Shown piece by piece: positions 1 through 38,204 of a stretch of 38,204 bases of DNA. The notes below the pieces were generated by a model. The model saw only the letters and a list, made by a program, of their open reading frames with translations. It did no database searches and was not told the DNA's origin. Origin of the DNA: a virus. How positions within the stretch are numbered: position 1 is the stretch's first letter; every line of letters begins with the position of its first letter. The stretch covers positions 1 to 38,204 of the IMG/VR virus record IMGVR_UViG_3300034953_000029, one strand, 5' to 3'. The position numbers were made by a program, and so were the translations under genes.

Positions 1-1136
1 CTGATGCAAAGATAACTGCAGGAAGTCTGCACGAGCTTGACAACTGGGACAGTATCAACGACAGTAGTGGTGAGCCGCTTATAGCTAGAGTGCTAAGGCC
101 GTTCAACAATAGATTGGTTGCTATGAACATCTTTGAAGAGCATGATCAAGGTGGTAACACTGCTAATGACGTGTTCCTTCCTATCGATTTCTTGTGGTCA
201 TCACATATCACAACACTGCAATCACTAACAGCAGCTACATGGACAGCCTCAACAACTAACACAGCTGGTGATAACTTCCTTACAGAGACTCCGGGCAAGA
301 TACTTGACGGCGGACAGCTTGGTGAATTCTTTATTGCATACAAGTCTGACAGTGTTATTCGTGTAAGAGAGACTGGCGACAACTTTGTGCTAGCTTTTGA
401 AAGCATTTTTGAAGATGACGGCATATACTCTACAAGATGTTTTGCTAACATCGGTGGCTCTCAACATTTGGTTGTTGGAAACTATGGTGTATACATTCAT
501 GACGGACAGTCACAAAGACAGGATATTGCAAAAGATCTATTCAAAGATACTATGTACTTACTTGTTGAGCCTGGCGAAAAGGAACGTGCATTTGTATTTC
601 AGCAGACAAGAGATAAAGAAGTTTGGTTTTGTTTAAGCTCTAAGAATAACGAGGTAGGCGGAGTAAGGCAATTAGGTTGTGACCTTGCTTTTGTATATGA
701 CTATGGAAGCGGTAAGCTTCACAAAAGAAGTCTTCCGGGAGTAGTAGACGTATATGAAACAGAACTTAATGGACAGCTGGAAATCTTTGCAGCTAAACCT
801 GGAGACACAAACCTTCAGAAACTTTCAAGTACAGCTTTGGTTTCTGGTGGCTTCTTTGAGCGAGAGAATGACAATCTCACTGACAACAATAGAATTAAAC
901 AGATTAATCGTATACATGTTAATGCTAAAGGAAGCGTCAATCTTGCTGTAGTTGGAACAAACAACCTGAACGACTCAAAGATTTATTCAGATGTTACCTT
1001 TGATCCCGCAACAACCCATAAGGTTGATGTTAGAACATCAGGAAGATATATGAACCTAAGGGTTACAATGAACGGGGATACAAACCCAGAGTTAACTAAA
1101 TTACAATTTGACCTTAAACTTATGGGTGTTAGATAA
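1..1136 (+). CDS. Tail structural protein, 5' truncated by window edge
   Basis: The reading frame is open from the first complete codon at position 3 to the TAA at 1134-1136, so the gene starts outside the window. A GTG at 90 is only an internal codon. The visible ~378 residues are rich in beta-strand-like, glycine- and aspartate-spaced segments. Residues near the middle (FANIGGSQHLVVGNYGVYIH) look like a propeller blade of the kind found in podovirus nozzle/hub proteins (T7 gp12 or P22 gp10 type). Position just before the tail fibre in the late operon supports a tail tube or nozzle role. I see no enzymatic motif. The specific family assignment is inference; that it is a virion protein is fairly safe. 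Confidence 0.6.
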   Translation, partial: DAKITAGSLHELDNWDSINDSSGEPLIARVLRPFNNRLVAMNIFEEHDQGGNTANDVFLPIDFLWSSHITTLQSLTAATWTASTTNTAGDNFLTETPGKILDGGQLGEFFIAYKSDSVIRVRETGDNFVLAFESIFEDDGIYSTRCFANIGGSQHLVVGNYGVYIHDGQSQRQDIAKDLFKDTMYLLVEPGEKERAFVFQQTRDKEVWFCLSSKNNEVGGVRQLGCDLAFVYDYGSGKLHKRSLPGVVDVYETELNGQLEIFAAKPGDTNLQKLSSTALVSGGFFERENDNLTDNNRIKQINRIHVNAKGSVNLAVVGTNNLNDSKIYSDVTFDPATTHKVDVRTSGRYMNLRVTMNGDTNPELTKLQFDLKLMGVR

Positions 1137-1145
1137 AGGAGTCCT

Positions 1146-3386
1146 ATGGCTACAATTTCCGAAACGGAACTACAAAGAAGGCTTAAGAGGCTTGAGTCTA
1201 GTAATGCAGGAACCACAGGCTCGGCCTTGATTGTAAAGGTCGGGGATCACTATGAGTACGCCTCGGATTATATCTATGTAGCCTACGCCTCCAACATTAC
1301 AAGTGCCACTAATGGAATCATAGCTAGTCAGGACGATGCTACCGACTTCCAACAGGAGCCTTTTGATGCACTTGGAGATCTTCTAAGTTTTAGAGGGTTC
1401 TACACATCTAGGTCAGTGTATGCTTCTGGTGATCCAACAGACTACACTTGGGGTGACGTATCTTTGATTCCTAGCTTCGCAACCTCTGAACGATACTATC
1501 ATACCTCTTTTGGTTTATTGTCCGAAATAGGGGATCCTACGACCTCTGCGGGTACATGGACACTTGTGACAGCCAGCAGTGCAGTTCCAGGTGAAGCGGT
1601 ATGGATTGCTGAAAGATTTACTATTAATGATAATCCGTCAGCCTGGAGTATCTTTCCAGCAAGAGCTACAGATACAAGTCCAATGATCTTGTCTCTCGCT
1701 AAGTCAGGCTTTAACCAGCCAACCTTAGGTGACGCAACGTGGATAGCTGATGTAATTATTGCAGCAACAGCGCACACCGGAAGGTCCTACTCAAACCAAA
1801 AAGAAATTGGTTATGGAACCGCTGTAGCTATTGATTATGATAATGGCAAGTTGTTTGGAGTCTTCCAGAGGAATGGCTCAGGTCAGGATGTATGGGTAAC
1901 TCCCACTGACTTCATTGATGGAGACTTGTTTGTAGACGGCACGATACTTGCTGACAAGCTTGTGGCTAATACAATTACTGCCGGACAGATAGCTGGTGAT
2001 ACAATCACAGCTAATGAAATACTTGGCAACACGATCACAGCTGCCGAAATATTTGGTGGAACTATTACGACAGATCTTATTAATACCGACGGTATTAGCG
2101 CAAACAAGATTAATGTAAATGATAGTATCGCCTTTAATACAACCACAGGATCTACAAGCGATCCAGTTGGGCACTCCACAGGTCTTCAGTTTAACAAAAC
2201 AGATCTTCACTCAGGTGTTGCGGGTGTCTTTCTAGGCACTCACAAAGAGTCTGACAACAGTGTTACTTCTGGTCTTCATATAGGTAACCTTACATCTTAT
2301 GTAAAAATTACATCAGAGGATGATGGTTCTGGCAGTGGAGATAGTAATGTACTTCTGGCGAACACCAGGTTCCTATCAACCTCATTAACAAATGGAGTTT
2401 TGGAATACCTTTCATCAACTACATCAAACACAAATGGCAAAAGAGTTGTTGACATAAGTTCGGTTACTGCGGGTACTACAATATCTTTCGATATTTACGG
2501 TGCGGGTGGCGGTGGTGCTTCAAATGAAGGAACCACAGGTTCAGTTGCGGATAGTGACTTAGTTACTTATAACGGCACTGCTGGATCTAACGGTAGCGCT
2601 TCCTCCGTTACTGTAAAAAACGGAACTACTATTGTTCAAAAAACTTATGACGGCACAAATCTAACAGACTCCGGAATATCCTCTGGAGGCTTGGGTGGTG
2701 CAACTGGTGGATCAGGATCGGCAACTGGAGCGGCTGGAACATCGTCTGCTGCTCCAGATCCAAACGCCGATGGTGGTGATGGCGCTGCTGGAGAAACTTC
2801 GACAACTCCTATAATAGATATGGAAGGAGGTCTTGGAGGTGGAATACCTACTATACTGACAGGATCCTTTACCAAGGCCGCCAATGACACAACGATTGAG
2901 ATAATTGTTGGTGATGGTGGTAATGGGGGAGCGGGACATTCTGCTGCTGGTGCTTCTGCGAGAAGTGGAATAACAGGTAGCGTTGGCTACGTCAAGATAA
3001 CAATTGCAAGCGCAGGTGCTGCAACAGAGATCTTTACAATATCCACTGACAAGGTTCAATCCGAGGTAGACGTTGTTGTAAACGGCAACGTAACAGCTGA
3101 CGAGATAATCGACAGATCTGATGTAAGACTTAAGACTGACATCTCTCCTATTAGGAATGCCTTAGAGATTGTTAAAGATCTCGAAGGTGTTGTATACACT
3201 AGAATAGATTCAGGCAAAAGAGAAGCTGGCGTTATCGCTCAGGATGTTGAAGAGGTTTTTCCTTATGTTGTATCTGAGAACTCAGACGGATACCTAGGCG
3301 TAGCTTATGGTAGAATGGTCGGACTTCTTATTGAAGCAGTTAAAGACTTATCAAAACAAATAGAAGAACTTAAGAAAGGAGATTAG
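1146..3386 (+). CDS. Tail fibre/spike with S74 self-cleaving chaperone domain
   Basis: This 746-aa protein is a receptor-binding fibre. An N-terminal part of ~260 residues is followed by a run of short TADKI/TANEI-like repeats at residues ~264-314, as in the C-terminal parts of lambda J-like and other fibre proteins. A glycine-rich stretch follows at ~452-610, and the C-terminal ~90 residues form an intramolecular chaperone domain of the S74/endosialidase type. The cleavage signature SDVRLK places the putative catalytic Ser at 658 and Lys at 663, the Ser/Lys spacing known for this family. In the family the domain trimerises the fibre and then cuts itself off just before the Ser. The RBS AAAGGAG precedes the ATG. 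The gene lies 9 nt after the tail gene and 1 nt before the next tail gene. Confidence 0.85.
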   Translation: MATISETELQRRLKRLESSNAGTTGSALIVKVGDHYEYASDYIYVAYASNITSATNGIIASQDDATDFQQEPFDALGDLLSFRGFYTSRSVYASGDPTDYTWGDVSLIPSFATSERYYHTSFGLLSEIGDPTTSAGTWTLVTASSAVPGEAVWIAERFTINDNPSAWSIFPARATDTSPMILSLAKSGFNQPTLGDATWIADVIIAATAHTGRSYSNQKEIGYGTAVAIDYDNGKLFGVFQRNGSGQDVWVTPTDFIDGDLFVDGTILADKLVANTITAGQIAGDTITANEILGNTITAAEIFGGTITTDLINTDGISANKINVNDSIAFNTTTGSTSDPVGHSTGLQFNKTDLHSGVAGVFLGTHKESDNSVTSGLHIGNLTSYVKITSEDDGSGSGDSNVLLANTRFLSTSLTNGVLEYLSSTTSNTNGKRVVDISSVTAGTTISFDIYGAGGGGASNEGTTGSVADSDLVTYNGTAGSNGSASSVTVKNGTTIVQKTYDGTNLTDSGISSGGLGGATGGSGSATGAAGTSSAAPDPNADGGDGAAGETSTTPIIDMEGGLGGGIPTILTGSFTKAANDTTIEIIVGDGGNGGAGHSAAGASARSGITGSVGYVKITIASAGAATEIFTISTDKVQSEVDVVVNGNVTADEIIDRSDVRLKTDISPIRNALEIVKDLEGVVYTRIDSGKREAGVIAQDVEEVFPYVVSENSDGYLGVAYGRMVGLLIEAVKDLSKQIEELKKGD

Positions 3387-3387
3387 T

Positions 3388-4524
3388 ATGCCTTTACCAT
3401 CAAGTGGTAAGATTACTACACAAACATTTAGAGATTTCTTTGAAATCAGTTCGTCAACTCCAATCAGTAGTTCTGACTGGTATCGTGGTGGCCCTTACGT
3501 TAGGGCCAACTACCAGACTGGGAATGGTAATAGTTCCATTAACAATCAGGTACCTACAAGCGGAAGGATAACACTAAGCGATTTGTATGGTGTGTACAAG
3601 GTTGTCCCTGCTAGTAGTCTTACACCAGGTAACTCAACCGAACAAGACATAACACCAAATCCACCCAACTATCCTAACACCCCAGACGAACCAGCTGCAC
3701 TTGGTGGTGATGGTAATAATACCAATGTTGGCCCTCCAGATCCATGGGCTAACCCACCAAGCACAACAAATGCTACTAATCAGGGTAATGGACCAATGAA
3801 CCCACCAAACAATGATTACGGTGCGGGACCAGCTGGTGCCAATCAAGACCCGTATCAGAATACAGCCACCAATAACGTATCCAATGGTGGCACGGTTGGC
3901 TATCAGAACAGTCCGGACGCAGCACTGCCTCCAGCTCTTAGAGACCCTTATGCGGCCAACCAAAACCCTCCGACTGGAAACAACAACTATACCTTCTACA
4001 CTCCTGGGAACACCAATCCGGGCAATCCTAACCCAGGCAATCCTTCAGACCCGGGTCAGTTTGGAAATGGAGATTTAAACCCCGGAGGTAGTAATCCACC
4101 TGGAAATAACCCGGGAAATTGGACATATGCAGACCCAAAACCACCTGGAAACTACAACTACAATTCCTCCAACCAGGGCAATGGACCAATGAACCCACCA
4201 AACAATGACTATGGTGCGGGACCATCAGGAACCCTTCAGGATAGTTATACAAACAATGTCACTACCAATACATCTAACTTTGGTAATGCAGGATATCAAA
4301 ACAGTCCGGATCTTGGCGGCGTACCGGGAACCCAAGACCCTTTCGCAAATCCCGTTAATACTAACAACCCTCCAAACGAGACGGCAACGCCACCGACATA
4401 CCCAGATAGTAGTTTAGCTGGAGATGAGCCGGCGCCAATAGGTGACGGTAGTGACGCTACAGGGACCCCGGACGAAACAGGAGGCAACCCCTCTTACTAT
4501 GTTAATCATGAGAAACTTGTATGA
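3388..4524 (+). CDS. Pro/Asn/Gly-rich tail fibre-associated protein with internal duplication
   Basis: A 378-aa protein. The first ~72 residues (MPLPSSGKIT... and GRITLSDLYG) resemble the short N-terminal module of many phage tail-tip or fibre proteins that begin MxLPSSGxIS and contain an SLSDLYG motif. The remainder is low-complexity, rich in Pro, Asn, Gly and Asp. It contains two ~47-residue copies of the same unit at residues 131-177 and 262-308, each starting NQGNGPMNPPNNDYGAGP and ending YQNSPD. No enzymatic motif is seen. The ORF ends in an ATGA overlap with the oxygenase gene, so translation is probably coupled. Role in host attachment or as a flexible linker is inference. Confidence 0.6.
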   Translation: MPLPSSGKITTQTFRDFFEISSSTPISSSDWYRGGPYVRANYQTGNGNSSINNQVPTSGRITLSDLYGVYKVVPASSLTPGNSTEQDITPNPPNYPNTPDEPAALGGDGNNTNVGPPDPWANPPSTTNATNQGNGPMNPPNNDYGAGPAGANQDPYQNTATNNVSNGGTVGYQNSPDAALPPALRDPYAANQNPPTGNNNYTFYTPGNTNPGNPNPGNPSDPGQFGNGDLNPGGSNPPGNNPGNWTYADPKPPGNYNYNSSNQGNGPMNPPNNDYGAGPSGTLQDSYTNNVTTNTSNFGNAGYQNSPDLGGVPGTQDPFANPVNTNNPPNETATPPTYPDSSLAGDEPAPIGDGSDATGTPDETGGNPSYYVNHEKLV

Positions 4525-5102
4525 ATATACCAGCACACAACCCAAGCGCCTCTACAGCCTGTCACTACAGTGGCGGGTTTACTGAAGATGAGCTTGAGGA
4601 GCTTGATAAGTATCTAAACTCTCTGATGACTTTCAAGGCGGAGGTTGGAGACATAAAAGGACCTGCGCCTGTAAAGACAAGGGTGAGTGACGTTGCCTTT
4701 TTTAAGCCAGAAGAGCTTCCATGGTTCTCTGTGCGTATGCACGGGATTATTGACAAGATCAATAAGGATTGGTTCAAGGTTAATATAGATCATATAGGTG
4801 AGGGCTATCAGTACACGGAGTATCATGCAACAGAGGGTGGTCACTACAACTGGCACGTAGACTCTCACAATACTTTTACCGAGACAACTAGAAAGTTATC
4901 TATGATTCTCGCCCTTAATGATTATAAGGATTATAAGGGTGGTGAGTTTAAGGAGCGCCTAGGTGGAGGCACAAAGACTTGGAAACTAAATCGTGGTGAC
5001 ATTCTAGTAATACCTAGTTATGCTTTGCACAAAGTAACAAGGGTATCTAAAGGAACTAGAAAATCTATAATCTGCTGGGTCAGTGGACCGCAATATATAT
5101 AA
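4521..5102 (+). CDS. 2OG-Fe(II) oxygenase (PKHD/prolyl-hydroxylase-like)
   Basis: A 193-aa double-stranded beta-helix dioxygenase that would hydroxylate a protein or other substrate using 2-oxoglutarate and O2. The iron triad is visible: H112-x-D114 in YNWHVDSHN and H170 in YALHKVT. R180 lies ten residues after the distal His and is placed to bind 2OG. The length fits single-domain phage and bacterial PKHD-type enzymes. The start overlaps the preceding stop by ATGA. It is followed after 9 nt by a second, different 2OG oxygenase, and both sit inside the tail module. This suggests modification of a virion protein or of host surface or translation components; the substrate is unknown. Confidence 0.85.
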   Translation: MNIPAHNPSASTACHYSGGFTEDELEELDKYLNSLMTFKAEVGDIKGPAPVKTRVSDVAFFKPEELPWFSVRMHGIIDKINKDWFKVNIDHIGEGYQYTEYHATEGGHYNWHVDSHNTFTETTRKLSMILALNDYKDYKGGEFKERLGGGTKTWKLNRGDILVIPSYALHKVTRVSKGTRKSIICWVSGPQYI

Positions 5103-5111
5103 GGATGAGAG

Positions 5112-5798
5112 ATGAGTGATCTTGATTTAAGAAAGATGAAAGACCCATTTGTTAAGGCAAACATAAACACTAGCTTCATAGCGTGTTATGACGGGGCATT
5201 CTCAGACAAGTTTTGTGATGATACTGTAGCATTGTTCCATCACCTTCAGAGTAAGTATGGAGATCAACATCCTGATGAAAACGACAACCCTATGGTTAAC
5301 CATAAGTTTAATAGCGTCGGCCACAGGAAGGACAATTCAAGGTTCTTCCAGCAGATAGCTAACGAGTGGGACGAGGAAGATAGACAGGATAACATTAGGT
5401 TGTGTAAAACATTCTATGACGGTATAGATGAGTACTTGCAAAAGTACATAAAGTCCATAGGTAAAAGTCTTGGTAAGCTTGAAGCAGATTGTTTTAAGGT
5501 TCATCACTACCCACCAGGCGGACACTTCTCGATCTTCCATCACGAACATAGTGGTGAGAATGACAGGTACAAAAGTAGAGTTCTAGTGTACATGGTGTAC
5601 CTAGGTGAGGACATTCATAATGGCGAAGGGACAACTGAGTTTATTTATCAGGGCATCCACGTCAAACCAAAGAAAGGTAGGTTAGTAATATTCCCTGCAG
5701 ATTTCACACATACCCATAGAGGTAATCCAACATACCAGCAAGAGAAGTACATTGCTACTGGCTGGTGGTTAACGGAAGGATCTAACGGAGTTTATTAA
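5112..5798 (+). CDS. Second 2OG-Fe(II) oxygenase (P4H-like)
   Basis: A 228-aa protein of the prolyl 4-hydroxylase-like 2OG oxygenase class often seen in marine phages. Candidate iron ligands are H143 and E145 in IFHHEHSG, giving an H-x-E instead of the usual H-x-D, and H202 in THTHRGNP. K212, ten residues after H202, would bind 2-oxoglutarate as the lysine does in collagen-type P4Hs. The ending KYIATGWW is typical of the group. The H-x-E variant means activity should not be taken for granted, and H144/H146 are alternative ligands. The next gene starts in a TAATG overlap. Not a close copy of the upstream oxygenase, so it probably has another substrate. Confidence 0.8.
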   Translation: MSDLDLRKMKDPFVKANINTSFIACYDGAFSDKFCDDTVALFHHLQSKYGDQHPDENDNPMVNHKFNSVGHRKDNSRFFQQIANEWDEEDRQDNIRLCKTFYDGIDEYLQKYIKSIGKSLGKLEADCFKVHHYPPGGHFSIFHHEHSGENDRYKSRVLVYMVYLGEDIHNGEGTTEFIYQGIHVKPKKGRLVIFPADFTHTHRGNPTYQQEKYIATGWWLTEGSNGVY

Positions 5799-6238
5799 TG
5801 TCCTATACAATAAGACGCCTGCCAGTGGAAGAAGCACTGAGCAGGTACAACGAGTTCAGAGAGCATATAGAGAAGGCTCTAAAGTACAGCAGCGGCGAGT
5901 GGACAGCAGTTCAGATAATGCAAAGCGTTATCACAGAGCCTGGTATATTTCACATATGGGAAGTCTTAAAGGACAATTGCCCAGTCGCCTTTGGCACAAC
6001 TAAATACTTACAGTATCACAACTTCACAGCAATGCACGTTATGACATTGGCTGGGGATACTGGTGGAGATATTGTAGAGTGGTCTAAAATATTTGAAGAA
6101 GAAATGAAGAAGCACCCAGAGATTGACTGTCTAGAACTGTCAGGTCGTAGGGGTTTCGTAAAACAATTAGAGAAAGCAGGGTGGACCGAGAGGTACACGA
6201 CCATGCGTAAATCACTTAAGGAGATGTTAAATGTCTGA
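5798..6238 (+). CDS. GNAT-like acyltransferase-fold protein
   Basis: A 146-aa protein with the general pattern of a GNAT fold: an N-terminal helix pair, the central strands FHIWEVL and FTAMHVMTLAG, then LELSGRRGFVKQLEKAGW, which matches the C-terminal 'G-R-x-G-F/W' strand-helix of small GNAT proteins. Similar small GNAT-like proteins occur in podovirus tail/internal-protein modules. The canonical Q/RxxGxG/A acetyl-CoA loop is not obvious; the closest is the segment around GDTGGDIVEW, so catalytic activity is uncertain. It starts in a TAATG overlap with the oxygenase and its 3' end overlaps the next gene by 8 nt, so it is co-translated with its neighbours. Confidence 0.55.
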   Translation: MSYTIRRLPVEEALSRYNEFREHIEKALKYSSGEWTAVQIMQSVITEPGIFHIWEVLKDNCPVAFGTTKYLQYHNFTAMHVMTLAGDTGGDIVEWSKIFEEEMKKHPEIDCLELSGRRGFVKQLEKAGWTERYTTMRKSLKEMLNV

Positions 6239-6824
6239 GACAGTTACCACACAATCCGGCTATGGTACGGAATTTAAAGATCAACAACTAGATATACTTG
6301 GACAAGCACAGAACCTCCACAAGACAGGGCAACTTGGTCAAGTAGCAGGGTTCACAGATGCTCAATTACAAGGCCAACAGGCTGGCATGAATGCTGCCAA
6401 TACACAGGTAAACCTTGAAGGCCAGCTTGCTGGTATGGCAGGTCAGACAGATCTGTCAGGTATGAGGCAGGGCGCTTTACAACAAGCCCAACAACAGTTA
6501 GGTTTGAACTCAGCTGCAGCCGGTAGATACAATCAGCTCGGCGGCTCAAGAGGTTTTGTAAATGAACAAAGCATAGCTAATAATTTAGCTGGAACGTTTG
6601 GTCAGATAGATCTTCAGCAACAGCAAATGGATTTAACAAGTACACAGCAGGCGCTTGACGCTCAAGGTACTGGCGCATCATCTATGGCAGCAATAGGACA
6701 AGGACAGCAAAAGCAAAACCAAAATATTGCTGACTCTTCTTATGCTGGTCTTACACAACTTGGTGAAATGTTTACTAGCATTGCTGATAAATCAACGTCC
6801 GCAACAAGGACTAAGGGGAAGTAG
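6231..6824 (+). CDS. Gln/Ala/Gly-rich putative virion (ejection-type) protein
   Basis: A 197-aa protein extremely rich in Gln, Ala and Gly. The helical heptad-like segment of about residues 55-150 (such as GALQQAQQQLGLNSAAAGRY) suggests long amphipathic helices. Composition and position resemble the small ejection or internal virion proteins of podoviruses, which are helical, low in charged residues and injected with DNA. No named family is recognised. The start ATG lies within the end of the GNAT-like gene, and the stop TAG directly abuts the next ATG. Confidence 0.45.
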   Translation: MSETVTTQSGYGTEFKDQQLDILGQAQNLHKTGQLGQVAGFTDAQLQGQQAGMNAANTQVNLEGQLAGMAGQTDLSGMRQGALQQAQQQLGLNSAAAGRYNQLGGSRGFVNEQSIANNLAGTFGQIDLQQQQMDLTSTQQALDAQGTGASSMAAIGQGQQKQNQNIADSSYAGLTQLGEMFTSIADKSTSATRTKGK

Positions 6825-7256
6825 ATGTCAAGTAATAATATTTGGGAAGACGAAGAGAATCCATTCATGCCGACACAGGTTGCATCAGCAATTCAAATGG
6901 GCGCCACTCAAGCTCCAGAGCAGGGTATACCCTTCTCTCAAGGAGGCGGTGGTGGGATGTCATTCGGTGGTCAGCCAAAACCCAAGCCCCTTGACACAAG
7001 TCGAGGTGACTACGGTCTTAATACAATATGGGACTCAGGCAGAACCATTGCAGAATCTCACGCCTTTTCAGACGCAAGAGCGGCCGAGACAGCAACAAGT
7101 AGGCAACATCAATTTGATATTAATACATACTCAGACCCTATGGCTAGACGACAAGGACGAGGAAGGTACTATATGAATCCCGGAGAGACTTACGCTCAGT
7201 CACCAGGACACACATCCTCTTGGGCTGGCAACGGTATGCCACCATCTATGAGATAA
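6825..7256 (+). CDS. Hypothetical virion-module protein with Gly run
   Basis: A 143-aa protein of unknown function. It is hydrophilic, with a glycine run (GGGGG) near residue 40 and an Arg/Gly-rich segment (ARRQGRGRYY) near residue 110. There are no Cys residues, signal peptide or membrane segment. It begins immediately after the preceding stop codon and ends nine nucleotides before the next start, which has a GGAG site. A longer ORF in another frame (6727-7176) was judged a shadow because this frame fits the operon junctions exactly. Confidence 0.5.
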   Translation: MSSNNIWEDEENPFMPTQVASAIQMGATQAPEQGIPFSQGGGGGMSFGGQPKPKPLDTSRGDYGLNTIWDSGRTIAESHAFSDARAAETATSRQHQFDINTYSDPMARRQGRGRYYMNPGETYAQSPGHTSSWAGNGMPPSMR

Positions 7257-7265
7257 GGAGAGTTC

Positions 7266-8462
7266 ATGTCAATTTTTGAAGACACCTCAGGGTGGCTAAA
7301 GGAAACACTTGGCTTTGATGGCGACATCAATGTCGAGGGCAACAAGATCAACTACACTGAAGACGGTGCCAGTATCGGGTATAACGGTGACACACTTGAT
7401 CTTGATTACAAAGACAAGTTTGGCATTGACAGTAACAACAGATCTTATATTAACTTTGACGGCGGAACATTGTCAAACGATCCGGAGTACGGCCCTCGAT
7501 TAGACATGGGAGGGTTTGACGGAAACTTTACGCTAGATAAGGATGCGCTTAGTTATAGTCCCAACGGTTTTGACGGGATCGGAGCGAGCGCTTCCATTGA
7601 CAAATGGGGAGATGTAAGTCTTGAAGGGGACGTTCTCAAGAACACCCAGATAGATAAAGCTTTAAATCAAGGGTTGGATGCTGCGACTCAATCGTTTGAC
7701 AACAAGGTTCTAGATAATCAGTTTACGACAAGCGCTGATATTAATACATCCAGTCTTGGACGTGCTGCTCTTGGACAAGGAACCTTTGATGACGTAATTA
7801 AAGCGAGGATAGTATCCAATGATACCGATCAAATAGGATGGGGAATGAAAGGCCCCGTCATAGGCGGCCAAGATCTTTACAGTGCTGCTGGATCAATGTA
7901 TAACCAGGTTGCGACAGGCCTTACAGAGAACAAGAACATGCCAGAGTGGTATAACTACCTTTACAACAAAGGTATTAAACCAATAATGAATGAGTTGGCG
8001 GATTCAGAAGACCTTAGTTCTTATGTTTCAGGTGTACAGTTTGGTGACGACACTAATAACGTACAACTTAATAACGGGAACGCATCTTACAATTACAACC
8101 AGGGCGGCAAGTCTTTAACACTAGACCCATACGGTATTGACTTCGCCAGTCCAGACCTTTCATTTAATAGTGACGGAGCATTTAAGTATAGTGATGGTGA
8201 CACCTCTATAAGTAATAATGGAATACAGATTGGAGACTTAAACCTTAACAAGGGTGGGGGCTTCTCCTATGGAAGCGAAAACAATCTTCAACTTTCTGAC
8301 GAAGGTCTTAAGTATGGACCATTCGGCAAGGGATCTACCAATAAAAATGTTTGGCAAGAAGGGGACTTTGTTGACCTAACACTAGATACAAACAGTTATT
8401 TCCAAAACCATTCTGAAGCAGAGTTAAGAGCTATGCTATCAGATGTCTTTGGAAGTTTATAA
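7266..8462 (+). CDS. Hypothetical beta-repeat virion-module protein
   Basis: A 398-aa protein, acidic and rich in Asp, Asn and Gly. Both the N-terminal ~110 residues and the C-terminal ~130 residues consist of alternating short hydrophobic strands and DG/NG turns (for example TLDLDYKDKFGID and LTLDPYGIDFASPDLSF), a pattern expected for a beta-solenoid or stacked beta-sheet. A more helical segment (about residues 130-250) lies between. No Cys, no signal peptide. Family not recognised. Its place between tail and ejection genes makes a virion role likely. Confidence 0.5.
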   Translation: MSIFEDTSGWLKETLGFDGDINVEGNKINYTEDGASIGYNGDTLDLDYKDKFGIDSNNRSYINFDGGTLSNDPEYGPRLDMGGFDGNFTLDKDALSYSPNGFDGIGASASIDKWGDVSLEGDVLKNTQIDKALNQGLDAATQSFDNKVLDNQFTTSADINTSSLGRAALGQGTFDDVIKARIVSNDTDQIGWGMKGPVIGGQDLYSAAGSMYNQVATGLTENKNMPEWYNYLYNKGIKPIMNELADSEDLSSYVSGVQFGDDTNNVQLNNGNASYNYNQGGKSLTLDPYGIDFASPDLSFNSDGAFKYSDGDTSISNNGIQIGDLNLNKGGGFSYGSENNLQLSDEGLKYGPFGKGSTNKNVWQEGDFVDLTLDTNSYFQNHSEAELRAMLSDVFGSL

Positions 8463-8479
8463 AATACCAGGAGCAAACA

Positions 8480-9022
8480 ATGAGTTATTCACAAAGACCG
8501 TGGGAAGTCCCACTAAACCAAAGACAAGAAAGCGTATGGAGAGCACCTCAAGTTAATACAGACCTTAACTCTGTACTTGCAACCAATCAAAGTCAACCGA
8601 GCCGAGTACAGCAGTTGGACCTTAGACCTCCATCCTTAGAGGAGTCATACAATAATGTATCTCAATCTAATTTTGGTAAGATTCAAGCCAATGAAGACAA
8701 AGGTCCTGCGTCAGAGCTTTGGTCAGGCATTAGGCAAATCAACCCAGAGATAAATGATGAACTCTCTTCTTGGGCAAAAAACTTTATCGTTCACAACAAC
8801 GGCCAGACACCGACAGTTATGAATGTTATGAAAAGAGGTGGCCTTTCATTAGGTTTAGCTGCTGCGTGGCTTGAAAACTACAAAAACGGCGGTGGAAGAG
8901 CTGGTGGTCAAAAGACGTTTAACATTCCTGGTACAGATGGCAATGTTCAAGGTGTGCTTGGGATTGGTCATGAGGTTGAAAATGGCTGGGACGCTAGGTT
9001 TGACGTTAACTACCCAATATAA
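8480..9022 (+). CDS. Hypothetical protein with N-terminal RPWEVP motif
   Basis: A 180-aa protein with an RBS (AGGAGC) upstream. The opening SQRPWEVPLNQRQ closely matches the opening of the first gene of the rightward operon at 36451 (LRPWEVPMEQRG), although the rest of the two proteins differs. The middle has helices (ELWSGIRQINPEINDELSSWAK). The C-terminal part from about residue 145 (GNVQGVLGIGHEVENGWDARFDVNY) looks like an outward-facing beta-hairpin, similar to the end of a small beta-barrel. Family unknown. Confidence 0.5.
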   Translation: MSYSQRPWEVPLNQRQESVWRAPQVNTDLNSVLATNQSQPSRVQQLDLRPPSLEESYNNVSQSNFGKIQANEDKGPASELWSGIRQINPEINDELSSWAKNFIVHNNGQTPTVMNVMKRGGLSLGLAAAWLENYKNGGGRAGGQKTFNIPGTDGNVQGVLGIGHEVENGWDARFDVNYPI

Positions 9023-9037
9023 ATTTAAGGAGAAACT

Positions 9038-9436
9038 ATGGCAATAAATCCACAAAGCTTTTTACCAGGCTCTGGTGTTGAGAACGGTAAGCTCTATCCA
9101 ATAGCATCTCCAGGTACATTTTCTCCTGGTGCTGATGAGGGTGGTCTTGGCGGAGCAGCTGTTGAAGCACTCAGTAATTTATTTGACCTGTACGGAGGAG
9201 ACTCTTCAGATGAAGAGGTTGCTGCTGCAGAAAAAGTACTAAGAATGGATGCGCTTGCAGAAGGACTTGTTAAACAAGGCGATGCAAGAAACGTACCTCC
9301 ATCAAGAAGAACGGACACTGGACTTAAGAACTCTTACTTTGATAATGTAAACGAGCTTCTACCCCCTGTTCAGAAAACCCTTGAAGGTAGAACCGATGAG
9401 GCTTCAGGCTGGTTAAGTAAACTATGGCCTTTTTAG
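9038..9436 (+). CDS. Hypothetical small virion-module protein
   Basis: A 132-aa protein of unknown function, preceded by an AAGGAG site. The N-terminal third is Gly/Pro-rich. A helical acidic segment follows around residues 55-80 (SDEEVAAAEKVLRMDALAEGL), and the protein ends in an aromatic tail (WLSKLWPF). No catalytic motif, no Cys. The operon position between two putative virion genes is the only hint of role. Confidence 0.5.
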   Translation: MAINPQSFLPGSGVENGKLYPIASPGTFSPGADEGGLGGAAVEALSNLFDLYGGDSSDEEVAAAEKVLRMDALAEGLVKQGDARNVPPSRRTDTGLKNSYFDNVNELLPPVQKTLEGRTDEASGWLSKLWPF

Positions 9437-9449
9437 TAACAGGAGACTT

Positions 9450-10973
9450 ATGATAGAAAACCAAAACACTGATGTTTACGATGATATGTACCAGCAATGG
9501 GAGATCAACGTAAGAAATCTAATGTCTCAAGGCTTCTCAAGAGAGGAGGCTGAGGCTCAAACATTATCACCGGATCAGGCGCCAACGTTTGAACCTGAGG
9601 TTTACTCAGAGGAATTTGACGGATCCTCTGGCAATCCAGTTGACGATCCACATAGTTCAATATTTGAAACTACAGTGATCACGAAAGATGATAGGGGCGG
9701 TACGGTTACAACAACCTCGAAGAACCCTACCCAAACTCCAGATGCTTTAGCTAAGAAGGCTGCGGAAGAGTTAGAAGAATGGCAGAACGCAAATCCTGCG
9801 AACTACCCTAACACGCCAGCACCTGGTACAGATTCGTCAATCTATGATGGTGAGTGGGAAGACCACTCCGCACTAGCAACGTCATTGTCTGATGTTGTCG
9901 AGGCTAAGGAGCAAGAAGCTGCTAGTCTTGAAATGCCTACGACTCCTGTTACCACTGAAGAAGTTAATGTAACTGCAGATGCTGATGCGTCTGTTAAGGT
10001 ACTGGCTGAAGAGGCTCCCTATGAGCTAGGTGTTATCAATGATTTTGCTGACTGGGCTGCGAACAGACCAGAAGAAGAGTCCGTCAAGAAGGCTACGGAG
10101 ATTATTGAGAGAGCTAAGGAATCAGGCCTTGATAGAGTCAAGCCACATGTATATAAAGCTCTTGGTATAACCTTGGCTTCAATGTTGTTTGGTGCTGATG
10201 CAGCTACTGCAGCCACTCAAGGTCTTGGAGCTGTCAACAAAACTTTTGAGAATGAAAGACAGGTTCTTTCAAATGCGGCAGCGGTTCAAGCCGAGCAAGA
10301 AAAGTTTAAGTTTGAAGAGACTACTAAGGCAGATCAAAAGATTAGAGCGAAAGCTGCAGAGAATATCTTGGCAGCTCCAGCAAATGAGCAAGCCAGGATT
10401 TTAGCAATTCAAGACAACAACCAGAAGATGATTACAACTCTTTCTGCTGACATAGACAGAAGTCTTAGTGAGCAAGAGAAGGAAAACTGGGGGGTTAGAT
10501 CTGTTCGTGGTGAAGTTGCTAGGGCCGTTGCAAAGATGGAGAGTACCTACAAAGGTTATGACTTAACAAAGTCTATTAACCAAGGTGTCTTTTCGTCTGC
10601 TATAGAGAACTGGATAACATCACCTGGTCGTAAGACCCCTCTGTTTACATTTATAGAAGATCAGATTGCAAGGAATAAGCTCACCTCTACTGGAGGTTTT
10701 GCTGCTGAAGACTTTGTTCAGGGCTCTATGCCTGTTGAAGACTACCACTCTGCAAACAAAAAGATCTTTGAGAAGATGAAGAGGGTTGCTGGCAAGAAGC
10801 TTTCAGATGGACTTCCAGCAGGTGAAGACGGTGCCGGAAGATTAATGAGAGAAGCTTATGAAAGCTTTAAGACAAACAATACAGATGCATTTGTTGAACT
10901 ATCAAGAGAAGCTGGTGAGGCTGGAATGAGCCCGATCATGTTCTTTCTTACTGAAAAATACATACCAAAATAA
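9450..10973 (+). CDS. Putative internal virion/ejection protein (507 aa)
   Basis: A 507-aa protein with three parts. The first ~190 residues are acidic, polar and probably disordered. A hydrophobic Ala/Gly-rich stretch sits around residues 230-260 (LGITLASMLFGADAATAATQ). A highly charged helical, coiled-coil-like region spans ~265-360, followed by a mostly helical C-terminus. This arrangement, and a position just before the two giant virion proteins, is what one sees for the smaller members of podovirus ejection complexes (T7 gp14/gp15-like). No sequence family is recognised, so the role is inferred from context and composition. Confidence 0.5.
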   Translation: MIENQNTDVYDDMYQQWEINVRNLMSQGFSREEAEAQTLSPDQAPTFEPEVYSEEFDGSSGNPVDDPHSSIFETTVITKDDRGGTVTTTSKNPTQTPDALAKKAAEELEEWQNANPANYPNTPAPGTDSSIYDGEWEDHSALATSLSDVVEAKEQEAASLEMPTTPVTTEEVNVTADADASVKVLAEEAPYELGVINDFADWAANRPEEESVKKATEIIERAKESGLDRVKPHVYKALGITLASMLFGADAATAATQGLGAVNKTFENERQVLSNAAAVQAEQEKFKFEETTKADQKIRAKAAENILAAPANEQARILAIQDNNQKMITTLSADIDRSLSEQEKENWGVRSVRGEVARAVAKMESTYKGYDLTKSINQGVFSSAIENWITSPGRKTPLFTFIEDQIARNKLTSTGGFAAEDFVQGSMPVEDYHSANKKIFEKMKRVAGKKLSDGLPAGEDGAGRLMREAYESFKTNNTDAFVELSREAGEAGMSPIMFFLTEKYIPK

Positions 10974-10989
10974 ATAACCAAGGAGACTT

Positions 10990-13900
10990 ATGGGAAAGAC
11001 TGTAGCCGAACAGATTGTTGAGGAACGCGCAGGGTTGGCATTCAAGGATGCCGACACGGTTCGTGACCAATACGGTTCTGTTAGATTTAAAAACCTATGG
11101 GCTCCTGAGGTTCAACACTTTACTGAGGATGGTCTTCAGGGTGCTGAATATGGTGGAGAGTTTTATGCAGACTTGTACGAAGGTCTTGCAAGAGACAACG
11201 GATACACAGACGTTAAAAGATTTGGCGAACAAGGTAAATACGGAAGAGATCTAGGAGACTTAACAAATGAAAACCAAAATCTCTTCACTAGCAAGCTTGT
11301 TTACGAAGGACTTGCCGAGCCAAGCAGCGAAGGTCAAAGAGAAATCTACGATATGGGACTGTTCAACAGAGCCATGCAAGGTGAAGCCAACGAAGAAGAC
11401 CCCTGGGAAATTGCCAGACAAAAAGAAAAAGAATACAAACTTGCTACAACAGCTGGGTATAAAGAAATAGCATTCGATGAATCTGAACTTTCAAATTCAA
11501 ACGAATACTTTGACAAGGGCTACGGCCCTTTTGTTGATAGAGAAGTTCAGTATAGACACTACGACAGAGACTACAACAATAATGCCAACAGTGCATTCTC
11601 AACCAGTATCGAGCATGGTCTATTAAGTATTCAACAAAACATAGATGAAGGTATTGCCGCACTCGGAGATGTTCTGAACTCAAAAAGTATGTATGAGTAT
11701 GGAACAGCCGGTGCGGAAGCCGTTCAACGTGAGATGGATAAGCTACCTCAGTGGGCTATAGATGTTGCAGACGTAGATGACCTGGCATCAGCCGGAAGGT
11801 GGGCTGCAGGAAACATTGGTGTCTTCTTGCCATACATGTTGGGACTCGTTGGAACCGCAACTGCAGGGGCACTTATAGCTGGAGCAAGCGTACCGTCAAT
11901 GATTATTGGTGGCGCTGTTGCGGCAAGCCCTTTATGGGTTTATGCTGGTGATGTGTACGGTCAGATGGAAGGTGGCATGGACCAGAAGAATGCAGGTGTT
12001 GCTTTCTCTGCAGGTGTTGGCATGTTCCTTCTTGACAGGTTAGGTCTTAAAGGTCTTGTCAGCTCTTCTGCTATGCTTAAGAAAGGTGCAATGGGTGAAG
12101 TTGCAGAGGCGTACGCAAAGAAGTATGGCGTTACTCTAGCTGAAGCTAAAGCCAAAGTCACAAGCGTTAGTGGAGGTATTAATATAAAGGCTCTTGGTGA
12201 TATCAAGGGACTTATAAAATTAGAACTTAACAAGGCAGCACTTGCAAAAGAGTCGATCAAAGGATTTGGCAAGGGTGCATTGATGGAGGGAACGACAGAG
12301 GTTGCTCAAGAATCTTTAGGATACTTCAGTGCCATTGGCGGATCTGAGAAAGAGTTTGACGCAGATGAATATACAAGACTTGTCCAGGCTTCTGCAGCTG
12401 GTGGTATGTTCCTTGGTGGATCTATAAAAGGTGTATCAACAGCTGCTTCAAACTACTCTGGATTTAAAAGACTTCAGAATGAATTAGCATCTCCAAAGAA
12501 TAAAGACAACTCACACATTGGCAAAACTCTTGAGGAGAATCTTGACAGCCTTGTTGGAGAAGACTTCTCTGTTGATCAGTTGGTCAATGACGGCGCCGAG
12601 GTTGTCCAAGACAGCCCTGAAAGTGTCTTCATAGAAAGCCTTGGAGATGTTGTTAAAAATATGGAAAGCTCTACTGCTATACCTATTGATACTAAAGATA
12701 TTAATTCTGCAGCAGATGAGGAGATAGTCAAGGGTCATAATCTAGACAAAGCTAAATTTAATGGAGGCTCCAAAGGTCTTTGGCAATCCACTAAGGAGTT
12801 TCCTAAAAGGTTTGTTAAGCAGTTTGGCTCTCTATGGGAAGATAAACTACTAGGTCCTAATGCAACCACGACTGATAAGGGCAAGAAGATCTGGAAGGTT
12901 ATTGCTACAATGGCTGGACATGGAACGAAGTCCTTTATGCAGGGATACAACACAGGTGAGACCAGAAGACTATTGTCACAAGACTTTACGTTTAACTCTG
13001 GCGTTCTTGAAGGTAGACTGTATAAGCTTTTGAATGTTGGCCTAGGTCGCATGAAGAAAAGCACAGCAAGGAAAGAGTTTGTCGAGTACTACAACAATAA
13101 GAAAGACTCTGTAGATAAAGATGGCAAGGTAATCAAGAAAGGTTTTGTAGCAGAGAAGCACAAGATGTTGGCAGAAGATTTTGAGGCTCTAATACTAGAG
13201 TACAGATCTCTGACCGATGGTCTTAGAAAAACTGTTATGGATCTTACTGGAGAAGCTGTTGGTGTTAAGGACGACTGGTTCTTTGAAAGCTCTCGTTTAA
13301 ATACTGATGAGGTTTCAAAAGATAAAGATGGATTCGTGGCCGCTCTTATTGAGAATGGCTGGTCAAGCAATGAGGCTAATGACTTTTGGGAGAGACTTAT
13401 TAATGGTCCTCCTGGATATGACCCATCAAAACTTAAAGAGCTTGGGTTTAAAAACTTTAGATCAAAGTCCTTAAGAGAGAATAAGGATGTTCTTGATTCT
13501 GCCTTCAGGGGAACTAAGTTTATGCAAGACGATCCATTCCAAAGGCTTGCAGAGAACGCCCAAGAACAGATCAACTATGCTGTTGACAAAAGGTATTACG
13601 GAAATGACATGGAGAAGATTAAGAAACTCCTTGTTATGTTGAAGAGCGAGATGGGTGAGGATTGGGATCCAAGAATTGCCTCTCAAACTATTGACAGTAT
13701 TTCTGCGGCTCGTGGTGACTATAAAAGAATGAAAAGCAAGACAGCCGAGAGAATGGTAGGACACTTTACGTTCCTTAATACTCTTACTCATCTGTCACTA
13801 TCAACGCTCGCTTCGTTTCCTGAAGCCGCTATAGTATTACTTGGTGCTACAAGAGACGCAAAGCTTATGGATCTAATCCAGAAAGGTGCTGTTGATCTTG

Positions 13901-15027
13901 GACATCACTACGGTAATGCAGCTGGAGAGGCTTGGTCTTACATAGGCCCAGGCTCTGGAGTTAGCAGAGATCAGTACGTAAGAAACGTTGTTGACTTTTA
14001 CCGTTATGGTTATGGAAGTTCTACTCACGGTGCTATTGGTCAAGTCGGTCTTGATGACGCTATCTACAAGACATCCAAGATAAAGAGTGGTGTTCTTAAA
14101 GCGTTCTTCTGGGCTAATGGTTTGAAAATCTATACAGACGCTACAAGGATTGCTCGATTAGCTTTGGCTAATGATGCTATCTTTGGAGACCTGGAGATCA
14201 TAGCTATGTATCCACCTGGCCACAAGGCTAGAGATACAGGGTTATTCCACAATGCCTTTGAAAGAATTAGAGAGTTAAACATTGATCCTGATCAGGCTGC
14301 TTTGGATTATCAAACTACACTGGTCAAGCTTAATGATAAGCTTGGTGAAGGGTATCTTGATAACCTAACGTCTGAGGATATCTACGCTAATCTTATAGAT
14401 ATTATGCCTGAGTTTGTTAACACTATGGACATTGCGCGTATGTCTTGGGTAGATAATGCTATCGCTCATCCAGACGCAATGAACCGTCCTACTTGGTATT
14501 CCAATCCGTACTATAGATTGTTTACCCAGTATAATGGTTTCATGTCTGTGTTTACTTCACACATCTTACCAAAGATTTGGAGAAGAGTTAAGGAGGGAGA
14601 TCCTTCAGCAAGGTACAATGCAGTTGCGGTTGCAGCTTCAATGATTGCTCTTGGATTCTTAAGTCAAGCCCTTAAAGATGAGTGGAAGTATGACGGCAGA
14701 CCTACCTGGATTACTGATAAGGGTTATGTTCAAAGAGGTATCTCAAGTAGTGGCCTTATAGGAACTCCCGAGAAACTTCTTAGTATGATTAGTCCTCTGT
14801 ATGATACGACCAAGCAACCTTGGGAGTCTTATCCTGAGCACATTGCAGGTAGGGTTGGAGACGCCGGGGAGGATCTCCTTGGTCCAACATGGAAACATGG
14901 TAAGAACTTATCTAAACTTGTTATGTCTCAAATTGAAGGGAACGATGAACTTAGAAATATATATCTCACTAAAGAGATACCAATTGCTGGAACAAACTAT
15001 TCCTTTAAAGAATGGATGCAGAAATAA
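10990..15027 (+). CDS. 1345-aa internal virion (ejection) protein with N-terminal SNase-like domain
   Basis: A very large late protein of the size of T7 gp16. Residues ~18-125 match the staphylococcal-nuclease (SNase) pattern in order: D20-A-D22-T, R32 in VRFKNLWAPE, E40, R86 in KYGRDLG, then NLFTSKLVYEGLAEP. Spacing is close to SNase (R35-E43 is eight residues, here R32-E40; E43-R87 is 44, here 46). The calcium ligand equivalent to D40 is Trp37, so activity is uncertain. Hydrophobic, possibly membrane-inserting segments lie at ~275-324, ~336-358, ~927-954 and ~1212-1229. The rest is mainly helical. Known podovirus ejection proteins form a channel through the envelope. A nuclease-like start, where T7 gp16 carries a transglycosylase, is unusual. 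RBS AAGGAG. Confidence 0.7.
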   Translation: MGKTVAEQIVEERAGLAFKDADTVRDQYGSVRFKNLWAPEVQHFTEDGLQGAEYGGEFYADLYEGLARDNGYTDVKRFGEQGKYGRDLGDLTNENQNLFTSKLVYEGLAEPSSEGQREIYDMGLFNRAMQGEANEEDPWEIARQKEKEYKLATTAGYKEIAFDESELSNSNEYFDKGYGPFVDREVQYRHYDRDYNNNANSAFSTSIEHGLLSIQQNIDEGIAALGDVLNSKSMYEYGTAGAEAVQREMDKLPQWAIDVADVDDLASAGRWAAGNIGVFLPYMLGLVGTATAGALIAGASVPSMIIGGAVAASPLWVYAGDVYGQMEGGMDQKNAGVAFSAGVGMFLLDRLGLKGLVSSSAMLKKGAMGEVAEAYAKKYGVTLAEAKAKVTSVSGGINIKALGDIKGLIKLELNKAALAKESIKGFGKGALMEGTTEVAQESLGYFSAIGGSEKEFDADEYTRLVQASAAGGMFLGGSIKGVSTAASNYSGFKRLQNELASPKNKDNSHIGKTLEENLDSLVGEDFSVDQLVNDGAEVVQDSPESVFIESLGDVVKNMESSTAIPIDTKDINSAADEEIVKGHNLDKAKFNGGSKGLWQSTKEFPKRFVKQFGSLWEDKLLGPNATTTDKGKKIWKVIATMAGHGTKSFMQGYNTGETRRLLSQDFTFNSGVLEGRLYKLLNVGLGRMKKSTARKEFVEYYNNKKDSVDKDGKVIKKGFVAEKHKMLAEDFEALILEYRSLTDGLRKTVMDLTGEAVGVKDDWFFESSRLNTDEVSKDKDGFVAALIENGWSSNEANDFWERLINGPPGYDPSKLKELGFKNFRSKSLRENKDVLDSAFRGTKFMQDDPFQRLAENAQEQINYAVDKRYYGNDMEKIKKLLVMLKSEMGEDWDPRIASQTIDSISAARGDYKRMKSKTAERMVGHFTFLNTLTHLSLSTLASFPEAAIVLLGATRDAKLMDLIQKGAVDLGHHYGNAAGEAWSYIGPGSGVSRDQYVRNVVDFYRYGYGSSTHGAIGQVGLDDAIYKTSKIKSGVLKAFFWANGLKIYTDATRIARLALANDAIFGDLEIIAMYPPGHKARDTGLFHNAFERIRELNIDPDQAALDYQTTLVKLNDKLGEGYLDNLTSEDIYANLIDIMPEFVNTMDIARMSWVDNAIAHPDAMNRPTWYSNPYYRLFTQYNGFMSVFTSHILPKIWRRVKEGDPSARYNAVAVAASMIALGFLSQALKDEWKYDGRPTWITDKGYVQRGISSSGLIGTPEKLLSMISPLYDTTKQPWESYPEHIAGRVGDAGEDLLGPTWKHGKNLSKLVMSQIEGNDELRNIYLTKEIPIAGTNYSFKEWMQK

Positions 15028-15044
15028 TATAAACAGGAGTACTT

Positions 15045-18000
15045 ATGCCTTTAGGTAAAATCACAGCTCAGTCGGCAAACAGGGGTCCAACTCCTGAAGA
15101 GATCAAGATAATGGAGGAGCGTAAGGCTGGTATTAAAAACACCGAAGCCCTTAATGTCGACAGTCAAACGGAGGACGCAGTAAATAGCGTCCTTCCAAAT
15201 CTTGATCAGATACATGAAAGATCTCTGCCGTCCTCCTCTGGAGACCCTGTGTCTGCTGCTGGCGGTGTTGATGTCCCTGAGGGTCGTGAACTTGCAGCAG
15301 CTATTGGAAGGGAACAGTACAGTCTTGCTCCGGAGATTCTTAGAAGATCTCCAGGCACAGCCTTTGAGGACCCTAACTTACTAAGGGAAGAGGAAGATGC
15401 TCTTCTTGAAACCTTTGCTTTACAAGAGGGTGTTAGTAAGGACAGGGTTGCAACAGACCCAGCTCTTTATGAAAAGTTTGGTAGATACCTTGGAGCTCAG
15501 ACAGATACGCTTAATCAGGAGAAGTACTTTGAGTACACATCTGAAGGTAAAGCTGGCAGCGGACGTAAGGTCCCGACACCATGGCTAAGTCCAAAGTTTG
15601 TCCAGGAGAACACAGGTGTTGCCGTACTGAGGACGCCTGAGGGCGGAGAAGTACAGACTAGAGACTTTGGTCCTTCAATCTCCAAGAACATGCAGGACTT
15701 TTCAAACAGAGCGTCTGAAGAGGTTAACAAGACTTTGAATGACTCCTTTAATCCAGCAAACCTCAAGAGTCAACAGGATCTTTCAAGAAAGATTCAGGAA
15801 AGCTCCGGGTTAAACCCAGAGACCATTGATGAATTTATGTACACGCTTGTTAATAACTATGCTGCGGTACGTGAGGGGAACACAGATGCAAGTAAGTTTT
15901 GGTCTGATGTTTTCCTTCACTCAGTTCTATCACATACTCGAAAGAATATGTGGAGACAGAGAGAGGCATCAACAAAGTCTGCAACTGATAAGGCTAAGTC
16001 GCCTGATTCAAATGAGGACATTATGTCTGGACTTGCTGATGACAATGCTATTGGTAGGATGGCTCTTACCTCAATGGGTTTTGAGTCACCAACCAAAGAC
16101 CAAGTACAGATGGCAGGGTCACTGGCTAGAAATATAGTTGAGTATACATTCCAAGAAGACGATCCGTCTGGCGGAATGGTTGATACAAATAATGGAGAGA
16201 GACCTAAAGGCTTTGAGCACAGGTCTTTGTTCAGGACAATTAAAGTTCCTGGCGTAAATAAGAAAGGACAAGCGGTTGATAATCTTCTAACCGTTCTTAC
16301 TAGAGAGGGTGAGCTTGTAGCTGAAAAGCTAGAGCCACTTACCAATAAGATCATTCCTAGCTCATCAAGAACTGTAAGGTTTTCTGAAAGGGAAACCACA
16401 ACTCGTGATGCCAAGGTTAGGAAGACAGCAAGTCTTAAAGACGTCGAGCAGGGTGATGTTGAAAATCAAAGGGTTAACCTTGATGTTATGAACAATACCC
16501 CTCATGGCGTTCACAACGCTGGTCTTGATATGATACTTGGTATCTTGTCAAATCCTCAGGCAGTTGCAGGCTTAGACTCCCAAGGGTTTATGAACATAGC
16601 TGGAAACGGCTTTGGAGACAAGGGATCTTTTGGTAAAAGGTTTGGCTTAACTGTCTATAGGGATGACTATGGCAAGGCTATCAAGAATGAAGATGGCACT
16701 GTCAAATACAAAGACAACTCTGGAGATAGAAATAAAGACTTGATTCTCAAAGATACTATTAAGTGGGCGACAGATAACAAGGATACAGAAATGTTTTTCT
16801 ATGACTACTTCTATGGTAACAATAATAGAATGATGGTTGACCAGACTCAAGGAAACTACCAGTCAAATAAACTAGCTAGGTCTCTGCTTGAGGCTGGCAT
16901 CAAAGAGGTTTATAGTTTATCAAACCCACGACATGTTAAGCTTTTGAAAGCTGGCATTATGAAAAGGTTTGGTCATGACAAGAAGTCTATAGAGGATACT
17001 GCTAATTTGTTTGATGGATCTATTAGGGAGTTTCAGCGGATGGTGGGAACTATTGCTGGAGATGGTGGCGTTGAGTTGGTTAAACTCGCCGGTAGTGAGG
17101 AGGGCTTTGCTAGTCTTTCAGCTATAGCCGAGGCCGTTACACTTGCTGCTGCCTTAAAGGTACACAATGGTGGCGGATCTGACGTCTACAAGTCGGGATT
17201 CTATGTTGAGATTGATGGTCTTACAAATGGTATGGCACACTCTTCAATGCAGGCTGGAGACATCAACACGGCTAGGTCAACAAACATATTCTCTAAGAAT
17301 GAGTTTGACAGGGCTGTTGAGAGAGGTGAGGTTGAGGGACTGGATGTTTATGACAGAACCTTCGCAACAATGATCGACCATGCTGAGAGTTCTGGAGACA
17401 AGTCTGTTATAAGTTTCTTAAGTGCTCTTGAGTCTGGAGACTCAAAACTTGGAAGAGGCTTTGCTAAGTCACCAGTTATGATCTTTGGCTACGGAGCCGG
17501 TGATGCTGTGATTGATCTTTCTGTAAAGGCATACTTCAAAGACTTGTTCACGGAAAAACCAGGACTTCTTAATACAATCATCAAAGATATTGGTGAGGGT
17601 GGTGTTGAGAAAGTTATTGACAGGTTGTCGGAGTCTATAAACGTTGCGCTTAAATCTGACTTCTCTTTGATTAAAGAGTTGACTGACACGCTTCAGTCTA
17701 TAGGTAATGATGCATCCATCCAGGGCTTTGGCTTGTCTGTCCCATTAATTAATGGAGGCAGATCTAACTTCGGTAAGATCGAGTTTGATGTTGACTACGA
17801 CAGCAGGCACAGATATCACGTGGGTGGTAGCAAGGCAGCTATAGGTAAAGACGGATCTCCTTATGTGAGGAAGCGTGTAGAGTTTTCTACATACAAAACC
17901 AGTAGAGAGATGAACCCTTTAAGTAGTCTTGATAAGAGAAACTATAAGGGCGAGCTTAAGAAGTCTTACAAGGCTGCGACGCAAGCCGTTATCTTAAACC

Positions 18001-18470
18001 ATGCTAATGACAATATCAACATGACAAACGCCATTAGAAATCTTCATAACAAAGGTCTCAGGAACACATCGGCACATATCTTTGATGGTCTTCTAGTCAC
18101 TCCGTTGAGAGCTGAAGAAGCTGCGAGAGAATTGAACGATGTATTCATGAAGGTAAACAAGCACCCTAAGAGTCACTTAAAGTCTATGCTTAAGAGCTTA
18201 CACTTTGAGCTTGACCCAGCAGGAAATGTTATAGAAGATCCTAACAACCCACTTCCAGAAGGTAAGGTTGGGAAGGAGCGTTTCCTAAGGAGACTCCTTC
18301 CAGACGGTTCGGCTTTTGCAGAGGAGCATGGCTTATCAACATGGGATAAGAGGCTAGATCGTTACGCTTATCACATGGATCCTGAGTTAAACATAGCAGT
18401 GTCTACTATAAACAATAGAAGAGACAATGCTACCAAGGTATTGCACGGCGCCTTACAGTTCTTCTTTTAA
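15045..18470 (+). CDS. Putative virion-packaged single-subunit RNA polymerase (N4 gp50 core-like)
   Basis: An 1141-aa protein, last gene of the late operon. The C-terminal half contains the ordered motifs of T7/N4-type RNA polymerases. The DxxGR-region equivalent is YGNNNR (R595), followed by GNYQSNKLARSLL; the T7-like RNAP of this genome has SYQSSDLARGHFL at the same place. Motif A is EIDGLTNGMAHSSMQ (D724). Motif B is AKSPVMIFGYG (K808 and Y816, eight apart as in T7 K631/Y639). Motif C is AHIFDG (D1014), preceded by a helix starting NHANDN. The spacing R-A (129) and A-B (84) fits RNAPs better than PolA DNA polymerases. The length is close to the ~1100-aa catalytic core of N4 vRNAP. The N-terminal ~430 residues are unrecognised. 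Late position beside the ejection protein suggests packaging in the virion; this is inferred. Confidence 0.75.
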   Translation: MPLGKITAQSANRGPTPEEIKIMEERKAGIKNTEALNVDSQTEDAVNSVLPNLDQIHERSLPSSSGDPVSAAGGVDVPEGRELAAAIGREQYSLAPEILRRSPGTAFEDPNLLREEEDALLETFALQEGVSKDRVATDPALYEKFGRYLGAQTDTLNQEKYFEYTSEGKAGSGRKVPTPWLSPKFVQENTGVAVLRTPEGGEVQTRDFGPSISKNMQDFSNRASEEVNKTLNDSFNPANLKSQQDLSRKIQESSGLNPETIDEFMYTLVNNYAAVREGNTDASKFWSDVFLHSVLSHTRKNMWRQREASTKSATDKAKSPDSNEDIMSGLADDNAIGRMALTSMGFESPTKDQVQMAGSLARNIVEYTFQEDDPSGGMVDTNNGERPKGFEHRSLFRTIKVPGVNKKGQAVDNLLTVLTREGELVAEKLEPLTNKIIPSSSRTVRFSERETTTRDAKVRKTASLKDVEQGDVENQRVNLDVMNNTPHGVHNAGLDMILGILSNPQAVAGLDSQGFMNIAGNGFGDKGSFGKRFGLTVYRDDYGKAIKNEDGTVKYKDNSGDRNKDLILKDTIKWATDNKDTEMFFYDYFYGNNNRMMVDQTQGNYQSNKLARSLLEAGIKEVYSLSNPRHVKLLKAGIMKRFGHDKKSIEDTANLFDGSIREFQRMVGTIAGDGGVELVKLAGSEEGFASLSAIAEAVTLAAALKVHNGGGSDVYKSGFYVEIDGLTNGMAHSSMQAGDINTARSTNIFSKNEFDRAVERGEVEGLDVYDRTFATMIDHAESSGDKSVISFLSALESGDSKLGRGFAKSPVMIFGYGAGDAVIDLSVKAYFKDLFTEKPGLLNTIIKDIGEGGVEKVIDRLSESINVALKSDFSLIKELTDTLQSIGNDASIQGFGLSVPLINGGRSNFGKIEFDVDYDSRHRYHVGGSKAAIGKDGSPYVRKRVEFSTYKTSREMNPLSSLDKRNYKGELKKSYKAATQAVILNHANDNINMTNAIRNLHNKGLRNTSAHIFDGLLVTPLRAEEAARELNDVFMKVNKHPKSHLKSMLKSLHFELDPAGNVIEDPNNPLPEGKVGKERFLRRLLPDGSAFAEEHGLSTWDKRLDRYAYHMDPELNIAVSTINNRRDNATKVLHGALQFFF

Positions 18471-18474
18471 ATAA

Positions 18475-18513
18475 AAAACCCCAACAAGTCCATTACGGAT
18501 TTGTTGGGGTTTT
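18475..18513 (+). terminator. Bidirectional intrinsic terminator between convergent operons
   Basis: A 17-bp stem (AAAACCCCAACAAGTCC against GGATTTGTTGGGGTTTT, one G-T wobble) encloses a 5-nt loop. On the + strand it is followed by TTTTCTTTTTT; on the - strand the stem is followed by TTTTTTAT. It sits 4 nt after the stop of the polymerase-like gene and 5 nt before the stop of the leftward operon, so it can end transcription from both sides. Confidence 0.93.
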
Positions 18514-18518
18514 CTTTT

Positions 18519-18794
18519 TTAATATCCTCTAGCTTTCTTAACTTCAGATATTGTCTTTCTTCCTTGTCGCTTACCATTGTCGGCTACCTTTCTTGCCCGG
18601 GCCTTTGCTTTTGCTCCTGACATGCCACCTTTGACAGCCCTTTCATATTCTGATTGGATGTTCTGTTCATAAACCTTGTTGATCATCCATTCGTTTATCT
18701 CTGGTGTTCCAGCTAACTCCTCTGGAACGTTATGTTTACTCACAAACTCCTGATCTGTTATTCCAGATTCAGACATGATGTTATGGTCTTTCAT
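18519..18794 (-). CDS. Hypothetical protein, basic C-terminus
   Basis: A 91-aa protein, the last gene of the leftward operon. The N-terminal half is acidic; the C-terminal half is strongly basic and Ala/Gly-rich (GAKAKARARKVADNGKRQGRK), which could bind nucleic acid. It follows the upstream gene by 1 nt and has only a weak GGAC-type RBS. No family recognised. Confidence 0.6.
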   Translation of the reverse strand: MKDHNIMSESGITDQEFVSKHNVPEELAGTPEINEWMINKVYEQNIQSEYERAVKGGMSGAKAKARARKVADNGKRQGRKTISEVKKARGY

Positions 18795-18795
18795 A

Positions 18796-18981
18796 TTAAT
18801 GTCCTACTATAATTTTAGATTTGTCTGGAGTAACTTCATAGTCTGACTCCAGGTGTTCAATGAGGGACTTAACAAAGTTACGCTCCTCGTCCATTGGGTA
18901 GATCATCTCGATCACCTCTGTTCTCTTTGCCTTCTCATCATCATCGATGATAGTAAAGGTTGCTTTAACCACTGTGTCCAT
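18796..18981 (-). CDS. Hypothetical small acidic protein
   Basis: A 61-aa acidic protein with two hydrophobic beta-like strands at the N-terminus (VVKATFTIIDD) and an amphipathic helix (NFVKSLIEHLESDY). It overlaps the preceding gene by 17 nt, and a GAGGA site lies upstream of the ATG. No Cys and no recognisable motif. Confidence 0.6.
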   Translation of the reverse strand: MDTVVKATFTIIDDDEKAKRTEVIEMIYPMDEERNFVKSLIEHLESDYEVTPDKSKIIVGH

Positions 18982-19150
18982 GGTCCTCCTCGTTTACTAA
19001 GTTGTACCCTAAGATAGCCATGCTTTTTATTAAGCTTCTTAGAGCGTCGTCTGCTGCATTAATAATGTCGTCTGACATGTTGTCGGTTACTAAACCTCTA
19101 CATGCTTCTGTCATATCAATCAGGTCTTGTGCTGCATTCTCTCTTGTCAT
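18965..19150 (-). CDS. Hypothetical small helical protein
   Basis: A 61-aa, predominantly helical, acidic protein. It ends with a His/Asp/Glu-rich tail (NEEDHGHSG). The ATG overlaps the upstream stop codon as ATGA. Function unknown; part of the tightly packed 3' end of the leftward operon. Confidence 0.6.
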   Translation of the reverse strand: MTRENAAQDLIDMTEACRGLVTDNMSDDIINAADDALRSLIKSMAILGYNLVNEEDHGHSG

Positions 19151-19401
19151 TTGTTTTCCTTTTTAAATTGTTCCTGGGATTGTGCCCATCTGTTCTTCCA
19201 CTCCATCACTCTTGGCTCATCCGGAGGGTCTCCAATAATATTGCCTATGTCATCGCAATTTGTACTGGGCTTTTTGGTACCAAACATCCTGTCAAGTCTG
19301 CCTCCGTACTCTCTATGTTGTCTACATAGTAGTACCTCTTCATCGGTCAGCATTAGTCTTTCCAGTATGGCATCAAAGGTGTATGCCTTTTCATCCTTCA
19401 T
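19147..19401 (-). CDS. Hypothetical 84-aa protein
   Basis: An 84-aa soluble protein with a helical N-terminal half (ILERLMLTDEEVLLCRQHREYGGRLDRMFG), a Pro/Asp-rich turn (GDPPDEP) and a charged C-terminal helix. Two Cys residues are too far apart for a simple zinc knuckle. It overlaps both neighbours by a few bases, typical of this operon. Not recognised. Confidence 0.6.
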   Translation of the reverse strand: MKDEKAYTFDAILERLMLTDEEVLLCRQHREYGGRLDRMFGTKKPSTNCDDIGNIIGDPPDEPRVMEWKNRWAQSQEQFKKENK

Positions 19402-19591
19402 CCTTATCCTCCTGTCTTTTCCAACAAGCAGCTATCTGTCCTGCTATGTAGGTGTGTGACGTACCCTTAGGGTACTCATGCTCCCAGTTGACAGCCATCT
19501 TCATTGCGTTAGCGTGTGTCTTGGCCTTGGACTTAGCATCGTAGTACTCTTTGTATCTGTACTTAATTCTGCTTATTAGTTCTTTAGTCAT
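19391..19591 (-). CDS. Hypothetical 66-aa basic protein
   Basis: The frame is open to an ATG at 19615, but the second ATG at 19591 is preferred. It has a GGAG site six nucleotides upstream and forms an exact TAATG overlap with the small gene before it. The 66-aa product is lysine/tyrosine-rich and helical (RIKYRYKEYYDAKSKAKTHANAMK). Possibly nucleic-acid binding by charge only; no family recognised. Confidence 0.6.
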   Translation of the reverse strand: MTKELISRIKYRYKEYYDAKSKAKTHANAMKMAVNWEHEYPKGTSHTYIAGQIAACWKRQEDKDEG

Positions 19592-19755
19592 TATTTTCTC
19601 CAGTCTCGCTTCCATAGTGGTCTTGGTGGAATCCCTTTGGACTCTTTTTCTTTCTTTAATTGTCTGTACGTTTCTGTTGTCCTGTCTTCCTGAACAAGAG
19701 ACTTAGTGGGGCAGTTAGCCCCACCGTAATAACCTATAAGGTTGTCGTCTTTCAC
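19591..19755 (-). CDS. Small 54-aa protein with GTG start
   Basis: A short ORF supported by its junctions. The GTG start overlaps the stop of the upstream 34-aa gene (GTGA), and its TAA overlaps the next ATG (TAATG), so it exactly fills the gap. The product begins MKDDNLIGYYGGANCPTK and is hydrophilic with a basic, Trp-containing C-terminus. Function unknown. Reality rests on operon architecture rather than on homology. Confidence 0.6.
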   Translation of the reverse strand: MKDDNLIGYYGGANCPTKSLVQEDRTTETYRQLKKEKESKGIPPRPLWKRDWRK

Positions 19756-19856
19756 TCTACACCGAACAGCTTTAGTAGAATGATGATACCTACAACACCG
19801 GCCAACACTAATGTTGAGCTCTTTGCTGCTAATACTTTATCTAGTAATTCTTTCAT
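19752..19856 (-). CDS. 34-aa single-span membrane peptide
   Basis: A tiny ORF starting MKELLDKVLAAK with one hydrophobic helix of about 18 residues (within residues 13-31: STLVLAGVVGIIILLKLF) and a charged end. A GAGGA site stands six nucleotides before the ATG, and the stop overlaps the next start as GTGA. It lies between nrdB and the small-gene cluster. It could be a small holin-like or envelope-modulating peptide; nothing more specific can be said. Confidence 0.55.
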   Translation of the reverse strand: MKELLDKVLAAKSSTLVLAGVVGIIILLKLFGVE

Positions 19857-19872
19857 ATTATTCCTCATGTTA

Positions 19873-20826
19873 TTAATTCCAACCCCATTCGCCAGTCATG
19901 CCAGACTTTGAATAGTCTGTAACCGTCTTCTCAAAGAAGTTGCTCATCGAGTCTCCTGATGTTAACTCCTCTACCCAAGGTAAGGGGTTCTCTTTTACCT
20001 TGAAGTTTCCTTTAAGTCCCATTTGGATTAGTCGCCTGTCCGCCAGATACCTAATGTACGTTTTAACTTCAGCTTTATCAAGACCATCGATACTTCCAGC
20101 CTTATAAGCAAGATCGATAACCTTATCCTCCAACTTAACAATGGTCCTTGCCATTCCGTAAATCTCTTTCTTAAACTCATCGTTAATTATCCTCGGATGC
20201 TCCGTTACAAACTCACGGAATAGTTTACTCATACCTTCAACGTGCATCGTCTCGTCTCTGATACTCCACTCAACCACCGTGTTCATTCCTTTCATCTTGC
20301 CGAACCTTTGGTAGTTCAACAGCATAACGAACGCACTAAACAGGGACACACCCTCGTTGAATACACTCAGGGCTAAAGACTTTGCTAAACCGTGATGTGT
20401 GTTAACGTCAGCGTCCTTCATAAAGTCCACCTTCTTTACCAGTGCATCGTACTCGAGGAACGCAGAGTACTCACTCTCGTGTAGCCCAAGTGTGTCATTA
20501 AGTAAAGCGTATGCTCGTTGATGGATTCCTTCTCTGGCTGCGAACGATAGTAGCATTGATCTAATCTCATTGTTCATGAACTTAGGTATGTACAACTCTG
20601 CGTAGTTACCAGCAACCACAACGTCAGACTGTGTAAACAATCTTAAGATCTGTGTGATGTGGTTCTTCTCAACGTCTGATAGTGACCCGTCTTTCCATTG
20701 GGTTACATCATCAGCTAGGTTTAGTTCCTTCTCCGTCCAGTGTAAATCCTCGTGCTGCTCCGTCAGCTCCATCGCCCACGGGTACTTGAACGGCTTGTAC
20801 GTCTTGTTCTCTTCTAATAGACTCAT
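19873..20826 (-). CDS. nrdB: Ribonucleotide reductase class I beta subunit (NrdB)
   Basis: The radical-generating subunit that works with NrdA to make deoxyribonucleotides in the host cytoplasm. The open frame begins at 20886, but the ATG at 20826 is preferred because AAAGGA lies seven nucleotides upstream and the product then starts as NrdB proteins do (317 aa). Di-iron ligands and the radical Tyr are present with E. coli spacing: D68, E99, H102, Y106, E158, E192, H195 (D84-E115 and E204-E238 intervals of 31 and 34 are conserved). The C-terminus ends GEWGWN rather than a long acidic tail. An endonuclease-like gene and a small ORF separate it from nrdA. Confidence 0.95.
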   Translation of the reverse strand: MSLLEENKTYKPFKYPWAMELTEQHEDLHWTEKELNLADDVTQWKDGSLSDVEKNHITQILRLFTQSDVVVAGNYAELYIPKFMNNEIRSMLLSFAAREGIHQRAYALLNDTLGLHESEYSAFLEYDALVKKVDFMKDADVNTHHGLAKSLALSVFNEGVSLFSAFVMLLNYQRFGKMKGMNTVVEWSIRDETMHVEGMSKLFREFVTEHPRIINDEFKKEIYGMARTIVKLEDKVIDLAYKAGSIDGLDKAEVKTYIRYLADRRLIQMGLKGNFKVKENPLPWVEELTSGDSMSNFFEKTVTDYSKSGMTGEWGWN

Positions 20827-21007
20827 AGTTTTCCTTTTTATTATTATCAAAATGACCGCCCTTTCGGTATAGTCCGTGCTCTTCAAAGTTGAACCATGAA
20901 GTGTCTATCCTACTCAGCTTTATAGCTAGCTTCATATCGTGAGAGGGGTTTTTATACCCCCCGTTGATCTCATACAGCGTAGCTTCAGCTTTCTTCCTCT
21001 TTGCCAT
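20711..21007 (-). CDS. Hypothetical 98-aa protein overlapping nrdB start
   Basis: The ORF starts MAKRKKAEATLYEINGG with a GAGG site eight nucleotides upstream and runs 116 nt past the nrdB start in another frame. The first ~60 residues look like normal coding sequence (KLSRIDTSWFNFEEHGLY). The last ~38 residues overprint nrdB and are low-complexity (VQVPVGDGADGAARG), so the functional part may be only the N-terminal half. No family recognised. Confidence 0.45.
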   Translation of the reverse strand: MAKRKKAEATLYEINGGYKNPSHDMKLAIKLSRIDTSWFNFEEHGLYRKGGHFDNNKKENYESIRREQDVQAVQVPVGDGADGAARGFTLDGEGTKPS

Positions 21008-21413
21008 TATGTTTCCTCATATATCTTATAAGACCCTCTGCCACCTTAGAGTCACCCTTAAGAAGACCTTCCGCAGAGTTACACCAGTGACATAATAAGC
21101 CCCTGACCTTTCCAGTTTCGTGGTTGTGGTCTACAAACAGCTTTTGATCGTCATCCTTTCCATAATCACACGCATCGTTGGCGCATGTTCCTCCCTGCTC
21201 CTCACGCATCTTAGCTATATCCTCAGCAGAAAGGTTGTACTTATGTCTTGTCTGATAATCTGGATTGTCTTTACGCCATTGAGTTGCCATTATTTTTGTA
21301 CACTCCTTGCATCTTCTGGCTTTTTTTATACTAGAGTTAACCTTGTTGTAAAACTGGTCTCCATCCATACATTCTCCACACCCTATACACCTTATCCTGA
21401 GCATGCTAGGCAT
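20985..21413 (-). CDS. Endonuclease VII-like His-Me (HNH) nuclease
   Basis: A 142-aa protein with two parts. The N-terminal Cys-rich knuckles are C9/C12/C15 and C35/C38, followed by the recombination-endonuclease VII core. That core has C77 and C82, the catalytic region VDHNHETGKVRGLLCHWCN (D95-H96-N97-H98, C108, C111, N112) and the helical ending common to this family. T4 gp49 of the family cuts branched DNA, but many stand-alone copies act as homing nucleases. It overlaps nrdA by 22 nt and lies between nrdA and nrdB, the position T4 MobE occupies. A separate RusA-like resolvase in this operon makes a mobile-nuclease role plausible. Confidence 0.85.
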   Translation of the reverse strand: MPSMLRIRCIGCGECMDGDQFYNKVNSSIKKARRCKECTKIMATQWRKDNPDYQTRHKYNLSAEDIAKMREEQGGTCANDACDYGKDDDQKLFVDHNHETGKVRGLLCHWCNSAEGLLKGDSKVAEGLIRYMRKHNGKEEES

Positions 21414-23173
21414 TCTGCATCCTCCGTAAAGTCTTTAAGAGCTACACGTTCTACCTGCTTACCTACGTTCTCTGCACTGCTACTTGCAGATGTTCTTAGA
21501 TAATATAAGCCCTTCAACTTACCCTTCCATGCTTGGATGTGCACTGCGTTAACGTATGCTTTAGAACTTCCAGAAGGAAAGAATATATTGACGGACTGTC
21601 CTTGACAGATGAACTCTTGTCGTTGTGCAGCTTGTTCAACCACCCACATCTGGTCTAGCTCAAAGGCAGTCTTGAAGACGTCCTTCTCCCACTCAGTTAG
21701 ATAGTCAAGTTGTTGAACACTTCCCTCGTGATGACCAATGTTTCTCCACTCGCGGTCTAACCACTCAATGTCTTTACCAAGTCTTAGTCGGTGTTCCTGC
21801 AGCACAGCCTCAAGGTGTTTATTCTTGATGAAGTGAGATCCTACTCTAGTCTTGTGCGTATAAGCATTTGACTTAATAGGTTCAATGGATGCAGAGGTAC
21901 CGAGAATCATTCCAGAGTTGGCATTGGGTGCGACAGCCATCAAGTGTGAGTTGCGTCTACCTGTCCCCTCACCATCTGGATATTCACCACGTGTCTTAGC
22001 TAGATCTTCAGTTGCTACGAGAGCTTGTGACTTAATATTCTCAAACATCGTTCTGTTCTGGCCGACAGCCATCGCAGATTCCCAAGGGATATTCTTTGAT
22101 TGTAGGTACGAATGGAAACCCATTGCACCTAACCCTAGACTACGCTCTTGATATGCCGAATGAATAGCGTTAGCTAACTCCCTAGGGGCATTATCAATGA
22201 AGCAAGTGAGAACATTATCCAACATAGTAATAAGGTCGGCCACCAAAGTCGTTCCTTTCCATTCATCATACGTCTCCAGGTTAAGTGATGAGAGACAGCA
22301 TACAGCTGTACGATCCTCATTTGTTGGTAAGTGTATTTCATTACATAGATTACTTCCACGGATCTTTAAACCTTTTTCTTTAAGAGCTTTCGGTAGATGT
22401 CTGTTAGCTTCATCAATGAAATTAAGGTAAGGCTCTCCAGTGCGATAACGAACTTCAAGTATCCTTTCCCACAGATTCCTAGCGTCGACTGTATCCCTAA
22501 CGCTATCATCATGAGGATCGATGAGATCCCAGCTACCACCAGCAACAACGGAATCCATAAAATTATCAGTGATGTTGACAGCATTGTTAAGATTGAAACA
22601 CTTACGGTTACTGTCGCCTCCCGTAGGTACCCGAATATTGAGGAACTCAATAATGTCTGGGTGAGACACGTCCAAATACGCTGCATAGCTTCCTTTCCTT
22701 GTTTGTCCTTGTTTGTATGCAGTCATTGCTGAATCTGCTACCTTAATAAATGGTATTGGTGATGGTGCTTTATCACTAACTGCACGAACATCTGACCAAT
22801 GACCTCCAACTCCGCCACCCTTAACACTAAGCCAAGCTAACTCAGACTGGTGTTTAATAAGACCACTAAGAGTATCAGGTATATAGCTAAGAAAACAAGA
22901 TATAGGAAGGCCCTTAGATTCTTCCTTTGGGTTAGGAGCATTACTAAGAATAGGACTGCTGAACATAAACCAACTATTACTAACACCATCATAAATCCTT
23001 TGAGCTAAATCTAAATCATCACCACAGTATGCTACTGCAGCTCTTGCGTATGCTTCTTGAGGATCTTTTTCAGTGCCCCTCAGGTAGTAGCCTTTCAACA
23101 AATCTATCGCTTGCGGCGTCATACTCCGGCTCTTCTCTCTGTCTATCGTTATTCCTAGATACTTTGCTTTCAT
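21392..23173 (-). CDS. nrdA: Ribonucleotide reductase class I alpha subunit (NrdA)
   Basis: The catalytic subunit that reduces ribonucleotides. At 593 aa it is short for the family and lacks an N-terminal ATP-cone, so overall activity control by dATP is probably absent. Active-site residues are in place: C93 (SCFL) and C292/C293 as the redox pair, N275-x-C277-x-E279 (SNLCNEI) for the thiyl radical, Y557-Y558 in LKGLYYLRT for radical transfer, and a C-terminal C588-x-x-C591 pair for re-reduction. The start has AAAGGAT upstream but lies inside the 3' end of the DUF3310 gene (104-nt overlap). M18 would be a shorter alternative start. Confidence 0.95.
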   Translation of the reverse strand: MKAKYLGITIDREKSRSMTPQAIDLLKGYYLRGTEKDPQEAYARAAVAYCGDDLDLAQRIYDGVSNSWFMFSSPILSNAPNPKEESKGLPISCFLSYIPDTLSGLIKHQSELAWLSVKGGGVGGHWSDVRAVSDKAPSPIPFIKVADSAMTAYKQGQTRKGSYAAYLDVSHPDIIEFLNIRVPTGGDSNRKCFNLNNAVNITDNFMDSVVAGGSWDLIDPHDDSVRDTVDARNLWERILEVRYRTGEPYLNFIDEANRHLPKALKEKGLKIRGSNLCNEIHLPTNEDRTAVCCLSSLNLETYDEWKGTTLVADLITMLDNVLTCFIDNAPRELANAIHSAYQERSLGLGAMGFHSYLQSKNIPWESAMAVGQNRTMFENIKSQALVATEDLAKTRGEYPDGEGTGRRNSHLMAVAPNANSGMILGTSASIEPIKSNAYTHKTRVGSHFIKNKHLEAVLQEHRLRLGKDIEWLDREWRNIGHHEGSVQQLDYLTEWEKDVFKTAFELDQMWVVEQAAQRQEFICQGQSVNIFFPSGSSKAYVNAVHIQAWKGKLKGLYYLRTSASSSAENVGKQVERVALKDFTEDAECLACSG

Positions 23174-23381
23174 TTTTGTTTATCCTTTTTTCTATTTCTT
23201 TTTCAATGTACCATCTGGCCTTGCGTAGGTCATCGATACCTCCGTCACCATGCTTTAGGTCTACTCTCCAGATATACTTAAGAGCGTTGCCCAGACAGAA
23301 ACCCATGTGCTCTGTTAGAGTTATGCATTCTATCCCGCTTGGATGTTGCTTATAATGTTTTGGGTTGATAGTGTCGTCCAT
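23070..23381 (-). CDS. DUF3310 family protein
   Basis: A 103-aa protein whose first ~70 residues match the DUF3310 pattern widespread in phages: NPKHYKQHPSGIECITLTEHMGF, then NALKYIWRVDLKHG and DLRKARWYIEKEIEK. Function is unknown; the family is found in phage nucleotide-metabolism and replication regions. The last ~35 residues overprint the start of nrdA in another frame and are hydrophilic and not part of the usual domain. A GGAGG site precedes the ATG. Confidence 0.85.
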   Translation of the reverse strand: MDDTINPKHYKQHPSGIECITLTEHMGFCLGNALKYIWRVDLKHGDGGIDDLRKARWYIEKEIEKRINKNESKVSRNNDRQREEPEYDAASDRFVERLLPEGH

Positions 23382-23383
23382 AG

Positions 23384-23599
23384 CTACTTCCTCCCTCCGT
23401 TTATTTCAATTATAATGTCCTCTTCTCCGTCCTCGTTCACTACTATTTCATACTTGAGTGTGCCTGAGTGATGCATACAGATTGCATCTGACATTCCTTC
23501 GTTGTACTCATTCGCTCCATGTTTCTTAAATGCTTTATATATTCCATAAGCAATTGGAATCCACAGTAAGAAGTACAGGTGTGATTCATCTAGGTACAT
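23384..23599 (-). CDS. Small protein with N-terminal membrane segment
   Basis: A 71-aa protein. Residues ~6-24 (SHLYFLLWIPIAYGIYKAF) could span a membrane. A short linker with Cys and His (CMHHSG) and an acidic beta-like C-terminus (VNEDGEEDIIIEIN) follow. The start overlaps the rusA-like gene by 14 nt and has an AAGGAG site. No family recognised. Confidence 0.55.
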   Translation of the reverse strand: MYLDESHLYFLLWIPIAYGIYKAFKKHGANEYNEGMSDAICMHHSGTLKYEIVVNEDGEEDIIIEINGGRK

Positions 23600-24017
23600 C
23601 TTCTATCTCCTTTATTTTAACGTGTATAGATCCAGCTTCTGCATAGATCTTTCTTGATGATTGTTCGACGATCTGCCTATCATCTATGAAATAATTACCA
23701 TTAAGAGAGTCTAGTATAGCCTTCTCGTAATTATCTAAGTCAGCGTTATTATCACAATACTTGCCTGTCTTGGCAGCTTTCTTCTTTTTCGACCATGACT
23801 TAGGGATAGGAACAAAGAACGTCATATCGGCAGATATGAGCCCCTCAAGTACTTGAGTAGCGTGATAAGTAGGTATAAGCTCTGCCATCTCTTGTTTAAA
23901 GTTCTTATACTTCTTTCCATAGTATGTACCCCACTGCGTGACACGAGGCCTCGAAGCAGGGACAGGGATTACAGGAAAGATTAAATCATAACCCGGGCTA
24001 GGCATGAACCCTCTCAT
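23586..24017 (-). CDS. RusA-like Holliday-junction resolvase
   Basis: A 143-aa endonuclease that would resolve branched replication and recombination intermediates before packaging. Recognised by the PASRPRV start of the fold and the catalytic region D93-L-D95-N-x-x-K99 and D103 (NADLDNYEKAILDSLNG), followed by the FIDDRQI strand. These are the equivalents of the essential aspartates of RusA. The first ATG at 24017 overlaps the YqaJ gene by 20 nt; an ATG at 24005 with GAGAGGG just upstream is an alternative start. It sits with primase, exonuclease and helicase in one transcription unit. Confidence 0.88.
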   Translation of the reverse strand: MRGFMPSPGYDLIFPVIPVPASRPRVTQWGTYYGKKYKNFKQEMAELIPTYHATQVLEGLISADMTFFVPIPKSWSKKKKAAKTGKYCDNNADLDNYEKAILDSLNGNYFIDDRQIVEQSSRKIYAEAGSIHVKIKEIEDVPR

Positions 24018-24891
24018 CTACAACCTTAAAGTAGTGCCTTGTTGAGGGGTCTTCCCTATAATTCTCAAGGTCTACACCATCGAGTTGTGGTACTAACTTA
24101 TAGTTAACCCTTCCCTTTACACTTGATACTTTCATTTGTACTCCTCCAGCTGTCATGGATTGACCATTGGCCATTTCAATTAAAGCGTCTTTGAGTGAAG
24201 CCTCTCTCTTTTTAAGTTCAGACAGGGCTACGGATACTTCCTTCCACTCTCTTGCTGCATCAATCCACAGGTCATCAGTATTCTCAATAACATCGGATGT
24301 GGATGCGAGCGGTGGTTGGCAGCCCCAGTACTTACTCCATGCAGATCTAATACTATCCTGTGCTTTCTTGTTTGGCTTAACAACTTTCATTAGTCCACAT
24401 GTATTATTCATGTCATATATGTAGAAGTACAGGGTTTCGGCGCCAGTCACTAGCATTTGCTGTTGGCATTGCAACCAGTATTGCTCAGGTATCCTATCAG
24501 TCTCTACCAACTCAACCCACAGGTCAGAAGTAGAGCCCTTTAAAGGACATTTGATTTCAAGTACAGAGTTGTCTTGCTCTCTCCATCCATCAAGTGATGC
24601 GCCTATTTGCAAGTCATCATTGAGTACAACTACAGGTTCCCATGTGGCGCCCATATCATCCTCAAACATTTGTCTTGCTTCGTCTTCATACTTATTGCCG
24701 TGCTGCATGGCAAAGTTTGTTTTAATAATAGTCTGTCCAGTCTTTACCTTGTACAAACCAAGCGATGTCTTTGGCTCCCACTTAGACACACCAAGTAAAG
24801 CTCCAACTTCTGAAGCCATGCCATATCCACTACGAACATCGAGCCATTCCTGTGATCCTTGCGGCAGGTCCTTATCTTTTATTACTTTCAT
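23998..24891 (-). CDS. YqaJ-like phage recombinase exonuclease
   Basis: A 297-aa PD-(D/E)xK nuclease of the YqaJ/lambda-exonuclease type. The N-terminal GSQEWLDVRSG and the helix HGNKYEDEAR (E69) are family hallmarks. D101 in GASLDG, then E112-x-K114 in LEIKCPLKG, form the metal site. The C-terminal ~90 residues are a helical extension. It would resect double-stranded ends for recombination or help degrade host DNA. The ATG overlaps the primase stop (ATGA) with a CGGAG site. Confidence 0.88.
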   Translation of the reverse strand: MKVIKDKDLPQGSQEWLDVRSGYGMASEVGALLGVSKWEPKTSLGLYKVKTGQTIIKTNFAMQHGNKYEDEARQMFEDDMGATWEPVVVLNDDLQIGASLDGWREQDNSVLEIKCPLKGSTSDLWVELVETDRIPEQYWLQCQQQMLVTGAETLYFYIYDMNNTCGLMKVVKPNKKAQDSIRSAWSKYWGCQPPLASTSDVIENTDDLWIDAAREWKEVSVALSELKKREASLKDALIEMANGQSMTAGGVQMKVSSVKGRVNYKLVPQLDGVDLENYREDPSTRHYFKVVDERVHA

Positions 24892-25811
24892 TTGTTACTC
24901 CGTTTATTATACTCGTCTAGCCAGTCCTCACCAATTGTTGGTGCTATCTTTACTGACGCCTCAATTCCTCGCTTGATTAGCTTCTCTGCTAATTTGTATG
25001 CAGAGCTCTGTCCAACAAAGGATCTGTCATTGTCAGCAAATATTGTAACATTGTATACGTCTTTAGGCGGTTCAAATGTTGACATACAGTGTGCGTTCAT
25101 AACACTAAAGGCAGGTAGCCCAGATATCTCACTTGAAGCCAGTGCGGTTTCAACACCCTCAGCTAAACATATATGCCCCTCATGGTCATGCAGTCGAATA
25201 GCAGATCCAGTGATGGTTCCTTTTGGTGGCATGATCTTTCTACTTGTCATACCTTTAAGCTTCTGTCCGCTACTTGTATACGTTATATGCCAAGAAACTC
25301 CAACACCGTTAGCGTCTTGAATAAGGGCAACCATGCTTTGGAAGGGTCCAAGCTTTACACCCTCCTCCCACGTGTAGAGGTCAGCCTGCTTAAGCGTCTC
25401 TGGGTAGTCCTTGATACCTCTACTAACTAGATACCTTTGAACAGAACCCTCCATCTCAATCCTTCCAGCCATCTTTGCTATCTTTCTTAATGCTGGCACA
25501 GGATCTCTCTTGGTTTGCGCAGGCTGTATGGTTGTACTATCGATAATAGGCCTAATAGCATTAAGGCATTCGTTAAATGTCCATCCGTGTATCTCTTTTA
25601 ATAATCTAAACCCATCTCCAGCACCACAATGTGAGCAGAAGTAAGTTCCATTACCATCTTTATCGTCAAATCTAAATCGATCTGTCCCTTCTTTACATAT
25701 AGGACATGGCCCGTGTCTGTTTTGCAGGCACTCCACAGGTACACCGAGCTCTGTTAGTACTCCGTGCCACCTCCCTGTAACGTCTAGGGGTGTGTATTTC
25801 TGATTGTTCAT
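24888..25811 (-). CDS. DNA primase (zinc-binding + Toprim)
   Basis: A 307-aa stand-alone primase. The zinc-binding domain has C36-x2-C39 (CPIC) and C59-x2-C62 (CSHC) and is of the P4/T7-type arrangement. The Toprim domain shows E218 in LAEGVETALA and D260-x-D262 in FADNDRS, the metal-binding residues. No helicase domain is fused to it, unlike T7 gp4; the SF2 helicase encoded immediately upstream is a separate type. An AGGAG site precedes the ATG. The product would lay down primers on the lagging strand. Confidence 0.9.
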   Translation of the reverse strand: MNNQKYTPLDVTGRWHGVLTELGVPVECLQNRHGPCPICKEGTDRFRFDDKDGNGTYFCSHCGAGDGFRLLKEIHGWTFNECLNAIRPIIDSTTIQPAQTKRDPVPALRKIAKMAGRIEMEGSVQRYLVSRGIKDYPETLKQADLYTWEEGVKLGPFQSMVALIQDANGVGVSWHITYTSSGQKLKGMTSRKIMPPKGTITGSAIRLHDHEGHICLAEGVETALASSEISGLPAFSVMNAHCMSTFEPPKDVYNVTIFADNDRSFVGQSSAYKLAEKLIKRGIEASVKIAPTIGEDWLDEYNKRSNK

Positions 25812-25819
25812 CTTTACTC

Positions 25820-27331
25820 CTACTTATATTTTTTAGTTGTTTTGTTCCTTGCTTTAGCAGCTCTTATGTTCAAGTACTTAATGTAATTCAAACATTCTTG
25901 AGATGGTTTAATTGGTTCTACACTAAACTCTGGTCTAAACTTAAAGCGTTTCTTGTATGTCTGCGCTGCCCACTCTGAGTGAAAGCCTCTCAACATACAG
26001 TGCCCTAATAGCATAGCGTAAAAGTCCCTCTTAAAGTCCTCAGTATACTTGAGCTTCTTCTTGACTTCTTTTGTTACCTTGTCTACAAGACCAAGCTCTT
26101 TATCTATCACTTGCATGAACTGAGACTTCTTTTCAGTAGCATGTCCACACTTAGGACAGATGTTTGATCCAGAAAACATTGAGAAGCAGCCTTCACATAT
26201 TATTTCAGCAGCCTCTTTTTCTCTCTCTATCTTCTTCTCTTTAATTGTTAATGATTTTCCAGGGTCAAGCCTCCAATCAACTGTCTCATCTACAAACCCG
26301 TGCATGTATACAGCACCAGAATGATCAATGATAGTAGCCTTTTCCTTTCCTGGATGTGGACGCAATACTCGACCAATCATCTGCAGATACATACCTAAAG
26401 ACTTTGTAGGTCTAGCAAGTACACATATCTCAGCAGGTGGGCAGTCAAATCCTTCAGTCAAAACCATACAGTTACATACAACCTGTAAGTTTCCATGATT
26501 AAATGCTTCCAGTATCTCCTCACGTTCGTCGTTGTCTGTACCTCCGTCAATATGAGCAGCACGAACACCCAGATCAATGAATGATTGTGCTAAAGAAATA
26601 CTGTGCGCAACTGACGATGCAAACACAATGGTCTTCTTATCTTTTGCGATAGCCTTCCAAGATGCAATGATGTCTCCTATTAACTTAGGATTGTTCATCT
26701 CTTTCTCAAGGTCGACTGAGTTATAGTCACCCATGGATGACTTGATACTTCTTAGGTCTGGGATGGTTGGCGCATAGTAGTCAGCCTTTACGAGACTGCC
26801 AACTTCTGTTAGCCATTTGATTGAGGGAGCTTGTATCATGTCTTGAAAGATATGTCCAAGTCCTCGTCCGTCTGTTCTTACGGGGGTAGCTGTAAGTCCA
26901 AGAATATAACTATCCTCGTACAAACTAATAAGCTTTAGGTATGTCTGTGAAAGACATCTGTGAGCCTCGTCAATGATAACAAGGTCTGCTTGTGGTAGTT
27001 CTTCTCTCTTATTTGTTAAGGATCTAGACCTCAGCGTATCTATTGAGGCTACTTGAACCTTATGCCAGAGTTCACTTGCTTTACCAGCCATGATCAGTCC
27101 GTGCTTTATGTTGAATGCGTCTAGCTTTTCTGAGCATTGAGTGATTAACTCTCTACGGTGCGCTAGAAATAAAACCTTCATGCCTTTTTCGACACAGTAC
27201 TTGACGTATGCAGAAGCCATTACAGTCTTTCCAGACCCAGTGGCAGCTTGAAGTAATATATTTTTGTTTCCTTTTCTTTTTGACTTTATGATACCGTTCA
27301 AGGCATCTTTTTGATATTGCCTCAACTCCAT
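25820..27331 (-). CDS. SF2 DEAH-box helicase with C-terminal zinc finger
   Basis: A 503-aa superfamily-2 helicase. Motif I is AATGSGKT (K35), motif II DEAH (D121-H124), motif III TAT at ~147-149, and motif VI QMIGRVLR (~318-324). After the two RecA-like domains comes a zinc-knuckle, C379-x2-C382 and C392-x2-C395 (CPKCG), then a basic C-terminal domain of about 100 residues. This resembles the UvsW/RadD-like helicases used by many phages. Those family members unwind branched DNA; here it may be the only replication helicase, as no DnaB/T7 gp4-type helicase is seen. RBS AGGAG. Confidence 0.9.
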   Translation of the reverse strand: MELRQYQKDALNGIIKSKRKGNKNILLQAATGSGKTVMASAYVKYCVEKGMKVLFLAHRRELITQCSEKLDAFNIKHGLIMAGKASELWHKVQVASIDTLRSRSLTNKREELPQADLVIIDEAHRCLSQTYLKLISLYEDSYILGLTATPVRTDGRGLGHIFQDMIQAPSIKWLTEVGSLVKADYYAPTIPDLRSIKSSMGDYNSVDLEKEMNNPKLIGDIIASWKAIAKDKKTIVFASSVAHSISLAQSFIDLGVRAAHIDGGTDNDEREEILEAFNHGNLQVVCNCMVLTEGFDCPPAEICVLARPTKSLGMYLQMIGRVLRPHPGKEKATIIDHSGAVYMHGFVDETVDWRLDPGKSLTIKEKKIEREKEAAEIICEGCFSMFSGSNICPKCGHATEKKSQFMQVIDKELGLVDKVTKEVKKKLKYTEDFKRDFYAMLLGHCMLRGFHSEWAAQTYKKRFKFRPEFSVEPIKPSQECLNYIKYLNIRAAKARNKTTKKYK

Positions 27332-27399
27332 TATAACTCCTTAATTAATGAGCAGTTTTTTGCCAGTGCTCAGGGCGCTCCTTGTCGGGAGTCATTTAC

Positions 27400-27909
27400 C
27401 TAAAACGGCAGATGTTCTTCGTCAGCACCAATGGTTACTTCCGGTCTTGCTTCGTAACTGAATTCATCAGTTGGCGCAGCTCCAGAGTATTCCACAAGGT
27501 CTGTTACTTGAATACCTACGAGTGTGGGCGTCTTTCCTTTCTTGCCTTGGTACTCCCATTCTCGAATCATGTATTGCACGTTACATACAGAGCCATTACC
27601 AATATTGGATGGGTCCATCTCGTCACCGTACTTATCTTTAACAAATGGCGCAGATATTTCATGCTTTTCCATTACACCTGTTGAGACATTCTTCTTATTA
27701 TAATGGGTGTTTCTCTTAACCTTGACATATGGCTTGCTAGATTCAGGATTAAATCTTTCCTTCATAGCGTAACCGTTCTTAACCCATTCTCTTGATTCAT
27801 CCTCTTTAACTTCGCAGTCTACAGACCATTCTGTCTCATCTGACGCATACTTAGTTCCAGGGTTGCTGCCTAATCTAGGCCAGTTTATTTTTACATCTTT
27901 TAATAGCAT
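27400..27909 (-). CDS. T7 gp2.5-like ssDNA-binding protein
   Basis: The frame is open to 27921, but the ATG at 27909 has GGAG six nucleotides upstream and is preferred, giving a 169-aa protein. The product has the gp2.5-like start DVKINWPRLG, beta-rich OB-fold-like strands and an acidic C-terminus ending ADEEHLPF. In T7 an acidic tail with terminal Phe contacts the replication proteins. A different, bacterial-type SSB is encoded at 34634. This is the first gene after the phage promoter that follows the RNAP gene. Confidence 0.7.
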   Translation of the reverse strand: MLLKDVKINWPRLGSNPGTKYASDETEWSVDCEVKEDESREWVKNGYAMKERFNPESSKPYVKVKRNTHYNKKNVSTGVMEKHEISAPFVKDKYGDEMDPSNIGNGSVCNVQYMIREWEYQGKKGKTPTLVGIQVTDLVEYSGAAPTDEFSYEARPEVTIGADEEHLPF

Positions 27910-27935
27910 TGTTATCTCCATGCTTTATTATAAAT

Positions 27936-27953
27936 GGTGAGGTAATGCTCACC
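27936..27953 (-). other. Leader hairpin before the gp2.5-like gene
   Basis: A perfect 6-bp stem (GGTGAG/CTCACC) with a 6-nt loop in the untranslated leader between the phage promoter and the gp2.5-like gene. There is no T-tract, so it is more likely an RNA structure or processing site than a terminator. Confidence 0.4.
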
Positions 27954-28032
27954 GCTCTTAGTATTGCTCTCGCAACTACTTAATTGTCATATATCGCCAT
28001 AACTTGGCTTTATGTGACTGTTATCTTAGTGT

Positions 28033-28055
28033 TTCCTATAGGGTGATGGTCGAGA
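28033..28055 (-). promoter_or_regulatory. Phage RNAP promoter, leftward, after the RNAP gene
   Basis: A 23-nt sequence identical to the one at 35686-35708 but on the opposite strand. Its core CGACCATCACCCTATAGG resembles the T7/SP6 promoter layout (binding region, then TATAG start). By analogy transcription would begin at the G at 28036 and run leftward into the gp2.5-like SSB, helicase and primase genes. It begins one base after the RNAP stop codon, as class II promoters do in T7-like phages. Use by this phage's own polymerase is inferred. Confidence 0.8.
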
Positions 28056-30497
28056 TTAACAAAAGAAGAAGTCGCTTCCAAGCACGTCTTCTAGTATTAA
28101 ATCCCCTTGCTCAGGTGGTTCCCTGTCAAATTTCTCATCATTATCTATTAGGTTACTCCTCATATCTTTAAATGTGTCTCTTGAATACATCTTTATGAAC
28201 TGACTCTTTGTCGTATCAATAAGTTGCTGAACGTCACAAGCATGGACACTGTAACTGTCGTGAATAGCACCAAACGTTGGAAGGTCAAGCGCATTAATAA
28301 CTAAAGACATATGGGCGGCATCATAAGAATGAACCCAGTTAGCGCCAATAGCTGACAAATGCTCAGACGTTGAAGGTATATCGGTAACTTCTAGATATAT
28401 GTGTCCTATTTGTCTTCCTTGCAGCGTTCCTTTGTACATTCTCTTCCTAGCAACCCATTTCTGAGTAAGAACAGGGAATCCAGATGGACTCTCCCAAGAC
28501 ACTTCTTTCATCCCGAGTGATTTTATTCTGTATTTCACCAGCTCTTGCAGATACTTCTTGATATGAACTGGTCCTGTACATACCTCGTCGTACGCTTTAA
28601 CTAAGTCTTTGCCTAATGTTCTAGCGTCAGACCTTGTTAGTTTGTATTTGGAGGTTATTCCAGCATCATAAGAGTCTTGGTAAATAATCTCACCAATCTT
28701 TCTAGCGCCAGCATCATAAGCCCTTGTCATAGAGCCTCTTTTGCTAATACCCTTGCGAACCAGCTTCATGGGTATCTTACGTAGCTTCTTGCCTATCTCA
28801 GTGCTCTCGTTGATGGCTATCATAGCCTTCCCGATACGAAGGTAGAAATCCTTAGGCACATCCATAGGAACAAGGCCTACCAGTTTTCCAGCCCTGCTGT
28901 CTCTCGACATGGCGGCTAAATGTTGCGTTCCATTATTGACACCATCTATTGCAATGGGCATTCCAGAATAGTACGGCTCGCCAGTGAGCGCAGAACCAAT
29001 AATTCCACCAAGCTCAAAGCACAACGACAAGAATACCCAGGGTTTTTCCGCACCTTTCCATACTTCTTGGAAGTTCATTGGATCTTCAGCAATCTCTAGC
29101 AGCATATCCATGTTCTCAACCGTCCAGTTGTGCTTATCATTGACACTCATCTTATCAACAGATATGTCAACCATACCCTCGTTGTTCAATAGCGTTATGT
29201 AGTCAGCTTCAAGCCAGTCAATGTCCTCAAGTTCTTTAATAGAATACGTCTGGTTAAAGGAGGATGCCAAATGTATAAATGTATACTCAACACCTTCTTG
29301 CGTTAACTCCTTCTCTTCAGCGAACAAGAAATGACCCCTTGCAAGGTCACTTGATTGGTAACTGAAGTAGGGATCTCTATTGTATATGCGACCCCTGTAG
29401 TCTAAGTACATGCCCTGATAGAACTCGTATCCTAGCCACCCAGCCTTTGTTCCAGTGCCATTAATAGTTTCAATAATAGCCTTGTTGCGCGCCGCTTGAG
29501 ATTGAGTCCTAAGACAGAATTGTTTATCAGTCCATCTAAGGTTTTCAATGTTGAATGCTTTGTGTAACTTATGTACGTTTTCTTTTGTCTCTTCACGTTT
29601 CTTTTCGTTCTTTAATTTACCAAGTCTGATGGTTTGCTTTTCAAGCTCCTTCTCTAATGCCGGAACAGCGCCAGAGTTACCTCTATGTGGCTCGAAGATG
29701 TCACCATTTCGATACAGATCGATACCTTTAAGAGAAGAGTTGACTCCAAGCCTATTAATATCAGATACGTTAAATACTACATCATTACCGCTAAAGTCTT
29801 GAAGGGTAATATTTATATCTGTAATCTCAGCCTTAAGCCTTAAACATACATCAGCTACTTGATGGTTTATCTTCCACTTTACGTTCTCAAGAGTGTTCAT
29901 TGATACCATAAACTGTGAGTTTTCATATCCTTTGATATTTACATTGGACTTTACCAGTTTTTCAGGTATCCCTTCTGTAACCCTTTGACCATCTTTCCAT
30001 TCTTTATATGGTTTTAGAGACATTCCTATTCTTTCTGCAGGATCTATAGATATCTTTGGAAACTCTTGACCCATCTCTAGTACATAAGGGTTATAGTTAA
30101 CCTTCTTCTTTGATTGCCTGTCCATAACCTCCTCAACTCTAAAGTATGGCTCACGGATGAGCAGGATGTACCCATTTTCAATTAATATGTCTAAAACAAA
30201 GTCACCTACGCATAATGCACGAGCGTCGCTATAATCGGATCCTCGTGCGTTTAAGATCCCAGTGGCTATATCTCCTACATTCTTTGATGTGTTTGTTAAC
30301 TTGATTCTTCCGTCCCCTTGTCTAAACTTCCATATTAAAAAGTCAAAGACATTGCTTATTATTCTTACACTTCTGTAATCATTACATAAGCACTGGGCAT
30401 CTCTAAATGTTTTAGCAGCATTTGAGTTGTTATACTTTCTAGATGTTATTTTGTTCTCAAGTATGTCTGCTAATTGATTTATTAAGTTGCTTTTCAT
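28056..30497 (-). CDS. T7-like single-subunit DNA-directed RNA polymerase
   Basis: An 813-aa polymerase (T7 RNAP is 883). Motifs in order: DYRGR (D366-R370), motif A PIAIDGVNNGTQHLAAMSRD with D518, motif B SKRGSMTRAYDAG with K586 and Y594 (spacing 8, as T7 K631/Y639), motif C IHDSY with D747, and a hydrophobic C-terminus SDFFFC comparable to the T7 FAFA foot. The glycine after the motif B Tyr is Asp here. RBS AAAGGAG. It would transcribe the middle and late genes from the paired 23-nt promoters. It is encoded in the early operon, consistent with expression by another polymerase first. Confidence 0.97.
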   Translation of the reverse strand: MKSNLINQLADILENKITSRKYNNSNAAKTFRDAQCLCNDYRSVRIISNVFDFLIWKFRQGDGRIKLTNTSKNVGDIATGILNARGSDYSDARALCVGDFVLDILIENGYILLIREPYFRVEEVMDRQSKKKVNYNPYVLEMGQEFPKISIDPAERIGMSLKPYKEWKDGQRVTEGIPEKLVKSNVNIKGYENSQFMVSMNTLENVKWKINHQVADVCLRLKAEITDINITLQDFSGNDVVFNVSDINRLGVNSSLKGIDLYRNGDIFEPHRGNSGAVPALEKELEKQTIRLGKLKNEKKREETKENVHKLHKAFNIENLRWTDKQFCLRTQSQAARNKAIIETINGTGTKAGWLGYEFYQGMYLDYRGRIYNRDPYFSYQSSDLARGHFLFAEEKELTQEGVEYTFIHLASSFNQTYSIKELEDIDWLEADYITLLNNEGMVDISVDKMSVNDKHNWTVENMDMLLEIAEDPMNFQEVWKGAEKPWVFLSLCFELGGIIGSALTGEPYYSGMPIAIDGVNNGTQHLAAMSRDSRAGKLVGLVPMDVPKDFYLRIGKAMIAINESTEIGKKLRKIPMKLVRKGISKRGSMTRAYDAGARKIGEIIYQDSYDAGITSKYKLTRSDARTLGKDLVKAYDEVCTGPVHIKKYLQELVKYRIKSLGMKEVSWESPSGFPVLTQKWVARKRMYKGTLQGRQIGHIYLEVTDIPSTSEHLSAIGANWVHSYDAAHMSLVINALDLPTFGAIHDSYSVHACDVQQLIDTTKSQFIKMYSRDTFKDMRSNLIDNDEKFDREPPEQGDLILEDVLGSDFFFC

Positions 30498-30528
30498 TCT
30501 TGCTCCTTTGTTTTATGCTAATCATCCT

Positions 30529-30546
30529 CAGACACGTTAGTGTCTG
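30529..30546 (-). other. Perfect hairpin in RNAP leader
   Basis: CAGACAC and GTGTCTG form a perfect 7-bp stem with a 4-nt loop, 32 nt upstream of the RNAP ATG. No T-tract follows. Candidate for an RNA processing site, translation control of the RNAP, or a hairpin-type promoter; the sequence alone does not decide. Confidence 0.5.
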
Positions 30547-30625
30547 TATCGCACCCTTATTGTCTTGTTTTAAACCTGATCCCTAGCGCCCTTATTGGTA
30601 GATTTTGTTTGTATTTTGTTGAAAG

Positions 30626-30653
30626 AACAACACACCCCGAAGGGTGCTTTGTT
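30626..30653 (-). terminator. UUCG-loop hairpin, possible attenuator or processing site before RNAP
   Basis: On the - strand a 12-bp stem (one mismatch, one G-U) closes the very stable tetraloop in CACCC-TTCG-GGGTG, followed by TTGTTCTTT. The tail is T-rich but not a clean T-run, so termination may be partial. It lies between the small early genes and the RNAP gene, where it could attenuate read-through or be cut to release a separate RNAP mRNA. Confidence 0.5.
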
Positions 30654-30738
30654 ATTTTGAGTTGTCTTTCTCTTGTGCTATGAACCAAATTACTGATATT
30701 AAAAATATTATTAACCATACCCATGCTAGATACTCCAT
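30652..30738 (-). CDS. 28-aa membrane peptide
   Basis: A tiny ORF (MEYLAWVWLII...) with one strongly hydrophobic helix of ~18 residues and a charged C-terminus (QEKDNSK). It starts six nucleotides after the upstream stop; AGGAA lies 11 nt before the ATG. Its stop overlaps the UUCG hairpin. Composition with several Trp, Ile and Leu is typical of genuine single-span peptides, but no homology can be claimed. Confidence 0.4.
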   Translation of the reverse strand: MEYLAWVWLIIFLISVIWFIAQEKDNSK

Positions 30739-30744
30739 TATAGT

Positions 30745-31077
30745 TTATTTATTTCCTCGTTCTAATATGTTTTCTAACTCCTCAAGAGTGTCTACCTCAG
30801 CGATATCCATAAGGTAGTCAACAATCTCTCTGTCTGAGAGTGGTTCAGGGATTAGGTCGTCACTCTTTGCGCTTGCTACATGTTTAGCATACTTTTGAGT
30901 TACACCCTCTATCTGTGCAGTGCTAGCATAGTAATCAAAGTTAAACCCATCCCAACCTAGCGTAAGCTTCCTCATTTCATCTTCAGCTAGCATTTCAGCT
31001 TCATCTGCAGTATCTGCTTCAGGGAATAGATATATTGTCTGTATATCCACTCCAACTTCCCATATATATTTCTTCAT
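30745..31077 (-). CDS. Hypothetical acidic early protein
   Basis: A 110-aa acidic protein. The N-terminus (KKYIWEVGVDIQTIYLFPEADTADEAEMLAED) looks like a small alpha/beta unit similar to short phage proteins with an EADTADEAExxAxD helix. The C-terminal helix repeats Asp/Glu (EVDTLEELENILERG). The ATG overlaps the upstream stop (ATGA). Function unknown. Confidence 0.6.
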   Translation of the reverse strand: MKKYIWEVGVDIQTIYLFPEADTADEAEMLAEDEMRKLTLGWDGFNFDYYASTAQIEGVTQKYAKHVASAKSDDLIPEPLSDREIVDYLMDIAEVDTLEELENILERGNK

Positions 31078-31271
31078 GCGTATTCCTCCTCGTTTTCTTC
31101 AACATATTCAACAATATAATCCTTATCTATACCCACAAAAGATACAGAGTCTTCAACTGTACCGTCATCGTAAACCCACACTTGGACATAAAACGGTTCT
31201 GTATACCAGTTGTTTTTCTTGGCTACTTTTGCCCAGTGCTCCCTATGATACTCAAGGTCTTTTACTTTCAT
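31074..31271 (-). CDS. Hypothetical 65-aa early protein
   Basis: A small acidic protein with aromatic beta-strands (FYVQVWVYDDGTVEDSVSF) and a strongly acidic C-terminal helix (EYVEENEEEYA). The start overlaps the upstream stop as ATGA with GGAG eight nucleotides before it. No family recognised. The acidic, DNA-mimic-like composition is common in early anti-host proteins, but that is only a suggestion. Confidence 0.55.
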   Translation of the reverse strand: MKVKDLEYHREHWAKVAKKNNWYTEPFYVQVWVYDDGTVEDSVSFVGIDKDYIVEYVEENEEEYA

Positions 31272-31489
31272 GTATTGCTCCTCATCTCTTCAATTTTGCC
31301 ATTAAATAACTCATTAACAGTTGTCCAGCTCATCTTGTAATCAGTGTACTCAACAAGTTCCAACCATTCGTTATCTGTTAGCGTTATGTCTGCGTTATAC
31401 TCAACAGTCTCTTTAGTCCAGTAAGCCATTATAAGAGAGTCTTCAGGTGGTTCTTCTTGTATTATTTCTATCGCTTCCTGTGTTTGCAT
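31268..31489 (-). CDS. Hypothetical 73-aa acidic early protein
   Basis: A 73-aa protein with high Glu content and several Trp/Tyr residues (LIMAYWTKETVEY, NEWLELVEYTDYKMSW). A GGAG site lies nine nucleotides before the ATG. No membrane segment or Cys. Not recognised; one of a run of small early proteins. Confidence 0.55.
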   Translation of the reverse strand: MQTQEAIEIIQEEPPEDSLIMAYWTKETVEYNADITLTDNEWLELVEYTDYKMSWTTVNELFNGKIEEMRSNT

Positions 31490-31494
31490 TAGTG

Positions 31495-31773
31495 TTATCT
31501 CCTATTATTTAAGTCAGTTAGTTTGTATGTTCCATCAGCGATCTTCTTACGAGTCTCAGCGATACCAGAGTCTCCCAAGTATTTGTTGCGATATCTTCCA
31601 GTGGTTGTTGAGTAGTCCCAGTACTTCTCATCAAGAAGCACTTGCCTACCAGTTCTTTTAACAATTACTGCTGCGTAGCTCTGGAAGTATTCATCACCAG
31701 TGCTATGGTCATACACAATAAATTGATTTGGAACATGGTTTCCGTTGTTGTTAATCATATTTCTTACTTTCAT
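31495..31773 (-). CDS. Conserved-type small phage protein (unknown function)
   Basis: A 92-aa protein with a pattern I associate with a widely distributed small phage/plasmid protein: NGNHVPNQFIVYD, then YFQSYAAVIVKR, then WDYSTTTGRYRNKYLG. No known activity. The second ATG (M6) is possible, but the first overlaps the upstream stop (ATGA) and is chosen. Confidence 0.65.
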   Translation of the reverse strand: MKVRNMINNNGNHVPNQFIVYDHSTGDEYFQSYAAVIVKRTGRQVLLDEKYWDYSTTTGRYRNKYLGDSGIAETRKKIADGTYKLTDLNNRR

Positions 31774-31961
31774 AGTGATTTACCTCTATAGTCGTCATTA
31801 ATTTTATACACCTCTACATCATCAGAGTTCTTCCCTGCTTCTGTAACAAACCCCAGCTCTAATGCTTTCTCTAGTAGCATTTCTGCATCAAGCTCAAAGT
31901 TCCATCCCGGAGCTTCTTGGTGGAATAGTTCTTGTTTTGTTATTAGTCTCTCTATATTCAT
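31770..31961 (-). CDS. Hypothetical 63-aa early protein
   Basis: A 63-aa acidic protein, mostly helical in the middle (LDAEMLLEKALELGF) with a beta-like end (DDVEVYKINDDYRG). Both ends overlap neighbours by ATGA. The CTATAG in its 3' end is coding and not a promoter copy. Function unknown. Confidence 0.55.
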   Translation of the reverse strand: MNIERLITKQELFHQEAPGWNFELDAEMLLEKALELGFVTEAGKNSDDVEVYKINDDYRGKSL

Positions 31962-32254
31962 AGTAACTTCCCCTCTTCTAGTTCATCAAGTTGTTCTTTT
32001 GTTAATCCCCATTGGCGCTCAGTGCAAATATCATCCACAATGCTTTCGGAAATATCTAAAAAGAGCTCTTCAACATGAAAAGCGAAGTCCCTATTGGCCT
32101 GTAAGGTGGCCTCAGATACTTTTTCACTCATATCTTGTTCACCCTCAGGGAATCTATATAGGAATGCGTCAAAGAACCTGTCACCCACAGCCCTGCCCAT
32201 AATACTTGCGAGTCTGCGGAACTCATCCTTACTAAAAGCTTGCTCAATTGTCAT
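31958..32254 (-). CDS. Hypothetical 98-aa early protein
   Basis: The open frame reaches 32329, but the ATG at 32254 is preferred. It has AGGAG seven nucleotides upstream and overlaps the previous gene by only 11 nt. The product (MTIEQAFSKDEFRRLASIMGRAVGDRFFDAFLYRFPEG...) is acidic and helical throughout. No motif recognised. Confidence 0.55.
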   Translation of the reverse strand: MTIEQAFSKDEFRRLASIMGRAVGDRFFDAFLYRFPEGEQDMSEKVSEATLQANRDFAFHVEELFLDISESIVDDICTERQWGLTKEQLDELEEGKLL

Positions 32255-32480
32255 CTTCATTCTCCTCTTTATCTGATTGACCTTCATGTTCCATCCAGTA
32301 GTGGAGAAATCCTTGGAAGCCATAAACATCTTTTGAGATATCCAATGTAAGGCTTATACCTTTGTATTGTTCGTTGTCGCTCTCAAAGTTCATTTCAATA
32401 TCGTTCTGTGTTGCCATGGCTAGTAGTTGCCATAACTTGTGTCGTCTCTGGTGGTCATCTTCAATTATTAGTAGTTTCAT
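32244..32480 (-). CDS. Hypothetical 78-aa early protein
   Basis: A 78-aa acidic protein. The N-terminus MKLLIIEDDHQRR looks superficially like a response-regulator start, but the length and the rest do not fit that fold. An AAGGAAA site precedes the ATG. The C-terminus is highly acidic (DKEENEDDN). Function unknown. Confidence 0.55.
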   Translation of the reverse strand: MKLLIIEDDHQRRHKLWQLLAMATQNDIEMNFESDNEQYKGISLTLDISKDVYGFQGFLHYWMEHEGQSDKEENEDDN

Positions 32481-32495
32481 TATATTTCCTTATTA

Positions 32496-32567
32496 TTAGA
32501 ATGTCAGTACTTGCCATATTATTATGACTATTAGTGTTGCGATACATATTTCAATCAGGATGAGCAC
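32496..32567 (-). CDS. Possible 23-aa membrane peptide (GTG start)
   Basis: A very short ORF in the 74-nt gap. GAGGA stands six nucleotides before a GTG inside the end of the HTH gene, and almost all residues are hydrophobic (ILIEICIATLIVIII), enough for one membrane span. It is supported only by RBS spacing, by filling the gap and by analogy with the other micro-membrane peptides of this operon. It could be fortuitous. Confidence 0.3.
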   Translation of the reverse strand: MLILIEICIATLIVIIIWQVLTF

Positions 32568-33085
32568 AGCAAATCCTCATCATCTCTATCATAGAAAAAG
32601 TCTTCACCACCCTTATCAGTTACCCATTTATTTCTACAGTGCATAAGACCGCTATAAGTTACCTTGTCCTTCTCCTTTTGTGATTCGTCCTCTATTGGTA
32701 TTCCCCATATAACCTTTCGAGAGTATGTTTCCTCTGTAAGGTCTTCAAGTAAATCCTCTGCGAATATCTTTTGATGTTTCTTTGCAAATACACGTCTTAG
32801 GTCTGTGTACTTGCAAAGCCTTGTTCTGGCACTATTAAAGGTTATTCCAACAGCTTCAGCAACATCTATCGAATCAACCTCAGAACCATCATCGAGCGTC
32901 ACCTTAAAGAAGTGTGCTGGATTTGCGTAATACCTTTTAGTCATATCTTTAAAGATAATGGCAGGATCTCTTGATTGCTGTAGTCTAGCCCTTGCAGTCG
33001 CCAAGGTGAGGTTTAGGCGTCCTGCAAGTTCGAGACATGTTATTGATGTACCATCATCTAACAGATACTTTTTAAGTGTTCTCAT
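32555..33085 (-). CDS. Tandem-HTH putative DNA-binding protein
   Basis: A 176-aa protein from the ATG at 33085, chosen over 33097 because GGAG is six nucleotides upstream and it forms an ATGA overlap. Residues 8-41 and 64-97 are two diverged copies of the same unit: a LDDG start, then a helix-turn-helix-like segment (LELAGRLNLTLATARARL and IDVAEAVGITFNSARTRL). The spacing is 56 residues. Each could bind DNA, suggesting an early regulator or operator-binding protein. The C-terminal 70 residues are acidic and Trp-containing with no known motif. Confidence 0.6.
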   Translation of the reverse strand: MRTLKKYLLDDGTSITCLELAGRLNLTLATARARLQQSRDPAIIFKDMTKRYYANPAHFFKVTLDDGSEVDSIDVAEAVGITFNSARTRLCKYTDLRRVFAKKHQKIFAEDLLEDLTEETYSRKVIWGIPIEDESQKEKDKVTYSGLMHCRNKWVTDKGGEDFFYDRDDEDLLCSS

Positions 33086-33315
33086 GCGCATCTCCATGAT
33101 GGGCTATCTTGATAACTCTCTGGTATATCTTTAATGACGTATGTCCACTCCTTAGGGTACATTACCTTGAGGAAGTCTGGTGCATCGCAATCTTCTTCTA
33201 AGAACCAGTCATTCTTATCTTGGTATGAGTAGCAAGATGGTTGAAAACCGTATTCTTTAACGGTTCGTTTAGATACTTGTAGGTATCCGTGTTCAGGTGT
33301 TGAAATCCAAAGCAT
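33082..33315 (-). CDS. Hypothetical 77-aa early protein
   Basis: A 77-aa protein rich in aromatic residues (WISTPEHGYLQVSKRTVKEYGFQPSCYSY, WTYVIKDIPESY). Three Cys are scattered and do not form a clear metal site. It follows the small membrane gene by one base, whose last codons contain its AGGAG site. Not recognised. Confidence 0.55.
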   Translation of the reverse strand: MLWISTPEHGYLQVSKRTVKEYGFQPSCYSYQDKNDWFLEEDCDAPDFLKVMYPKEWTYVIKDIPESYQDSPSWRCA

Positions 33316-33316
33316 A

Positions 33317-33439
33317 TTATCTCCTGTATTTATTAATTAAGTAAGCAGCTAGTGTTGCAAGAGTTATTACAACAGCAAAATGCATTACAGTTAGTGTTAT
33401 TAGTATTAGTTCTATGGTATTTTCATTATATTGGAACAT
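33317..33439 (-). CDS. 40-aa single-span membrane peptide
   Basis: A short ORF with GGAG eight nucleotides upstream of its ATG. The start overlaps the end of the preceding gene and the stop is one base before the next ATG. After a polar start (MFQYNENTIE) comes a hydrophobic helix of ~25 residues and a basic C-terminus (INKYRR), consistent with a C-terminus facing the cytoplasm. It accounts for the gap between its neighbours. Function unknown. Confidence 0.6.
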   Translation of the reverse strand: MFQYNENTIELILITLTVMHFAVVITLATLAAYLINKYRR

Positions 33440-33602
33440 CGAATAACTCCAGTTGAACCCTTTTAAAGCCCATCTTCTTCAGTATGTAAAGGGTAGTAAT
33501 CATACTGCTAAGCGTTAGAAATTGCTCAGCGTCTTCAGTCTGATCTTTAAGGACGTGGACGCGAGCAATAGCCTCAACTAAACACATTGTTGTGTAGTTC
33601 AC
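33426..33602 (-). CDS. Hypothetical 58-aa early protein (GTG start)
   Basis: The frame extends to a TTG at 33614, but a GTG at 33602 that overlaps the upstream TGA (GTGA) fits the operon pattern better; an internal ATG at 33587 is another option. The product is helical (CLVEAIARVHVLKDQTEDAEQFLTLSSMITTLYILKKMGF). No family recognised. Confidence 0.5.
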   Translation of the reverse strand: MNYTTMCLVEAIARVHVLKDQTEDAEQFLTLSSMITTLYILKKMGFKRVQLELFDVPI

Positions 33603-33979
33603 TCTTTTGTGCAAATCATACTTTCTGCAACTATCTGTTCTTCAACAAAATCCTCAATACCGAAGTATTTGAAGTCTGTAATCATTGCACTACACGAAGG
33701 ATATGTTGATAGAATCTTATATCCTCTTTTAAATTGCTCATAGTCATCAAGTGTATCGTATTTAATGTCATGAGCGTTCATTGCTAACTCTCTGTAAAAC
33801 TCTCCTGTTGGTGTGAGTGGAGCACATGTGTCAGCATAGTATTGCGTCGCCCCAAGAAGTTGTAATACGATATCAACATCTTGAAGCAACACCGTTAGCT
33901 GCTTGTTATCTTCATGTGCCACTACTGTTGTACTCATAGCTAGTGACAATGCCGCTGTTGCGATTAGTTTATTGATCAT
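33599..33979 (-). CDS. Secreted/periplasmic early protein with signal peptide
   Basis: The frame is open to 34072, but the ATG at 33979 gives a 126-aa protein with a clear signal peptide: basic n-region MINK, hydrophobic core LIATAALSLAMSTTVV and a likely cleavage after the Ala of VVAHE. The mature ~104 residues are acidic with three Cys (DTCAPL, YPSCSAM, MICTKE). The ATG overlaps the upstream gene by 11 nt. An exported protein in an early operon suggests envelope alteration such as superinfection exclusion. That is inference; no family is recognised. Confidence 0.6.
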   Translation of the reverse strand: MINKLIATAALSLAMSTTVVAHEDNKQLTVLLQDVDIVLQLLGATQYYADTCAPLTPTGEFYRELAMNAHDIKYDTLDDYEQFKRGYKILSTYPSCSAMITDFKYFGIEDFVEEQIVAESMICTKE

Positions 33980-34319
33980 TAGATCTAGCCTTTGATAGTT
34001 GGTAAGTGAACACAAGCATATCTGAGTATGTGCAGCGTCTCTTAGGAGCTTTCTTAAAAGACCTAGTATCAAGACCTAGCTTTGAGTCCTGCTGTAGCGT
34101 TGCTGCTACATATGCCATTTTGAATCCAGCTAGATTTGAAATCTCTCTTACTGTCATTGGAACGCCTCTACGAAGCATTTCAGTCATAGCTTGCTTCTTT
34201 GTTCCATAAGACTTGATGATGGCACGTTGTGATGGCGCTCTAGTGTCTCTATTTGTAATGATAGTTATTCTCTTGTTAGTTGAGCTGTTTGTAAACATTG
34301 ATTTGATTAGATTTAACAT
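33969..34319 (-). CDS. Putative HTH DNA-binding protein
   Basis: A 116-aa basic protein. Residues ~50-80 (RRGVPMTVREISNLAGFKMAYVAATLQQ) have the layout of a helix-turn-helix with a Gly-containing turn, of the kind used by small regulators and by replication initiators. The N-terminus is basic and polar. AAGGA is upstream of the ATG, and the start overlaps the previous gene by 7 nt. No specific family can be named. Confidence 0.5.
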   Translation of the reverse strand: MLNLIKSMFTNSSTNKRITIITNRDTRAPSQRAIIKSYGTKKQAMTEMLRRGVPMTVREISNLAGFKMAYVAATLQQDSKLGLDTRSFKKAPKRRCTYSDMLVFTYQLSKARSNDQ

Positions 34320-34582
34320 TTGTTATCCTTTTTATTATTAGTTGAGTGTCTCATTGTTGCGTTACCGTAAGACTCTATTGTCATCTCTGAATGACTATAC
34401 TCCCTTACGATGTGCCAGTGGTTTGTCATACAGAAACTGGCAAATTCTGTTTTAAATGCTAAGAGTTCAGCTCTTATCATTAAGTCAGCGTAACCTCTAT
34501 CGCTATTGGAGGCGTTTAACATTGCTTTGTAAGCGTCGACATACAAAGGGTTTTGACGTTCAATTTTAAAGTCTGTGTTCAT
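34313..34582 (-). CDS. Hypothetical 89-aa early protein
   Basis: An 89-aa protein, helical in the first two thirds (DRGYADLMIRAELLAFKTEFASFCMTNHW), with a basic C-terminus (NNKKDNKC). RBS GGAG six nucleotides upstream. A 51-nt gap without coding content separates it from the ssb gene. Function unknown. Confidence 0.55.
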   Translation of the reverse strand: MNTDFKIERQNPLYVDAYKAMLNASNSDRGYADLMIRAELLAFKTEFASFCMTNHWHIVREYSHSEMTIESYGNATMRHSTNNKKDNKC

Positions 34583-34633
34583 AGTATCTCCGTTAGTAAG
34601 TGAGTAGTTTAGTCACATGCTCAGGTGTGGTCG

Positions 34634-35053
34634 TTAGAAAGGCACGTCTGTTCCAACAGAGTTGATGAAGCCTGCAACTGCTGCGTCAGATGTTTGATTG
34701 CCTTGACCAGCATTAGGGTTTGGATCTAGCATTTGTAAGACGCCAGAGAAGCCCTGTACATTGATATTAACAGTGTATTTCTCAACTCCGTCTTTATCAG
34801 TGTACTTGGATGGCTTAAGCTTACCTTCAAGGTATACTTTAGAACCCTTGTGCAGGTACTTGGCGGCAATCTCACCAAGCTTGCCAAAGACAGTGACACT
34901 ATGCCAGTCAGTAATCTTGTTACCGTTCTGGTCTTTCTCAGATGTAGCAACCGAGATGCGTGTCAACGAACCTTGTCCATTAGCAGTGTTATAAGTTTTA
35001 ACCTCAGGGTCTAGTCCAAGGTTTCCGATTAGTGTTACTTTATTGATACTCAT
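34634..35053 (-). CDS. ssb: Bacterial-type single-stranded DNA-binding protein (SSB)
   Basis: A 139-aa OB-fold SSB. The start SINKVTLIGNLGLDPEVK, the strand WHSVTVFGKLGEIAAKYLHKGSKVYLEGKLK and YTVNINVQGF match the SSB core closely. A short linker is followed by the tip GTDVPF, equivalent to the DIPF tail that binds host replication proteins. It would coat single-stranded DNA and could recruit host factors through the tail. AGGAG precedes the ATG. It is distinct from the gp2.5-like protein at 27400. Confidence 0.95.
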   Translation of the reverse strand: MSINKVTLIGNLGLDPEVKTYNTANGQGSLTRISVATSEKDQNGNKITDWHSVTVFGKLGEIAAKYLHKGSKVYLEGKLKPSKYTDKDGVEKYTVNINVQGFSGVLQMLDPNPNAGQGNQTSDAAVAGFINSVGTDVPF

Positions 35054-35070
35054 GATTGAGCTCCTGTATT

Positions 35071-35076
35071 ATTATA
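35071..35076 (-). promoter_or_regulatory. Possible host sigma70 -10 element before ssb
   Basis: A perfect TATAAT on the - strand, 18 nt before the ssb ATG. At 17-bp spacing the -35 would be TTCATC, a weak match to TTGACA. The leader would be very short, starting just ahead of the AGGAG site. A plausible but unproven host-dependent promoter. Confidence 0.3.
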
Positions 35077-35193
35077 AGTGGTCAAAAGATATAGATGAAC
35101 CCTGACCAGGGGAACATCCAATGAAAGAATTAGTGGCAGTTTAAACACGTGCCGGTGCTCATAGTAAAGGAGAGTAAACTATGAATTCTCTCT

Positions 35194-35211
35194 GAGACTC
35201 TTTAGAGTCTC
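35194..35211 (-). other. CTTTAG-centred hairpin 1
   Basis: GAGACTCT-TT-AGAGTCTC forms an 8-bp perfect stem in the 163-nt gap between the 133-aa early gene and ssb. It shares the TCTTTAGA centre with hairpins at 35655 and 36301 but its outer arms differ. No T-run follows on either strand. Candidate hairpin promoter, processing site or weak terminator. Confidence 0.6.
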
Positions 35212-35216
35212 TAAGA

Positions 35217-35618
35217 TCAATAGTGCTCTTCTAGTTCCAGAGCTAGTTGATCTTCTTGAATGTCTTGATGACCAAAGATCTCTACACCTTTGTTACGATC
35301 AACAATGGTGCATTGAAACTCTTCACCATCCTCACAAACAAATGAGAAGTAGTTGTACCAGTCAGACTGGCCAGTATACTCACCATTGTAGTCAGGGTTA
35401 GAGTCGTCTATCTTGAATGCAATGAACTCAAGTACACGGTGATCGCCCTGAAGCTCCCAGTCAGTGTACTCAACAAGAGCAGTGTTGTTAGGCCTGATAC
35501 TAAGCAGGTGATTAACAAAGTCAGTAGCATGCATGCCACTCTTCTTGAACGCAACGTTAAGTTTAGTTTCAAGGTGTTGAGCAGTTAGAGCTTGCTCAGG
35601 CTTAGATAGATGATCCAT
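35217..35618 (-). CDS. Hypothetical first gene of the leftward operon
   Basis: A 133-aa acidic protein, the most promoter-proximal gene of the leftward operon, with GGAG seven nucleotides before the ATG. The N-terminal half is helical (LETKLNVAFKKSGMHATDFVNHLL). A beta-rich, aromatic segment follows (NGEYTGQSDWYNYFSFVCEDGEEFQCTIVD), and the tail is acidic (QEDQLALELEEHY). Early position and acidity suggest a host take-over protein, but no family is recognised. Confidence 0.6.
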   Translation of the reverse strand: MDHLSKPEQALTAQHLETKLNVAFKKSGMHATDFVNHLLSIRPNNTALVEYTDWELQGDHRVLEFIAFKIDDSNPDYNGEYTGQSDWYNYFSFVCEDGEEFQCTIVDRNKGVEIFGHQDIQEDQLALELEEHY

Positions 35619-35654
35619 TAGGATTCTCCAGTAGTTATAAAAGGTTTTCTTTCC

Positions 35655-35672
35655 AAGGTTCTTTAGAACCTT
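35655..35672. other. CTTTAG-centred hairpin 2
   Basis: AAGGTTCT-TT-AGAACCTT, an 8-bp perfect palindromic stem, 36 nt upstream of the first leftward ATG and 14 nt from the rightward phage promoter. The 14 central bases GGTTCTTTAGAACC are identical to those of the hairpin at 36301. Confidence 0.65.
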
Positions 35673-35685
35673 AAGTTGTTGTAAT

Positions 35686-35708
35686 TCTCGACCATCACCC
35701 TATAGGAA
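35686..35708 (+). promoter_or_regulatory. Phage RNAP promoter, rightward, heading the late operon
   Basis: The + strand copy of the 23-nt sequence also found inverted at 28033-28055. Its core is CGACCATCACCCTATAGG, followed by AAGAGAG as in the initial transcribed region of SP6/T7 promoters. The predicted start is the G at 35705. Read rightward, transcription would cross a ~740-nt leader before the first late gene at 36451. AT-rich sequence precedes both copies. Confidence 0.8.
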
Positions 35709-35924
35709 GAGAGTAAATCTTTCCTACCTGATCACACCGGTAATTAGAGATAGCCAGTGATTGGATGCGAGGTTCTTCCCGTGGTTCACAGCACGGTCTC
35801 TAAGTTACTCGGTGGTTTGATACCTCGCCTATTAACTATGTCAGACTCCTTATGGAATTGCGTGGGTTCATGAACCATGCCCACTTAAGTATTCCGTTGA
35901 ATGCTTGAAGAACACAAAGGGAAA

Positions 35925-35949
35925 GTATAGGACTCGAAAGAGCCTATAC
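35925..35949 (+). other. Hairpin with GAAA tetraloop
   Basis: GTATAGGACTC-GAAA-GAGCCTATAC: ten base pairs with a single bulged A, closed by a GNRA-type GAAA loop. Such loops are characteristic of functional RNA structures. It would lie ~220 nt into the transcript from the promoter at 35686. Confidence 0.55.
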
Positions 35950-36300
35950 AATCCATGTGATTCCATAAGAGGTTATGAGGTAGTAGATGAGAGTCTCAAG
36001 GACAAACTGCAAGAGATTAGAGGATACTTTGGGTGTCACATAAGGTGATCTCATTGTTCGTTATGTACATCAACAACAGCGTAAGTACTCTGTAATTACC
36101 ACGATGTACCCAAGGTGAGCACATAGTGGATACATACAGAGTCTCAACAGAGATGAGTACCTTACTTCTTGGATGTTCCAATGCTCTAACATTAAGAAAC
36201 GTTTAGTACACCACAGTATCTTAGAGAATACGTACAGATCCTTATTGGATACCCGAGCGAGACCCAGCTCCACCCCTGAAGGTGACATGAGTATTCTCCC

Positions 36301-36320
36301 TGAGGTTCTTTAGAACCTCA
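36301..36320. other. CTTTAG-centred hairpin 3
   Basis: TGAGGTTCT-TT-AGAACCTCA, a perfect 9-bp stem that can extend by three CCC/GGG pairs past a small bulge. It shares 14 central bases with the hairpin at 35655. It lies 130 nt upstream of the first late gene. No T-tract. Confidence 0.65.
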
Positions 36321-36369
36321 CAGGGTAACCAGAGAACAAGGGGGGTGTCAAAACAATACGTGCGGTATC

Positions 36370-36391
36370 TATATATATATCACACACACAC
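36370..36391. repeat. (TA)n-(CA)n dinucleotide tract
   Basis: A run of alternating T/A bases followed directly by alternating C/A bases, 22 nt in all, just before the first late gene. Alternating purine-pyrimidine tracts like this melt or kink easily and are a possible DNA-unwinding element; no function is shown. Confidence 0.6.
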
Positions 36392-36420
36392 GACTGAGAG
36401 AACACTTCCAGCATTAATGG

Positions 36421-36431
36421 AGGGGTCCCCT
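36421..36431 (+). promoter_or_regulatory. GC palindrome next to late RBS
   Basis: AGGGGTCCCCT is a perfect palindrome around a central T, 20 nt before the ATG at 36451 and followed by the AT-rich TATTATATTG. It may be an operator or small hairpin near the ribosome-binding site GAAGGA. Confidence 0.3.
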
Positions 36432-36450
36432 ATTATATTGAAGGAATACT

Positions 36451-36957
36451 ATGACAGATAAATATTTAAACCTGCGCCCGTGGGAAGTCCCTATGGAGCA
36501 GAGAGGAGTTAACAAGTTTAAACCTCCTTTGGATCCACGAAGGACTCCTCCAACGGCAATGCAGTTTCACAAGCAGGCACAGTTAGGGCTTCACGGAAAT
36601 ACTAACCAGGGTGTACTGAGAGGATTTGACGCGCTTAAGGTTAGTGATCAAAATTCTTCTAAGAATGATAAACCGTTTCGTGATTCACGAATTAGAACTC
36701 CTGGTTCAATACCTAATCAAATTACTGATGGCACAATGTCTCGTAGAGATGTTATAAAACTCGCTAGAGATACTGGGTTACCCGGTGGATTCGGGCAGGC
36801 CGCAGGAAGAGCTGTTGGTGTACTCAGTCCTTTGTTGGATGTTTATGACGGTATGACCCGTAAATTTTCAGGAGCAGAGATGCAAGCCGGAACAGAAGCT
36901 TACATGGGTTTTGAGGATTGGATTCTCAATGCGGTGGGATTAGGAGAGGGTAGATGA
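36451..36957 (+). CDS. First gene of the late operon, RPWEVP-motif protein
   Basis: A 168-aa basic protein with GAAGGA upstream. The opening YLNLRPWEVPMEQRG matches that of the virion-module protein at 8480. The following Pro-rich, basic segment (FKPPLDPRRTPPTAMQ) is probably extended. The C-terminal ~70 residues are helical (MSRRDVIKLARDTGLPGGFGQAAGRAVGVLSPLLDVYDGM). Function unknown; it overlaps the next gene by ATGA. Confidence 0.55.
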   Translation: MTDKYLNLRPWEVPMEQRGVNKFKPPLDPRRTPPTAMQFHKQAQLGLHGNTNQGVLRGFDALKVSDQNSSKNDKPFRDSRIRTPGSIPNQITDGTMSRRDVIKLARDTGLPGGFGQAAGRAVGVLSPLLDVYDGMTRKFSGAEMQAGTEAYMGFEDWILNAVGLGEGR

Positions 36958-37559
36958 GCTATAAAGAAAAGGTTATAGATCCTATATTTAACGGATTGTT
37001 TAACTCGGTGGATACAGGAGACTCAAGTCACCTAATGAATATAAGCAGCAATATCCCGTGGTCTAACTGGAAGGAGAAGGCCGCCGTTTCATTAGGAATG
37101 GGTCAAGAGACTGCGGATTATGTCTCAGGGTTTCATGATCGAGCAAACAGACAATGGATCCTTGACGGGGTCCGGAACGCACAGAAGGTTGCATCTAATG
37201 CAGAGGACTATAAGTACCTATCAAAGAATAAGAGAGAGATATCTGACGCATACCAACAGGGTTATTCACTGCCAGGTTGGGTAGAGGAAGCGCAGACACG
37301 AGGGCTTCAGCAAAGGTTTAACAAGCAGGACGCTGACGGTGGTATCACATATACCGAGAACGGTAGTCCGCTTGGATATCAAAAGTTTGACGGACCGGTT
37401 CCTCAGATGGCATTCTCTCAATCTAACAATCGATGGATGCCTTTAGAGTGGTTTAAGAATCCTACAGGGGAAGCGCTTGCAGCTAGAACTAAGTACACTG
37501 AAGGTGAGAATGCAAGACGAGTTAAATATGAAAAAGACAAGGGGTTAATGAAATGGTAG
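36954..37559 (+). CDS. Hypothetical 201-aa late protein
   Basis: A 201-aa protein of mixed helical content, rich in Asn, Gln, Trp and Tyr (WSNWKEKAAVSLGMGQETADYVSGFHDRANRQWILDG). It has no Cys, membrane span or known motif. The charged C-terminus (GENARRVKYEKDKGLMKW) is probably helical. Its place ahead of the packaging genes suggests a virion or packaging-associated role, unproven. Confidence 0.55.
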   Translation: MSYKEKVIDPIFNGLFNSVDTGDSSHLMNISSNIPWSNWKEKAAVSLGMGQETADYVSGFHDRANRQWILDGVRNAQKVASNAEDYKYLSKNKREISDAYQQGYSLPGWVEEAQTRGLQQRFNKQDADGGITYTENGSPLGYQKFDGPVPQMAFSQSNNRWMPLEWFKNPTGEALAARTKYTEGENARRVKYEKDKGLMKW

Positions 37560-37566
37560 GTACAAT

Positions 37567-38079
37567 ATGAACGACAAAAAAGATTACAGTGCAGTAAACT
37601 GGGGCCTGTTTGGAAATGACTTGCCATTAAGAGCTGAGTATAAGGGTGGAGACGGTAAGAAAATAGCATACAAGCACCCAATGATTCCTACAGAGGACCT
37701 TGCAGCCAGAGCAATGGTGGCTTTAAATAGCGACTTTGGTATTGATAATAGAGATCTAAAATGGGTTGACGGCAAGCAACAGTGGGTTGAAGATGCAATA
37801 CCTAGTGGAGACTCTTGGAGAACAAATCCAGAGGCGTACAACAAATATCAAAATAGTCTTAGAAGGTCAAGACATGATTCGGCTACTCACCCTGCTGGAA
37901 GTGCTGTATATGATTTTCTTTCTGACCCTTACTGGTCTAGTAAGATGAGAGCAGCGGCAGGACATTACGGAAAAACATTTGAACCAGACTTGGCACCATT
38001 AGCTGCGGCTAAGACGCAAAAGGAAGCTTATAAATCTGGAACTGACATATTGTCAATAGTTAGGGAGTTATTTAAATAA
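37567..38079 (+). CDS. Hypothetical 170-aa late protein
   Basis: A 170-aa protein with Trp/Tyr-rich stretches (YSAVNWGLFGNDLPLRAEY, DLKWVDGKQQWVED) and a helical end (TQKEAYKSGTDILSIVRELFK). Family not recognised. Its TAA overlaps the ATG of the terminase-like gene (TAATG), so the two are translated together. Confidence 0.55.
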   Translation: MNDKKDYSAVNWGLFGNDLPLRAEYKGGDGKKIAYKHPMIPTEDLAARAMVALNSDFGIDNRDLKWVDGKQQWVEDAIPSGDSWRTNPEAYNKYQNSLRRSRHDSATHPAGSAVYDFLSDPYWSSKMRAAAGHYGKTFEPDLAPLAAAKTQKEAYKSGTDILSIVRELFK

Positions 38080-38204
38080 TGCCAAACAAAGACGACCCGG
38101 CAGGGCACTTAAAGAAATATGCATGGAAACCAGGGGTATCGGGTAATCCTAATGGACGCCCACTAGGCTCCAAGAATAAGATTAGACTGACTAAAGAGGC
38201 TTTC
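38079..38204 (+). CDS. Terminase small subunit-like (DUF5681 motif), 3' truncated
   Basis: Only the first 42 residues are in the window. They contain KPGVSGNPNGRPLGSKNK, the Gly/Asn/Pro/Arg-rich motif of DUF5681-type proteins, usually found at the N-terminus of small phage proteins encoded before the large terminase. In this position a DNA-recognition role in packaging is likely. The start is the TAATG overlap with the previous gene. The gene continues past the window end. Confidence 0.65.
   Translation, partial: MPNKDDPAGHLKKYAWKPGVSGNPNGRPLGSKNKIRLTKEAF

Follow-up and report, generated by a model that had tools for sequence, protein, structure and literature searches.

Genes and features of the locus

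The window, i.e., the whole 38,204-nucleotide stretch of viral DNA that was analysed, is organized as two arms, with an early and replication arm on the minus strand and a late arm on the plus strand. Its relevant features are as follows.

28056..30497, minus strand: 813-aa T7-type single-subunit RNA polymerase (RNAP; PF00940, E=1e-61; phrog_414, E=6e-99)
28033..28055, minus strand: predicted RNAP-side promoter, TCGACCATCACCC-TATA-GGAAAC, with an exact twin at 35686-35708
35686..35708, plus strand: predicted late-arm promoter, the other 23-nt twin, predicted +1 at 35705
35705..36450, plus strand: candidate structured leader RNA beginning at the late promoter, with its conserved core at about 35843-35974
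15045..18470, plus strand: 1141-aa second single-subunit RNAP-like protein, the late arm's last gene and a candidate virion RNAP (phrog_2206 virion RNA polymerase, E=1e-18; phrog_414, E=1e-15)
18466..18522, no strand: inverted repeat flanked by A/T-rich sequence at the point of convergence of the two genome arms (26-nt repeat arms, 85% complementary, 5 nt apart), likely a bidirectional terminator

The 813-aa RNAP matches, by profile, T7 and mitochondrial RNAP structures, and the catalytic Asp-Lys-Tyr-Asp set (D518, K586, Y594 and D747) is invariant in alignment A1. The closest named RNAP is that of Roseobacter phage CRP-7 (MK613349), with 37% identity.

The inverted pair

The window contains the sequence CGACCATCACCCTATAGG exactly twice: at 28035-28052 on the minus strand and at 35689-35706 on the plus strand. 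A sequence-only reading had described identical, inverted 23-nt copies, and these indeed agree at 23 of 23 bases (28033-28055 versus 35686-35708), with the inverted arms reaching 30 nt at 93% identity. Equally accurate was its placing of one copy right behind the RNAP gene, as the minus-strand copy's first base directly follows the stop codon, that is, TAA and then TCTCGACC. Further copies, for which that reading had proposed a search, are absent both from the window at up to 3 mismatches (chance expectation, 0.01 matches) and from the 13.6 kb that precede the window in this virus. The description of the other copy as heading the late operon stands as regards its orientation into the late arm, but the first late ORF begins only at 36451, leaving about 745 nt (35705-36450) in which no plus-strand gene is called.

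A T7/SP6-like layout had also been proposed, and the sequence traits of a T7-type promoter are present: a short conserved site with an AT-rich melting element and a G at the predicted +1 (TATA/TAAA-GG), seen twice in the window and also in relatives. The late site is identical to the T7 promoter at 14 of 23 positions, but 13 or more matching positions are also found in about 100 further 23-mers of the window. T7-similarity scoring, tried as promoter evidence, consequently does not discriminate within the window genome. The case for promoters is made instead from exact repetition, from the conservation of both positions among relatives, and from coevolution with the RNAP.

Equivalent sites in relatives

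Relatives in IMG/VR, whose RNAPs are 63-72% identical, possess a similar site behind the RNAP gene and another heading the late arm. The RNAP-side site has orthologues in 16 IMG/VR loci, while the late-head site, upstream of a conserved RNA, is seen in 11. Only three contigs, window included, hold both sites, with other relatives matched by sequence group. The other two such contigs (G003 and G006) have the same inverted layout as the window. In G003 the two sites are identical. In G006 one spacing is altered, with the late-head site bearing a shifted TATA element (CCCCTATAAGG vs CCCCTTAAAGG).

The TATA/TAAA-GG element with its purine-rich start is the constant part of these sites. Positions about -14 to -8, by contrast, vary among viruses and yet match between one virus's two sites, and across contigs the 'specifier' groups found at both places are GATTAGCC, GGGTAGCC, GGGATACC, GGGTGTCC and GGGAGTCC. 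As the specifier varies from virus to virus, a search of IMG/VR with the exact promoter sequence returned no match. A search of GTDB genomes for relatives of the RNAP likewise found none. Some relatives have a terminase-like gene close to the late site.

That gene, along with the flanking of about 7.6 kb by the inverted pair, is what might be expected were the repeat not a promoter but a DNA element on which replication, packaging or recombination acts. Such a role is scarcely credible, however, given variable bases that follow the RNAP specificity loop (below), an invariant TATA/TAAA-GG with purine-rich start, a structured RNA which in relatives starts at the site, and sites that face into two arms.

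Coevolution of specificity loop and promoter

The specificity loop of the 813-aa RNAP, about residues 683-703 (RMYKGTLQGRQIGH) and thus upstream of motif C, tracks promoter bases, as judged by sequence. A beta hairpin is modelled there, though in a low-confidence model; that is, the AlphaFold models of the 813-aa and 1141-aa RNAPs both are of low confidence (pLDDT 43 and 36, respectively). Two blind scans, with ranking by raw as well as partial correlation and with the second RNAP left out, place this loop on top: among 1,728 stretches of four proteins in 11 taxa, the best promoter-tracking stretches all fall within it, and it leads as well among 784 RNAP stretches in 14 taxa. An underpowered scan of 7 taxa, on the other hand, does not single out the loop, with primase, helicase and second-RNAP stretches equally high, the last including residues 298-311 of the second RNAP (r=0.69).

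It is conceivable that loop and promoter simply drift together by clade, in which case the sites might still be promoters, but the match between them would be uninformative on recognition. Consistent with such shared ancestry are the 7-taxon result and also promoter positions -14 and -13, which follow clade and whose association with RNAP residues 15-33 is confounded by it. This explanation nevertheless has just a slim chance of being sufficient, as the loop peak persists upon control for whole-RNAP distance (partial r=0.61-0.66), as loop and promoter change together between two closely similar RNAPs, and as one pairing, KKQI in the loop with TAGC in the promoter, recurs in four RNAPs of three separate lineages.

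The closely similar RNAPs are those of L062 and L063, which are 94% identical and yet have 6 of their 48 differences within residues 688-700 (p=4e-5). Their RNAP-side promoters, compared from -17 to +2, differ solely at -12 to -10 (ATA vs TAG), and the two enzymes appear to differ in specificity. The L061 and L064 RNAPs present the converse, with 83 differences, none at 680-705, and identical promoters. In addition, a tyrosine at 691 is paired with A at -12 in four RNAPs. Promoter-loop coevolution is thereby supported, at the level of sequence comparison. The sequence-only reading had proposed T7-type promoters and a new specificity for the 813-aa RNAP; this proposal is strengthened by the coevolution along with the conservation of both positions in relatives, and the two copies are predicted, with high confidence, to be promoters of the phage's own RNAP.

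Structured leader RNA

In most relatives a structured non-coding RNA follows each site; in the window it follows the late-arm site. The interval 35705-36450 has a much more stable predicted fold than its shuffled versions (z=-6.9), its core consisting of a long helix that encloses both a CGUU hairpin and a GAAA-tetraloop hairpin. A first RNAalifold structure, with CCGUUG paired with CAACGG, was rejected since the window sequence cannot form that pairing, and the hairpin version was adopted and tested in its place. This structure has 44 pairs, 97% paired, of which 21 covary, having changed on both sides (0 of 500 shuffles). An Rfam search with the leader RNA gave no convincing match, and the leader is a candidate new structured RNA.

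A second, RNAP-like protein and constant-loop hairpins

In the 1141-aa protein D724, R804/K808/Y816 and D989 are invariant in 7 homologues. The protein has no sequence match among solved structures, and its profile similarity to the 813-aa RNAP is weak. Three hairpins with a constant loop precede early genes.

36301..36320, minus strand: hairpin with constant C-TAAA-G loop, then GGGAGAATAC; candidate early promoter for ORF 36070-36288
35655..35672, minus strand: second constant-loop hairpin, then GGAAAGAAAAC; upstream of ORF 35217-35618
35194..35211, minus strand: third, with a different stem but the same loop, then AGAGAGAATTC; upstream of ORF 34634-35053

The shuffled mean for such hairpins is 0.015, a figure that is a guide rather than a fair test because the search settings were adjusted with the first hairpins already in view. 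Possible equivalents exist in G003 and in L042/L054, though not in every relative. The hairpins suggest an N4-like early step.

As the genome encodes another RNAP-like enzyme of the single-subunit kind, one whose residues 298-311 scored as noted in the smallest scan, the inverted pair might be read by that enzyme instead of by the 813-aa RNAP. This is very improbable, in that the larger scans, albeit ones from which the second RNAP was omitted, peak at the 813-aa RNAP's own loop, and the site directly behind that RNAP's gene is an autogenous layout.

Predicted transcription programme

With the 813-aa RNAP as reader, the promoters would span about -17 to +6, with +1 presumably the first G after TATA. 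Given the orientation of the sites and the gene map, we infer that the pair drives both arms, the minus-strand copy driving replication and nucleotide-metabolism genes leftward and the plus-strand copy driving the late arm rightward, structured RNA first, with transcription presumably ending at terminators. The specificity loop would read bases about -12 to -10, and the N-terminal domain perhaps -14 and -13. The RNAP gene and the early genes upstream of it lie outside both predicted transcripts, so that another start is needed. The RNAP would be made from early transcripts begun either by host RNAP or by the virion-type RNAP, putatively packaged, acting on constant-loop hairpins.

More broadly, and tentatively, with doubt somewhat outweighing confidence, this marine phage group may employ two polymerases in succession. 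Early genes would first be transcribed from constant-loop DNA hairpins by a small RNAP brought in with the virion; the T7-type RNAP would afterwards transcribe the two opposed arms from a single inverted pair of promoters, the first product of either arm being a structured RNA dedicated to it. Specificity would have diversified by joint change of an approximately 13-residue loop and 3-5 promoter bases, yielding many natural orthogonal pairs.

T7-like pairs of RNAP and promoter are fundamental tools in the laboratory, and it is an open question how an RNAP gains a new specificity without loss of function. Nature offers here about 10 promoter variants, most with their own RNAPs. As two RNAPs that are 94% identical apparently differ in specificity, that transition should be testable with few changes. 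The second RNAP suggests as well that N4-style early transcription may reach to much smaller enzymes.

Comparison with known systems

T7, T3, SP6 and K11 share with the window the single-subunit RNAP family, the 17+6 layout, and TATA/TAAA before GG. The specificity loop contacts promoter zone -12 to -8 (PMC13029058, PMC9596486), and it is in this zone that the variable bases of the window's group fall. The specifier bases nevertheless are unlike those of any of these four promoters, only two sites are found per genome, in opposite orientation, and the arms are divergent, whereas in T7, T3, SP6 and K11 all is on one strand. The window departs from the Autographiviridae-type (T7-like) plan, in which early, middle and late genes follow one another on a single strand.

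In N4 (Schitoviridae), early promoters take the form of DNA hairpins close to one end of the genome (PMC4496689). N4 resembles the window in combining a virion-type RNAP with a second phage RNAP. The N4 virion RNAP has about 3,500 residues (PMC12633501), however, versus the 1141 of the protein here, which is not an N4-like giant. Packaging in the virion, an N4 trait, is here putative, and the T7-type RNAP is one polypeptide rather than, as with N4's second RNAP, a heterodimer.

Marine cyanophage Syn5 possesses a single-subunit RNAP with a unique promoter of its own (PMC3950665), 15 bp in length (ATTGGGCACCCGTAA) and unlike the window's sites. The KP34 and EM1 RNAPs too are divergent phage single-subunit RNAPs with their own promoters (PMC6834552, PMC9596486). 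They are single enzymes, with no natural coevolving specificity series described in the portions of those reports considered here.

CRP-7 is similar in that its early arm ends near the RNAP, convergent with the late arm. The main text of the original CRP-7 paper does not mention promoters. Its genome has five exact copies of a motif of its own, TAGTCCNYTATTAAAAGG, as candidate sites, 3 of them rightward (early arm) and 2 leftward (late arm). Motif and spacing differ from those of the window, copies are more numerous, and no site lies directly behind the RNAP. As a cultured phage, CRP-7 allows the general model to be tested.

An inverted pair of predicted promoters in a convergent genome

The sequence-only reading had claimed identical 23-nt sites in opposite orientation, one directly after the stop codon of the 813-aa T7-type RNA polymerase (RNAP) and the other heading the late operon. 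The sites do match at 23 of 23 bases on opposite strands, with arms lengthening to 30 nt at 93%, and the minus copy follows the RNAP stop codon at once. The plus copy lies on the late-arm side as well, but with about 745 nt lacking a called late gene between it and the first late ORF, which starts at 36451.

28033-28055, minus strand: RNAP-side site
35686-35708, plus strand: late-head site
35705-36450: conserved structured RNA, start of the late transcript (in relatives, L039, L041, L042, L044-L048, L052 and L054-L056)
about 35.6 to 18.5 kb, minus strand: arm with small early ORFs, the RNAP, then replication and nucleotide genes
36.4 kb to beyond the window end, resuming at the window start and continuing to 18.47 kb, plus strand: arm with virion proteins
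18466-18522: inverted repeat with A/T-rich flanks, where the arms converge

Past the RNAP, the minus-strand arm encodes helicase, primase, exonuclease, Holliday-junction resolvase, ribonucleotide reductase subunits and endonuclease VII. Within the window, CGACCATCACCCTATAGG occurs twice, at 28035-28052 (minus) and 35689-35706 (plus), and a search allowing up to three mismatches found no additional site (0.01 matches expected by chance). Another contig of this virus, which matches window 1-23977 at 100% identity and reaches 13.6 kb further upstream, shows no extra copy there either.

The late arm also carries an adjacent gene pair, 4521-5798, both with 2OG-Fe(II) oxygenase matches. A 149-nt direct repeat (71%; 3769-3917 and 4162-4310) falls inside ORF 3388-4524, which comes after a tail fibre gene whose product carries an S74 peptidase chaperone domain.

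Equivalent sites in relatives

IMG/VR searches with the RNAP gave 17 loci at 59-72% best-segment identity, one of them (L071) an N-terminal fragment only. All 16 loci that reach the RNAP gene end have a T7-like site 3' of it, mostly with one or two small genes between. Late-arm sites were located instead via the conserved RNA downstream of them: a two-part pattern scan returned 19 stretches, 14 taken as true members by common sequence or span, with a T7-like site about 280 nt upstream of the RNA core in 11 of the 11 members reaching that far.

Two relative contigs hold both sites. In G003 these are identical and inverted, while in G006 one specifier (the variable bases at about -14 to -8) is found at both, one site having TATAAGG and the other TTAAAGG. 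Outside these contigs, sites were paired by sequence group rather than by common contig, which is as far as the data allow. Some members of the GGG group have TTAAAGG on the RNAP side (L062, L063, L069) and TTATAGG at the late head (L044, L045, L052), a difference that may give the two sites different strengths.

Coevolution of polymerase and promoter

From site to site the melting element and the GG start hardly change, and variation falls at about -14 to -8. Fourteen RNAPs, kept at a 95% identity cut-off, were scored per 12-residue window by comparing pairwise window differences with promoter differences. The best windows cover residues 683-700 (raw r up to 0.77), and these remain best once whole-RNAP distance is removed (r=0.61). 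Residues 683-700 are the specificity loop, an assignment based on their placement ahead of the motif C region and on T7 and mitochondrial RNAP profile matches.

A wider scan took in RNAP, helicase, primase and a neighbouring 173-aa protein (11 taxa, 1,728 windows). Its top eight windows all fall within the loop or on its border, as they do again with promoter bases restricted to -12 to -10. A 7-taxon control scan did not single out the loop, with primase, helicase and second-RNAP windows equally high, which is taken as low power. The L062 and L063 RNAPs, 94% identical, have 6 of their 48 differences at 691-698 (p=4e-5), and their RNAP-side promoters, over -17 to +2, differ at -12 to -10 only; between the L061 and L064 RNAPs there are 83 residue differences, all outside the loop, and the two have a promoter in common. 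This coevolution of loop and promoter bases supports the earlier interpretation of the pair as predicted promoters of a phage RNAP with a new specificity.

For bases -14/-13 the best RNAP windows of the wider scan are instead residues 15-33 (r=0.84). Reading of these bases by those residues would suit a T7-like N-terminal recognition element; the bases follow clade, and the suggestion is a weak one.

RNAs downstream of the two sites

The stretch 35706-36450 has a folding z of -6.9, and in relatives a conserved RNA some 370-400 nt long fills the interval from promoter to first ORF. Its 3' domain, compared with the window's divergent sequence included, forms a 44-pair structure consisting of a 26-bp helix, a CGUU hairpin and a GAAA-tetraloop hairpin. 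With this structure 97% of cells are paired and 21 pairs are changed on both sides, i.e., compensatorily, versus 6.8 in shuffles (reached by 0 of 500), though drawing the structure from one of the scored sequences biases toward paired cells and less so toward two-sided changes. Sliding abolishes this result. An Rfam search gave no convincing match. In some relatives this RNA is directly 5' of a gene resembling the terminase-like start of the window-end ORF, and because of that adjacency a role in packaging is possible.

Nearly all relatives have a short two-hairpin RNA 3' of the RNAP-side site, with complementary loops GUGGUAG and CUACCAC.

L005 4266-4382, L058 13332-13448, L062 4551-4660, and others: short two-hairpin RNA

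A U-run follows the second hairpin in the manner of a terminator, and L060 is without the first. As the loops are invariant, covariation is silent on their pairing. At this site the window has other hairpins and lacks the short RNA. In most members the second loop runs on into ACCUCC, like the 16S anti-Shine-Dalgarno.

A second polymerase-like protein and candidate early starts

RNAP and early genes lie outside both promoter transcripts, and another start is therefore needed. The last late-arm gene, a 1141-aa ORF at 15045-18470 (plus), matches the virion RNA polymerase family at E=1e-18 and, at E=1e-15, phage RNA polymerase; of seven homologues, five match the RNA polymerase family. D724, R804, K808, Y816 and D989 are invariant across the seven and, by reading, appear placed like the T7 catalytic residues. 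This second single-subunit RNAP-like protein, of the virion RNAP family, is only 1141 aa long.

35194-35211, 35655-35672 and 36301-36320, minus strand: constant-loop hairpins C-TAAA-G, upstream of early ORFs

These hairpins have two different stem cores, and purine-rich sequence comes after each (GAGAAT in two of three). Shuffles gave a mean of 0.015 and a maximum of one, in a search shaped by the hairpins already seen. Comparable hairpins, then GTAGAGAATAC, occur in G003 (24690-24870), though not in every relative. They resemble N4 early promoters (PMC4496689) and are candidate early promoters, with use by the second polymerase a proposal.

Relation to known phages

New promoters are known for the RNAPs of Syn5 (PMC3950665), KP34 (PMC6834552) and EM1 (PMC9596486), which shows that finding one is by itself an ordinary advance. 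What sets this system apart is a natural series of coevolving specificities, a structured leader RNA and a likely two-polymerase plan; all functions given here are predictions.

The cultured Roseobacter phage CRP-7 has a convergent layout like that of the window, with an RNAP 37% identical. Promoters go unmentioned in the main text of its paper. In its genome (MK613349), TAGTCCNYTATTAAAAGG occurs five times (2027+, 7148+, 14765+, 38262-, 57212-), that is, three times rightward in the early arm and twice leftward in the late arm, against 0.01 per part by chance, and these sites are likely promoters of the CRP-7 RNAP.
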